Assembly: GCA_947652115.1 (NCBI GenBank)
Contig: OX393561.1
Coordinates: forward strand, 25,103,689-25,167,688
Direction: 5' to 3'
Origin: Blastomussa wellsi
Taxonomy: Eukaryota; Cnidaria; Anthozoa; Scleractinia; Plerogyridae
DNA length: 64,000 nucleotides
The notes under the pieces were generated by a model, which worked only from the letters and a program-made list of their open reading frames with translations, was not told the origin of the DNA and did not search any database. The translations under genes and the position numbers were made by a program. Below are positions 1-64,000 of the stretch, piece after piece. Every line of letters starts with the position of its first letter. Position 1 is the stretch's first letter.

Positions 1-16
1 GGCTGGTCAAGCATGA

Positions 17-190
17 AAAGGTGTCAAAGACAATGTGGATCATTATCAACAAGGTGGCGCCCTGCTCAGTATTCTCAAGAACGCTGCCACGATCAGGTAC
101 AAGCTTGGAAAGGACAAGAGGTATAAAAGAATGGGTGCCAAGGGTGTCACAGGCAGTTACAAAAGACGCTCTGCTCCGTGGGAAGTATGA
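17..190 (+). pseudogene. small basic protein, 5' part outside or broken
   Basis: The frame is open from after a TGA at 14-16 to the stop at 188-190. The product is short and strongly basic, with a hydrophobic patch (GGALLSILKN) followed by a Lys/Arg-rich stretch (KLGKDKRYKRM). It is the first of five plus-strand reading frames that follow each other closely. Its stop overlaps the next start as ATGA (187-190). Small basic proteins like this are typical virion-core candidates in adenovirus/adintovirus-type elements, but no family motif is decisive. The left part of the gene is either before the window or interrupted by the TGA. Confidence 0.4.
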
Positions 191-516
191 TTCGATTACG
201 CAGACAACGTCCTTTCTTGGAGGCTATTCTCAAAGAGGCCAATAGGAACAGAAGACAGGAGATGTTAGAACACGCTAATGCTGATCAGATCAACGCCGTG
301 AGCGAAATGATTCTCAACCTATTAAAAAACAGAATTCCTGTTCATCCGATCACCATGGCTACACTTCACCGCTATAAGACCACGCTATGCGAAGTGGGGA
401 AACGTAAAAACTCAGTGAAGAGACGATGAGAACATCTACAAAAACAAAACGGAGCTGTATTCTGGAAAAGTTTACACGACGTGTTCGAGGCATGTCACTG
501 CAAGAGCAGAGACTGA
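187..516 (+). pseudogene. basic virus-like protein with one internal TGA
   Basis: ATG 187 overlaps the preceding stop. The frame reads a helical Arg-rich N-terminus, then a conserved-looking block (MLEHANADQINAVSEM), then a basic KRKNSVKRR segment. A TGA at 427-429 interrupts it, but the same frame stays open to the stop at 514-516 and contains a Trp/aromatic segment (NGAVFWKSLHDVF). Similar small basic proteins recur in cnidarian Polinton-like loci, by recollection of the family and not checked. Role unknown; a core or membrane-active virion protein is an inference. Confidence 0.5.
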
Positions 517-517
517 A

Positions 518-852
518 GTTACGGTATATAAAGAGAGCAACACACGCTTGGTCGAGTTATTACAACAAGCCAATGAAAGAGTGGAACAACTGAAAGACAA
601 TGTCTAGTACTGGAGTCAGAAATACAATAGCTTATACCAAGAAGATGTGGCTTTAAAGTACGGGGACATCTGCGAAACATGTCAAATGACACGAGACACA
701 CCATGCCTGGTAAGACAATCACGTTGTGCGTTGACTGTGTCGAGGGTAAGAAAACCTTTTAGACTCTTCAACTAAGATTGGAAAAGAAACAAGAAGTGAG
801 ATACTGGCAAGACTGCTACGAGACATTATTGGGTGAGCATTTGGAACAATGA
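518..852 (+). pseudogene. coiled-coil protein with CxxC motifs, decayed
   Basis: The frame from 518 gives a heptad-rich segment (RLVELLQQANERVEQLKDNV), an in-frame TAG at 605-607, then a Cys-containing block (GDICETCQMTRDTPC). Near 760 the reading moves to another frame, which ends with a coiled-coil tail (RLEKKQEVRYWQDCYETLL) at the stop 850-852. That stop overlaps the next ATG (849-851) as ATGA, the same tight spacing seen at 187-190. No clear ATG remains at the 5' end. One nonsense change and one frameshift make it a pseudogene. Confidence 0.45.
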
Positions 853-1463
853 CAGAAGAGGTGATGATGGTGCCCACGAAAGAGTTTGACCAATTGGTTC
901 AGTATTACAAAGGAGAAATCACGGACAATGCTTTGTTGAACAAAGCAGGTCATTTGGCCGCCGAAAGCCACCTGTTACTCAAAGACAAATCGATTCCCGC
1001 TGCTTGAGCCGTCAAGAAAATTAAACCTCTAGCTCGAGAGAGAGGTCGTTTGACCAAACGTATCAGACAAGTTGTTCCTTTGTCGAGCAGTAGTGTCGAT
1101 GAAGAGGAAGAGGAAGAAGAAGGGGCATTGGTGAGTGGACCATTGGAAACCATGTTCAAACAATTAATCAAGAACACTTCCCATGGTATGATAAAACCAA
1201 AGATCAAGGAAGAACCCTCCACGTCAGGTGTTAAAAAGAAATCACCTCCAACCAAATCACCCATTCCACCCGATTCAGAACTGGGAATGCTACTAAAAAA
1301 GGCTGACACCCTCCTGGGAAAAGAAAAAGACAAAAAAGGCAGAGGCAAACGTAAGAACAAGGCCAAACGTTTGAAACCTCGGCCCGGCTGGGAAGATTGG
1401 GCACAGAAGAAAAAACTGCGTCGACAGCTAAACTATGACGAAACCGAAGAGGAAGACGACTAA
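849..1463 (+). pseudogene. acidic/basic virus-like protein with one internal TGA
   Basis: ATG 849 opens a frame that reaches 1463 with a single TGA at 1005-1007. The N-terminal third is a mixed helical region (EFDQLVQYYKGEITDNALL). It is followed by a Glu-rich run after SSSSVDEEEEEEEG, a Pro/Ser/Lys linker, and a very basic C-terminus (KGRGKRKNKAKRLKPRPGW) that ends in another acidic patch. The composition suggests nucleic-acid binding. Its last 29 bases overlap the start of the PLA2-like gene in a different frame. Function unknown. Confidence 0.5.
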
Positions 1464-1791
1464 GAGACGAAAGATCTTTCAAGGCAGTGGACTTGATCTT
1501 CAAAAGCTATTGGCAAAGACTGGGATGGAATTTCATTGGCCTGGGTATCGGTACATTGGGCCTGGTACCAAATTGACCAAGAGACTGAAACGAGGCGACC
1601 TGGGAATCAATCGACTGGACAAGATTGCTAAACAGCTCGATTTCGATTACGGCCGCGCTAAGAATTTGAGGGACAAGTGGAAAGCCAACGAGAAGATGAT
1701 CAAGGCTATCGACAAGTTACCTGGAAGTAACAACAAGACAGAAAGGATTGTAAAGAAAATCCTGCAAACCAAGAAAAAACTGAAATTGTAA
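1435..1791 (+). CDS. parvovirus-VP1-type phospholipase A2-like protein
   Basis: A 118-residue intact frame starts at an ATG inside the end of the previous gene. A basic leader (KPKRKTTKRRK) precedes the diagnostic block with the calcium-loop-like YRYIGPGT at about residues 39-46 and a downstream LDFDYGRAKN helix. In catalytic VP1-type PLA2 domains the helix carries a His-Asp pair; here the His position is Leu and only the Asp is kept, so the domain may be non-catalytic. Such domains help virions breach endosomes in parvoviruses and occur in some adintovirus-like elements (family knowledge). A possible AATAAA lies near 1816. Confidence 0.65.
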   Translation: MTKPKRKTTKRRKIFQGSGLDLQKLLAKTGMEFHWPGYRYIGPGTKLTKRLKRGDLGINRLDKIAKQLDFDYGRAKNLRDKWKANEKMIKAIDKLPGSNNKTERIVKKILQTKKKLKL

Positions 1792-2990
1792 AACGTTATT
1801 ATGTTACTAAAAGAAAAATAAAGTACATTGTTGGCGTTAAACACGACTCGTTACAATACTTTGACCTCGTAATAAGCAAACAAAAAATGTTGGGTGTATC
1901 CTTCAACACATGCGGAGCAGTAACCAAATGGGAAGGTTGGGAAAAACGTGAAAGAGAAGGGTTGTGAACGAATTTTTTCAGTGCTGTCACAATTGACTTA
2001 TGCCCACTGTGTTCAGCGGTTAACAGTTTTTATAAGATGCGAAGCGAATCGAGTCCCTTGCGACCTTTTATTATTTCATGTTCTATCTTTAGGGTTGAAT
2101 TTTTAATTCTTTTTTCGCTTTGTGTATATATTAATTTCCTTTAGCTCTGGTATTCTATGGCACCTTATTAATTAGAGCTTGTTTTACTTGCGAATGGTCC
2201 TTTAAAAAGTATGAGTTTCGCAAAATATTAGCGGAGCTCTGACGGTCCGAAGGGTTGCCAAGTGGAGCCCATACTCATATGGGAAAGAAAATGAACCCAT
2301 GAGTTGATGTTCTCATGGTTATCATGGCCAGCGGTATTGCTCGTGGGCGTGTACGCACGACGACGGAGTTGCCCAACATGGCAGTCATAAATAGTCATGT
2401 CAGCCTTTCATTGTTATAGGGCATCCATGCTATGATCAATTGACAGCTGTCAAATCAAGGTATACACTGACCAGTATCACATGACAGGAGACAGATCTGA
2501 AGTTGACCGCTGACCAGGTATTGTTTTTTCATTGATCGCAGGCTCAGGTCCGATTTTTTTGGCTTCTGGAAGCTTTCGTGGTCATTCTTAGCGGACATTC
2601 TGCAATTGGAGTTGACTTCATTTCGTGAGTCTTGCTGTCTCGTTTTTTCAGCAGTTACGCACGTCTCGCGGTCTCGAAAGGAAGTCTCGTAGTTGTGATT
2701 TTTGGTTAACATCCCATTTAGCTCTTGACTGTTGACAGATTTTATACCTCGCGCAGATTCATTCAGCAGCTTTATTATACATCAGAAGGCTCTTTTAGAC
2801 ATGTTTATATGACTCGTAGAAAACATTTGCTGGTCTAAACGTCTGGCGCTCGCATTTAAATTACTTAATGTCTCACAAAGTTTCGCATTTACCATTCGCT
2901 AAGGTGTCGCTAACAGTTAGGGAATTTAAGGAATCGGAAAAGAAACCACGTAACAGTTTTGTTACGGTCTTAGAATAAAACATGGTTACC
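1792..2990. other. non-coding stretch, nothing recognised
   Basis: AT-rich DNA between the virus-like cluster and the inverted-repeat element. The open frames here are short and have no recognisable domains. I could not identify a repeat family or the end of the left-hand virus-like element in this interval. Confidence 0.4.
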
Positions 2991-3018
2991 ATTGATCATT
3001 GCTTTTAGGACATGTGGT

Positions 3019-3034
3019 GGCTCCTAAAGGAGCC
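3019..3034 (-). terminator. histone-type 3' stem-loop (minus strand)
   Basis: On the minus strand this reads GGCTCC-TTTA-GGAGCC: a 6-bp stem with a 4-nt U-rich loop, preceded by an A-rich stretch with C and followed by ACCACA. Those are the hallmarks of the metazoan replication-dependent histone mRNA 3' stem-loop. It lies about 20 bases after the stop of the minus-strand frame ending at 3054. No histone is encoded next to it. Assignment is by motif only. Confidence 0.55.
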
Positions 3035-3053
3035 GTTTTTTGTGTGTGTGTCT

Positions 3054-3485
3054 TTACACATCAAATAAAGACAGGTCAAAATTTGCAACTAAGTCCTGCG
3101 CCTGTTCTGCTTCACTTACAGCAAACATGTCTGCTAGATGTTGTTGTTGCTGCTCTGAGGCTAATGCCTCATTGCAGCCAAAGGTTCTTCATGGTCCACA
3201 TTTGTCATCAAGTTGTTTACAATTGACTCCATTTCATCCGTGCGCTGAACGCCATCCAATGACGAATCATGCTGCTGCTCTGTTGCTTTCTTCCTTTGGA
3301 CAAGTTTCTCCCGCTGTTTCTGAGCCTTGTAAAGATCTGGATTTACCGTCACCAGAGTTTTACTTGCTCGTAGTTGACCTTTGCATTTTTCCTTCTGTGT
3401 CGTTTCCTTGCTCTTTATACTTTTCTGGATTTTCTTTTTTCCACCTCTTTACTCTCTCTCTGGATTTTTCAGCAGTGGAAGGCAT
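3054..3485 (-). pseudogene. Lys/Arg/Gln-rich element protein, frameshifted
   Basis: Reading minus from ATG 3485, the start is a basic repeat-like segment (SRERVKRWKKENPEKYKEQ). A frameshift near 3380 leads to TVNPDLYKAQKQREKLVQRK, and another near 3165 to a Gln-rich acidic tail (EQQQQHLADMFAVSEAEQAQ) ending at 3054. The basic repeat style resembles the NRERINEYCRRYYAKNKERI repeats of the gene at 61877-62350, in a related element. Probably a DNA-binding protein of an element; function unproven. The histone-type stem-loop follows directly. Confidence 0.4.
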
Positions 3486-3927
3486 GACTAAGCTTGTCGA
3501 AGGACGATTTGAATGTCTTTATTTGACAACGATTTTTATACCCTTTGATTACAGTATAGGTCAAAAGAATGCTTAATAAGTCTTTTAATATGTTAAAGAT
3601 TACAAAACTGTCGACCTGGGATAAGAGGTACACCTATTCATTTATGGAACAAAGCGCACGGCATTTTGAATAGCCATAGGGACAACAAAGCGCACGACAG
3701 TTTGATTAAGCGCTGCGTAAAAATGTTCAGATCACATGGACATGTGTAAAATGATAAGCAAAAAATCGACTCCGTGCGTTTTAAACTTTTTCGAATCAAC
3801 AAGAATAAACCATAATAATTATTTTCATTCTCGGCGACACAGTTCGTGGGATAAGAGGTACACCTATTCATTTATGGAACAAAGTGCACGGCATTTTGAT
3901 TAAGCTGTTTTCATTTCACAAGCGCTT

Positions 3928-4176
3928 TTGGAAGTGGAGAGGGATCTTTCTCTTCCTGGCAACTCCTTGGTGAATGCACTGCCATATGAAAGTCTACCTG
4001 TTCGTCCAGAGAGGAAGAAATCCCTACTGCAGATTACACTCGATAAAAATTTTATGGTAAGAGTGCCAGATAAACTTCTCCGTCACTCCAGGGAGTTACG
4101 TCTTAGGAAGAGAGTTGCGGAACAGGAGGAGACCATCTCACTCCTTATAATAACAAAACAAAAACGGCTCCTTTAG
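3928..4176 (+). CDS. unrecognised short ORF ending in the stem-loop
   Basis: An 82-codon frame with a Leu/Arg-rich C-terminus (RHSRELRLRKRVAEQEETI) ends inside the histone-type stem-loop at 4166-4181. ATG 3928 may not be the true start. It is divergent from the minus-strand gene 3054-3485 and may be a remnant of a paired second gene. No domain recognised; it could be spurious. Confidence 0.2.
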   Translation: MEVERDLSLPGNSLVNALPYESLPVRPERKKSLLQITLDKNFMVRVPDKLLRHSRELRLRKRVAEQEETISLLIITKQKRLL

Positions 4177-4181
4177 GAGCC
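4166..4181 (+). terminator. histone-type 3' stem-loop (plus strand)
   Basis: GGCTCC-TTTA-GGAGCC preceded by AAAAAC and followed by ACCACAC: the same 16 bases as the minus-strand hairpin at 3019-3034, facing the opposite way. The stem is perfect over 6 bp with a 4-nt loop, matching the histone mRNA 3' processing signal. Confidence 0.55.
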
Positions 4182-4599
4182 ACCACACGTCCTAAAAGCA
4201 ATGATCAATAGATTGTTTTTTTACTCTCTCCCCTTCCCACCGCACGCTCACACATCTCGTTTGAAACTATTTCTTTCCGAGCACATGTCACTAGGACCTG
4301 TAAACGTCCCAATTTGAGAAATTATAATTATTAAAATTTTGCGTGATTTTTATTTGCGTGACAGATTACCAATAGTTCTCTTGCATGCTCAATTACTTTG
4401 ATTCTCATCGTGACGTCATTTTATTGAAACGCTTTTTCTCATTCTATATGCAACATGGTCCTGTGACCCAAACCCCTCACTTCTGCTCAGTTACTGCCTA
4501 AACCGACGGTCCTTACTGGTAGCGAGTGCTAAGTATTCTTGTTTGCCAAAAGCTGAAACATTAACATACAGAAAATGTTACAGATACATAGATTACTTC

Positions 4600-4717
4600 A
4601 TAGAAAGTGCGACGTACGGATTTTTATTCACGAGTTGCAAAACTTTGGAAAACGAACGAGTGAGTTTTCCAAAGTTTTGCGATGAGTGAATAATAATCCG
4701 TACAAAGCACTTTCTAT
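4600..4717. repeat. foldback (MITE-like) palindrome
   Basis: Two arms of about 50 bp (ATAGAAAGTGC...GCAAAACTTTGGAAAAC and its inverse) flank a short central spacer. The arms pair almost completely, forming a long hairpin. No coding content. Confidence 0.65.
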
Positions 4718-6703
4718 GCTGTAATTTGTTTATTATATATAACGAGTACTCAACCATTGTAAACTTAAAGCAATTTTTCTAGTCTATAATTAAAGAGTTA
4801 AACGCAGCGCGAGGAAAACAAAGCTGCAAATGCATTCTGATGGCTTTCCAAGCGAGATCTCTTTTAAATAGAAAAGAAAAATTACGGCGACGACAAGCTA
4901 TCGTAAACAAGAACTTTATGTAAATAGTGGTATAAAACACACTGTGTTCATACTTTTTAAAAGAAAAGCTTTTGCTATCGCATCGAGAAACGTCGCCATC
5001 AGTGAATCAACTACTGCGCGCAAATCAACTGGCGAATTTTTGAACAAAAGTTGTGATAACACAAGGAGTCGGTTCATTAAACAACAATTACGACGTAAAT
5101 CCATATTCAAGAGTGAAATATTTACTTTACCCTGGTGTTCCCAAGAGTGCTTGAATTTTCTTAGAACGTCTATGGCTGCATTGTATCAAAGCTACAATGA
5201 AAGTCTTTCATTTCTTGGCTTTCCCTTATCGACATTTAGTTTGTCTTCGCTCCACCTGGAGAATGATTTTAGCATTTCCATATCATAACTGTGTTCTCAA
5301 GGTTTTGCTTGGCGTGTTTCTGATGGCTTTCCTTTCCATAAAGTTCTCAAAAGTACAAAATTTGTAGCGAAAACATAAACTGTCTTCGAGAGCTTGCAAA
5401 CTTGGTTAGGTCGTTCTACTCTTGATGCTGATTGGTTATATTTTTCACATGTGAAGAAAGCTATACGCGAAGCTGATTGGACGTATCGCTTGTCTCACAT
5501 GTGAAAATATAGCAGATATAGAATTCTATCTGCAAGGTTTATTACCTAAAATTGTCGCTATATATATAATAAATATAGTTTTCTTTATTGTGTATAAAAT
5601 ATATTTTCTTTTGGTTTTATCGAAGCCTTGGAGTCAAAGGGAATATTAAATGCACTAAAAAGGAATAACGTCAGTCATCAGGGTCTGGAAGGGTATTTTC
5701 AGGATCTGGGATTTGACCAAAATACAGTGTGGGATTCTGGAATACGGTGGGCGGGATTGAGCAGAATTTGGGCACGGGATGCGGGAATTCTTGCCTGATT
5801 TTTGGGAATTCAGGAAATTTTTCACTACCTAGATGAACGTTCTGACCGCGAAAGTGAATCAACCAGGCGAGCGCTAACTGGTAAGTGTTTCCTGTTGAAA
5901 AACAAAACAAAAAACTGTCGAGTTTGCCTGGTTAATAGTTATCTAATTGAAGCTGTCAGTTAGGAACCCAGTTCAGCTAATTACCAGCTGTCAGAGTATG
6001 ACTCTGACTACAATAGCACCAATGAAGAAGAGACAGTCGAGGGAGTTCCTGTAAACATTTTATCAAGGGCAGTGCGAACGTGTACAGGAAGACCCATCAC
6101 GCTTTCATATTGGGCTCTTTCATCGTACTGAGGTATGAAGAGCTAATTGCATTTTGCAGCAGTCTCACACCACCGTAAAATCAAAATAACAATGAAAAGA
6201 GCAAATCTATATCTTAAATTTATTAGCTTATGCAAACATTAGTCCTATTTTAAATAAATTTTTGAGGAAAGAAAAACGGGATTCGGGAAAGCGAAAAGTG
6301 CGGGATGCGGGATGCGGGATTCGTGTGAAAAAGGAGCAGAAATGCGGGAGCAGGACCCCCCCTCCAGACCAGAATGGATTGTGCATTCGAACATCGGCCA
6401 ACACATCCCAAGTGCAAGCCTTTACACATAGAGTATGTTTGATTGTTGCTTTAATTGCTGGTTTTCTCGAATGCTGCCACTAAATACACACATTGGCACT
6501 TTTTTTTGTTTGTCGAAGTTGTAACATTCCTGAAAGATAACATCATAGGCGTCTTTAGAGTCACGCAATGTCCGACATGCAGTTCCAAATTAAAGTATAT
6601 ACCTGTTCAGGGCAAAAACCGATAATTAACTTTTTAAGCAGCAATTCAGTTAAATTTTAAGAGTGCGGCTTCACGTTCCATGCCAACGTCCTGTTCCCCA
6701 CGT
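4718..6703. other. repeat-derived non-coding DNA
   Basis: No convincing gene. It contains inverted CACATGTGAA/TTCACATGTG patches near 5447 and 5500. It also has a region of degenerate GGGATTCGGGA / GGGATGCGGGA short repeats (about 5680-5800 and 6270-6350). The open frames in both are low-complexity products of these repeats. A 114-codon frame at 4944-5288 shows no domain. Confidence 0.4.
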
Positions 6704-7000
6704 GAACAGATCCACAAAGCAACATGGATGTCACCTTATCGAGTAACTGAAAACCAATTAGACCATCTTGCCATAAGTCAACGTTTGAGAAGAACACTGC
6801 AGAATGCATGAGTAAAAAGAGGAGTCTCCTTGGGCTATGATCACATCGTGGTGGTCTTATTGAAGACCAAGTTGGCTACTAGAGAGAAGTCTAAATGCCC
6901 AAGGAGAAAATTCAATGTTGTGAAAATACAAGATCCAAACATGAGACATGACTTTCAGATCAAGCTACAAAACCAATTTGAGCCCTTGCTTACTGATTGA
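6704..7000 (+). pseudogene. LINE endonuclease C-terminal fragment
   Basis: The frame includes IHKATWMSPYRVTENQLDHL followed, past an in-frame TGA, by a GYDHIVVVLLKTKL segment. This corresponds to the C-terminal part of the apurinic-type endonuclease of non-LTR retrotransposons ('craniofacial development protein 2-like' sequences), where an SDHHL-type motif closes the domain; here it is YDHIV. Internal and terminal stops show decay. The matching reverse-transcriptase piece lies at 7640-7938. Confidence 0.6.
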
Positions 7001-7639
7001 GAAAGGATTGGAAACTGATCTGGATAAAGGCAATGGCGACACTCAGAACATTAGGGACCATTCATTTTTTATGGGAGGGGGAGGATGGGTGAGAAAATGT
7101 GGGGACTTGAAATTTTAGCCATGGCAAAAAGGCGGTCCTTGGGATAATTTTTCTGTTAAGTAGGGGAGGAACCTCGAAATTTCAAACAGATGATATCTTT
7201 CAAATAAATGAAAACAAAAACATAACTATAGAGTGCAAATCAGAGCTGGACACCCCAGATTTCATGACCGGCTCACTGTGATTCTTCTAAGGACAGTCAG
7301 CCTTGCACAGTATTTTGGTGCAGTCATGGAATATGATTTATAGTAACAATTTATTTATTTGGTACTGCCACTTGTACACAAGATTAGTTTAAAGAAGAAT
7401 TAACTTACCATAAACATATTACTGCAACTATTTAACTTTCAACTCTAGTGCTTCACATGCACAGTGGATCCAAGTGGTTGAATTGTTTCCATTAAGAAGA
7501 CCACCCAGCGTAACATTCCAGATGTGAATACCATAGAATATAAACACCAAGGCTGTGTTTTCACTAGGACAATTTTAGCATTGCTCCTAACAAGCTCCAC
7601 TTTGAATCCGTTCTGAACATACCCACTCCTGACCAACCG
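7001..7639. other. insertion within a LINE, unclassified
   Basis: About 640 bases separate two parts of what looks like one LINE (endonuclease before, reverse transcriptase after). The stretch begins near a GGGACCATTCATTTTTTATG purine-rich motif typical of short interspersed elements. No coding sequence is supported. Confidence 0.35.
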
Positions 7640-7938
7640 GCGGATCCCCTAATTGTCGGTGCCCCCTTGCCTATCAACTCTGGTCAGATTACCAGAGGGG
7701 AATTTAACTCAGCCCTTAGCTGCCAGGGCTAAATAAATTATCTTCTGAAGTATTGAAAGCAGGAGGATGTAGCAGCATGGTAGAGATTTGGCATAAATTA
7801 TTAATCTTGGCTCAGGAAAAAGAAGAGATACCCACTGATTGGAAATGGGGTCTTTTGGTAAAACTGGTGAAGAAGGGTGGGACCTGAGCTTGTTTGGAAA
7901 CTGGCAGGGAATAATTTTGTTCTCTATACTCGGCAAAG
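7640..7938 (+). pseudogene. LINE reverse transcriptase N-terminal fragment
   Basis: Frames here give LPINSGQITRGEFNSAL, then SSEVLKAGG, then EEIPTDWKWGLLVKLVKKGG, and after a frameshift DLSLFGNWQGIILFSILGKV. These correspond in order to the fingers of LINE reverse transcriptases, where an 'A(x)GPD(x)IP.E.LK', a 'P..W' and a 'NWRGI.LL' block follow each other. Several stops and shifts: a dead fragment, 3' truncated before the catalytic motif. Confidence 0.6.
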
Positions 7939-8192
7939 TCTAAACCAGAGGTGATAAAATGAATCGGACTGGGGCAATTGGCAACAAAAGATGTGTACAT
8001 CTACTTGCAGAGAAAGGCCATTGAAGCCTGCTACCTTACTTCTTTGGAAGGTATTGGCACTGAAAGATTTGGAAGGTGGAAGAAAATAAAGAATATGAAA
8101 TACCAGCACAAAGTCGTAAATGAATGTTGCAGTTTTCACTGTTAATTTTTCATCTTTATTCTATTTTAAATGATGACTACATTGGTGGAATG

Positions 8193-8502
8193 TGCAGAGA
8201 TACTGCTGACTGGAAGAACAATCCTAGTACAACCGCTGACCAGTTCACTAGAGTCGAGTATTCACGGGTCGGACATTTTGTTTTAGTTTATACACGAACA
8301 CTAGCTATTACAGCTTCTAGCGATCTAAATGTAACTTGTTGCCTCGTTCATCACTATATTACGTAAGTTGATTCTCGTTCCTATGTATTTAGCTCGCTAG
8401 TTTCTCCATCTTATTGTATTCTTATCTTATTTTTGTGTATTAGTTCTCGTTCATCGTTGAGATTATTAAACCTATCATCATCGAGAAGGCTCGTTTGCTT
8501 CA
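8193..8502 (+). repeat. 5' LTR of Gypsy element 1
   Basis: Starts TGCAGAGATACTG and ends TTTGCTTCA; preceded by GAATG. It differs from the 3' LTR by T/C (CTGACTGG versus CTGACCGG) and C/T (GGCTCG versus GGCTTG). I did not recognise a primer binding site immediately downstream (TGAACGAGAAGTAAACC). Confidence 0.92.
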
Positions 8503-8519
8503 TGAACGAGAAGTAAACC

Positions 8520-11500
8520 ATGGTTGTCATCGCCTGCACTATTCCCGGCTGCGAGTTCAAGACCGAGGACGTCTCTGAGTCGATCGCAATCGCGTTGTTA
8601 GGAAATCATACCGTGGGACACACCACAAGTCCTCAAAACCCGCCATCTCCGGCGCCCGCCAGAGGGCCCAAATTAGCACGACCTACTATCGACATCGGCG
8701 TGTCCATTGAAGAATGGAACATCTTTTTACGACGCTGGGAAGTGTTTAAAACTGGGTCTGGGATCGACGAGGCATCAGCCCCGTCCCAACTCTTTCAATG
8801 TACCGGAGCGGATTTAGGTGACAGACTACTCAAGACCAACCCACACATCGCATCTGAGGCTCTACCGGCCCTCCTCGCAGCCATGCGTTCCCTTGCAGTT
8901 ATCCCTGTCGCAACGTGTGTACTCCGCACCGAACTGTTGCAGTTGAACCAAGAGCGAGACGAGGCATTCCGGGCATTTGCAGCCAGAGTGCGAGGGAAAG
9001 CCGAGACCTGTGCATTCGATGCGAGGTGCGAGTGCGGGAAGAGCGTAGACTACACCGACCACGTGATCCGGGACGTGCTGTTAAATGGCCTTTCCGACCC
9101 CGACATTCGCCGAGATGTCCTGGGGACGAAAGATATCCTAACTAAGCCGATCAACGATGTCATCGCGCTCGTAGAGAATAAGGAAATGGCTCGAAACGCC
9201 CTCCCGTCGGCCACACTCTCCAGCATCTCGACATTCAAGCAGGCTAAACAAGCCCAGCCCACGACCCCGCCCCCAGCCCCAGCCCCGTCGGACAGGGACA
9301 GGGTTTCTACTTGCCAAGACTGCAAGGCTAGCTTCAAGATGTTTACTGAAGGCACCCGAGGCTGGAACACCAAGCCACACAAGGTGTGCATCACCTGCTA
9401 CAGAGCACGTCGTCGGAATCAACGTCAGCGCCGCTCGCCCCAGGCCCCTACGGCCAATCTTCAAGCTGTTGAGTCCAACCCTATCTCACAGATCGCAGCC
9501 TTCCAGGCCATGGAAATCCCATCCGATAACGGCGACCGTGACGACACCCCACCAACACACGGGTCCTTTAGTAAAACACTGAGCCACCACATCTTCTCCA
9601 AGGGAGAATGGAGACGAGCCCGCCTCCGTGATCACCCGCGGGTGCCTGTCACTATTGAGCTGGACAGCCCGAAGACAACGAGGAGTGGCACCCCTCTCCA
9701 CGCTACTCCGCCCCTCGCTGACGTATCCGCGATTGTGGACACTGGGGCACAGTCCGACCTCTGGGCTTTGTCCGACTTCCTTGCCTGTGGCTTTTCACGT
9801 GACCACCTGCACCCAATCCGGTTGAGTTTGTCCACTGCCAACCGCTCCCCCATCTCCATCGAAGGAGCGTTCTTCGCCAAGCTCACCACAAAGTCTCCTC
9901 AAGGCGTACAATCATCATGTCGCTCCATGGTGTACGTGAGCAGCTCAGTCCACGACATGTACCTATCATACGAGTCGCTTCTTAACCTTGGCCTCCTGGC
10001 GAACGGCTTCCCGGTCGCAGACAGCCCTGATGATCGTCAACCACATGAGCTGAGCAGAACACCGCCAATCAATGCCACGCAATCACCCGGCGACGGCTAC
10101 GATGTACTGCCTACGTCACACAGCCCCACATGTTCCTGCCCACAGCGTCAAGCCCCACCGCCACGTCCATCGGAGCTACCATTCCCATGCTCACCTGAAA
10201 ACAATGTAAGGATGAAAGCTTGGCTCCTCAAAAGATACGGTGCCTCGACCTTCAACACCTGCCCCCACCGACCTCTTCCCTGCATGGACGGCCCCCCGAT
10301 AGAAATACACGTGGAAGACACCGCCACACCCAAGGCCTGCCACACTCCGGCCAGTATCTCACTTCACTGGCAGCAGCAAGTCTACGAAGACCTCCTTTGT
10401 GACGAAGCGTTAGGCGTCATCGAGCGCGTACCTTATGGAGAACCTGTGACGTGGTGCCATCGTATGGTGATAACACGGAAGCATGACGGCTCCCCGCGGC
10501 GCACAGTCGATCTCTCGCCGTTAAACAAATACTGCAAGAGAGAAACATTCGCCTCAGAGTCTCCCTTTCACCTGGCGCGCCGCATTCCAAAAGATAGCTG
10601 GAAGACGGTGACCGATGCTTGGAACGGATACCATAGCGTACCCCTGCGCGTGTCGGACCGTCATCTCACAACCTTCATTACACCATTCGGGCGCTGGCGC
10701 TATACCAGGGCGCCCCAAGGCTTCCTGTCTTCGTGGGACGGATATAATCGCCGCTTCGACGCCGTGCTCTCCACGTTCGAGCGCAAGGAACGCTGTGTGG
10801 ACGACACTATCCATCACGACACCAACTTGGAGCAGCACTGGTGGAGAACCATCGACCTGCTCACGCGAGTTGGACAGGCTGGCATCGTCCTGAACCCAGA
10901 TAAGTTTCAGTTCGCGGAGAGAAGCGTCGACTTCGCTGGCTTCAGGGTATCCGACTCGTCGATTGAGCCACTCCCGAAATATCTAGACGCCATTAGGGAA
11001 TTTCCCTCCCCGACCTCCACAACCGACATCAGGAGCTGGTTCGGCCTTGTCAACCAGGTAGCCAACTACGCCCAGCTACGCGACATCATGGCACCCTTCA
11101 AGCCATTCCTCAGTGCCCGCTGCCAATTCTCGTGGTCCCCTTAGCTTGAGGTCGCTTTCCAGTCCTCTAAAGCAGCCATCGTCGAAGCCATATGCCACGG
11201 AGTAGAAATATTTGACATGCAGCGACGAACCTGCCTCCGTCCCGACTGGTCCCAACGCGGCATCGGCTACTTCCTTCTCCAGCAACACTGCGACTGCCCA
11301 TCAGGAATCCCGGACTGTTGCCCCGGTGGATGGCGGATTACCCTGGCAGGCTCCCGCTTCCTTTCGTCAGCAGAGCAACGTTACGCCGCAATCGAGGGGG
11401 AGGCGCTTGCTGTGGCCTGGGGCCTCGAGCAAACACGCTATTTCACGCAAGGATGCGACAACCTCGTCATTGTTACCGACCACAAGCCCCTGACGAAGAT

Positions 11501-13298
11501 ATTTGGCGATCGGACACTAGACGAAATATCCAACTCCCGCCTGTTCCGCCTAAAGCAGCGGACCCTCCCATGGCGTTTCGACATCGTGCACCGACCAGGA
11601 AAGACCAACCACGCTGCTGATGCTGCCTCGAGATATCCCTCACATTCGCACTCGCTTGACATGCCCGACGCTATGGAATCAGCACTGTTAGCCTGCATCC
11701 GCAACGACGCCCAGGAGCTTGGCACCATTTCATGGTCAATCCTCGCTCGAGAAACAGCAGCAGATGCCTCCCTGGGCCACATCCTCCAGTTGATCGAGAA
11801 AGGGAACACAAGCTTCGACAATAATGACCCCGCACTGGTGCCACTCTGGCCTGCTTGTGAGTCATTCTACGTGCACGATGGTGTGCTGCTGTACCAAGAT
11901 CGGGTAGTGGTCCCTTCCTCCCTCCGCAACCACATACTACAGCACCTTCATGCCGCCCATCAAGGGACATCCACGATGGAACAACGCGCACGAGCTATCG
12001 TCTACTGGCCAGGGATGTCGAAGGACATTCGTGATACGAGAGAGGGATGCACCGACTGCAACAGGAACGCCCCATCACAAGCTGTCACACCTCCACTCCC
12101 ATCCTCACCGCCGTCAACACCGTTTGAAGCAGTCTTCGCAGATTTTTTCGACTACGGTGGACGCCACTATCTCGTAGTAGGAGACCGACTCTCGGGCTGG
12201 GTAGAGATACTAAGCTCGTCAGCTGGCACTAGCCTTGGAGGCTCCACGGGCCTGGTTCGCCACCTGCGCTCCTTCTTTGCCACGTTTGGCGTCCCAGAGG
12301 AGATAGCCAGTGACGGCGGCCCAGAGTTCGTAGCAGGCAACACAGAGAAGTTCTTGCGCCTCTGGGGTGTCCGTCACCGCCTCTCGTCAGTCGGCTTCCC
12401 ACAATCCAACGGCCGGGCAGAAGTTGCAGTTAAAACGGCAAAACGCCTGCTGATGTCCAACACCGGACCCACCGGCAACCTTGATCACGACCGCTTCCTG
12501 CGTGCAATCCTGCAGCTGCGCAACACACCTGACCCGGACTGCAGTCTCTCTCCGGCGCAAATAATCTTTGGCTGCCCACTTCGAGACGGCCTAACGTTTG
12601 TAAACAAACTGGAGAAATTCTCCAACCCCCACGTCCGTCCCCTTTGGCGCCATGCATGGGCAGCTAAGGAGGAGGCCCTTCGAACGCGCATCGCCCGGAC
12701 GACCGAATCTCTCAAGGCCCACTCCAAGCCACTACGCCCCCTATCTATCGGTGAGAGGGTGTTCCTTCAGAACCAACAAGGCAACCACCCAACCAAGTGG
12801 GACAGATCAGGCACAGTAGTGGAGTCCACCGGCCACGATCAGTACAGGGTAAAGGTCAACGGCTCTGGACGCCTGACCCTGCGCAATCGCCGCTTCCTGC
12901 GGGCGTACACGCCAGCCACACCCTCCCTCTCTCAAGAGCCCACGGTCGCACCCCACCTTACCCGCATCGGAGATCACCTTCCGCACCCACACACTCAAGC
13001 ACCAGAACCACAGTCCGATATGCTACCTCAAGCGGCGGTGGAATCCCCCACAGTGGACGCAACTACGACGGAAGACACAACCCCAGCAGATCGTCCGCCA
13101 ACACTAGCAACGACACCCACATTGCACGCACAAGTCCTCACTGACCACTTGTGCCCTGAGACGTCCTCAACCCCTGGTCTTCCCACCCTCGAGGCCCCTC
13201 CACACACACCAGCACCGGACAAGCCATCGCGCCCAAGTCGCAATCGGCAACCACCAAAACATTATGAGCCGGAAACGGGACAGTGGATAGAACGTTGA
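8520..13298 (+). pseudogene. Gypsy gag-pro-pol polyprotein with one TAG
   Basis: One frame runs from ATG 8520 to the stop ending 13298, about 1,592 codons, interrupted only by TAG at 11142-11144 (codon 875). Gag-like N-terminus, then a Cys-rich segment (CQDCKASF...CITCYRARRRN) at about residues 265-300. Protease: IVDTGAQSDLW with Asp about 407. RT: active site CVDD at about 759-762, where most Gypsy RTs have a YxDD tetrad. RNase H: RPDWSQRGIGY, EGEALAVAWG and TDHKPL. Integrase: HHCC finger (HAAHQ...CTDCN), then Asp in FADFFDYGG, Asp in SDGGPEF and Glu in GRAEVAVK. No chromodomain; the C-terminus is Pro/Thr-rich. The stop lies between RT and RNase H. Confidence 0.88.
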
Positions 13299-13330
13299 GT
13301 TCGTTCCTCTATAGAGCACTCTAGCTCCTC

Positions 13331-13343
13331 GAACTGGGGGGGA
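13331..13343 (+). promoter_or_regulatory. polypurine tract of Gypsy element 1
   Basis: GAACTGGGGGGGA directly precedes the 3' LTR, the place where plus-strand DNA synthesis is primed in LTR elements. Confidence 0.7.
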
Positions 13344-13653
13344 TGCAGAGATACTGCTGACCGGAAGAACAATCCTAGTACAACCGCTGACCAGTTCACT
13401 AGAGTCGAGTATTCACGGGTCGGACATTTTGTTTTAGTTTATACACGAACACTAGCTATTACAGCTTCTAGCGATCTAAATGTAACTTGTTGCCTCGTTC
13501 ATCACTATATTACGTAAGTTGATTCTCGTTCCTATGTATTTAGCTCGCTAGTTTCTCCATCTTATTGTATTCTTATCTTATTTTTGTGTATTAGTTCTCG
13601 TTCATCGTTGAGATTATTAAACCTATCATCATCGAGAAGGCTTGTTTGCTTCA
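13344..13653 (+). repeat. 3' LTR of Gypsy element 1
   Basis: Same length (310 bp) as the 5' LTR, ends TTTGCTTCA and is followed by the GAATG target duplication at 13654-13658. Confidence 0.92.
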
Positions 13654-13846
13654 GAATGTGTAGTGTTACTGTTTTATTTACGTGTTGAATGAGTTTTAAA
13701 GATTTCTGATCATTTTCAAGCATTAAATTTTAACGTTTACAGCCTGACAAGGAGAACACTGGTCTTAACAAATCTGACATTTTCTCTCTGGATGCCTGGT
13801 AAGTATGAATTTGAACACTTAATAATCTTGCATTTTCTTTCTGTAG

Positions 13847-14015
13847 GTTAACTCCTGCATACATGTTCTGCTTGTTGTTTCATGCCAAGCTAAGAAGATT
13901 TCTTGGTGATGGTCCATTGTGGTATACAATGCAAGAAGAGACAGCTTGTGACAAATTCTGGTGGACAAATTTGTTGTACATCAACAATTTTTATCCAACC
14001 TCAATGCATAACACG
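13847..14015 (+). CDS. NRF-6-like acyltransferase, exon A
   Basis: Acceptor TTTCTGTAG and donor ACACG|GTAAGA bound 169 nt. The frame reads LTPAYMFCLLFHAKLRRFL, then GDGPLW, then FWWTNLLYINNFYPTS, the signature stretch of NRF-6 family multi-pass membrane acyltransferases (acyltransferase-3 domain). The first base completes a codon from an upstream exon. A possible upstream exon at 13743-13798 has good splice borders and the right phase but no family similarity, so it is not called. The Gypsy element inserted just upstream. Confidence 0.85.
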
Positions 14016-15716
14016 GTAAGAGTTATTATTTAACATGTAATATATAAATTTAGCCAAGCCTAAAACCCGAGCTACAAAGTTTTTGCTTGTTCTTATTAAT
14101 TTCTTAAAATATTCTCATTGAAAATGGTGTTATTAGAAGGATCCTGCAGCTAAAATCTAAACTCAAAATATTGTCTGTACCATGGACTGGAAAAAAGCGA
14201 CTTGACCCCGTGCGGTATGTCACAAGAGCTTCATTAATTAAATCATGTTTTGGTCTACTGGCTGCCTGGCTCCGCTAGCCTTTATATATGGTTATTCCAG
14301 GTAGCTAGTACTCTATTTTTATTTTCAATATTGTTTTTAATTTGTCATAGGCGAGTGGGTGCAAATAATGAATATTGTTGTTGTTGCGTTCAAACGCATA
14401 CTAATCGTGTCAGTCCCGCAGGTCTCGTGGGTGTAATCACGATGCCAGGCGATTTCAGGGTTTGGGCACCATCTTGGACTGGCTGGCTGGCACAAATAGC
14501 CTCGATCTCATGTGTGTGCTTCCGGGTTTCGATTTTGACTAACTTTTTTCACAGTGTTTCGATTTTGTTGAACTTTTTTCGCAGTTGTATTGATTTATTT
14601 GGGTTATCACTGGCAAAGATGATTGAAGCTACTTATCAGAAACTCAGAAGCCTGCCTACTGCTGGTGTGTTTTCTAGGAACAGATGCTGCAATTCGCCCA
14701 AGCGAAACATTGCGTTATAATATAATACTCAGCTGCTTTTCATTGGAGATTCAACTTCTGTCCGCGTACATAGTTGCAGGGATTTGTGACGCTCTACCGC
14801 TCAAATCAGCCTTATTGTTATCCAAGAAGAACCTTGTAGCGAAAATTGTACAACTCCTGATGTGAATATATAACAGCAGATTCCGATCAGTGCCGTGACA
14901 GTCTTTGTAATAGTGAATTTTATGTTTGTATTTTAGCCTGCATGTGTTCCATTTGCTGCGTTGAGTTGTTTACATTTGTTGGGCAACAAAGAAGTGATAT
15001 TTATTATTTTCGTCTTGATGTTTGTGATTATTTGGCTGCTGCTACTACTTCCCGATTTTATAATGTTTTGGCTGACAATTAATCAGTGCAGTCCACAGTC
15101 TGCAGTTTTATATATACACTGACTGCAACTTTGTTTTTCGTGAATAGCGTTGTCACGCTATGCAAAAAACTCCAAACATTGTATTTGTATGAATAAATCA
15201 GTAAAATCATGTTCAGACAACAACAGTTATGTTAAGAGTTTCATACCGATATTTTAAAATGTTGATTTCAGCAGTGAACGCACTGCTAGTCTTTGATTAC
15301 TACTAGTTTTAGATTAGTGCCAGGTTGTAGACCTGGATCAGTAACTTATTCACAAAGCAAACTACGTGTATAAATGGCAGACTGATCCTTGCGATGAAAG
15401 CGACAGAAAATAAACAATATGGATAGAGCAGCTAATATATTTCAAAGAAATTTGTCCATTGCTTTCGCTGTAAGGATGAGTCTGCTGTTTATATAGTTCA
15501 GATGTTAGATGTTTGGCAAGATACATGCAGCCAAATGACAAGGCCAAATGCACTTGATATGCTACCAGAGTTTTCGTACAAGGTGCAGTTACATATTTAT
15601 TTATCAAACCCAGATCAGCTTGAACAAAATCCAATGGTCAGTGACTTTATATCACAGAAAATCATATCAAAACAAGTGCATTTCTTGTAATACATGGATG
15701 TTTTATTTCTCTGCAG
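14016..15716. other. intron of the NRF-6-like gene
   Basis: GT...AG intron of about 1.7 kb. The open frames inside show no recognisable domain. No repeat with clear ends seen. Confidence 0.7.
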
Positions 15717-15796
15717 TGCTTTGGGTGGGCCTGGTACCTAGCTAATGACATGCAGTTCTACATCATTGCTCCTGCCATTCTCTTCACAGCATACAG
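15717..15796 (+). CDS. NRF-6-like acyltransferase, exon B
   Basis: 80 nt between TCTCTGCAG and ACAG|GTATGG. Reads CFGWAWYLANDMQFYIIAP, then AILFTAY, the most conserved core of the NRF-6/acyltransferase-3 family, with the WYL.NDMQF box next to a transmembrane helix. Phase joins exon A exactly. The last codon is split with exon C, which lies 16 kb away beyond the viral element. Confidence 0.88.
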
Positions 15797-16485
15797 GTAT
15801 GGTGCCCATTATATCAATTCCTTCCTTGTAAAATTGGAAATGTTTTGACTGGTGAATTAAATTTAATTTGCAGAATTTAATTCAAGTCAAAGCTACAGGA
15901 CAAATACTTAATTATAATTACTTTTTTGTATTGTATTGTAATGTTTTTACATGTATTGAACTTGTAATGCCAGAAGTGACTGGGTCGCTCAAAGCGATTT
16001 ACTTTTTTTTATATTCATTTGCCATCTGCACCTTTACATGAGTTCTTCATTACATGTTACCTAAATTACAATAGCTAGAGATCTGAGCAAGCTCTACTGA
16101 GCTTTTCAAAGAAGATCCCCAGCTTGAAGTTAACAGTTACTAGTGTATAAACATTATGGATGGCTGACTGCAAATCTAAAGAAAGAGACAAAGTTAAACA
16201 AACCTCTACATATGCAGCATAAATATCTAATTATATGCAGCGTGGTTGGTTTTGTACATAACTTTCGATAGACTTTAGAGAACACCGTTTTAACTTTTAT
16301 GGTGGTTATAGTTTTTATTGAAGTTTGCATAAAAAAACATTAGTTTTCCAAAGACAGGTTCTTAAAGGGCTCTATCATCGATGAAACAAGTCATCTTGAA
16401 GTGTGTGGCCTATATTTTTTAAGTTTGGCAATTACAATTCTTTTAAATCTTCATCAGTCGAAGTCCTCATTGTTTCTTCTCAGGT
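15797..16485. other. intron, proximal part
   Basis: First 690 bases of the 16-kb intron. AT-rich, no gene, no clear element boundaries until the repeat that begins near 16486. Confidence 0.6.
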
Positions 16486-16630
16486 TTAACCCATTGACTC
16501 CTACACCAGCCGTAACCGGCCATGACAGACATTGACCTTTGTTCCGCTACTGATGTCATCAGCTTTGACCAAAATAGGAATCCCATTCACCCCAGTTCTG
16601 CAGGAGGGAAAGACCTTTCCAATGATACCG

Positions 16631-17070
16631 ACACACAAAAAAGAGGATGGTTCTGGTGCAGCTGGTGTCAGGAGTGCCAGGGTGCGGCAGGGGGGTGGTG
16701 GCAGGGGTGGCAGGGGTGCCAGGGGGGTGGTGCCAGGGGTTGTGGCTGGGGGTGACAGGAGGGGTGCCAGCGGGTTGGTAGCTTGAGGTGTGCCAAGTGG
16801 CGGACAAACCAACCAAGCGGCGGAAAAGCGTTGAGGTGTGCCAAGCGGTGAACAAACCAGCCAAGCGAGCCAAGCGAAACAACAAACCAACCAATATTCC
16901 CTGTTGAAGAAATGCATGCACTGTGTATTTGCGCCAGAATTAATTTTCCATTTGAAGAAATATCAGCAAAAGTATATTTGCGCCAGAATTAATTTTCCAT
17001 TTGAAGAAATATCCGCACAAGAATATACGAATTTGCGTCAGAATAAAAATCCATTTGAAGAAATATAATC
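16631..17070 (+). repeat. left terminal inverted repeat
   Basis: Outer part is GC-rich with tandem GGCAGGGGTGGCAGGGGTGC-type units; the middle has CCAAGCGG-type units. The inner part has three copies of a roughly 55-bp unit starting TGCGCCAGAATTAATTTTCC (16933, 16980 and, diverged, 17035). It pairs with 30799-31202 and with the internal copy 26345-26711. Confidence 0.85.
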
Positions 17071-17088
17071 ACAAGAATATACGAAAAC

Positions 17089-17263
17089 ATGGATGTGCCA
17101 AACGAATTTCTGGAAGAATTTCTTGAACAAAACCCAGAAAATGAAGACGTATTACAGGGAATGGCTTCGTGTATGGTGGATGCTTCCAACCAGAGGAAAC
17201 CCAAACAACCAAGATATTTTAGCGTTCGCAAGAGAACACAAAGCAAAGTACATAGATTTGGTA
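17089..17263 (+). CDS. 5' fragment of a deleted plus-strand gene
   Basis: Right after the left TIR, ATG 17089 reads MDVPNEFLEEFLEQNPENED; a second frame from about 17150 reads WLRVWWMLPTRGNPNNQDIL and AFAREHKAKYIDLV, so a frameshift is likely. At about 17262 this plus-strand sequence meets the C-terminal end of the minus-strand integrase head-on with no spacer, so the rest of the gene is gone. The position would suit the missing DNA polymerase, but the fragment is not recognisable as one. Confidence 0.35.
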
Positions 17264-17641
17264 AACGTTCAGCAAGTGTGCGGTTGAAACGTTCAACAAT
17301 GGCTTGGTCACGGTGAATGTCAACACGTCCGCGCCGGATAAAAGTTTTGTGTTTTTCCATTTCTTTTGAGACGGCTCCCATGAATTTGTGCCCTGGGTCA
17401 ACCTGCAGCAGTTGTGGCCATTGGAGTGGCCCGCGTTTATAAATTTTCTGAAAAGCCAGCGCGACCTCATCGCGACGGTCAGCGCGTATTTGTAAACTTT
17501 GCGGCCACGGGGCAGTTTGTCGTGATGCAAAAAAAGAAGGTCCGCCTGGTGAACCGCGTTGGGCGTGGGAACATCAAATTTTGGATTTTCAGGCGTTGGT
17601 CGGAAGGATTTTCTGGTCCTCCAGATATTTTTTGAGTGCAA
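17262..17641 (-). pseudogene. retroviral-type (rve) integrase, truncated and frameshifted
   Basis: Reading minus from 17641: VPTPNAVHQADLLFL carries the first catalytic Asp. After an internal loss and frame change near 17480, VDPGHKFMGAVSKEM gives the second Asp and DQAIVERFNRTLAERL the Glu, so the D,D(35)E triad residues are still visible. The N-terminal zinc finger expected in full-length Polinton integrases is absent, and the frame is broken, so it is not functional as read. The 5' end overlaps the small membrane gene 17589-17810. This family inserts the element and makes the short target duplication. Confidence 0.75.
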
Positions 17642-17810
17642 GGCTCCCCACCATCACAGCTGTGAACAATCCATAGTTTTCGAAGGAATTTGAAGGGTCA
17701 GCTGTAAAACTTTTCTTGAACGTTTTTTTGGCCACCCATGCAATGCGCGCAGCGAGGCCGACGAGGGTTGCGGAATCCATGGCGATTTTGACGAGCTTGT
17801 TGTCAGACAT
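17589..17810 (-). CDS. small membrane protein of the element
   Basis: 73 residues, intact. Ala/Val-rich helix near residues 12-26 (ATLVGLAARIAWVAKK) and a second hydrophobic stretch near 48-58 (GLFTAVMVGSLAL) suggest one or two membrane segments. It sits in the minus-strand cluster with the ATPase and overlaps the integrase start. Function unknown. Confidence 0.5.
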   Translation of the reverse strand: MSDNKLVKIAMDSATLVGLAARIAWVAKKTFKKSFTADPSNSFENYGLFTAVMVGSLALKKYLEDQKILPTNA

Positions 17811-17837
17811 GTTGGTTATAGAAAGAGAGAAAATTAT

Positions 17838-18323
17838 TCAATTGGAAATTTTTCTTTCCAAAAAAACTCTGCACACTTTCCAAAGTAACTCTTCAATTTC
17901 TTGATCGCTTAGCTCTTTCACATTTTCCAATTTCCTAATTAACTCTTCCTTTTCTTCTTCACTTTGCACTTCCTTACTTTCCAAAAGAATTTTTAAAGCT
18001 CTCAAAAGCACTTCCATCATATTTTTCATATTTTCCTCATTTTGCTCATATAACAAAAATATTTTTACCCCTTCAAAAACCAATTCATACACATTTTCCA
18101 AATCTTTTGTCAACTTTTTCACCTTTTCCACATTTTCCTCATCTTCCACATTTTCCTCATTTTCCAAATCTTCCTCATTTTCCTCCGCAGACGTGAGATC
18201 AGGATTTTTGACAAGCCAAATGACACTGTTAAAGCAACACTTTGTGAAATACCACCAAAATAGGCCAATGCCTGTTGCTGCTGCGCTGCTTATCACAAAC
18301 GGGGTTAAGCTGATTCTCGGCAT
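17838..18323 (-). CDS. Glu/Lys-rich protein with N-terminal membrane segment
   Basis: 161 residues. The start PRISLTPFVISSAAATGIGL followed by FWWYFTKCCF looks like a signal anchor. The rest is a highly charged helical region with repeated ENEENVEDEENVEK patterns. The long Glu/Lys run is coiled-coil-like. No family recognised. It lies between two small membrane-type genes, same strand, with short gaps. Confidence 0.5.
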   Translation of the reverse strand: MPRISLTPFVISSAAATGIGLFWWYFTKCCFNSVIWLVKNPDLTSAEENEEDLENEENVEDEENVEKVKKLTKDLENVYELVFEGVKIFLLYEQNEENMKNMMEVLLRALKILLESKEVQSEEEKEELIRKLENVKELSDQEIEELLWKVCRVFLERKISN

Positions 18324-18367
18324 TTTATATTCTGCAAAATATATTCAAATGGATTTTTTTTCCCCAC

Positions 18368-18828
18368 TCAGTCCATATAGCGAAGGCCTTTTTTGGGTTG
18401 CGGTGGGGATTCTTGCATCACCTGTGGCGCAGGTGCTGGCGGAGGTGCCGGCACAGTTGGCCAAAAAAAGGTTTGATGTCTTCACGCTTGACATAAGTCG
18501 TTACAATCATTGCGCCAATTCCAATGATAGAGATCCATTAGGTTGTGCTGAACCAATCTCTGCTTTTGGAATCATCTGCAGCGGGCTCTGATGGCGCAGG
18601 CGCAGGAGGATCAGGTGCAGATTGTTTCTCATTTGCGTGAGCGATTTTCTCGAGATAAGCTTTTTTCTGTGCTTCGCGGACCAACCGAGTTCTTTCAGCA
18701 ACCAGTTTACCAGCAGCCACTCGCTTGGGATTTTTTGGGGGCTTTTTCTTGTCCGATGTTTGTGAAGTTGGATGGCTCAGTGCTTCTGTGCTTTCTTGCG
18801 CGGGCGGTTGCTTCTGTTCTTCATCCAT
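18368..18828 (-). pseudogene. Pro-rich single-pass membrane protein, broken
   Basis: From ATG 18828, a Gln/Pro/Ser-rich N-terminus, a basic block (KNPKRVAAGKLVAERTRLV) and a Pro/Ala linker lead to a TAA at 18538-18540. Directly after it the same frame gives a membrane helix (WISIIGIGAMIVTTYVKR). A frameshift in a T-run near 18470 then leads to a Pro-rich tail (PTVPAPPPAPAPQVM) ending GLRYMD at 18368. The three parts look like one gene with one stop and one frameshift. Function unknown; a minor virion membrane protein is possible. Confidence 0.5.
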
Positions 18829-18898
18829 TGTTGTAAACAGATATATATATTCAATAAAAAAATTTTTTGTGAGGAATTGCTGCCCATTTTCTGAGGAA

Positions 18899-19438
18899 TT
18901 ATTCAGCAGTTGGTGAGGAATGCTCAATTTCTTCCGATTTTGTCACATCTTCGGGTTCAAAATCAATGTTTTGAGTATAGATCAGCGCCGCGTTGGCCAC
19001 AGCGAGTAAACGTCCGCACTTGAGTGCAGTGGCGCCCGCAAGGTCGGAGAGCTCATTGTTGATGACGTAGTCGTTTTTGAGTTGTTTTTGGCAAGCTTCG
19101 ATGTCTTTGATTTTGATGACCATTCCGACTGCATTTGTCACAAGGAAAAGGAAGCTGTCGATCAAGCTGTCAGTTGTCTTTGAACCAACAAAGGCCTCCA
19201 AACGTTTGATGTATTTCTCAACATCTTTGTCTGAGAGGCGTTTGACCTGATCGTGCGTCAGTTGCACGCCGAGGGTTTCTTTGGATTTTCCTTTCGAAAC
19301 CAGCACGGCCAACTTCTCGCGAAGAGCGGGAATATCAGGCTGCAATGAGACATTGCCGACGGGCGTGGGCGCGCTGGTTGGCTCAGCTTCAAGCAAGCTC
19401 ATAACATCGGCAATCACTTGGTCGTCGAATTCACACAT
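18899..19438 (-). CDS. conserved-type protein next to the ATPase, unknown
   Basis: 179 residues, intact. Acidic ends and a mostly helical middle (DKDVEKYIKRLEAFV, then SLIDSFLFLVTNAVGMVIKI). Only 21 bases separate it from the downstream end of the ATPase gene, same strand, as in a viral structural-gene cluster. No domain recognised. Confidence 0.55.
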   Translation of the reverse strand: MCEFDDQVIADVMSLLEAEPTSAPTPVGNVSLQPDIPALREKLAVLVSKGKSKETLGVQLTHDQVKRLSDKDVEKYIKRLEAFVGSKTTDSLIDSFLFLVTNAVGMVIKIKDIEACQKQLKNDYVINNELSDLAGATALKCGRLLAVANAALIYTQNIDFEPEDVTKSEEIEHSSPTAE

Positions 19439-19459
19439 TGTTAATATTGGTTTCTTTTT

Positions 19460-20071
19460 TTAATTGCGAACAAATTTTATTTCCGTTGGGCAACGAATTG
19501 CGCACTCAAGGTAGGAAAACTTATTTTTCCCCAACTTAAAAATGTATTCTTGGAACTCCTTTTTTGTAAGGACGCTGCCGGCGATTTCATCATAAAAATA
19601 TTTCAAAGACTTCAGTGAGGGCGTATAGATATAGAAAAGCACAATCGCAAATATGTTTCCGCGGAAAGAAGATGAGATGCTGGTATAATTTTGGGTAAGC
19701 ACCCACAGGCTGAGTCCTGAGTGGCGGGCGCTGAATCCGAGCTCGACCAGCGGGCCTGAGCGCTTTTTCACATCTTTCGAGGCAGCGCAGTCATCGAGGA
19801 TTATGCGCGTGTTGGTTTCATCAAAAGCTATGCCTACAATATTCAACCAGCGTTCCACCTCATTCTGTGCGCAAACGATAAAATAAAAATCCGGGTCCTC
19901 CGAAGCGAGGTCTTGATAAGTCTTGTTATGCAGTAATGTCGGGCAGATGAGCACGATGTAGTCGAACTTGCTGTGAAAAGGTCCGCAGAGCTGATCAACC
20001 ACAAACTGTGATTTCCCTGAATTTGTCGGGCCAACTATCAGAGCGTTGAACGGAATGATGTTTGGATCCAT
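19460..20071 (-). CDS. A32/FtsK-HerA-like DNA packaging ATPase
   Basis: 203 residues, intact. Walker A GPTNSGKSQFV at about residues 14-24, Walker B RIILDDCAAS at about 89-98, and a downstream GFSARHSGLSLWVLTQNYTS sensor-like block. Such ATPases pump genomic DNA into the capsid in Polintons, adintoviruses and nucleocytoplasmic large DNA viruses. Length is normal for the family. It sits 9 bases from the end of the 414-residue capsid candidate, the usual neighbourhood. Confidence 0.88.
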   Translation of the reverse strand: MDPNIIPFNALIVGPTNSGKSQFVVDQLCGPFHSKFDYIVLICPTLLHNKTYQDLASEDPDFYFIVCAQNEVERWLNIVGIAFDETNTRIILDDCAASKDVKKRSGPLVELGFSARHSGLSLWVLTQNYTSISSSFRGNIFAIVLFYIYTPSLKSLKYFYDEIAGSVLTKKEFQEYIFKLGKNKFSYLECAIRCPTEIKFVRN

Positions 20072-20080
20072 TTTTCCATA

Positions 20081-21325
20081 TTAGAATTGCACAGATTCTA
20101 ATTGCTGCTCCAATATATTCATTTGCGAGTCGCTGATCACGAAAACGTGGCAGTTCACATTGCCTGAGCCGATGAGATTTTGCTCGAGCTCCAGCTGAAC
20201 CCCGTCTTTTGTGTTCACAAGCCGTGTGCCGCTGCCGTGCAGTGTCTGATCTTTCATGGAGCGCAAATCAATCAGAAGCCCGAACTTGTCTTCGCTCCAG
20301 AACTTTTTCAGATTCATGTGCTTGTTTTTTGCCTTGCCAAAGAAGTGGTCAACTTCGCTCCAAAAATCTTTTCCTTCGAGACCGTTGTTGAAGAGCATGT
20401 TTGGCGTGCCATTCACCGTAACAGTGACTTTCGTGAGGTCTGGGTTGATGTACTTTTCTGAATCCCTGGTACCGGCTGTGTATGGCTCAATGAAGAGAAG
20501 AAGAATGCCTTTCAGGGATCTTCTCTGAGGGTTCACTCTGAGGTTAATCCTTGAGTCAACGTGTTTTGAAAAGGTGACCACCTCTTCCCGCATCACATGG
20601 TCGTATAAGAACTCCTTTCCCGAGGCGTAAACACTGCTTGCCGCGTCTGCCAAGGTCTTGCTTCTAATCATTTCGTACTCGAGCTGGATGTTTTTTAGCT
20701 TGTATTTTAGTTTATCCGGATCAGAGCCTTTGACAACCTGCGAGGCCGGTGCAAGTTTCAACTCAAAAACGAGATTGTGATAGAGCGCTTGGGGATAAAA
20801 GACTCTGTGGTTTTTCAGGATCTGGTGGTCCAGCCGGATTCGGTATTTCGTTCCGAAAACTTTTGAGAGCGCGTTTTCTGCGTCGACACCCGAGGTTTTC
20901 TTATCCTCAGTATTTGAGCGGATCTTGCAGAGATCTTCGCTTTGAATTCCATCGAGCAGCATGCCGTCACGCTCCTCCTGCGAGAGGAAAAGGTCCTCCC
21001 AGATTTTGAAGATGTCGTACCCCACCGTGTCCTGCACTGGGGTTCCAGCGTACTTCACAACCAGCGTCTCAACCAGAGCCCGTGTGACGTTTTGAACGAG
21101 GAAGTTGTCTGGGTCACCTCCAGAAAGATCGATGTCGAAAAGCAGTCCTAGAGAGCCTGGCACAAGGACCTCGTGCTCATTCAGCTTGGGTACATGAACA
21201 AAAAGGGTCTCGGTGGGGTTGGCTTCGCTACGATCAAAGGTGATGCGCTTGACCGTGCGCTCGGCTTTCATTGCGCCGGGTGTTTTTTCGCTGTGTGTTG
21301 GACGAAGGTTTGCTTGCACCGACAT
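20081..21325 (-). CDS. candidate capsid protein, 414 aa
   Basis: Intact, no membrane segment, mixed beta-rich sequence. Conserved-looking blocks include HEVLVPGSLGLLFDIDLSGG, VNPQRRSLKGILLLF, HMNLKKFWSEDKFGLLIDL and GSGNVNCHVFVISDSQ. Directly upstream of the packaging ATPase. Size and position suit a jelly-roll major capsid protein or another abundant virion protein. I cannot show a double jelly-roll by eye, and the 469-codon gene at 22374-23783 is the rival candidate. Same-family proteins are widespread in cnidarian genomes, by recollection. Confidence 0.55.
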   Translation of the reverse strand: MSVQANLRPTHSEKTPGAMKAERTVKRITFDRSEANPTETLFVHVPKLNEHEVLVPGSLGLLFDIDLSGGDPDNFLVQNVTRALVETLVVKYAGTPVQDTVGYDIFKIWEDLFLSQEERDGMLLDGIQSEDLCKIRSNTEDKKTSGVDAENALSKVFGTKYRIRLDHQILKNHRVFYPQALYHNLVFELKLAPASQVVKGSDPDKLKYKLKNIQLEYEMIRSKTLADAASSVYASGKEFLYDHVMREEVVTFSKHVDSRINLRVNPQRRSLKGILLLFIEPYTAGTRDSEKYINPDLTKVTVTVNGTPNMLFNNGLEGKDFWSEVDHFFGKAKNKHMNLKKFWSEDKFGLLIDLRSMKDQTLHGSGTRLVNTKDGVQLELEQNLIGSGNVNCHVFVISDSQMNILEQQLESVQF

Positions 21326-21365
21326 TTTCTATATTAAACAGAAAATTTTTTTTATTCAGTAGACA

Positions 21366-22480
21366 ATGGCGGAAGGTGGCAGTTTTAAAAATCCTGGTTT
21401 TTTGAACATCCCTTTGGTCACGAAGACCCTGACCTTGACGATGCTATCAACAACGATGGCGATGACAATGAACAAGAGGAAAATCGTCAAAACACAACCA
21501 CTCCTTTTGTGCCTGGCACCGCTTCGACACCCTATCACGGTGGCGAAGAAATTGAAATGGAAACAAGGCTTCACGAACAGAGCGGGCTGCCTGACACTTC
21601 TTACACCGAGGAAACCCCATTGGTGGGCAGCAGTGAACAAGCTTGGCTTGCTGCAAAAGAGATATTTCCGGACATGAGCTCAAGTGAGCTTGACTTTTTT
21701 TACAGCCCAAAAAACAGAAGGCTTCAAGTTAAAATGTTTGGCACTGGAAAAAAAGCATATGACCTGTTTTCCACAAAAAGTGGCAAACTTAATCCATGGC
21801 TTACCAAAGAAATAAAAACTGCCCTTGGAAAGTCCATTTATGAATCACAGGAAAACGTTCAGCAAGAACTGGCTGAAAAACAAAAAGAACTGGAAAAATC
21901 TTTATCTATGGCAAAAGGTCGTGAACAAGTTAAAAATGCCATGGAAGAAGAAAGAAACAGAATGAGAGTAATTGATGAACAGAGAGCTGCCCTTGAAGAT
22001 ACACTGAAACAGGCGAAAAAGGACCTTGAAAAAGAACATCAAGATAAAAGAAAGCAACTGGAACAAAAGAACAAAGCAGCAAAACAGGCGCTAAAATTAC
22101 AAGAAGATATTCAGAAGATCAGAGAAAAAAATGCCGGGCTTCAAGAGAAAATTGACACAGAAGCCTTCAACGAGCTGAAAGTTCAAAAAGCAGAACTGGA
22201 ACGTCAAAATGTAGAAGACAGGGCGGTCATCAACGATGAGAATGCCTCACCCTCTGATAAAGAAGCCACGGAAGCAAGAGTTGCGCAGCGTCTCGAAGAG
22301 ATCAACCAGGTTGACACACAGATTGAGGATATTGAACGGGAGAAGCCTCTTCGTGAAAAGGTCAAAGAGATCTTTAAAAAATACGGCGTGACAGTCGGTT
22401 CAATCCTTCAGCAGCTTTTTTTGTGCTTTTGTTTGCCCCGTCGTTTATCCCCAGCTTCATACCCGGAATCGCTTGTTTGA
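21366..22480 (+). pseudogene. coiled-coil protein, frameshifted and 3'-fused
   Basis: Plus strand, divergent from the capsid candidate (41-bp shared upstream region). From ATG 21366 the frame changes at a T-run near 21407; the acidic part follows (HEDPDLDDAINNDGDDNEQ). A globular block (AAKEIFPDMSSSELDFFYS) leads to about 180 residues of continuous coiled coil (AEKQKELEKSLSMAKGREQV onward) and EKVKEIFKKYGVTVGS. After about 22390 the frame is only the antisense of the 22374-23783 gene, so the natural C-terminus is lost. Structural or scaffold role is an inference. Confidence 0.5.
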
Positions 22481-23783
22481 GCTGGTTGTTGTAACCAACC
22501 GTGCTTTCTGTGTTTATAATCATCCGCGCAGGCATAAGCCAGGCTCCCGGGCAAACGGCAAGGTTCAAATGTACCTTTGCTTCATTGACCGCCAGTTGAT
22601 AACGCTGCACGCTTTTTGCAAGGTCAGGCAGCCTCACTGCGTCTTCCACCAAGACGTTGAACTCGGTCTGGGCCTCCTTTGCTCTGCCTCCAGCACCAAG
22701 AATGCTGCTGCGGACGTTGACTTGCGCACCCAAGATGCAGTACACAAATGCTTCAATAGACTGGTTTATTCTCGAAAGCCCAGCCTGGGTCAAACCTGCT
22801 GTGGTTTTTGGAGCAAACCAATTGAATTGCTCTTCAGCTGCGTCATTTCTGATGAAGCAAATTGAAATTCCTTTTTCAGACGCCCTTGGGTCCTCGTCGT
22901 CGAATTTTGCTTTTGCCGATGGATAGGGAACATTCAGGATGAAAGGATCTTGGCAATAAATATAAACGCTCCCCAACCCGTGATTCGGGCCATTCGTGAA
23001 GCGGAAATCAGTTGACGGGTCAATTCCGAACTCTGCACATAATCTTTTGAAAGAAGCTTCATCGTAACGATTGTTAAACTGACTCTATGTTTGGTCGCCA
23101 GGAAGCGCGCTAAAGCTTTGGATTCCTCCGAGTTGAAATAGGATGTGTCGTACCGTAAAGTAAACGTGAAAGATGTAAAAAGCTCGCACCTGCGGTGGCA
23201 GATTCAGCGTTGTGTTGTCTTTGTCAAATACTTCTCTTGAGATTCCGCAGCCTGTCATCGCACACCACACTGCGAAATTCATCTGCTGTTCCCAAAAAGA
23301 CAGATTTGGTCCCGTCAACCATTTTTTTGCTGGCTTTGACGTTTTGAACTTCAGCTGTTCTTTTTGGAATACCTCTCTGAACTTTGTTGAAAAATACTGA
23401 TCAGGGGTAACATAAATATCCACTTTGTTGTTGAATATTTTTTTCAAACTCGGTGCAGCTTCTTCGAATGGAACTGCTGGAACTGGTAGTGAACTTTTTT
23501 CTGGGCGTGGCGACAGTTGGAAAGGAAAACCGTCAACTTCAACCAAACCCAGAGGTCTTTTCATTTCTGCGCTCCAATATTTTGAATCTGAACCGAATAC
23601 GCTTTGTCGACTGTTGGGTCCCTCTTTGAAAAATATTTCTGCTGTTGCTGTGTTCTCCGGCGCAAAAAACACCTGGGCTTCAAATTTACTTTTGTCTGCC
23701 CTTGGAAACCGTGCATAAAAAGCTTCCCACGCGTTGGTTTTTGCAATGGCGGCCTGCGTTATTTTTCCGAGATATTCCAACAT
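22374..23783 (-). pseudogene. candidate capsid/structural protein, one TAG
   Basis: From ATG 23783 the frame runs 469 codons, with a single TAG at 23085-23087, to 22374. Blocks of note: AFYARFPRADKSKFEAQVFF, WEQQMNFAVWCAMTGCGISR, VRAFYIFHVYFTVRHILFQL, SRINQSIEAFVYCILGAQVN and VHLNLAVCPGAWLMPARMII. No membrane topology or enzyme motif. The size and the pairing with the penton-like gene make it a second capsid candidate. Its 3' end runs convergently into the coiled-coil gene, which suggests a deletion joined them. Identity unproven. Confidence 0.5.
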
Positions 23784-23825
23784 TGCGTTTATATATTTCC
23801 TTTTATTTTTCAATTGAAAATTTAT

Positions 23826-24548
23826 ATGGTACAAAATAAAATGGTTGTGCTTACTATTTCTACGTCGTCTAATCCATGCACCGTCAATTTTTACAACCCG
23901 ATTCCAAAGGCTGATTTTGTTAGACTGTTATCTTGTTCACTTCCAAATTCGTGGAATAATTTGAAAAAAGATGGCGTTGTTGCGATGTCTGATCTTGATG
24001 GAAAACACGCTGTTCCCATAACATTCCCCAAAGGGCATTACACTCTTGAAAGTATGGCACAAAATATAGAGCATGCTTTCGCTAAATTTGATGTGGAACT
24101 TCCCACCCAAATCAATACACCAGCTGGTGCAATGGTTATTGACAACTTTGGGAATAAAAAAATTTCTCTTGACAAAGACTTGGCAAATTTTCTTGGCATT
24201 TCCCGCACATTGTTTTTTAGAACTTTCGTTAAACGGCTTCGAATACCGACAAGCTACTTTGTCCATTGCGACTTGGTTGAGTACAATAAAAATTTGGTTA
24301 ATGGCAAAGCTTCAACCCTTCTTGCGAAGTTTGACATCCGAGGGGAAGCTTTCCAAAAAGTCCACTATCAAACGGGCAAACAGCCGCCCTTTCGTGACGC
24401 TGCTCCGCCTATTTATCCAGAGCTCCCCCACCGGAAAGAACCGATAATTTCCGTCTTGGTGAGATCTCCAAAATTGAAAAAGAAACCTCTGATGAGGTTG
24501 AACACCGAAGAGTTGTATAGAAAAAATACACGAAAGCCTGCAAAGTGA
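23826..24548 (+). CDS. penton/minor-capsid-like protein, 240 aa
   Basis: Divergent from the 469-codon gene (42-bp gap, AT-rich, likely a shared promoter). The core has ITFPKGHYTLESMAQNI, then KKISLDKDLANFLGI and YFVHCDLVEYNKNLVNGKAS, features found in single jelly-roll virion proteins of Polinton-like elements (by recollection, not verified). The C-terminal 50 residues (after QTGKQPPFRDAAPP) look unrelated, because the frame runs into the start region of the next gene. So the C-terminus is probably replaced. Confidence 0.5.
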   Translation: MVQNKMVVLTISTSSNPCTVNFYNPIPKADFVRLLSCSLPNSWNNLKKDGVVAMSDLDGKHAVPITFPKGHYTLESMAQNIEHAFAKFDVELPTQINTPAGAMVIDNFGNKKISLDKDLANFLGISRTLFFRTFVKRLRIPTSYFVHCDLVEYNKNLVNGKASTLLAKFDIRGEAFQKVHYQTGKQPPFRDAAPPIYPELPHRKEPIISVLVRSPKLKKKPLMRLNTEELYRKNTRKPAK

Positions 24549-25009
24549 TTCACTATTCCACGGTTTCTCTTGGAGTTGGAAGTGCATTCCTTTCTTCAGG
24601 TGCCGTCGCAAGTTCTTTAACTGGCGTTGGAATTGTTGTTGGTGCGCCTGTCGCCGGAATAGCTGCCCTCCTTGGATTTGCTTCGACAGGCCTTGCTGCT
24701 GTTAACAGGAAGCTTGAGAGGAAAGTCAAAAAACATTCAAAAATTCAAGCTTTGGCTCAAGCAAAACACGACTCTATCAAAAGTTCCGTTTCCCAAGCTC
24801 TGAATGACGGCAATGTTTCCGACGCTGAATTCAAAATGATCTCTCGTGAAATGGAAAAATATCGTGAATTAAAAGAAAGACTGCGAGAAAATTTCGCGGA
24901 AAAACCTTCCGATTCTCCGAATATGGAAACGATAAAAAAACAGCTTCGCCTCGAGCTTCGGAAAGAGTTTCTGAAAAAAATGTCGGCGTCCAACGCAAAT
25001 TTGAACTAA
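24410..25009 (+). pseudogene. glycine/alanine-rich membrane-active protein, one TAG
   Basis: The frame from about 24410 gives PPPERTDNFRLGEISKIEKE, a TAG at 24518-24520, then a hydrophobic Gly/Ala/Ser-rich region (SLGVGSAFLSSGAVASSLTG, then VGAPVAGIAALLGFASTGLA). A charged helical tail with SDAEFKMISREMEKYRELKE ends at 25009. The hydrophobic hairpin-like segment suggests membrane insertion. The start overlaps the penton-like gene in another frame, consistent with deletion between two neighbours. Function unknown. Confidence 0.45.
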
Positions 25010-25320
25010 ACTTTGAATCGAAAAAAAGAAAAATCTTTCTGAGTGTAATGCGTGATGTTGTCACGCGTGACGTTGTGTGATGTGTCATGCATGATATTGC
25101 GTGACAGGTCACATAAAGGAACAAAACCCTTGTCGGGGGGTGCTCGGTTGCTGTTTTTTGCCTGGCCGCGGCCAGGACTTTCGCTCCGCTGACAAGGCGG
25201 CTGTCAATTCCCATTTTACCTCTGGGAGCGAGGTTTGAAATCCCGCGGGGGGATTTCTGAGCACCCCCCTGTTACCAGTAGGGCCCAGGCGGGCTCACCC
25301 TAGGTAACAGAATTCAGAGA
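25010..25320. other. structured GC-rich non-coding island
   Basis: Contains the perfect 12-bp palindrome GTCACGCGTGAC (25060-25071) amid repeated GTGA(C/T) motifs. It also has the perfect 16-bp palindrome CCTGGCCGCGGCCAGG (25161-25176) and an 11-bp stem GGGGGGTGCTC / GAGCACCCCCC (25135-25145 with 25259-25269). In an AT-rich element this is striking. Possible roles are replication origin, packaging site or structured RNA; none is shown. Confidence 0.6.
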
Positions 25321-25619
25321 GTGGCCAACTCTCACCTCCCAAGGCATCATCAGAATTTGTGAGCTTACTGTTCGATAAGACATCTCGCATATATATTGTC
25401 ATCCGTCTGATTTTTCTTATCCTTTTGGTGCTCTTTCTCTGTCCTTTGCCAAATTTCACATTATTTTGGTGCATACGCATGCGCTTTTAGATTATGTCTG
25501 CATAATTTGAGGTTGACTGAATAACAAGCCAAAATGATCATGCTATTTCACACGATTTTCGTTATTTTTGTGGAATTTTCTTCGCCCGTTTGGCAGAAAG
25601 AGGTCAGACAGATAACTTA

Positions 25620-25865
25620 TCAAGTTGTTGAGGCGATTTGTGAAGCAGAAAGAAAAAAAAAACGGAATAAAATCGCAATCGCAATCGTGCGCTCGATCGA
25701 ATTGATTTTGTTTCTTACCTTCAGGACTTCGCATTGATACACCAGCTTCTGTGTGTCAAAAGATACTTCAAGTCTGCTGAGCTTTTTTGTCGAATTTTGC
25801 TCAAGTTTCATTTTCTTGGCCAAAATGGAATAGAATAACATTGTCCACCATGTTTTCTTCACCAA
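25620..25865 (-). CDS. unrecognised short ORF downstream of F-box-like gene
   Basis: 81 codons with ATG 25865 (VKKTWWTMLFYSILAKKMKL at the start) and a hydrophobic C-terminus. The start overlaps the end of the F-box-like gene. A further short minus-strand frame lies at 25295-25480. No domain; may be non-coding. Confidence 0.2.
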   Translation of the reverse strand: MVKKTWWTMLFYSILAKKMKLEQNSTKKLSRLEVSFDTQKLVYQCEVLKVRNKINSIERTIAIAILFRFFFLSASQIASTT

Positions 25866-26342
25866 ATTCCCGCCCCAGAGCCCAGGGTTTGTACTCGTTG
25901 AGCCTGGTAAAGACTTTCGGTTTTCCGAGAATCACGCTGCTGTTTCAAATGTAATTTTTTTATTTTGTTGTAGACGTATATTGCGTCTTCAAAGTCTTCT
26001 TTTTCTTCAATATCGTACAAAGGATAGCCGAAATAGTGTTTCTTTCCGTTTTTTTAAACACAGGCAACACAAATCATATATCACGCAGGTATTCATATTT
26101 TCCCAAGCCATAATTTTGGTAATCTGCTCATTCTCTTCACAAAATGCTTTCGATTCAATTTCGTGGTGAATTAAGTCAAACCCAAGGTCCAATTTCTGCT
26201 TTATCTTTAAGGTAAGATATTCTTTGTATATTTTCTCACGTAGCTCGGCTGGGAGGTTTTGAATTGCCTCTGTAATCGTGCCGTCAAACGGCTTTCCCTC
26301 ATGTTTTGCTTCGCAGCCGTTTTGCTCAAATTCGTTTGCCAT
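25859..26342 (-). pseudogene. F-box-like accessory protein, frameshifted
   Basis: ATG 26342 lies next to the internal TIR. The N-terminal part has an F-box-like helix pair (AIQNLPAELREKIYKEYLTL) followed by KIKQKLDLGFDLIHHEI and a Cys-containing stretch (VIYDLCCLCLK). A shift in the A-run near 26052 leads to KHYFGYPLYDIEEKEDFEDA and a basic tail ending at 25859. F-box-type proteins recruit ubiquitin ligases; an anti-host role is inference. The gene is broken in both copies of the duplication. Confidence 0.45.
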
Positions 26343-26344
26343 GT

Positions 26345-26711
26345 GTTCGTATATTCTTGTGCGGATATTTCTTCAACTGGAAAATTAATTCTGGCGCAAA
26401 TATACTTGTGCTGATATTTCTTCAAATGGAAAATTAATTCTGGCGCAAATACACAGTGCATGCATTTCTTCAACAGGGAATATTGGTTGGTTTGTTGTTT
26501 CGCTTGGCTCGCTTGGCTGGTTTGTTCACCGCTTGGCACACCTCAATGCTTTTCCGCCGCTAGTCCGCCGCTTGGTTGGTTTGTCCGCCGCTTGGCACAC
26601 CTCAAGCTACCAACCCGCTGGCACCCCTCCTGTCACCCCCTGCCACAACCCCTGGCACCACCCCCCTGCCACCCCTGCCACCACCCCCCTGCCGCACCCT
26701 GGCACTCCTGA
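26345..26711 (-). repeat. internal (third) copy of the TIR
   Basis: Same sequence and orientation as the right terminal repeat, with two TGCGCCAGAATTAATTTTCC-type units (read on the minus strand) and the C-rich CCACCCCCCTGCC end. It lacks the outermost about 37 bp, being cut at the duplication junction. Confidence 0.88.
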
Positions 26712-26832
26712 TAAAGAAGCCACGGAAGCAAGAGTTGCGCAGCGTCTCGAAGAGATCAACCAGGTTGACACACAGATTGAGGATATTGAACGGGAGAAGC
26801 CTCTTCGTGAAAAGGTCAAAGAGATCTTTAAA
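26712..26832 (+). pseudogene. coiled-coil gene tail, duplicated 3' fragment
   Basis: Only the C-terminal about 40 codons (ARVAQRLEEINQVDTQIEDI) are present, joined in frame to TIR-derived Pro/His-rich codons upstream. It is a by-product of the duplication breakpoint and has no start of its own. Confidence 0.75.
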
Positions 26833-28236
26833 AAATATGGCGTGACAGTCGGTTCAATCCTTCAGCAGCTTTTTTTGTGCTTTTGTTTGCCCCGTCGTTT
26901 ATCCCCAGCTTCATACCCGGAATCGCTTGTTTGAGCTGGTTGTTGTAACCAACCGTGCTTTCTGTGTTTATAATCATCCGCGCAGGCATAAGCCAGGCTC
27001 CCGGGCAAACGGCAAGGTTCAAATGTACCTTTGCTTCATTGACCGCCAGTTGATAACGCTGCACGCTTTTTGCAAGGTCAGGCAGCCTCACTGCGTCTTC
27101 CACCAAGACGTTGAACTCGGTCTGGGCCTCCTTTGCTCTGCCTCCAGCACCAAGAATGCTGCTGCGGACGTTGACTTGCGCACCCAAGATGCAGTACACA
27201 AATGCTTCAATAGACTGGTTTATTCTCGAAAGCCCAGCCTGGGTCAAACCTGCTGTGGTTTTTGGAGCAAACCAATTGAATTGCTCTTCAGCTGCGTCAT
27301 TTCTGATGAAGCAAATTGAAATTCCTTTTTCAGACGCCCTTGGGTCCTCGTCGTCGAATTTTGCTTTTGCCGATGGATAGGGAACATTCAGGATGAAAGG
27401 ATCTTGGCAATAAATATAAACGCTCCCCAACCCATGATTCGGGCCATTCGTGAAGCGGAAATCAGTTGACGGGTCAATTCCGAACTCTGCACATAATCTT
27501 TTGAAAGAAGCTTCATCGTAACGATTGTTAAACTGACTCTATGTTTGGTCGCCAGGAAGCGCGCTAAAGCTTTGGATTCCTCCGAGTTGAAATAGGATGT
27601 GTCGTACCGTAAAGTAAACGTGAAAGATGTAAAAAGCTCGCACCTGCGGTGGCAGATTCAGCGTTGTGTTGTCTTTGTCAAATACTTCTCTTGAGATTCC
27701 GCAGCCTGTCATCGCACACCACACTGCGAAATTCATCTGCTGTTCCAAAAAAGACAGATTTGGTCCCGTCAACCATTTTTTTGCTGGCTTTGACGTTTTG
27801 AACTTCAGCTGTTCTTTTTGGAATACCTCTCTGAACTTTGTTGAAAAATACTGATCAGGGGTAACATAAATATCCACTTTGTTGTTGAATATTTTTTTCA
27901 AACTCGGTGCAGCTTCTTCGAATGGAACTGCTGGAACTGGTAGTGAACTTTTTTCTGGGCGTGGCGACAGTTGGAAAGGAAAACCGTCAACTTCAACCAA
28001 ACCCAGAGGTCTTTTCATTTCTGCGCTCCAATATTTTGAATCTGAACCGAATACGCTTTGTCGACTGTTGGGTCCCTCTTGAAAAATATTTCTGCTGTTG
28101 CTGTGTTCTCCGGCGCAAAAAACACCTGGGCTTCAAATTTACTTTTGTCTGCCCTTGGAAACCGTGCATAAAAAGCTTCCCACGCGTTGGTTTTTGCAAT
28201 GGCGGCCTGCGTTATTTTTCCGAGATATTCCAACAT
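26828..28236 (-). pseudogene. second copy of the 469-codon structural gene
   Basis: Carries the shared TAG at 27539-27541 and an extra private lesion: one T lost in CTCTTTG near 28079, which shifts the frame after about residue 52. Also one missense change (Trp to Leu near 27747). So this copy is more damaged than 22374-23783. Confidence 0.8.
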
Positions 28237-28278
28237 TGCGTTTATATATTTCCTTTTATTTTTCAATTGAAAATTTAT

Positions 28279-29001
28279 ATGGTACAAAATAAAATGGTTG
28301 TGCTTACTATTTCTACGTCGTCTAATCCATGCACCGTCAATTTTTACAACCCGATTCCAAAGGCTGATTTTGTTAGACTGTTATCTTGTTCACTTCCAAA
28401 TTCGTGGAATAATTTGAAAAAAGATGGCGTTGTTGCGATGTCTGATCTTGATGGAAAACACGCTGTTCCCATAACATTCCCCAAAGGGCATTACACTCTT
28501 GAAAGTATGGCACAAAATATAGAGCATGCTTTCGCTAAATTTGATGTGGAACTTCCCACCCAAATCAATACACCAGCTGGTGCAATGGTTATTGACAACT
28601 TTGGGAATAAAAAAATTTCTCTTGACAAAGACTTGGCAAATTTTCTTGGCATTTCCCGCACATTGTTTTTTAGAACTTTCGTTAAACGGCTTCGAATACC
28701 GACAAGCTACTTTGTCCATTGCGACTTGGTTGAGTACAATAAAAATTTGGTTAATGGCAAAGCTTCAACCCTTCTTGCGAAGTTTGACATCCGAGGGGAA
28801 GCTTTCCAAAAAGTCCACTATCAAACGGGCAAACAGCCGCCCTTTCGTGACGCTGCTCCGCCTATTTATCCAGAGCTCCCCCACCGGAAAGAACCGATAA
28901 TTTCCGTCTTGGTGAGATCTCCAAAATTGAAAAAGAAACCTCTGATGAGGTTGAACACCGAAGAGTTGTATAGAAAAAATACACGAAAGCCTGCAAAGTG
29001 A
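28279..29001 (+). CDS. second copy of the penton-like gene
   Basis: Identical by eye to 23826-24548 over the whole frame, with the same replaced C-terminus and the same 42-bp spacing from the divergent gene. Confidence 0.5.
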   Translation: MVQNKMVVLTISTSSNPCTVNFYNPIPKADFVRLLSCSLPNSWNNLKKDGVVAMSDLDGKHAVPITFPKGHYTLESMAQNIEHAFAKFDVELPTQINTPAGAMVIDNFGNKKISLDKDLANFLGISRTLFFRTFVKRLRIPTSYFVHCDLVEYNKNLVNGKASTLLAKFDIRGEAFQKVHYQTGKQPPFRDAAPPIYPELPHRKEPIISVLVRSPKLKKKPLMRLNTEELYRKNTRKPAK

Positions 29002-29462
29002 TTCACTATTCCACGGTTTCTCTTGGAGTTGGAAGTGCATTCCTTTCTTCAGGTGCCGTCGCAAGTTCTTTAACTGGCGTTGGAATTGTTGTTGGTGCGC
29101 CTGTCGCCGGAATAGCTGCCCTCCTTGGATTTGCTTCGACAGGCCTTGCTGCTGTTAACAGGAAGCTTGAGAGGAAAGTCAAAAAACATTCAAAAATTCA
29201 AGCTTTGGCTCAAGCAAAACACGACTCTATCAAAAGTTCCGTTTCCCAAGCTCTGAATGACGGCAATGTTTCCGACGCTGAATTCAAAATGATCTCTCGT
29301 GAAATGGAAAAATATCGTGAATTAAAAGAAAGACTGCGAGAAAATTTCGCGGAAAAACCTTCCGATTCTCCGAATATGGAAACGATAAAAAAACAGCTTC
29401 GCCTCGAGCTTCGGAAAGAGTTTCTGAAAAAAATGTCGGCGTCCAACGCAAATTTGAACTAA
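28863..29462 (+). pseudogene. second copy of the Gly/Ala-rich protein gene
   Basis: Same sequence as 24410-25009, including the TAG (28971-28973). The lesion is therefore older than the duplication. Confidence 0.45.
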
Positions 29463-29773
29463 ACTTTGAATCGAAAAAAAGAAAAATCTTTCTGAGTGTA
29501 ATGCGTGATGTTGTCACGCGTGACGTTGTGTGATGTGTCATGCATGATATTGCGTGACAGGTCACATAAAGGAACAAAACCCTTGTCGGGGGGTGCTCGG
29601 TTGCTGTTTTTTGCCTGGCCGCGGCCAGGACTTTCGCTCCGCTGACAAGGCGGCTGTCAATTCCCATTTTACCTCTGGGAGCGAGGTTTGAAATCCCGCG
29701 GGGGGATTTCTGAGCACCCCCCTGTTACCAGTAGGGCCCAGGCGGGCTCACCCTAGGTAACAGAATTCAGAGA
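29463..29773. other. second copy of the GC-rich structured island
   Basis: Repeats 25010-25320, with GTCACGCGTGAC at 29513-29524 and the CCTGGCCGCGGCCAGG palindrome. All palindromes are conserved between copies. Confidence 0.6.
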
Positions 29774-30312
29774 GTGGCCAACTCTCACCTCCCAAGGCAT
29801 CATCAGAATTTGTGAGCTTACTGTTCGATAAGACATCTCGCATATATATTGTCATCCGTCTGATTTTTCTTATCCTTTTGGTGCTCTTTCTCTGTCCTTT
29901 GCCAAATTTCACATTATTTTGGTGCATACGCATGCGCTTTTAGATTATGTCTGCATAATTTGAGGTTGACTGAATAACAAGCCAAAATGATCATGCTATT
30001 TCACACGATTTTCGTTATTTTTGTGGAATTTTCTTCGCCCGTTTGGCAGAAAGAGGTCAGACAGATAACTTATCAAGTTGTTGAGGCGATTTGTGAAGCA
30101 GAAAGAAAAAAAAAAACGGAATAAAATCGCAATCGCAATCGTGCGCTCGATCGAATTGATTTTGTTTCTTACCTTCAGGACTTCGCATTGATACACCAGC
30201 TTCTGTGTGTCAAAAGATACTTCAAGTCTGCTGAGCTTTTTTGTCGAATTTTGCTCAAGTTTCATTTTCTTGGCCAAAATGGAATAGAATAACATTGTCC
30301 ACCATGTTTTCT

Positions 30313-30796
30313 TCACCAAATTCCCGCCCCAGAGCCCAGGGTTTGTACTCGTTGAGCCTGGTAAAGACTTTCGGTTTTCCGAGAATCACGCTGCTGTTTC
30401 AAATGTAATTTTTTTATTTTGTTGTAGACGTATATTGCGTCTTCAAAGTCTTCTTTTTCTTCAATATCGTACAAAGGATAGCCGAAATAGTGTTTCTTTC
30501 CGTTTTTTTAAACACAGGCAACACAAATCATATATCACGCAGGTATTCATATTTTCCCAAGCCATAATTTTGGTAATCTGCTCATTCTCTTCACAAAATG
30601 CTTTCGATTCAATTTCGTGGTGAATTAAGTCAAACCCAAGGTCCAATTTCTGCTTTATCTTTAAGGTAAGATATTCTTTGTATATTTTCTCACGTAGCTC
30701 GGCTGGGAGGTTTTGAATTGCCTCTGTAATCGTGCCGTCAAACGGCTTTCCCTCATGTTTTGCTTCGCAGCCGTTTTGCTCAAATTCGTTTGCCAT
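30313..30796 (-). pseudogene. second copy of the F-box-like gene
   Basis: Same sequence and frameshift as 25859-26342. Located next to the terminal TIR. Confidence 0.45.
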
Positions 30797-30798
30797 GT

Positions 30799-31202
30799 GT
30801 TCGTATATTCTTGTGCGGATATTTCTTCAACTGGAAAATTAATTCTGGCGCAAATATACTTGTGCTGATATTTCTTCAAATGGAAAATTAATTCTGGCGC
30901 AAATACACAGTGCATGCATTTCTTCAACAGGGAATATTGGTTGGTTTGTTGTTTCGCTTGGCTCGCTTGGCTGGTTTGTTCACCGCTTGGCACACCTCAA
31001 TGCTTTTCCGCCGCTAGTCCGCCGCTTGGTTGGTTTGTCCGCCGCTTGGCACACCTCAAGCTACCAACCCGCTGGCACCCCTCCTGTCACCCCCTGCCAC
31101 AACCCCTGGCACCACCCCCCTGCCACCCCTGCCACCACCCCCCTGCCGCACCCTGGCACTCCTGACACCAGCTGCGCCAGAACCATCCTCTTTTTTGTGT
31201 GT
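30799..31202 (-). repeat. right terminal inverted repeat
   Basis: Reverse complement of 16631-17070, ending CCATCCTCTTTTTTGTGTGT, followed by TACCG at 31203-31207, which matches the left flank (16626-16630). Confidence 0.87.
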
Positions 31203-31207
31203 TACCG

Positions 31208-31863
31208 ACATGCCAGATGATGTTGATTGGGCTAATGGAGCTTGAAATGTGCACGAAAATGCTTAGAAATTTCCATCAAAAACTTTTAGGAAAATTTCCC
31301 TCGCTTACCCTTGGCTACTCCATGTTAAGTATTTCAAGGCAAACAAATGCACAAAGAAAGATACGAAAAAAGGAGAAAGGAAAAGCGAGAAAAAATAAAT
31401 GAATTAAGGAAACGAAAAGCCTAAAGAGGTGGGTCACTTTCTCGTCCTAAATCGTGAAATTTAGATTTGTGTGCATACCCGAGCTAAAATGTTGTTAAAT
31501 GCGATTCCAGCAAAAAACCTGGGGTGTCTTTATTTTGCAAAGTATGTATTTTGGAGAAATTTGAAGCAGATTTAGCCTATAACTGACTAGAAAATGTTCA
31601 AAATGTCTAAAAAATGCATTTGTTTTGCCAAAATCTCCACGGGTCAATGGGTTATGCTCTCTGCGTGTTTTGTTTTCATGGTGTTCTTTTTATTTTTGAG
31701 GCAATTTTATAGATTACCCAACTTGCTCTCAGGCGTGGTTGTTACGCCCCTTCAACGTTTCCTGGAGTCATTGAACCCTTGTCTGCATTAGCGTATAGAC
31801 CCTATTATATAGTAAAAATACCTTTTGTTCATGTTCTGTTGTATTTTGTTTTATTGTTTCCAG
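31208..31863. other. intron, distal to the viral element
   Basis: Remaining right half of the split older repeat (to 31654) and about 200 bases of intron before exon C. No gene recognised. Confidence 0.5.
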
Positions 31864-31989
31864 GTTTCACTTGCGAGGACTGCTTATAATTGTCAGTGTG
31901 TTGGCAGGTATCAGTTTTATCACCACAGCTGTCATCTTTGCTCATTATGACCTGGCTGTTACGGTTGGTGCTAAATTTCGAGCTCAACA
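31864..31989 (+). CDS. NRF-6-like acyltransferase, exon C
   Basis: 126 nt between GTTTCCAG and CAACA|GTAAGT. Reads FHLRGLLIIVSVLAGISFIT, then TAVIFAHYDLAVT: one transmembrane helix followed by a loop, as in this family. The phase fits exon B exactly across the 16-kb intron, so the viral element has not disrupted the coding join. Confidence 0.85.
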
Positions 31990-34822
31990 GTAAGTATTTA
32001 TACTTCCTCTTGTTTCTTTATCGTGTTACATTTCTCCAGAATCTGGGGACTGCGCTCTAATTGGTTGCTTGACAGTAAGCATTATTATACATCAACTATG
32101 ATTGGCTCTCACTTCGAAACGCTCAACATAATTTATGCTCGGAGGTATCCATTGACATGTAATCAAAACATAATCTAACATGTGTACTTGTGTGCTGTGT
32201 TTTACACAAATTGTGAACCATAACGACAAAATTCTTGCTCAAAGTTGAGGCCAGTTGAAAAGCCAAGCCGAAATCCATTCCCTGCAGTTTGTAGCTCACG
32301 ACACATCACCATACATTTGTATTAAAATTGTGCATTGGAAAGCTTCAGAAACAACCAGCACGTCAATGCTTTCAAGGCAGGATTAACCGTAAACAAGAAG
32401 GCTTTAACGCTCTTAGAGGACAGTGAAGAAAAACCAGTCTCTCCTCAGAAGAGACGTTTATTGGATGAAACATTTTCTTCGCCGAGTCGTCACTTTCATC
32501 AACCACCCAAAACTCGGCTGGTCAACAGGGTTCATCAACATAATTTATGTGAAATTTAAATCCGCACAGCAGGATACTGGAACACGATTAGCGACGCTGT
32601 CTCATAGACGTCATTTTTCCGCTTTAGGAATGACAGAAGGCTGCACGTACGCTAGGATTTTTCTGTTTTTTTTTTAGTAAAATGGTGCTAAAATCTCGTA
32701 CAGAAGATATCAAGTAAATAGCTGAAGAAAGAGGCAACTGTGGCCACGTTATTTCCAAGTCAGGGCCAAACTTGAAAATGTCAGCCTGACTTTTTCAAGT
32801 TGAGATGTTAAACGTCTGATGATTTCAAAATGACATCACTCCTATAGCTTGAGTACAATGGCATAGTAATTTTTAACAAAACCGGCCCAACTATTTTCCA
32901 AATATTTTTTCACTGGTGTAAATATGACTGTTTAGGCTCCTGCGTTTTTAAGTGATACTTATGACACTGCCCCTTTAAACCTTGTATATCGGTTGAGCAC
33001 ACTACCCTCTATTCATGTCACAATTTATAGGTAAGCTGGACCTTATCTTACTGTAAGCTTTACACTCAACTGTGATTCCACAGTTCACTCAAAAAATTTT
33101 ACCTCTGAAGACTGCTTTCCATTCTGCAATAGTAAACTTAGCTGAAATCTAATAGCTTAACTTCTCAGGAGGAATGCATCTTGAGATATTTTTTCTTCCC
33201 TTTCACTGGCCAAGAGCCCATCGTGTGATCTGAAAATGATTACTTACAAAAGATAGTCTGCTGCCTCACTGTGATTCTTCTGCAAATAAGCAGCTTGATT
33301 TCCAGAATTGTTGGACATCTAAATTTCTCCCAGATCAAAAACGATCCAAGTGATTGAAAAGTTAGGCAATTATTAAACCCAGTTATTATAACAATAGAGT
33401 TGATGTTCGCGGGAGTAAATATGTTTTTTGGCCCGACTCAGACTCATTTTAGCCCGACCCGCAGGCGAGGATTAAAAAGGAGCTTAAGAAAGCCATGATG
33501 GCAACGGCAATGTAACTAAACAAAAGGTTTAATGAGGAGAACAATGGCTGTGCACGTGTGTTATAATTCTTGATACATTTCTTTGCGGTCCTCTGCAAAA
33601 CAACAACGTGAAATGACCAGATTCTGCATTGTGTGGAGAACGTGAGCCACGACGGCTAATTTTTATATTTTTATTTTGAATTCATCATTGTGTCATAGAT
33701 TCAGTTTCGTGATAACTTTGACAGTAATAAGCAAAGTAAATTTCTTTAGGGCCCCTCAAGATTTGTAGGTAAAATATAAACTCATTTTTTAATCGACGTT
33801 GCCCACTACGTCGCCATCATGGTTTCCCTAAAATGAGCTCTGAGGAGGGCCAAAAACATATTTATGCCCAAGAACATCAACTATTGTAACTATTGTAATC
33901 ATTTCAGAGGGCATTGAGAACAGCAATCAAAAACAGTAAGCGATATCTTGAACACTGCCAGCAGTTAGTCTGCATTTATTTTTTATCAAAAATCAGGCTA
34001 AAGATATTTTCGAACCTTGCCAGAAAACCTCAAAATTCAGTCATGTTTAATGCTTAGAACAAATTTGCTCTACGTTTCTTGAAATTACACATACAGAATT
34101 CTATAGACAGCAAAGAAATATCTATTTAGCGTTGTTAAAATGACTTGTGCAGCAAACCAAACTGAATTGGCAGTTTGGCATTGAATGAGTTTTGCTCAAT
34201 GAAAACAAACTTACGTTCACTTCAGTTTGGCTACCTGGATTTTTCATTGAATTTCCATCAATAAATTCCTCTTCATCTAGCTGAGAACAGTGAGAATTTG
34301 CTTAATTGTTAGGCATTTAAGTCCTTTTGTCCTTATAGAGCTAGAGAACAGCACATATGGAAAAGCCTCAACTGAGTCAGACAGAGCTTGAAGAGTTGCT
34401 TGCGAGCAAGAAAATGGCATGAACAGTTGCATAGTTTTCAACTCTGATTGGCTGGTGTCTTCACTTTCTTGTTTCTGATTGGTCCACAAGGCGGGCTAAA
34501 ATACATTTAGCCCGCTGAATTCTCCATCTTAGCCCGTAAAATATGTCACAATGCCCGATGAAATGATTATAATGGAAAATATCATGACTTATCATTGTCT
34601 CATGATCAAACTATGCTGCCCACTGGCAGATCAGGATGTTGTTAATTTCTGGACAAACAGGCGACAAGCTCTAGGCTTCTATCTGTTATCTGTTAGGCAA
34701 AGTCATAATCCACCAGCCATCTACCATGTGTTTATTAGTCTGCCCTTGCAAAGCCAATCACATTGTGAGTTTGTTTAGTAGTCGTCACTAGGTCACGCTA
34801 TTCTTATGTTATTTTGTTCCAG
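31990..34822. other. intron of the NRF-6-like gene
   Basis: 2.8 kb. A 74-codon frame at 32335-32559 (EEKPVSPQKRRLLDETFSSP) has no family match and may be an element relic. The 33430-34540 part has recurring TTAGCCCG motifs at both ends and looks like an interspersed repeat. No gene supported. Confidence 0.5.
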
Positions 34823-34949
34823 GGTGGCTGGTATCGATTTCCAGTCTCTCACTTATGTAAAGCCGTATTGTCGTATATCTCCATATCTTGTTGGTATGGT
34901 GTTAGGTTACTTACTTCAGCACGGAAAGGACTGGAGGCTAACCACCAAG
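34823..34949 (+). CDS. NRF-6-like acyltransferase, exon D
   Basis: 127 nt between TTGTTCCAG and ACCAAG|GTAAC. Reads SLTYVKPYCRISPYLVGMVL, then GYLLQHGKDW; the YxKPYCRI.PYLVGM.LGY block is a hallmark of NRF-6 family proteins. Phase joins exons C and E. Confidence 0.9.
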
Positions 34950-35328
34950 GTAACTTTGTTAGATTTCAGCCAATCAAATCATGTGTCCCCAGAGCCACTT
35001 GTTCCTTGTGCACTGGCCCAACCGACAAAGAGGGACAAGCGGCTCTAGGGACGAGTACAAAATGTGTAAATAAAATTCTAGTGAAGAGAAATCTGCAATG
35101 GGCATACTTTTTGTGATTTTGTCCATGTTTGTGTGGCCATGTTACAGACATGATGTAATTGAGTGGTTAGTCAGTCCCTCAATCAATCTTCGGTTTGTTT
35201 ATTTGTTTTTATCTACACATTTTTAAAGTTACAATAGCCATGAAACTCTGCTGTTCACATGAAAACAAGAAGGGGATAGTACTCATTTTGTAATCAAACT
35301 GATTTTTGGGTGTTTTTCTCTTGGTAAG

Positions 35329-35536
35329 GTTCACACATATTTATTCAATATGGCTGGTTGGTGTGCTGCAATCATTCTCGCCCTGTCCATATTGTATGGT
35401 CCATATAAAGCTATTAGAAAGGACAATCCCAAGCCTTTCTCTCGCGCAGAAAACATCACATACGGGACTTTCTCCCACTTTGCGTGGAGCTTGGCACTAG
35501 CCTGGGTGATTTTTGCTTGTCATCGCGGCCTTGGAG
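35329..35536 (+). CDS. NRF-6-like acyltransferase, exon E
   Basis: 208 nt between GGTAAG and TTGGAG|GTTAG. Reads NMAGWCAAIILALSILYGPY, then ENITYGTFSHFAWSLALAWV and IFACHRGLGG: two membrane helices and the AWSLALAW..F.C..G.GG block typical of the family. Confidence 0.9.
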
Positions 35537-35751
35537 GTTAGTGGAACAGTTTGTTGTTGTGTTGATCAATTGTTAGTATTACTTTTACCCCACTCACACA
35601 AATGTTAGAACACGTTTAAAGCTGTATGAACCATGATTCCTCACATTCATCTGCATTTGCAATTCAAATATGAATTATTTGATATACTTCACATCATTTC
35701 ACTCCTCACAAGAAACATGAGCTTAATAAATTGACCTCCCTCCCAATGTGT

Positions 35752-35824
35752 GGCTTCATAGCTCAATTGGAAGAGCATCGCACCGGTATTCGTGGAGGTC
35801 AAAGGTTCAAATCCTGTTAAAGTC
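35752..35824 (+). tRNA. tRNA-like sequence (probably SINE or pseudogene)
   Basis: 73 nt with a good A box (TAGCTCAATTGG) and B box (GGTTCAAATCC), a 4-bp D stem (GCTC/GAGC) and a T-run terminator just after. The anticodon stem pairs poorly and the base before the anticodon position is not T, so a functional tRNA is unlikely. It lies in the intron after exon E. Best read as a tRNA-derived repeat. Confidence 0.45.
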
Positions 35825-35829
35825 TTGTA

Positions 35830-36498
35830 TTTTTTTCAAGCTTCTTCATTCCAATTGCTTAAATTGGAAATTCACTGCAATGATCATTCCTCACTTTCAT
35901 CTACATACACAGTTCAAATACGTCACGTAACCGTTGTTTGTTGGTTTCAAATTTGGCACAATTAAAGCACAGGTTAGGTAATTATTTGAACCCTATGTCT
36001 TTTGGACTTGAACTGTTGCTGATTATAATTTTTTAAACCTGGTTTAATAAAACAGGTTTTGTTGGCATGAATGGGGTTTTAGTTTTTAAAATATAATTTT
36101 TTCTACTTGAGAAACTTACTTTGTAAAGTAAGTCTAAGAAAAATTGTTTCTCAACAGAACTGTTTCAATTCTCAAAGGTGGCATTGTGAAAAATATGTTG
36201 CACTCAAGCTTAAGATATCATTATTTTGATTTAATCTTCAATTATATGATGGCTATCGTTAGTTACATAGCTGGAATTAATTGCCGAACAGTGATTGATA
36301 TTGTTGGCTACTTAAGATCATAAGACGTCAAACAATAAAATGGTTTCCTACCAAAAAAATATCAGAGTGCTATCTAACAAATCACTTAATGGCTGGTCTC
36401 TTGGCAAAAATCAGTTAACTTTGTTTCAGGAAAAAAAAAATAACTTCTTTTTGGACTAGGCATAAGTGTTAAATATTGCTTACTTTTCTCTCTTGAAG
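35830..36498. other. intron, nothing recognised
   Basis: AT-rich intron sequence following the tRNA-like repeat; no gene or repeat boundary identified. Confidence 0.5.
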
Positions 36499-36641
36499 GT
36501 TTGGTGAACAAGATTCTATCAGCTCATTTTTGGATTCCATTAAGCCGGCTGACATACTGTGCCTATCTTGTTCACCCTATTGTAATATTCACTCTTTCTG
36601 CATCATTTGAGACTCTGCAGGCATATTCTGATCTCCACATT
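36499..36641 (+). CDS. NRF-6-like acyltransferase, exon F
   Basis: 143 nt between CTTGAAG and CACATT|GTGAGT. Reads SAHFWIPLSRLTYCAYLVHP, then IVIFTLSASFETLQAYSD; the W.PLSRL(T/S)Y..YLVHP motif is diagnostic for NRF-6/acyltransferase-3 C-terminal regions. It joins the terminal exon (either copy) in phase 0. Confidence 0.92.
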
Positions 36642-37019
36642 GTGAGTAACGTCTCCCTTTATTATTTGAAGTCCTCACATTTCTGTGAAGATTATATTTT
36701 CTGTAATATATCAAACATGAAGAGAGTTGAAAACTTATGCTTATTAATATTAGATTTCCAAATTGATTTCCTTGGTTTTAACTTGATGAATTAGTAATGA
36801 GTGTGACAAAAAAGTATTCTAGACATTATGCCACTCATAAAAGTAATAAAAACCATAAATGTAATAACTTTTAACCAAAAATGTAATAAATCCGCTAACC
36901 ATAAATGTAATAAAATTTGCCCATAAATGTAATAAACTGAACAAATATAAATGTAGTAAGGTTTAACCATAAATGGAAGAAACTGGCTATCATGACTTCC
37001 AAGTCGAGGAGCCACAAAC

Positions 37020-37774
37020 TAGCCACTCTCGTTCTTCATGAAATTGAATTGAAATTTTCAATTAGACCCCTAAAGGCATGACTCAAGCTCTTTGTTACCC
37101 CTTGAAGAAACAAAAATACCATTTTCTGTGTGCAATCCTAAACAAGGACTCTACAGCTTAAAATAAGCGGTTTTCCCACGACACCCTAGCAAGAACAAAC
37201 TTACCAAAGAAATTTACACCCCTAAGCGAGACGACTAGCATCCCTGTCTGTTTCGTGCAGGGAGGGCACGGGACCCGTACATCAAGTTAGATGACTAATT
37301 TCCCATTAGTATTTAAACCCAGAGGCCAAAACCCTAGAAGATGTTATAATGGTCTGCAAACATTAAGAAAGTACTCGAACTATAATTATAAAGTATATAC
37401 CAGAGCATTTGAATTTCATCCATTTAAAGATGCTTGAGGTTCTTGGATTAATTTGACAGGCAAGTGAGAAAATTTCCAGTTTTAAGAAGACTCACTTAAA
37501 AGAAGAGTTCAGTCAAACATCACCTTACAAGGAATACGCCTGTTTTAATGTTTTCAATTTTTCCCTTCCCATCACACCCCCTTCATCTGCATACAGTGTA
37601 ACCTCGCCTTACAGACACCTGTAATACGGAGAACTGATTTTTAATCGATCTCGGCCCCAGAGATCAAAGTAGATCTTATTCTGGACAAGTGTATCTTTCG
37701 TGTGATTTCGATGAGGTCCGTTTTGTTCCAGAATTCCAGAATGTAACTGAGGGTGTGTTCGTTTGGGATATTTC

Positions 37775-37806
<32 letters not shown>

Positions 37807-38079
37807 AATATATCCCAGGAGAAGAATAGCTGGAATGTACTTTGTATCACCTCATCACGCCACTATTTTTCAGCCAATTATATCATTAATGGCACGTGCG
37901 CACTACCCATTGACCAAAAATATTAGCCTCTTGTGGGCTGATCATGTTTACCTTGTTTACAACTTAGTTAACTGTTTTTACACAAGGTTTTTCCTTGCAT
38001 TTACTCCCAGTGATGGTGAAAGGTGGTTTTCATTATCTTTACCTTTCTCTGCGTGCTACGTTTGTTTATTTATGGATTA
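37020..38079. other. intronic non-coding DNA
   Basis: No gene. A palindromic cluster of GGAATATATTC-type motifs lies at about 37765-37825. Confidence 0.45.
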
Positions 38080-40000
38080 CAACAGCCTCACGAACTTAGT
38101 CCTTCGGCTGCTATGTCAACAAAAAATCTCGAAGTCACGGGCCAACATGCCCGTCTAATTAAACGACTAAAAGGTCAAGAAAAGCAACCTAACAATCGCG
38201 GGCCAGCGCAGCGGTTGAAATGCCGCAAGTCTTTCCCAAACCACTACGACCCTGTCGCGCTCTGGAGTAGAAGCCAACAAAACTCCAGCCACCAACACTG
38301 ATGTTTCGTTGCCCAATAACACCGAGATATTATCGCCCGACCTATCTGCTCCGGCGACACGTGATACCCCACCATCTGTTAATAACATCGAGCAAATCAC
38401 CACTATTGTATCAGCAGGGCGACCCAAACGCTGTTCATTCAAGTTTCTCCTTCAACTTCCAACTCCGGCGACATCGCAGCACATGTGGATGACAAGACAA
38501 GGAAAGCGATCATCAAGGGTGAGTACGTTGATTTTGTATCGCTGCTCCCTGAAAACTCTACCGTTAATTCTGATAGTACCGATTTACTTACCTTGACTTT
38601 CGATGGCGAGTCCTTGCCTATTTCATTTCCAAGCGGCAGCCAGAGGAGAGCAAAGAAGGTACTGATTGATTCTTTCGATCACTGGTTGTCGGCCTTCTCA
38701 GTTTTTGCCACCATTTTACTGTTGGAGTAAGATACACCCCCAGTTATACCTTGAAAAATTTACGGGCCTCTCGCACTCTACCTGTTTTACCTGCGGGGGA
38801 GCTGGTCACCTCTCTCATGCGTGCCCATTACCTTCCAGTGAGCTCACCGTTTCCTTTCGATTTAAAAGCAATTTACCCACAATATGTCACCATTGACAAT
38901 GCCATCAATTTACTCCTTTCCCTGGGTAAAGGTGCTTTTATGTCCAAGACCGACATCCAATCTGCTTTTCGCATAATCCCGGTTAACCCATTAGACTGGG
39001 AACTATTAGGCATGCAATGGAAAGGGGTGTACTTCTTTGATACAGTCCTCCCCTTTGGGCTTCGGTCAGCCCCCTACCTCTTTAATATGCTTTCCGAGGC
39101 CCTGGAGTGGATTATCTGCAACAAGCTCAACATCTCAGGGGTTCTGCACATTTTAGATGACTTTTTAATTGCCCTTCCCCCACCCCATTCCCAATGTAAC
39201 AGTGCTTTGTGTCAGCTCCTGACCCTGTTTACAGAGCTGGACATTCCTTTGGCCCCGGGTAAAACCTTCCCGCCCTCAATTCAGCTGGAGTTTATGGGAA
39301 TTCTCCTTGATTCCCTTAAAATGGAGGCCAGGCTTCCTGAGGACAAACTCACAGTCCATCATTGGGTCCCTCCACCTTGCATTTAAGGCCATTTCTGCAC
39401 CGTATGATTGCCCTAACCCGTGGTCTGTCTCACCCTACTGCTTTCATCTGCCTCAGAAAGGAATTCCACAAAGACGTTGACATGTGGGCACATTTCCTAG
39501 CCTCTTGGAATGGTGTGAACTTGTTCCTACCCCCATTTTCCCCTGCCACTGATTTTGTCCCCCTTTTTACTGACGCGGCAGGGTCGGTAGGGTATGGGGC
39601 ATACCTTCATCCCTACTGGTTCAATGGCAAGTGGCTACCCCAGCACTGCCTTTAGTCTTCCCCTGACATCACCATCACCTGGCAGGAGCTTTTCCCAATC
39701 TACCAAGCTTGTGAGGTCTGGGGCCCTTTCTGGTGCAACAGGCACATTCGTTTCTCTTGTGATAACCAGGGTGTTGTTTCCATTCTAAACGCTAAAAGCT
39801 CCAAAACCCCTTGTGTTATGGACCTCCTCAGACCCATCACACTCTCCACCCTGACACACTCTCCACCCACGACAACTGCTGCTACTGCTGGCCTTCCTTC
39901 CTAGCTCATCAAGATACTTGGTCGCTGGCGATCCGACGCCTATGAAAGATATATTCATCTTCCTCACGCTACCATCCCGGAAGTACCTGCAACCATGGCT
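38080..40000 (+). pseudogene. DIRS-like retrotransposon fragment (gag knuckle, RT, RNase H, recombinase end)
   Basis: In changing frames: a zinc knuckle CFTCGGAGHLSHAC (38780 region), then reverse transcriptase with KTDIQSAFRIIPVNP, LPFGLRSAPYLFNM and active site HILDDFL. RNase H-like DAAGSVGYGAYLHPYW and SCDNQGVVSILNAKSSKTP follow. At about 39910 a tyrosine-recombinase C-terminal box with LIKILGRWRSDAYERYIH is seen. The ILDD active site and the YR box together indicate the DIRS order rather than Gypsy. Stops and frameshifts are common. The recombinase is reduced to its last motif by deletion. Confidence 0.7.
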
Positions 40001-41238
40001 ACCTGCCGCCAGCACTGCACTTCCTCTCAGAACTGTACAACCGTTGACCCATGGCTTTAAGCAAAGGACAACTTCTGTCACTTTAAGACTGTGGCCCTTT
40101 ACCCACTTGTCCTTCTTATTGAACAGTACCTTTTGGTACACCATTTTAGTTAGCATTACTTCATACTTTAATACATTTATAATTAGTGCAGAATCTTGTC
40201 TGAGGCTACTAACAGAATCCTGCCCATTCTAGTGGGGAAACCCATTTTAATTCTCAAATAGCTCTTTTAGCAGCCTTAGTGTGGGAGGATTCTGTTCCAG
40301 AATCATGGGGACAAGTGTTGCTGGTGCCAGTCCCACACTGAAGCGATGCCAGGGTCGTTTAGCTTGGGTGAGCTACAGTGGCCACGACCACTTCCCCTTG
40401 CTTATCTACCCTCCGGGAGCTTGGCATAGGGACACGCTGCTGCCAGCAGCTTTTTCTCTGTCACACCCATGGGGTGTGACAGACTAACCTAGCCCATTGA
40501 CTGGCCTTGCATGCGGCAGGCAGCGCTCGGGTCCTGGACAACACTTACCTACTCCCCAACCTTTTCTCCCATATACATTTGTCTTTTCTATTGTGCCTGA
40601 CATTGATACATGTCTATATTGAGTGGGCCTGTTTTAGAAACCTCTTGAATACGGACACTCTGCTCTGTCCATTCGGTGTACATATGATAGAGGTCCAACT
40701 GTATATTTGACTGTAAAAGACTGTTTTCCACATGTGTTGAAGTTATTTTATTTATTCGCAGTCATCAATAACAGGTATGATGGCAATGCAAACATGACTC
40801 TTTACACAATTTCTTTAATATTATTAGCTATTGTGTCAACATTGTAATAAACCAAGTTTTGTTCTATAGAATGTTGTTTAGTATTGTCCATGTGCCTCAA
40901 GGGATGTCTAACATATCTTATCTGTTTAAAAAACATACCAGTACTACAATAGTCTAGAACTTTGACCACCTGCCCCACCCAACCAACCTGCAAGTGAGCA
41001 GTTCAAGACTGCTATCTCTGTTGATTGTTCTGGCTACAATAGGGTACATCCAACCCACCCAAAATTTGAAAATTAAAAACAGGCATATGTAAAGTGACTG
41101 CCTCCTCCCCAGGCGTTGCTCCCTGGTCGTTCTTGGTGTGCTTTGGGTGCTGTTTGCATTATGGGATTGATTTAGCATGGTTCACGTGGGCACACCCTGA
41201 TCGACCGGCACCTGGGGACAAGACAGGTAAAGTGATGT
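40001..41238. other. non-coding, probably DIRS 3' region and intron
   Basis: GTCACACCCATGGGGTGTGAC at 40458-40478 is a perfect short palindrome. No coding sequence recognised. Confidence 0.4.
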
Positions 41239-41430
41239 TTGACTGAATTCGTCTTGACTCAAAGAGAGCCTCAAGCTCCTTCAAATGGAATGTCATCAAC
41301 CCCCAGTACTTCAAACACTCCTAAATTGTGGAATTTCTTGCCTAATTCAATTAAGTTAGCTAATTCTCTTGCAGTCTTTAAAAGAGGACTCGAAGATCTT
41401 GACTTTGATGTGTTGCTATCTTCTTATTGA
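41239..41430 (+). pseudogene. possible LINE C-terminal fragment
   Basis: 63 codons including NTPKLWNFLPNSIKLANSLA and VFKRGLEDL, a pattern like the last residues of CR1/L2-type reverse transcriptase ORFs. Too short to be certain. It is followed at once by a mariner-type MITE. Confidence 0.35.
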
Positions 41431-41448
41431 AAGTATTGTCCCATTTTA

Positions 41449-41664
41449 CAGTGCGCACACTAAAACCGTGAACACTTGACATTTATTTTTACATTTTTTT
41501 GTTATGATTATCCAATGAGAGTTCTTGACAAAGACCAAAGGATTAGTGTTCTCAGCACCTAAGACAGCTAATTCTTCTGTTTGTATGGATGGCTAACATT
41601 GGATAATGGTAAAAAAAGATGTAAAAATAAATGTCAAGTGTTCACGGTTCGAGTGTCCTCACTG
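41449..41664. mobile_element. 216-bp mariner-type MITE with TA target duplication
   Basis: Starts CAGTGCGCACAC and ends GTGTCCTCACTG. Arms of about 50 bp (AACCGTGAACACTTGACATT) are nearly perfect inverses. TA (41447-41448 and 41665-41666) flanks both ends. No coding capacity. Confidence 0.8.
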
Positions 41665-42240
41665 TAATATTCATGTTTTATTCTACTCTATTTACATTTT
41701 TAAACTTACTCGGCTTTCATGAAAACCAATTGTACATTGATGGAATTCTGTGTTTAAATAAAGTTTCACTCCCTCACTTTTTAATCATACTTTGGGTACT
41801 TTCTAAATGTTCGCAGACCACAATTATAGCTTCTTGGGTTTTGGGCTCTGGGTTAAAATACTAACTTGATGAAAAAGTCCCATGCCCTGAAGTAAGAAGT
41901 GCGCAAAGAGAATGGCAAGTTTGTGGTCCCTTGTATTGGAAGTCATAGCCAGTTTATTACAGTTATGGTTAAGCCTTATTACATTTATGGTTGTTCAGTT
42001 TATTACATTTATGGGCAAATTTTATTACATTTCTAGTTAGTGGATTTGTTACATTTTTGGTTAAAAGTTATTACTGACATTTATTGTTAGTATTACATTT
42101 TTCAATTTTTAGTACATTTGTGGTTTTTATTCTTGCCATTTTTATAGTAGTTTTTAAGAGTAGTAACCTGTTCTTGTGCAGTTACCACTTCTTGATGTCT
42201 ATTTCTCACAAACTGTCTCTAATATTTTCTATCTTTCCAG

Positions 42241-42357
42241 GCATTCTGTTTTGTGGGTGTTGTTGGCATTTCATATGCAGCAGCCTTTATTGTGTCAGTG
42301 TGTGTGGAATTCCCCATGATGCAACTGGAGAAGATTATCTTTAAAAGTGATCGTTGA
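42241..42357 (+). CDS. NRF-6-like acyltransferase, terminal exon (copy A)
   Basis: Starts after TATCTTTCCAG. Reads AFCFVGVVGISYAAAFIVSV, then CVEFPMMQLEKIIFKSDR and TGA. The S..YA.AF.VS...E.PMM.LEK ending is typical of the family. Phase 0 fits exon F. An identical exon with an identical acceptor exists at 46455-46571. Confidence 0.88.
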   Translation, partial: AFCFVGVVGISYAAAFIVSVCVEFPMMQLEKIIFKSDR

Positions 42358-42547
42358 GCTGTGACGTCATACAAGCTTCCCCAGCTCATTAATTTAGCCC
42401 GTTAAGATAAGCATGTGTTTTTGTAGCATTTTAGCAGGGAGAGGTTAACATCTGTTTGATTTTTATTTGGGAGATTTCTAAGCTTTTTATCAAGAGAGGA
42501 TACCCTATTAATTGTAGATAAGTTACATCAGTCCTGATCACACCTAC

Positions 42548-43020
42548 ATACATACATACTTTATTGACTTTCCCCAAGGGGGCTTTTCAAGGACAATATT
42601 AATACAGATTTTTTAAAATATTCTAATTTACAATTAAAAATAAGGATGACTAAAATAAGGTTGTAAAAGTTATAAAAAATATATAAATATAAAAATTACG
42701 ATTCTTTAAGTAGTTTGGTCCTCAGACGATTTTTAAAAACAGTGACTGAATTACACAGTTTAAGGGAATAATCTAAAGAATTCCATAAATCAACTATTCT
42801 ATAATAAAAAGTGCTTTGGCTGCTAGTGGTTTAAAAATTTCGAAGACAGGTATTCGGGGGCGTGGCCCGTCATACATTTAAAGGCCATTATTGCGCTACG
42901 GTAATATAGCTGGTTTGCCACAGGGAGCCAATTGAGCTCTTTACGAATGGGCGTAATATGGTCATATTTGCGTGCACCTCTCAAAATGTGGCAAGCAAAG
43001 TTTTGCACAGCCTGCAGTTT
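42548..43020 (-). pseudogene. CR1/L2-like LINE 3' end (copy A)
   Basis: Minus strand: QNFACHILRGARKYDHITPI, then NWLPVANQLYYRSAIMAFKC and MTGHAPEYL match the C-terminal region of CR1/Jockey-superfamily reverse transcriptases. The 3' end on this strand is AAAGTCAATAAAGTATGTATG, a short-repeat tail typical of these LINEs. Frames are broken. The same insertion is in copy B, so it predates the duplication. Confidence 0.7.
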
Positions 43021-43063
43021 GTTGATATTACACTAATTGTTAAACCTGCTGAAAAGTGAACTC

Positions 43064-43316
43064 TGTTGTTGGTGTTGTGTATTTCAAATGTTAATTAGTT
43101 TCCCAACTAAGTGCCAACTTGCTGGCATGCACCCACTGAAGATTATGCTAATGTATGCCTTATAAATAGGTGTGACTTTATCCAGTTCTCTGCCAGTTCT
43201 TATTATTCTCTAGTTCTTGTTCGTTGTGTAAGTTTAGGTTTTCGAATAAACAAGTTCGCTCAGATACGAGTTTGCTTAGATACAACAGTTGGCTAGTTTG
43301 TCTTTTATTTGTACCA
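43064..43316 (+). repeat. candidate solo LTR (copy A)
   Basis: 253 bp from TGTTGTTGGTGTTG to TTTGTACCA, with TATAAATAG and a downstream AATAAA in LTR-like order. No target duplication is evident, so this is tentative. The same block is at 47807-48059. Confidence 0.25.
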
Positions 43317-45364
43317 TAGAGCTCTATCAATCAACCACTGATAATGGCACCAAGTTGAATGTGTCATGTTGTGCCTAGTAGTGTCATGTCATGCAGTATT
43401 GTGCACAATTACCAGAAAACTGGTATTCATACTAGCTTTTGTATTGTTTTAACAAATCAATAAAGGATTGCATAGCTTTATATGAAATGCAAGAGGGACT
43501 ACTGAAGACTTAAATTGTGAAAAATGGTGCGCCTTTTATCAGCATCTGACATTTGCAGATGTCAGACTGTGGATAGCAAGTTGATGACTGAATGCTGCTG
43601 GCTGCACACCTTGAAGACCACTGTGACCACATTTTGGTTTATCTAATTTTATTTGTAAATTACAACTCCTTTGCAACCAAAGTTTACACAGATGAAAAAA
43701 GGAGAGAATGTTGCGGTATGATTACGAGAAGCTTTGCTTGAAATGGACATCAATGTAAGTCATTGAGTTAGGATGCCTGGCACATTCCCAACTGTGAATA
43801 GTTGTTGTTATATATTAGTATTAGCTGTAGAGGATACACAAATTGATTTTAATAGGGGTAAGTGGGTTTCTACTTGAAGTAAAAATGAATTCGTTCTGGC
43901 CAACTTTATGGACAATTCCGGATCCAGGGGGAGGGGTGGGGGGTCCAAACCCCCTTCCCAAACCACTTATTTGGCGCTGAAATTCTTGCAGTGACAGGAT
44001 CACCTATCATTGCTCAACTTTGGTCTCGTCATATCAGAGATTCCTGGATCCGCCCCTGATGCAGGTTTGCTGTTTGGTCTTGTGGGGATCCCTCGGATAA
44101 TACAAGTTGTAAGCGTTTACTGGGAGCAATAAAAAATGTAAGAATAATTGAAAACAATAATTTTAAAGAAAATATCAAAACTCATCTGGATGACATCATC
44201 GAGCTTGGAAACAAGGTTGATGTCAGCCTAGCATGGGAAATAGCCGATGACATCAGTTGCTTCGTTCAACTCTGTTTAAATTTTGTGAGAAAATATTCAA
44301 AATTAATATAAATGAAGAAACTAATAATATTCTATAGTTTAATTTTCAGAAAAACCTGATGCTATCAGTGGAAAACTGTATGTTTTAACGGATCGATACA
44401 GTGCGGGTGTATTGGACAACCCTCTAGAAATCTACCAAACAGTGAAAACACTGGAACTGTGGATAACACAACTTTGGATTCCAAGACCTTTGTCAAGTTC
44501 CTGCGAAGCAAATAGTCTGGAACCAGAATTCTCAATCACTTAGCCCTGCCAACTTGTTTATGCTGTATTCTGTGGACTATCCGAAAAGCAGAAGGAGGAA
44601 TCTTAACAGGGTATGGTAAACATTAAAAGCTTTAAGTTTTACGATACATAGGTTTTTATTTAAGCATTAGAATAGAGGACTTTTTTATGTTTACAAAGCC
44701 TCATCTAAACAATTAGGGGGTTTGGGAGAATTTGAGAAAACCCCCGAGTGCTGAGATGTAATGTTTACACAGTTTTTGAAACCTGTGTAGTATTTGCCAT
44801 TTATTCTAAATACCTCAAGACGGATTTCTTCAATCAAACACTCTTCTAGTGCATAATTTTGCACCTTGCTGAAACTTTGAATGACCACAAATTGCAACAA
44901 AAATTTTACTGGGAGATGTTACCCAAAAGATCTAAAAATACATGACAGATCTCTTGAGTGTGTAAATTTTCAACCCAAAAAAAATACATTGGACCCCCCC
45001 CCCCCATCATGTATACTGGGAGTACCCCCCAGCACAAAAGTTAAAGGGATAGACTTTCAAATTTTGACAGTTATGCTGATGTGTGTGCTGTTGCCATGGT
45101 AATGTGACTGGATGTAAACATCAGTTTGAAACCGGGTTTTTCTCTATCATTTGCCTGAAACAAACTTGTCACAATACTCTCATGTAGAGACTATTCTAAT
45201 GATATTTTAACAGACTGATTTTTAGCTATCTGTCCTTGAAATACGACTCCATTATTTACAATTTTCAGAATTTTTGCAATAACCCACTTTCTAGATTCCT
45301 GAAGTATTTTCCTGCCAAATTTTGTGAAATTCTAACAGGCAGTTTTCCGGAAATGCACGTATTT
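43317..45364. other. non-coding part of copy A
   Basis: 43440-44650 has no counterpart in copy B. 44650-45364 matches 48180-48944 with few changes, including a C-run (CCCCCCCCCCC) of different length. No gene recognised. Confidence 0.5.
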
Positions 45365-45888
45365 TGGTGCCCATTTGACTGCTCAAGATTTAATGTGGCC
45401 ACCATGGTTAATTCATATCCCCGCTTATCCCATCCCCTGGGGGTTGTGCCCATTTGACTGCTTGAGATTTAATGTGACTGCCATGGTTAATTCATTTTCC
45501 CGCTTATCCCCTCCCCTAGGGGTGGCACCCATTGACTGCTTGAGATTTAATGTGACTGCCATGGTTAATTCATGTCCCCACTTATCTCGTCCCCTGGGAG
45601 TTGTGCCCATTTGACTGCTTGAGATTTAATGTGACTGCCATGGTTAATTCATGTTTCCACTTATCCTCTCCCCTAGGGGTTGTGCCCATTTGAATGCTTG
45701 ATATTTAATGTGACCACCATGGTTAATTCATGTTTCCGATTATCCCCTCCTCTGTGGGTTGTGCCCATTTGAATGCTTGATGTTTAATGTGACCGCCATG
45801 GTCAATTAACATCCCCCCTTATCCCCTCCCCTGGGGTTGCGCCCATTTGAATGCTTGATATTCAATGTGACCGTCATGGTTATTTCAT
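45365..45888. repeat. 78-bp minisatellite (copy A)
   Basis: About seven units of roughly 78 bp containing TGCCCATTTGACTGCTTGAG, ATTTAATGTGACTGCCATGG and CCCCTGGGGGTTGTGC. The short open frames on both strands (for example NVTAMVNS repeats) are by-products. Confidence 0.85.
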
Positions 45889-45950
45889 TTATTACATTTA
45901 TAGTTAGTGGATTTGTTACATTTTTGGTTAAAAGTTATTACTGACATATA

Positions 45951-46063
45951 ACAATTATTCCATGAGCCCGCGTTGGATATGAAGTGATAAAATAACCAAC
46001 GAGCGCGTAGCGCGAGTTGGTTATAATCACTTCATATCCAACAAGGGCGAATGGAATAATTGT
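45951..46063. repeat. foldback element in copy B only
   Basis: Arms ACAATTATTCCAT...TTGGATATGAAGTGAT...TAACCAAC and the inverse surround GAGCGCGTAGCGCGA. Absent at the matching point in copy A (42080), so it or its flanks (to about 46262) entered after the duplication. A neighbouring hairpin ACTCCGACTATTGG/CATAGTCGGAGT lies at 46190-46222. Confidence 0.7.
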
Positions 46064-46454
46064 TTTAGTAAATTCTCAAACCATATCTCTTGAATTTTTG
46101 TGGGAGACAGCTCCTGAAACCTGCCAGTGTCGGCCATTATAGAGGGCTGAAGTTAAAAACTTGGCGCACTATTTTCCATATGACGTAAAACTCCGACTAT
46201 TGGCTCATAGTCGGAGTTTTTTAGCCAATCAAAAAGCTAGAAATGCAATAGTCGGAGCTGAGAATATACTAATTATTGTTAGTATTACATTTTTCAATTT
46301 TTAGTACATTTGTGGTTTTTATTCTTGCCATATATTAGCATCAGATTGTGCATTTTTATAGTAGTTTTTAAGAGTAGTAACCTGTTCTTGTGCAGTTACC
46401 ACTTCTTGATGTCTATTTCTCACAGACTGTCTCTAATATTTTCTATCTTTCCAG

Positions 46455-46571
46455 GCATTCTGTTTTGTGGGTGTTGTTGGCATTTCATATGCAGCAGCCT
46501 TTATTGTGTCAGTGTGTGTGGAATTCCCCATGATGCAACTGGAGAAGATTATCTTTAAAAGTGATCGTTGA
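46455..46571 (+). CDS. NRF-6-like acyltransferase, terminal exon (copy B)
   Basis: Same 117 nt as 42241-42357, same CTATCTTTCCAG acceptor and same stop. Either copy would give the same 38-residue C-terminus but a different 3' UTR. It could be silent because the upstream exon copy is met first. Confidence 0.75.
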   Translation, partial: AFCFVGVVGISYAAAFIVSVCVEFPMMQLEKIIFKSDR

Positions 46572-46734
46572 GCTGTGACGTCATACAAGCTTCCTCAGCT
46601 CATTAATTTAGCCCGTTAAGATAAGCATGTGTTTTTGTAGCATTTTAGCAGGGAGAGGTTAACATCTGTTTGATTTTTATTTGGGAGATTTCTAAGCTTT
46701 TTAGATAAGTTACATCAGTCCTGATCACATCTAC

Positions 46735-47280
46735 ATACATACATACTTTATTGACTTTCCCCAAGGGGGCTTTTCAAAGACAATATTAATACAGATTTTT
46801 TAAAATATTCTAATTTACAATTAAAAATAAAGATGACTAAAATAAGGTTGTAAAAGTTATAAAAAATATATAAATATAAAAATTACGATTCTTTAAGTAG
46901 TTTGGTCCTCAGACGATTTTTAAAAACAATGACTGAATTACACAGTTTAAGGGAATAATCTAAAGAATTCCATAGATCAACTATTCTATAATAAAAAGTG
47001 CTTTGGCTGCTAGTGGTTTAAAAAGTGGAATGTTTAACAACTGTTAGTTTCTGGTGCTACGGCCACTCACCTCGACTCGCTTTAAAAATTTCAAAGACAG
47101 GTATTCGGGGGCGTGGCCCGTCATACATTTAAAGGCCATTATTGCGCTACGGTAATATAGCTGGTTTGCCACATGGAGCCAATTGAGCTTTTTACGAATG
47201 GGCGTAATATGGTCATATTTGCGTGCACCTCTCAAAATGCGGCAAGCGAAGTTTTGCACAGCCTGCAGTTTGATGTATTT
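46735..47280 (-). pseudogene. CR1/L2-like LINE 3' end (copy B)
   Basis: Copy of the LINE fragment, slightly longer than in A: it keeps the stretch after PEYLSLKFLKRVEVSGRSTRN that A lacks (47020-47085). So copy A suffered a deletion of about 60 bp, or B keeps the ancestral state. Ends at the same GTATGTATG tail. Confidence 0.7.
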
Positions 47281-48944
47281 TTTGGGTTGAAAATTTACAT
47301 GCTCGGTATATTTGTGGGTCAAGAGATCTGTCACATATTTTTTTGGGTCTGTTTGATTGAATAAATCTGTGTTGCGGTTTTTTGGACTGGAAATTTTGAT
47401 ACGAGGTATATTTTTGGGTCTCAAATTTCAGGCTCGTGTATTTTTTGGGTTTGCAATATGATGCTCCGTCAGACCCTGCCCCCCATCCTGTATAATGCGA
47501 GAACCCCTCCCCCCTCTGAATGAGAGTACTTCCCTGGCCACTAATCTGTGACGATGTTGGATTCCTGCCCAGTGCCAAATGTGACTTGAGGTTGTTGTTT
47601 GTTATTGACTTGTCTTATTGACTTGTTGTTTGTTATTGACTTGTCTTTTTCTCCGGGTTCTGCTGGTTTCCTCCCTTGGTGGATGCTTGTATGCTCATCA
47701 TGGTGATTTTCTCGGCTGGATGGGTTTGCCAAAATTTCTAACCCATGGTGCTCCTCTAGCACACTTCATGCACTGGAGCTCTGTTGTTAATTTTTGTAAA
47801 ATCCTCTGTTGTTGGTGTTGTGTATTTCAAATGTTAATTAGTTTCCCAACTAAGTGCCAACTTGCTGGCATGCACCCACTGAAGATTATGCTAATGTATG
47901 CCTTATAAATAGGTGTGACTTTATCCAGTTCTCGGCCAGTTCTTATTATTCTCTAGTTCTTGTTCGTTGTGTAAGTTTAGGTTTTCGAATAAACAAGTTC
48001 GCTCAGATACGAGTTTGCTTAGATACAACAGTTGGCTAGTTTGTCTTTTATTTGTACCATAGAGCTCTATCAATCAACCACTGATAATGGCACCAAGTTG
48101 AATGTGTCATGTTGTGCCTAGTAGTGTCATGTCATGCAGTATTGTGCACAATTACCGGAAAACTGGTATTCATACTAGCGTTTTTATTTAAGCATTAGAA
48201 TAGAGGACTTTTTTATGTTTACAAACCCTCATCTAAACAATTAGGGGGTTTGGGAGAATTTGAGAAAACCCCCGAGTGCTGAGATGTAATGTTTACACAG
48301 TTTTTGAAACCTGTGTAGTATTTGCCATTTATTCTAAATACCTCAAGACAGATTTCTTCAATCAAACACTCTTCTAGTGCATAACTTTGCACCTTGCTGA
48401 AAATTTGAATGACCACAAATTGCAACAAAAATTTTGCTGGGAGATGTGACCCAAAAGATCTAAAAATACATGACAGATCTCTTGAGCGTGTAAATTTTCA
48501 ACCCAAAAAAATACATTGGACCCCCCCACCCCCCCCCCCCCCGTCATGTATACTGCGAGTACCCCCCAGCACAAAAGTTAAAGGGATAGACTTTCAAATT
48601 TTGACAGTTATGCTGATGTGTGTGCTGTTGCCATGGTAATGTGACTGGATGTAAACATTAGTTTGAAACTGGGTTTTGTATATTTGCAGGAAATTCAGGC
48701 GTTAGATTTTCTGTATCATTTGCCTGAAACAAACTTGTCACAATACTCTCATGTAGAGACTATTCTAATGATATTTTAACAGACTAATTTTTAGCTATCT
48801 GTCCTTGAAATACGACTCCATTATTTACAATTTTCAGAATTTTTGCACTAACCCACTTTCTAGTTTCCTGAAGTATTTTCCTGCCAAATTTTGTGAAATT
48901 CTAACAGGCAGTTTTCCGGAAATGCACGTATTTTGGTGCCCATT
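47281..48944. other. non-coding part of copy B
   Basis: 47281-47800 is absent in copy A and holds TATTTTTTGGGTTGAAAATT-type repeat motifs. The LTR-like block recurs at 47807-48059. No gene supported. Confidence 0.5.
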
Positions 48945-49491
48945 TGACTGCTCAAGATTTAATGTGGCCACCATGGTTAATTATCCCATCCCCTGGGGGT
49001 TGTGCCCATTTGACTGCTTGAGATTTAATGTGACTGCCATGGTTAATTCATTTTCCCGCTTATCCCCTCCCCTAGGGGTGGCACCCATTGACTGCTTGAG
49101 ATTTAATGTGGCCACCATGGTTAATTCATGTCCCCACTTATCTCGTCCCCTGGGAGTTGTGCCCATTTGACTGCTTACGATTTAATGTGACTGCCATGGT
49201 TAATTCATGTTTCCGATTATCCCCTCCTCTGGGGGTTGTGCCCATTTGAATGCTTGATATTTAATGTGACCGCCATGGTCAATTAACATCCCCCCTTACC
49301 CCTCCCCTGGGGTTGTGCCCATTTGAATGCTTGATATTCAATGTGACCGCCATGGTTATTTCATGTTTCCGCTTATCCCCTCCTCTGGGGGTTGTGGCTA
49401 TTTGAATGCTTGACATTTAATGTGACCGCCATGGTTAATTCATGTCCCCACTCATCCCCTCCCTGGGGGTTTTGCCCATTTGACTGCTTGA
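48945..49491. repeat. 78-bp minisatellite (copy B), split by Gypsy 2
   Basis: About seven units like those at 45365-45888. The last unit is interrupted at 49491-49495 by the Gypsy element, and the array resumes at 53745-53833. Confidence 0.85.
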
Positions 49492-49495
49492 TATT

Positions 49496-49591
49496 TGTCA
49501 CAATGTATGCGTGACGCGCATGCGCACTGGAACGTTGTGTCTTTGAACTTTGGAACTGCATGCTTGTAGCTTCGACTCGGATCTTTTGACA
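49496..49591 (+). repeat. 5' LTR of Gypsy element 2 (96 bp)
   Basis: TGTCACAATGTATGCG to CGGATCTTTTGACA. Differs from the 3' LTR only by lacking one copy of a 7-bp GTGACGC tandem. Confidence 0.92.
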
Positions 49592-49605
49592 TGGTGTCAG
49601 AAAGT
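49592..49605 (+). promoter_or_regulatory. primer binding site of Gypsy element 2
   Basis: TGGTGTCAGAAAGT begins immediately after the 5' LTR; TGGTGTCAGAA-type sites are common tRNA primer sites in animal Gypsy elements. Confidence 0.7.
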
Positions 49606-49620
49606 AAAACAGTCTAAAAC

Positions 49621-50422
49621 ATGGATAGTTTTCACAAGCCTAGCGCTTTGATTTTCGAAGGAAACATATCAGAAAATTGGCGGAGATTTAAGCAGCAGAA
49701 AGACGATGCGGTCAAGATTGCTACATTGCTAAACTTTGCAGGAGAAGACGCCATTGAGGTCTTCAACACGTTTCAGTTTGCCGAAGGCGACGAGAAAAAG
49801 CTGGTGAAAGTCCTTGAGCAGTTTGAGCAGTACTGTAACCCCAGGAAGAACGTTGTGTTCGAGAGACATCAGTTTTGGCAGATAACACAGAAAGATTCCG
49901 AAACCGTGGATCAGTTTGTCACACGTTTGAAAAACAAGGTGAAATCTTGCGAGTACCCGCCGCCGGTTGATGACATGCTGCGAGACAAGTTCGTGTTTAG
50001 TATACGAGATCTGCAACTGCCAAGTGAAGGAGCGATTACTGAGGGAAGAGAAACTTACACTGGAAAAAGCGATTTCTATGGCAAGATCATCCGAGGCTTC
50101 GAAAGAACAGATTAAAGCGATGGGACCAAAGGAGCAAAACAATCAAACTCCGAGCGTCAATGAAATTCGAGCAGGCAGTGGTGACAGACAGAAGAAAAAT
50201 TATTCGCGTCGACCGAGACCAGGTTCGGGCTCACAAAAAGGAAAGTGCTCGTTTTGTGGTTCTTCTCACTCGTGGGGATCTTGCCCCGCTTTCGGCAAAA
50301 CGTGTGATTACTGCCAGAAGAAGGATCATTATGCGAATGTTTGCCGAAAGAGACTGCGGGATTTTGGCGGGAAAACGCAGTCGCTGAATCGGAGGGCAGT
50401 AATGACGAAGCCGATTTGTTGA
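49621..50422 (+). pseudogene. Gag of Gypsy element 2, frameshifted
   Basis: ATG 49621 opens a capsid-like domain (SALIFEGNISENWRRFKQQK, then RHQFWQITQKDSETVDQFVT). The frame changes near 50020, after which a Lys/Arg-rich linker leads to CSFCGSSHSWGSC and CDYCQKKDHYANVC. The second is a standard CX2CX4HX4C zinc knuckle and the first a CX2CX3HX4C variant. Gag coats the RNA and builds the particle. Confidence 0.8.
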
Positions 50423-53400
50423 CCTTTTCAGTGGAGTCTAGTGATGAATGCCCTTCTCAAGATGAGTGGCACGTCTCGCTTAAGATCGCCGATACCAATG
50501 TGAATTTTAAAATAGATTTGGGGGGCTGATTGTAATGTCATTTCCAAGTCGTTGTTTGACCGACTTCCAGTGGATCTTAAACAGGCCCGCCAGTGCAAAG
50601 CCAAGCTGAAAGTGTACGACGGACGTCGAATCACACCCAGCGGGAAGGTCAGCCTAACTTGTGAGTACAAAGGAAAATTCACAGTTATAGACTTTATACT
50701 TGTTGAGCAAGATCTACCATCCATTCTTGGATTGAAGTCTTGTCTTGATTTAGGCCTGATAAAGAGAATTTACCGCCTTGAAAAAGAGAACCTGGAATCC
50801 GAGTATGCAGACGTGTTTGAGGGCCTGGGTGAGATTAAAGGCGTCCAGTACAAAATTCAAATTGATCCCAATGCCACCCCTGTTGTGCACCCTCCCCGTA
50901 GGGTTCCTGTGGCCCTTCGCGAACCTCTTAAAGAGGAGCTTCAGAGAATGGAGAAGCTGGGAGTCATTAAGAAATGTACAGAGCCCACTGCCTGGGTACA
51001 CAGTCTTGTAGTTGCCAAGAAGAAGAATAACAAGCTCAGAGTGTGTATGGATCCTAGTGACCTCAATCGTGCCGTCATGCGAGAACATTTTCCCATGCAG
51101 ACCGTGGAAGATGTGATTAGCAGAATGCCCAATGCAAAAGTGTTCAGTGTCCTGGATGCTAACCATGGCTTTTGGCAGGTTAAACTAGCCAAGGACAGTA
51201 GCAAGCTAGCTACCTTTAACACCCCATTTGGCCTTTATAGTTACACACGTTTGCCATTTGGGATAGCATCGGCCCCAGAAGTGTTCCAGAATGTTATGTC
51301 CCATTTGTTTCAGGACATTGAAGGTGTTGAGGTAATTGTGGATGATCTTGTTGTGTGGGGGGAAGATGTGGAGCAGCATGATGTGAGGCTTAGACAGGTG
51401 TTGGACCGCTGTCGTGAGAGCAACCTTAAGCTTAACAAGGAGAAATGCCATTTTCGAGTATCTGAGGTTCATTATGTGGGCCATGTGTTGAGTGCAGATG
51501 GTGTTAAACCAGACCCTAACAAAGTTGAAGCAATCGTCGCCATGCCAACCCCAGCCAGTCGTGAAGACCTACAGAGATTCCTAGGTGTGGGAACCTATTT
51601 GTCTAAGTTCATCCCAAACATGTCTCAGAAGAGCGCTCCACTCCGCCAGCTACTCCAGAAAGATGTTGAATGGTCCTGGGGAAAAGTAGAAGATGATGCA
51701 TTTACAAGCCTGAAAACTTCAATCTCCTCAGCTCCAGTCCTCAAGTTCTTTGACCCGAAAGAATCAGTAACCCTGTCTGTTGATGCAAGCTCAAAAGGTG
51801 TTGGTGCAGTCCTTCTGCAGAATGACCGCCCAGTTGCTTACGCATCCAAAGCCCTGACTCCAAGCCAAGAAAACTATGCACAAATAGAAAAAGAAATGTT
51901 GGCCATTGTCTTTGGATGCGAACGATTTCATGATTATTTGTATGGGCAACAAGAGATCACAGCTGAAAGTGATCACAAACCGTTGGAAGCGATTTTGAAG
52001 AAGCCCATTCATCAAGCTCCCCTCCGTCTTCAAAAGATGATCATCAGAATTAAGCCTTACGCAGTCAATGTTAAATACCTACCTGGCAGCCATCTTGTTT
52101 TAGCTGATGCGCTTTCCAGAGCTTTTTTACCTAGCACAGCTGCAGATCAACCTGATGAGTTTGAAATTCATGTGTTGGACTCTGGAGAGTTGTCTGAGAC
52201 TATGTTTGACAAGCTAAAGGATGAGACTAAGAACGACCCTGAACTTCAACAGTTGCAGAAAGTTGTCACGAGTGGCTGGCCGCAGACTAAAGTAGAGACA
52301 CCAGTCGAGACAAGGCCTTACTGGAACTACCGAGATGAAATAAGCTGCTACGAGGGGTTAATGTTCAAGGGTGACCGCATAATTGTTCCCCACAGCATGC
52401 GACCTGAAATCCTACAACGCATACACGCCGCTCACTTGGGAATAGAGAAATGCAGAGCGCGAGCCAGAAGTGCAGTGTTTTGGCCAGGTATCAATAGTGC
52501 AATTGACGAGTTGGTATCCAAGTGCAGTACCTGTCAGCAACACCAGCGAAGCAACCAGAGAGAGCCCTTGATTCCTCAAGAGGTCCCTGACAGACCCTGG
52601 GCGACAGTCGCAGCAGACATTTTCTACTATAAGGGGAGAGACTACCTGCTCGTAGTTGACTATTTTTCAAAGTATCCTGAAGTAGCTCGCCTATCCAGTA
52701 AGAATAGTGAAACAGTCATCTTGGCAATGAAAGATATGTTTGCACGCCATGGAATCCCAGAGAGGCTAATCGCAGACAACATGCCTTTCAACAGTGTGAA
52801 ATTTAAGGACTTTGCCAGTAAGTGGGAGATAGAAGTGGTAACCTCGAGTCCACACTACCCGAAGTCTAATGGTCTCGTGGAAAGAAACGTACAGACCGTT
52901 AAGCAGTTACTAAGAAAAGCTGATGAGTCCAAACAGGATGCATTCCTCGCTTTATTAGAGTTCCGTAATTCCCCTATCAGTGGAATGGATGAATCCCCAG
53001 CAGAACTCCTTATGAGTAGAAAGCTTAGAACAAGACTGCCAACTTCCAAGAGCCTCCTAGATCCGCAGCCTCGGTCTACTTCTCAGATTCGCCACAATCT
53101 GCTGACACGTCAACAACGCCAGAAAGCATTCTATGACCGTGGCACTCGACCACTTTCCAAACTACACGAGGGGGAACCTGTGCGAATGAAGCGGGGACGG
53201 GAATGGACACCTGCGGTGGTCGTCCAACAACATCAGGCTCCTCGTTCCTACATTGTGGCGACCCCAGATGGAACACAGATGCGTCGAAATCGTTTCCATC
53301 TTCAGCCGACCAAGGTGGAGACTTTTCCATCCCCGAGCCCAGCATGGGAAGCAGTAGCCAGTGATGAGTCAAATCATTGTATGCAACCCAACACGGATGC

Positions 53401-53518
53401 TGGTATTGAAATGCCAGAGATGGAATCACAGCCAGATATCCCCCAAGCGAATCAACCAGTCAGAAGAAGTCTACGGATTCGAAGACCACCACAGCGTCTT
53501 ATTGAAACTGTGCGGTGA
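50341..53518 (+). pseudogene. Pol of Gypsy element 2 (protease to integrase)
   Basis: Protease start NVNFKIDLG ends early because a run of six G at 50520-50525 shifts the frame; the site also reads DLG instead of the usual DTG/DSG. From 50552 a 988-codon frame follows. RT: KVFSVLDANHGFWQVKLA and active site EVIVDDLVVWG. RNase H: LSVDASSKGVGAVLLQ and ESDHKPLEA. Integrase: HHCC finger (HAAHLG...CSTCQQHQ), AADIFYYKGRDYLLVVD, IADNMPFNS and GLVERNVQTVK for D, D, E. C-terminal basic tail, no chromodomain. Confidence 0.88.
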
Positions 53519-53628
53519 TTCATTGTGTCAAACTGACTACATGTTTAAACTAAAAGAAACTTTGGGTGATTTTGTACTTTTATACACCCAAAACCTTTCA
53601 GACTGTTAGAACCTTATTTTATTTTATT

Positions 53629-53641
53629 TAAGAAGAGGAGA
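53629..53641 (+). promoter_or_regulatory. polypurine tract of Gypsy element 2
   Basis: AAGAAGAGGAGA lies directly before the 3' LTR. Confidence 0.7.
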
Positions 53642-53744
53642 TGTCACAATGTATGCGTGACGCGTGACGCGCATGCGCACTGGAACGTTGTGTCTTTGAA
53701 CTTTGGAACTGCATGCTTGTAGCTTCGACTCGGATCTTTTGACA
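53642..53744 (+). repeat. 3' LTR of Gypsy element 2 (103 bp)
   Basis: TGTCACAATGTATGCGTGAC to CTTTTGACA, then ATATT. Has two copies of GTGACGC where the 5' LTR has one. Confidence 0.92.
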
Positions 53745-53833
53745 ATATTTAATGTGACCTCCATGGTTAATTCATGTCCCCGCTTATCCCCACCCCTGGG
53801 GGTTGTGCTCATTTGACTGCTTGATATTTAATA

Positions 53834-54592
53834 GGGTGAGGGTGTAGCAAGTAGGATGAGGGTGTAGCAAGTAGAGTGAGGGTGTAGCAAGTAGGGTGAG
53901 GGTGTAGCAAGTAGGGTGAGGGTGTAGCAAGTAGAGTGAGGGTGTGGCAAGTAGAGTGAGGGTGTAGAAAGTAGGGTGAGGGTGTAGCAAGTAGGGTGGA
54001 GGTGTAGCAAGTAGGGTGAGGGTTGTAGCAAGTAGAGTGAGGATGTATCAAGTAGGGTGAGGGTGTAGCAAGTAGGGTGGGGGTGTAGCATGTAGAGTGA
54101 GGGTGTAGCATGTAGAGTAAGGGTGTAGCAAGTAGAGTGAGAGTGTAGCAAGTAGGGTGAGGGTGTAGCAAGTAGGGTGGAGGTGTAGCAAGTAGGGTGG
54201 AGGTGTAGCAAGTAGGATGGAGGTGTAGCAAGTAGAGTGAGGGTGCAGCAAGTAGGGTGAGGGTGTAGCAAGTAGAGTGAAGGTGTAGCAAGTAGAGTGA
54301 GGGTGTAGCAAGTAGGGTGAGGGTGTAGCAAGTAGGGTGGAGGTGTAGCAAGTAGGGTGAGGGTGTAGAAGGTAGAGTGAGGGTGTAGCAAGTAGGGTGA
54401 GGGTGTAGCAAGTAGAGTGAGGGTGTAGCATGTAGAGTGAGGAGTGTAGCAAGTAGAGTGAGGGTGTAGCAAATAGGGTGAGGGTGTAGCAAGTAGAGTG
54501 AGGGTGTAGCAGGTAGAGTGAGGGTATAGCAAGTAGAGTGAGGGTGTCTCAAGTAGGGTGAAGGTGTAGCAAGTAGGTGTATTAGCGACAGG
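53834..54592. repeat. 20-bp minisatellite, about 37 units
   Basis: Consensus GTAGCAAGTAGRGTGAGGGT. Period is 20 with a few 19/21-base units. Because 20 is not a multiple of 3 and no unit codes a stop on the minus strand in any register, all three minus frames are open for about 250 codons (Thr/Leu/Tyr/Pro/His-rich). This is a repeat artefact, not a gene. Confidence 0.93.
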
Positions 54593-56308
54593 GTGACACC
54601 CAGCCAGAGTCAACATTAGAAATATTTATCAATTGACTTCATAGCGTGTAACTTAGGGGAAGCTTTAAACAGAAGCTAAATAAATACGGATATCGGATGT
54701 TGAAGAATAAAAAGGTAAGTTTTGCCCCGTACTTTTCATTTTGGCCTGCTTACATTCCATAGTGTGAGACGTGAAAAACATTGCAGGCAGAGATTGCGCA
54801 GTACGGACTGGAAATGGCCTTTAAACTTATAATTATTGCGCTCTCGTCGCGTCCTTGTCAGTGCTTAAAGCTGAATTATATTTTGCATCACTGGAAAACC
54901 AAAAATAAAGTTCTGTTACCTATATAAGTCTATATCACTACACTGAAAACGTTTATTACCGCCTATCACTTAAGTTGGCAAGGATGGAAATGGAGTGAAA
55001 CTTGAAGAAAAAACTAGCCAGTTTTTTGACGATTCTGCCAAATCATTAGTAGAGTAGGGTTAACATGCCCATAGCACCCTGAAATATACCCGCCTTGTTT
55101 GCTGAGGGCTGCCATGCATTGTCTTGGTAGACAGCTTGTGCTGAAGTGATCACAACTGACCCACGGCAGTGCATGCGCATCTCATGTTAACCCTACTGTA
55201 CTACTTATAGGTCCTAATAATTCGGCAGAATGATCATCAAACTTCAACTTACAGGTTAGTCTCGTTTAATTTCCAAACAAACTACAGCTTTGTAAATCTT
55301 TATCGTATTCGCAAAATAGTGAAATGAATTGAAATGTACGCACGTTTGCGTTTCATTACACGAAGTTTGATGCTTGGGGACAGAGGCAAAAAACTTAGAT
55401 TGATCACACTTTGTAGGGGTTTACCGGCATAACGAAACCAGTTAGGATGTCGGGAGAACAAGAGAAAGGCTTGTAAATCAGGAAAAGAGCCTCTGCTGGC
55501 AGGGAAGAGCCTTTTGAAAAACGTTTGTCAAAGAAATAATCAAATTTAGATTTCGTGATCAAGCTGCTTATTCTCAACACAGTCATCGGACTGACGCCAG
55601 AAACCAATCACAGCGGTTGAAAGAATGAAACACATGTTCAGCTCAAAATCATAATCCACAGATCAACGGAACGAAATCAGCTTTTAAAGTGTTAAATCCC
55701 TAAAATCCACAAGGAAGGATAGGAAAAACAAAACAGCTAACAGAAGAAATGCATTCAATGATGACAAAGAACTTTACCGAGGGAATCCAGCTAATTGTGA
55801 CCGTAGTCATTAAACACGTTTAAAAAATGAGTTCGATCGTAGAGTAAAAGTTAGCAGTACATTGTTTTACCTTTGTTCGCGATTCTTTGAAGTTTGGGGC
55901 AGCCTTTTTTCACGTCATTTGTTTCCTTTTTTTACGTTATCTGTGACCGGTACCCACAAAAGGAGCCTGACAAATTTCGGTAGGCAGGTTTTCTGGCCAA
56001 CACGAGTCTTAATGTTTCAAAATTTGTATGACGTGTAAGTGGTAGAGTGTCAGTTGTGTTTAACTTGTAATAAGCCACTTCACTGGCATTTAAGCTCCAA
56101 CTCTATCATATAACGTCATGATTGCCGCATTTCGATGAATATTCCTTAAAATCTTTTCTTCGATGCTGTCTACCACCTTCTCAAACTCATTAATAATGCA
56201 TCACGTTAAAACAAAGGAAATCAGAACCGTGAAGGTTTGAAAACGTGATCTAAATTAGCATAGATTTTTTTCTTCATTTTCTCCGTAGTTTTAGTTTCGT
56301 TTAAGAAG
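54593..56308. other. non-coding, with one foldback repeat
   Basis: Inverted arms with ATTCTGCC(A/G)AAT and TAGGGTTAACATG / CATGTTAACCCTA at about 55028-55070 and 55187-55240 form a MITE-like foldback. No gene. Confidence 0.5.
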
Positions 56309-56453
56309 ATATATCAAACACTCTAGACAGTGTTTCATCACGATTTCAAACACCTAGAAGTTTCTCAAAAATACTCCGGTGCGGGTCGTATTTTCAACTC
56401 TCTCCTCGGTGTTTGAAATCGTGATGAAACACTGTCTCTCGTGTTTGATATAT
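56309..56453. repeat. foldback element
   Basis: GATATATCAAACACTCTAGACAGTGTTTCATCACG... and the inverse CGTGATGAAACACTGTCTCTCGTGTTTGATATAT pair over about 45 bp with a spacer of about 50 bp. Confidence 0.75.
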
Positions 56454-56920
56454 TACTTGCAAGGGCCTCAAAACCGTATGCCGGTTTGAAAACTCGCCCC
56501 AGTCTGTGCTCAAAAGTCGGAAAAATGCAGGTCGTGCGCACGTTCTGCAGTTGTACCGCGATATGTTACCGCGATAGCGAGTACGGTGACCCCTAATTTT
56601 TATTTCATAATAGTGTTTCCTTTCGATAGGGAAAAACTGCCAGAAATCTATGGCCAGTTTTCTGGAAATTGAACTAAATTGCATGGATTCAGCAAAGGGC
56701 AGAGCAGCGCATATCAAAAATTAGTCTGTTTTGGAGTGTATTATAAAAGTAAAAACAAAGGCGTGCAAAGACATTGTTTTGGTACATAGGTGAATAAACA
56801 ATAGACTCAAGCCAAACGTTGTGGGATGCTGCAAACGTTATGGAAAATATGGAGCTAAGTTGTCCAGTTTTTGGTTATGCGCGACTGTTGTTTAAACGGA
56901 AATCTATGACGGGTTCTTTT

Positions 56921-57763
56921 TATCAGCCTCCTCCATTGTCCATTGAACTACCAGGGACAATCACGGTTCATGAAGAACCACTGAAGACAACCGAGTCTTT
57001 CAATTACCTGGGCAGTACTGTTAAAAACACCAACTCTGTAGACCTGGAAGTGAAAAGGAGGATCCATTCCGCCACGAAGGCCTATGGTGCACTTCAGAAG
57101 CACAAAAACCAAAGTGAAAGTTTACTCTGTTGCAGTCATCCCTTGCCTGCTCTATTCCATCGAGTGCACCACTCTCTATCGCAGGCACATCAAGGCTCTG
57201 ACAAGACTCCAGCTTCGCCACCTACGCTCCATTCTTAACATCAAGTGGCAAGACCGTATCCCAGATGTTGAGGTACTGCACCGTGCTGACACAGTCAGTG
57301 TTGAAGCCCTAATTACCGTGTCACAGCTTTGCTGGGCGGGACACTTATGTCGGATGGCCAATAGCAGGCTGCCAAAAGCTGTGTTTTACTCGGAACTACA
57401 CCACGGTTAAAGGAGCCATGGTGATCAAAAATTACGTTTCAAAGATGTTTTAAAGCGGCACTTGAAGAAAAGAGGTATCTCGCATAATACCTGGGAAGAA
57501 GAGGCAGCTCACAGAGTAAAATGACAGGGCCTGCTGAGGAAGGCCATGTCAGCCGTTGAAGAGCAGCGTCAGCAAGACTATCAGCATGAACATGCCCGAC
57601 GACACTCGGCAGGTACTTCAAGCAGTTTCTAATGCAACAACTGCCAGCGTTACTGCAGATCCCGAGCGAGTCTGATTGCCCACATGAGAACCTGCTTAAG
57701 ATAGGCCTAAACTCATTGCAAGACAGTCATCTTCGGCAACGAAGGACAGCCATTATTATTATT
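56921..57763 (+). mobile_element. 5'-truncated LINE with 15-bp target duplication
   Basis: Flanked by ATGACGGGTTCTTTT at 56906-56920 and 57764-57778. Encodes the C-terminal half of a reverse transcriptase ORF (ESFNYLGSTVKNTNSVDLEV, then KVKVYSVAVIPCLLYSIECT, then WAGHLCRMANSRLPKAV). A Cys/His finger follows (CNNCQRYCRSRASLIAHMRT plus C) before ATTATTATTATT. Two frameshifts or stops. The long duplication and simple 3' tail show target-primed insertion. Confidence 0.85.
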
Positions 57764-58529
57764 ATGACGGGTTCTTTTGCAAGGGAATCACCTTAATTGC
57801 TGCACGCCGAGTTTGGAAGTTTACAAATATTAGGGAACTTTAGCAATGATGACGAGGACGGGGACGAAGACTTATATGGTCGATTAAGCCCTGGGACGAG
57901 ACAGTCGTCCACGGCAGGAGACATAACACTTTAGCAGACCGGTAGCGTGGACGAGTTTCGTGCTGTGGAAGTCAATAGCGAAAATATCTTTTAAATAGTT
58001 TCGTGGGCTGCTAAAACTTCTCTTCACCGATAACGATATGTGAGAAGTACGCGTGTCAGAACAAAGCTAACTTTATCGTCGTTTGTATAAACCACAACTT
58101 AAACGAATAGTTTGTATTTTTAAAGCCGGGAAATCGTTCAAATTTAAAAATGAAGTCAAGATTAAATTGCAAAAATTACAGTGTAATGCAGTTGACAGAA
58201 TGTGATTTATATCTTATAAAATTACATACGTATCCCGGTGCAATTTTATCGCCACAATCCGCCGGCATTCCTCCACACGCAGTGCGACCACAAATGCACA
58301 AATCATAAGCTTACTTTTAATCTCTGCCTGAAGATCTGTTGTTTCCTCGCGGTCCTTTCAAATATGTTATGGACGCTATCTTATTCACTGACGAGCCATT
58401 TCGAGTGAAGAAGCCTGCGTAAAAATGCAAAAACTCCACGAAACATACCCTCGTTTCGACTCGTTCACTACAAGACGGCAAATGGCGGCAAATGACGTCC
58501 TGAACGAGGTGTGGACGACGAGTCCATTC

Positions 58530-58770
58530 TCGTCCCCAGAGGCCGCGATCCTTTTGGTCAGCACCAAGAATAACGACTTCTGGCCGTCTCCAAAACCGGA
58601 AGTCCGCGAATCACCGACTCATTGTCGAATCTGACAATTCTGATTGGCTGAAAACTACAGAACGCGTACTCTGCGCATGCTCACAAGCTGAGGGTGGCCA
58701 GAGGTCTCGATTCCCTGGTGCTGACCAAAAGGATCGAGGCCTCTGGGGACGAGAATGCGACGAGTCGTAC
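58530..58770. repeat. foldback (MITE-like) repeat
   Basis: Left arm CATTCTCGTCCCCAGAGGCC followed by GATCCTTTTGGTCAGCACC; right arm GGTGCTGACCAAAAGGATC followed by GAGGCCTCTGGGGACGAGAA. Arms are near-perfect inverses with about 145 bp between them. Confidence 0.75.
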
Positions 58771-59717
58771 TCCACGACGAATGCGTGGTAGCGTCGAGTC
58801 TCGTATTTCCAACTTCCAGTCGTTCACGTTCACGTCCTCGTCATCATTGCTAGAGGTCCGTAATAAAACAGGCTGGCGACGTTAACTTTGAATAAAGTTT
58901 AGTCCCAGAAATTGTGCTCAGAAATTTCTTTTGAATTTATTTTCTCGTATTTCTTCCTTTTTTGCCGACAGACCTTACAGAAAGCACGAAAGTTCTTAAA
59001 TTAATGCAAGTGCGTTAAAATGACTCGGCGTAAAAATGTTTTTGTCAAACTTTTATCGCGACCCGTGCAAATAATATTTCCGTTAAATTTTGAATGAAAA
59101 GACAGTTGAAATATTGTCACCCCGGTGAAAACAGAGCTGAACCGTTTTTCGTCATCCTTTTCATTACTTTAAGTTCTGTGTTTTCTGTTCTTTCCTCCAT
59201 CAAGTTCATTCACTCCAGCTGCGGCTGGCGGCAAAATTCATTTTAGCGAAACAACTTTTTTGCATTATGACCGCTTATGAGAATCATATATCCTGTTTTA
59301 CAAACAATTTTTTATCGACAAGCATACTCGAGCGTGGTGCCGTCATTGAGAACGCGGGCAAGAAGCGGGAATTTACCGGACTTAAAAAAGGGCTTTATTA
59401 CATTTATTACAAGGCCAGTGTGAGGGCTTTCCACTTGCCGTCACACTGGTCCGCCCGTTCCTCTGGCTCTCGCGTTTGGATTCTCGCTGCGATCATTCCC
59501 ACACTTGTTTCTTTTTATAATTCACATTTTGGAAATAGTCTGCCATCTCCTGATGTAAGGAGATGAGCAGAAGAGTTTCTTCCCGACTCCAACAATAACC
59601 TTTCTTTCGGAGAAACTCGTTTTCTTCGTTTTGTTCACTTTCTTTTGCACCGCTAGCGGCCACCATTTTTGTTCAGTTCGGCGAAGTGAAGAGGATGTGA
59701 TGTCATTATTCCGAATT

Positions 59718-59756
59718 ATTCCAAGCATTCTGCTCAGGGAGCAGAATGCTTGGAAT
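59718..59756. repeat. perfect 18-bp hairpin with 3-nt loop
   Basis: ATTCCAAGCATTCTGCTC-AGG-GAGCAGAATGCTTGGAAT: both arms are complete inverses. It sits in a patch of GGAATA-type motifs. Confidence 0.85.
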
Positions 59757-60384
59757 ACATTCTGCGTATTCCGGAATCCACCGTATGTAAAAATATGGCG
59801 ACTGGTACATTTACCTATAATTCTTTGCGCGCGAAAACCCTAAAAACGCAAAGAAAAGCACCTAAACCTTCAAACTCGGCAAGAGTAATCTTGTTACTAC
59901 AAGAACGAATTTCGTGAAGTTGTAACTTTCTATATACCTTGTGGGCTGTGTAAGGGTCGCAAGGTATTGTGGTTAAATGTACAGCCGCCATCTTTTTTCC
60001 TACTGTGGATTGGAATGGCTTCTCAATCGAACGGATTTTTAATGTTATTTGCCGGCTGGGAGGTCCGTATGGTGAAAAACTGTGACCGAGGTCTTGAAAA
60101 TGCTCCCCGAGGCCGCAGGCCGAGTAGTCTCCTACGCAGCCGTCATTAGCCGGGATTGCGTTACACTCGTCCCCACTAACGTCTGCTTAACCGAGGCCAA
60201 CATTCCTTTCCGCCGCTTCGCCAATCAGATTTTACCTACTAAAATCCGGAAAGCCGACCTTGACCTTGACCGCCGCTTAGCCAATCAGATTTTACCAACT
60301 AAAATCCCCACGACGCTTCTCCCGCCGCGATGCCAGGGACGATTGATTTTGCTCCAAGTCAGAGATTTCTCTGGTAAATTCATT

Positions 60385-61077
60385 AGTAGTAAGGTGGGCC
60401 GGTTTGCGCACTAACCGAGCAGAAGTGAGGAGTTTGGGTCACAGGACCATGTTGCATATAGAATGAGAAAAAGCGTTTCAATAAAATGACGTCACGATGA
60501 GAATCAAAGTAATTGAGCATGCAAGAGAACTATCGGTAACCCGCCATTTTGTCACGCAAATAAAAATCACACAAAATTATAAAAACAAAGATTGCATTTT
60601 CAAACCAGAATGTCGTGCGCTTTGATATGTTAATCGATAGTGTATCCCCTATCCGTTTCCCTATAATTAATCTGAATGCCGCTCGCTTTGATACGCTAAT
60701 GAATGGTATACCTCATATCCCTTTCCATACAATTGATCACAATTTCGCACGCTTCGATACGTTAATGAATGGTATATTGCACTAAGACGTAAATGGTCAG
60801 GAAGGGTATCCCCCACCCCTGACATGTTCCTTGGTTCCTGGGAACGATTTTCCCGGCTCTTATAAATAGCTTATTCAAATGGATTAAAAATAAAGAAATG
60901 GAAAGCACAAGACATTATATTTTGTTGAACCCTTTTTATTGGTTAACATTTAATACTTTCGATCACGTACACAATCGTCTATCTTTTTGACAGGCTTATT
61001 TCCATCCGTTACAGTAACATCTCGGTTCACTTCTAAGTCCCGTGATCCTCTGTCCTCTTCCGGACTCGCGTCCACAT
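60385..61077 (+). repeat. left TIR of the 2.5-kb element
   Basis: Includes GAGCAGAAGTGAGGAGTTTG, a CRE-like TGACGTCA (60485-60492), three copies of a roughly 58-bp unit (GCTTTGATACG(C/T)TAATGAATGG) and, at the inner end, an inverted copy of the 3' end of the gene 61877-62350. Confidence 0.8.
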
Positions 61078-61260
61078 GGCCTTGGATTTACATCCTGCCA
61101 GCGACGACAGGAAACGTGTGTTTAGCCACCTCTTTACGCACGAAGGATACCAGCGTTGGTATCGAAGAATCAGAGAAGATTTTTGAAATATATCACTCAA
61201 CGCTTGAGTTCCCACTTGTTCATTTGAAGCACGCTGTCTTGGTTGAAGGTTGACGAGACC

Positions 61261-61803
61261 ATGGGTGATCATTCACCAGACATTTTTGACACCGTGGAAG
61301 AAGGCGAAAGTAATGAAGAAAATGTAGAGGAGTCTGACGAGGAGCCTGAAGAGGAACAGGATGAAGAGGAGGAGAATAGTAGCAGCTCCGAACAGGACAA
61401 GGATCCAGACTATGATCCATGGCTTCCGTTACGTAGGAAAGTGAGGGAAGATGTGGAAGAAAAATACATTGATGTCAAACGGTTTCTTGATATGGGTAAA
61501 ACCCAAGATTACGCCGAGAATGCTGCTTTCAATGTCCTATTACCTTTAATTAGAAGGAAGCTACGAAGGACCTACTTACAGCATTTAGTATGGTCCCACC
61601 GTATCAAACGCGACGCACTACACCGTAAAGTTATGAGCACTCTTCGACGATTTATTGACGAAGACAGCATGGATTTCGAAGAAGCGGCTGAGTCAGCAGT
61701 AGAAAAACGGAAATTCCTGTTAAACAGAAAAATGACGAGAAAGGTCCTCCCTGACGAGCCTGATGGTGATGACGAAGGAGAAGTGGCTGAAAAGTTCATG
61801 TGA
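61261..61803 (+). CDS. acidic protein of the 2.5-kb element
   Basis: 180 residues, intact; ATG 61261 chosen as the first Met of the acidic run. Residues 15-55 are almost all Glu/Asp/Ser. Then a conserved-looking core (DYDPWLPLRRKVREDVEEKY, NAAFNVLLPLIRRKLRRTYL, LRRFIDEDSMDFEEAAESAV, EKRKFLLNRKM). Homologous-looking proteins are frequent in cnidarian genomes, by recollection. No known domain. It may partner with the basic protein downstream. Confidence 0.65.
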   Translation: MGDHSPDIFDTVEEGESNEENVEESDEEPEEEQDEEEENSSSSEQDKDPDYDPWLPLRRKVREDVEEKYIDVKRFLDMGKTQDYAENAAFNVLLPLIRRKLRRTYLQHLVWSHRIKRDALHRKVMSTLRRFIDEDSMDFEEAAESAVEKRKFLLNRKMTRKVLPDEPDGDDEGEVAEKFM

Positions 61804-61876
61804 TTTGTCTATATGATTGTTATAAGAGTGTGTGATTGTAGGCGTTATTCTCATTATTTACAAGACATCAGTCAAG

Positions 61877-62350
61877 ATGAATTGCTCCAATCATTTAACA
61901 GAGGGTGATGGAAAGGTCGTGTGTAAGAGGGCCTCTTACACACGACAAGGGCGAATCCTGGCTCGACAAAAACGATGGCTTACAGACAACGCGGAGATGA
62001 TCAAAGCCCGTCTTAAAACAAAGCGTGAAGAAATCAACAGGGCCAAGAGAGCATATTGCCAAAAGAACAGGGAACACATCAGGAGTTATCAAAGAAAATA
62101 CTCTCAAAACAACAGGGAACGGATAAACGAATATTGTCGACGCTATTATGCAAAGAATAAGGAACGGATCAATCAAAGACTTTGTGGAAGACTAGGACAG
62201 ACAGTCGCGCACGACCAGATGCATGTGGACGCGAGTCCGGAAGAGGACAGAGGATCACGGGACTTAGAAGTGAACCGAGATGTTACTGTAACGGATGGAA
62301 ATAAGCCTGTCAAAAAGATAGACGATTGTGCACGTGATCGAAAGTATTAA
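61877..62350 (+). CDS. basic repeat protein of the 2.5-kb element
   Basis: 157 residues, intact; ATG 61877 preferred over the upstream 61832 start because the upstream codons are hydrophobic and lie outside the conserved block. Four imperfect repeats of about 14 residues, such as NREHIRSYQRKYSQN and NRERINEYCRRYYAKN, suggest a DNA-binding array. The acidic C-terminus lies within the TIR and is mirrored in the left arm. An AATAAA follows the stop (62361 region). The gap after the acidic gene is 73 bp. Confidence 0.65.
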   Translation: MNCSNHLTEGDGKVVCKRASYTRQGRILARQKRWLTDNAEMIKARLKTKREEINRAKRAYCQKNREHIRSYQRKYSQNNRERINEYCRRYYAKNKERINQRLCGRLGQTVAHDQMHVDASPEEDRGSRDLEVNRDVTVTDGNKPVKKIDDCARDRKY

Positions 62351-62909
62351 ATGTTAACCAATAAAAGGTGTCTTGTGCTTTCCATTTCTTTATTTTTAAT
62401 CCATTTGAATAAGCTATTTATAAGAGCCGGGAGAATCGTTCCCAGGAACCAAGGAACATGTCAGGGGTGGGAGATACCCTTCCTGACCATTTACGTCTCA
62501 GTACAATATACCATTCATTAACGTATCGAAGCGTGCGAAATTGTGATCAGTTGTATGGGAAAGGGATATGAGGTATACCATTCATTAGCGTATCAAAGCG
62601 AGCGGCATTCAGATTAATTATAGGGAAACGGATAGGGGATACACTATCGATTAACATATCAAAGCGCACGACATTCTGATTAATTACAAAGGAAGGGATT
62701 TGTTTGAAAATACAATCTTTGTTTTTATAATTTTGTGTGATTTTTATTTGCGTGACAAAATGGCGGGTTACCGATAGTTCTCTTGCATGCTCAATTACTT
62801 TGATTCTCATCGTGACGTCATTTTATTGAAACGCTTTTTCTCATTCTGTATGCAACATGGTCCTGTGACCCAAACCCCTCACTTCTGCTCGCCGGCGCCC
62901 CTTACTACT
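62222..62909 (-). repeat. right TIR of the 2.5-kb element
   Basis: Inverse of 60385-61077. It contains the last about 40 codons of the gene ending at 62350, its AATAAA, the roughly 58-bp sub-repeats and the TGACGTCA motif. Confidence 0.8.
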
Positions 62910-62915
62910 TTCATT

Positions 62916-64000
62916 TTAGATGAAAGCAAGTTCTGAATTTGCGAAGGGAAACTTATTTACTGAAGGGAAGAGAGATACACTCCTTAATTTATCAACTGGC
63001 TACGGTAAGTCGTTTGTTATCAAGCTTTTCCTTCAGTGTGTTCGACAGTCTCATTGATTTTCAGTTTTCACATTTTTCCTGACAGCTCCGCAAAAAGACG
63101 TACAATCCAGCAACTAATTACTGAAGTTCAGCCAAATGAAAAGCTAGCCTATGGGTCAAAGTTTCTACGTTTCAGACTCTAAAGGACTGCGTAGCGATTT
63201 TGGTGTTCGGAAAAATATTATTTCAAGTGTGTGCGCCGTTCATAATCGTCGGTTGTTCAAACCCAATTTTAAGCAAATTGAGGCCTCAAATCAAAGGGCC
63301 AATGAACTATCGAAAGGAGAAGTTGAACATATTTTCAATATTTTAGGGCTAACGCTCGAAACGTCAGCACTTGAATCTCTTTACGGTGGCCAATTGACAT
63401 TATCAACCCAGTTGATAAAACCAAATTATATTTTTAACCCAGCAGCGCTTGACGTTTTAAATCGTTCTGTGGCAAGTTTGTCGAACGAATGATTCAGCGC
63501 GGTGAATCCCTTCGATTTGTTCGCTCGTAAATACCACGGATGTGGACCTCTTTGATGATTTCTAAATTAATTCCGCTTTGCGTTTTCGAGTTGGCGAAGT
63601 CTGTTGTAGCATTTTATAGCATTGAAATAAATATTTCTGATCCACTGTTGTGTTCATGGGAGAGAGATCATCTTTCCCAAAATATTAACCCTTCCAACTT
63701 ATGACAGAATCAGACTCGCACGCTTACCTCTTGTATTCACAATAAATAATATTTTGGTGTTTCAACCATCGAAATACACCAGAGTATTGTATCCAACAGC
63801 GCCGGCGAAGAACGGATTCACGGAAAATTTTATAACGATTGTTTTGAATGACTTCAGACAACGCTGATTGGTTAGTTTGTCTGGCGAGAGACAATAGGAA
63901 AGGAATGTTGGTCGCGGTTGAGCAGGCGTTAGTGGGGACGAGTGGTAACGCAATCCCCTAATAACGCCTGGGTAGGAGGCTACAGGCCGAGGGCAGCATT
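62916..64000. other. right edge, mostly unassigned
   Basis: A short frame from 62921 with LLNLSTGYGKS resembles the Walker A region of RecQ-like helicases but is cut by a stop and by a GTAAGT, so it may be a splice-bounded exon or a relic. The end of the window is the inverted repeat arm (63926-64000). Confidence 0.3.
63151..63492 (+). CDS. unrecognised ORF, 113 codons
   Basis: Open from ATG 63151 with normal composition (KGEVEHIFNILGLTLETSAL). No domain, signal or splice evidence. May be the relic of an exon or element gene. Confidence 0.2.
   Translation: MGQSFYVSDSKGLRSDFGVRKNIISSVCAVHNRRLFKPNFKQIEASNQRANELSKGEVEHIFNILGLTLETSALESLYGGQLTLSTQLIKPNYIFNPAALDVLNRSVASLSNE

What the first reader, a model, noticed from the sequence alone, without database searches (positions are those of the whole stretch)
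16631..31202. Complete-ended virus-like element inside a host gene intron
Both TIR ends and a TACCG duplication are visible, and the packaging ATPase, integrase and several capsid-type genes are present, while polymerase and protease are not. The gene set suggests a Polinton/adintovirus-like lineage; the three large unidentified proteins may represent capsid families not yet described. It sits between two exons whose reading phase still matches.
Basis: partly seen in the sequence, partly recalled or inferred. Interest (0 to 1): 0.9.

Follow-up and report, generated by a model that had tools for sequence, protein, structure and literature searches.

The report
Polymerase-deleted provirus with giant-virus-type capsid
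An intron of what is likely an acyltransferase gene, in a likely stony coral, holds a virus-like DNA element with matching inverted ends; its main capsid protein is predicted to fold like those of giant viruses, and it keeps only the first stretch of a likely DNA polymerase gene that runs on in four of five related copies read from the same genome, so it would have needed such relatives to multiply.

Summary
The element (16631-31202) has 400-bp inverted ends (93.7% identical columns), a TACCG target duplication, and lies in an intron of an acyltransferase-type gene whose flanking exons keep phase.

Three corrections. (1) 4,454 bp of it is a tandem duplication (22254-26707 = 26708-31161; 3 substitutions, 2 one-base indels) with a CTGA microhomology junction; the unduplicated extent is 10.1 kb. 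(2) The missing polymerase looks like a deletion: 17059-17263 encodes about the first 80 residues of a frame that runs on for 463 residues in four of five related copies with the same end. Relatives of that frame carry type-B polymerase exonuclease motifs and weak DNA_pol_B_2 hits. At 17263-17265 an integrase-like remnant takes over. (3) The 22374-23783 frame is broken by an in-frame TAG.

The parts
16626..16630 (.). target-site duplication TACCG, left
   Evidence: sequence
16631..17031 (+). left terminal inverted repeat, starts ACACACAAAAAAGAGGATGG
   Evidence: first 12 bases identical in 4 of 5 related loci, one base different in the fifth
17059..17265 (+). 5' remnant of a likely type-B DNA polymerase gene (about 80 codons, in two frames), cut at 17263-17265
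   Evidence: tblastn 90% over residues 41-80 and 69% over 1-46 of L006:1668-3056; blastn 97-99% over 17151-17265 in 5 of 5 related loci
17253..17653 (-). integrase-like remnant in two frames (by motif only: D-x34-E and IVERFNRTLAERL; recalled, not found by any profile)
   Evidence: negative: 5, 73, 112, 113, 118; 14 of the 66 genome matches cover 17263-17472 or most of it at 88-92%
17589..17810 (-). small ORF, 73 aa
   Evidence: no Pfam family
17838..18323 (-). 161-aa Glu-rich ORF with hydrophobic N-terminus
   Evidence: no Pfam family above cut-off; a PHROG ssDNA-annealing match at 2e-4 over the Glu-rich part is likely compositional
18538..18840 (-). about 100-aa Pro/Lys-rich ORF
18899..19438 (-). 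179-aa ORF, unknown
19460..20071 (-). packaging ATPase, Pox_A32 type, 203 aa
   Evidence: Pfam PF04665 E 3.8e-9; PHROG terminase 4.7e-5; weak STIV B204, E 0.067
20081..21325 (-). major capsid protein, 414 aa, predicted double jelly roll
21509..22480 (+). 323-aa frame, Glu/Lys-rich, coiled-coil-like by eye
22374..23783 (-). 470-aa orphan gene, broken by TAG at 23085-23087; conserved family
   Evidence: no fold match
23826..24548 (+). 240-aa protein, unassigned (minor capsid candidate by position only)
24545..25009 (+). 154-aa protein with hydrophobic N-terminal part (Gly/Ala/Leu/Val-rich)
22254..26707 (.). first copy of the tandem duplication, 4,454 bp
26708..31161 (.). second copy; 3 substitutions and 2 one-base indels apart; junction 26707/26708 shares CTGA
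26346..26711 (-). inner right inverted repeat without its last about 41 bp
30800..31202 (-). right terminal inverted repeat
31203..31207 (.). target-site duplication TACCG, right
15717..15796 (+). host exon (acyltransferase type) before the intron
31864..31989 (+). host exon after the intron

Best explanation
This is a 14,572-bp virus-like DNA element with 400-bp inverted ends and a 5-bp target duplication inside an intron of a likely acyltransferase gene, and it is likely a defective, non-autonomous member of a Polinton/adintovirus-like family whose capsid is predicted to be of the giant-virus type. Likely history: (a) a linear DNA with terminal repeats was inserted by an integrase (inferred from the ends, the TSD and an integrase-like remnant); (b) an internal deletion removed everything between codon ~80 of a left-end polymerase gene and the 3' part of the integrase gene (shown: DNA homology to five related loci stops at 17265, and four of the five go on with the same frame to residue 463; inferred: that this frame is a whole protein-primed type-B polymerase and that the gap arose by deletion). 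The sequence does not show whether (b) came before or after (a); if before, the copy would have been replicated and integrated in trans by full-length relatives. (c) Likely much later, a microhomology-mediated event duplicated the right 4,454 bp in tandem (shown: two copies with 5 differences, CTGA at the junction). The ATPase and capsid frames are open; the 470-aa frame and the integrase-like stretch are not, so particle formation from this copy alone is not expected.
Against: No relative with polymerase, integrase and capsid together was seen: the genome tools answered 1 of 36 requests. The polymerase assignment rests on 2 of 10 sub-threshold Pfam hits and recalled motifs; L006's own frame gives no polymerase hit. 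The integrase remnant was recognised by no profile. One of five related copies (L005) does not continue the frame. The capsid model is of moderate confidence (pLDDT 64.2; one of five models 34.2), Pfam's Capsid_N match is only 0.14, and solved Polinton or adintovirus capsids are, to my knowledge, not in the PDB, so their absence there says nothing; in BFVD an adintovirus protein named penton is at rank 24. The TSD is 5 bp, while 6 bp is usual for Polintons (recalled).
Confidence: 0.7

Rival explanations
1. A naturally polymerase-less, Polinton-like virus lineage that replicates with host or helper polymerase, complete as it stands at about 10 kb.
For: Capsid, ATPase and integrase-like remnant without a polymerase between complete ends. 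A second related copy (L005) also loses the frame early, at residue 96.
Against: The left end keeps the first 80 codons of a frame that continues in four of five related loci, with a sharp stop at 17263-17265; that looks like a deletion scar.
Confidence: 0.12
2. The 4,454-bp tandem duplication is an assembly error (two haplotypes or reads joined), so the true element is about 10.1 kb.
For: Near identity of the copies (5 differences in 4,454); another array of three hits spaced 3,847 and 3,848 bp elsewhere in the assembly (C16) could mean a habit of the assembler.
Against: The junction has a 4-base microhomology and drops 41 bp of the repeat, as a real rejoining would; the copies differ at 5 sites.
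Confidence: 0.3
3. A fragment of a giant virus (Nucleocytoviricota) captured in the host genome, not an element of the Polinton type.
For: Capsid fold and A32-type ATPase nearest to Nucleocytoviricota.
Against: Inverted ends, TSD, integrase-like remnant, small size, related copies with the same end in the same genome.
Confidence: 0.05
4. The capsid and ATPase genes are kept by the host for a function of its own (for example defence), as proposed for endogenous virophages in protists.
For: ATPase and capsid frames are open while neighbours are broken.
Against: No expression or selection data; intronic position and young duplication fit a neutral insertion.
Confidence: 0.05

Closest known systems
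Adintoviruses / animal Polintons (Mavericks)
   Same: Inverted ends, target duplication, packaging ATPase, predicted double-jelly-roll capsid, integrase-like remnant, relatives with a left-end frame that reads like the N-terminal part of an OTU-bearing protein-primed PolB (NRDNECLKWA in L006; meaning recalled)
   Different: Polymerase lost in this copy; no protease seen; capsid fold scores nearer to Nucleocytoviricota than to adenovirus hexon; ~10 kb; 5-bp TSD
Meldvirus Meld23486 (PMC11071296; section 16, passages and figure legend read)
Cnidarian Polinton MCPs noted by Bellas et al. 2023 (PMC10120064; section 9 and passages read)
   Same: They are reported as the only metazoan MCPs that fall outside the main Maverick-Polinton cluster
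   Different: The parts read give no structure or gene map for them; identity with the present family is not tested
Nucleocytoviricota capsids (PBCV-1, iridovirus, faustovirus, ASFV p72, poxvirus D13)
   Different: 7-12% sequence identity in the VIA rows of these families; small integrating element without other giant-virus hallmark genes among the 10 ORFs scanned
Virophages (mavirus, Sputnik)
   Same: Small integrating element, DJR capsid, ATPase

Membership tests
Polinton / adintovirus | terminal inverted repeats and target-site duplication | tested here: met
   400-bp TIRs, 5-bp TSD; usual 6 bp is recalled
Polinton / adintovirus | protein-primed PolB with N-terminal OTU domain | tested here: not met
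   only about 80 codons remain in this copy; the frame continues in 4 of 5 related loci, polymerase by weak hits and motifs
Polinton / adintovirus | retrovirus-like (rve) integrase | tested here: inconclusive
   motif-level remnant in two frames; no profile hit
Polinton / adintovirus | packaging ATPase | tested here: met
   Pox_A32 3.8e-9
Polinton / adintovirus | double-jelly-roll major capsid | tested here: met
   fold met by prediction
Polinton / adintovirus | hexon recognisable by BLASTP to adintovirus hexons | not tested
   no adintovirus hexon sequence was at hand; no hit in viral contigs or phage records, which may not hold them
Polinton / adintovirus | adenain/Ulp1-type protease | tested here: not met
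   no peptidase family at E <= 1 in the 10 ORFs, nor in 24521-25006 and 17592-17810 at E <= 10; a broken gene could be missed
Nucleocytoviricota | DJR capsid of the Nucleocytoviricota type | tested here: inconclusive
   best structural matches are of this phylum, but at 7-12% identity and with no Polinton capsid among the solved structures listed
Nucleocytoviricota | other hallmark genes (D5 helicase, VLTF3, own PolB) | tested here: not met
   no such Pfam family in the 10 ORFs
Meldvirus with PolB, integrase and poxvirus-like capsid | adintovirus-like PolB/integrase joined to a capsid resembling large DNA viruses | tested here: inconclusive
   capsid side met by prediction; polymerase only as remnant plus relatives' frame

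The most novel reading that the evidence does not exclude
Corals carry a large, so far uncharacterised family of integrating, Polinton-style viruses (protein-primed polymerase and integrase) that build their shell from a Nucleocytoviricota-type capsid protein: a living or recent intermediate between Polintons and giant viruses, together with non-autonomous deletion derivatives that keep the capsid module and would spread by borrowing polymerase in trans, as satellites.
Probability: 0.35. Interest if true: 0.82.

Novelty: new variant of a known kind. Interest (0 to 1): 0.6.

Why it matters
Where giant viruses came from is open, and one proposal (abstract of PMC10328495, seen in a listing) derives them from Maverick-like ancestors. 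A family that joins the Polinton way of life to a giant-virus-type capsid in an animal would be direct material for that question, and its capsid family (1845 relatives at E <= 0.001) is large enough for a real phylogeny. The deletion copy and the tandem duplication also show how such elements decay.

Tried and rejected
Viral-contig scans for MCP (two), ATPase, 470-aa family, polymerase N-terminal frame and integrase remnant confirmed no relatives, nor did the phage records for MCP and ATPase; for the integrase remnant there was one hit at E 3, taken as chance. PDB sequence searches for MCP, its alignment and the 470-aa alignment: none; for L006's frame one hit at E 0.18 to a zinc finger. The model of the 470-aa homologue P0127 is poor (pLDDT 53.6, pTM 0.34) and its best BFVD match has E 0.41, so no fold is claimed. 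Comparing the integrase remnant with a retrotransposon of the window gave nothing. NCBIfam gave nothing usable. Families absent from the VIA list are not excluded by that.

Considered and rejected: chance ends (412 aligned columns plus a TSD plus the same terminus in other loci); contamination (host exons on both sides in one contig); the three unknown proteins being three new capsid families (one is a predicted known fold, one is broken and unassigned, one untested).

Literature: nine searches (one search showed 15 of 104 papers and one search showed 20 of 21). Among the titles and abstract starts listed I saw none describing this family in corals; that is not proof that none exists. Starrett et al. 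2021 is not held. PMC10328495 has no mention of corals or cnidarians in its main text; of PMC11244446 passages were seen.
Full report
Setting. The window is a stretch (C1:25103689-25167688) of a 368-Mb, 124-contig genome. The relatives that bear organism names come from stony corals (Oculina patagonica; Orbicella faveolata), so the host is likely a stony coral; its name is not given.

The observation. Inverted repeats of 400 bp close the element at 16631 and 31202 (412 columns, 93.7% identical; 20 of 26 differences are gap columns), flanked by TACCG. The element lies between exon 15717-15796 and exon 31864-31989, which carry GT/AG borders, share codon AG|G and together match Acyl_transf_3 at 3.2e-5, positions 121-182, under Pfam's cut-off (the first exon region alone 0.00035; the second alone none). 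By recalled resemblance the gene is of the nrf-6 kind.

A tandem duplication. 22254-26707 and 26708-31161 are the same 4,454 bp, apart from three substitutions and two single-base indels. The junction joins the right inverted repeat, 41 bp short of its end, to the middle of the 21509-22480 frame, with CTGA common to both sides. Three substitutions in 4,454 bp are far fewer per base than six in the 392 ungapped TIR columns (derived), so the duplication is likely much younger than the insertion, if the repeats were alike at first. An assembly error is not excluded. The unduplicated extent is 10,118 bp.

The polymerase scar. The DNA search with 16500-17500 gave 66 matches in the genome (40 of 2087 candidates scored). 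Of eight loci returned, three are the window itself; the other five (L002, L005, L006, L007, L008) align, in pieces, from the terminus to 17265 and not beyond, within the 16401-17900 compared. Four of the five start with ACACACAAAAAA; L002 differs there in one base. Inside this end L006 has an open frame of 463 codons. The window keeps residues 1-46 (69%) and 41-80 (90%) of it, in two frames, up to 17263. The frame is matched to residue 463 in four of five loci: unbroken in L006, in pieces in L002, L007 and L008; in L005 the match ends at residue 96, although 1,501 bases past the junction are held, so L005 may be a second, differently cut copy. The frame has 1076 relatives. L006's own frame gives no polymerase family. 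Ten of the longer relatives among the 120 listed were scanned: DNA_pol_B_2 in 2 of 10 (0.0042, 0.0091; sub-threshold), Endonuclease_7 in 8 of 10 at E <= 1 and 7 above cut-off, those seven being already so labelled when I chose them. Three printed relatives show motifs that I recall as those of protein-primed type-B polymerases. From 17263 on the window runs into an integrase-like stretch on the other strand, which recurs in 14 of the 66 matches at 88-92%. A deletion from codon 80 of the polymerase to the 3' part of the integrase is the simplest account. PMC11071308 (passages read) describes Polintons as having protein-primed polymerase, integrase, protease, ATPase and two capsid proteins, and names a coral member from Stylophora.

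The integrase. The remnant reads in two frames and shows D, 34 residues, E and IVERFNRTLAERL, as expected of a retrovirus-type integrase (recalled). No profile or structure search recognised it, so this is a motif-level claim.

Other genes. ATPase, Pox_A32 3.8e-9, the only one of 10 ORFs above a Pfam cut-off. The 470-aa gene is broken by TAG at 23085-23087, and in the second copy also by a one-base loss near 28078; 428 proteins match its first part, some with a hydrophobic C-terminus. The 240-aa and 154-aa products on the plus strand have no family. Contig lengths shared between the listed 120 rows each: capsid and polymerase 4 (control mean 0.11, max 1), capsid and 470-aa 3 (mean 0.21, max 3, so weaker), 470-aa and polymerase 2 (mean 0.19, max 2); most of these contigs are far longer than the element, so this shows company in a genome rather than one element.

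Limits. The genome tools answered 1 of 36 requests; no full-length relative was read.

Noticed in passing
G000 C16:12622324, 12626171, 12630019: Three equal hits of the integrase-like stretch spaced 3,847 and 3,848 bp: another tandem array of element DNA, so internal tandem duplication may recur in this family or in this assembly.
   Followed up: no
L005 around 1455-1501 (its - strand): This related copy leaves the likely polymerase frame at residue 96, 16 residues after the window's breakpoint: perhaps an independent deletion or rearrangement.
   Followed up: partly
L002 near 2284 (its - strand): This copy also has TACCG directly before its end, the same five bases as the window's target duplication; chance, target preference or part of the end is open.
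   Followed up: no
window 8517-13295: Retrotransposon frames: reverse transcriptase, RNase H and integrase.
   Followed up: partly
window 50516-53515: Open 1000-aa retrotransposon polyprotein frame with RT, RNase H and integrase.
   Followed up: partly
window 38670-39383: Reverse transcriptase fragment.
   Followed up: no
window 35263-36791: Further exon-like pieces of the host acyltransferase-type gene downstream of the element, by recalled resemblance; Pfam did not confirm them.
   Followed up: partly
P0254, P0275, P0347 and others: An Endonuclease_7 domain sits between the exonuclease-like motifs of the likely polymerase in relatives; one paper search listed nothing on it by title.
   Followed up: partly
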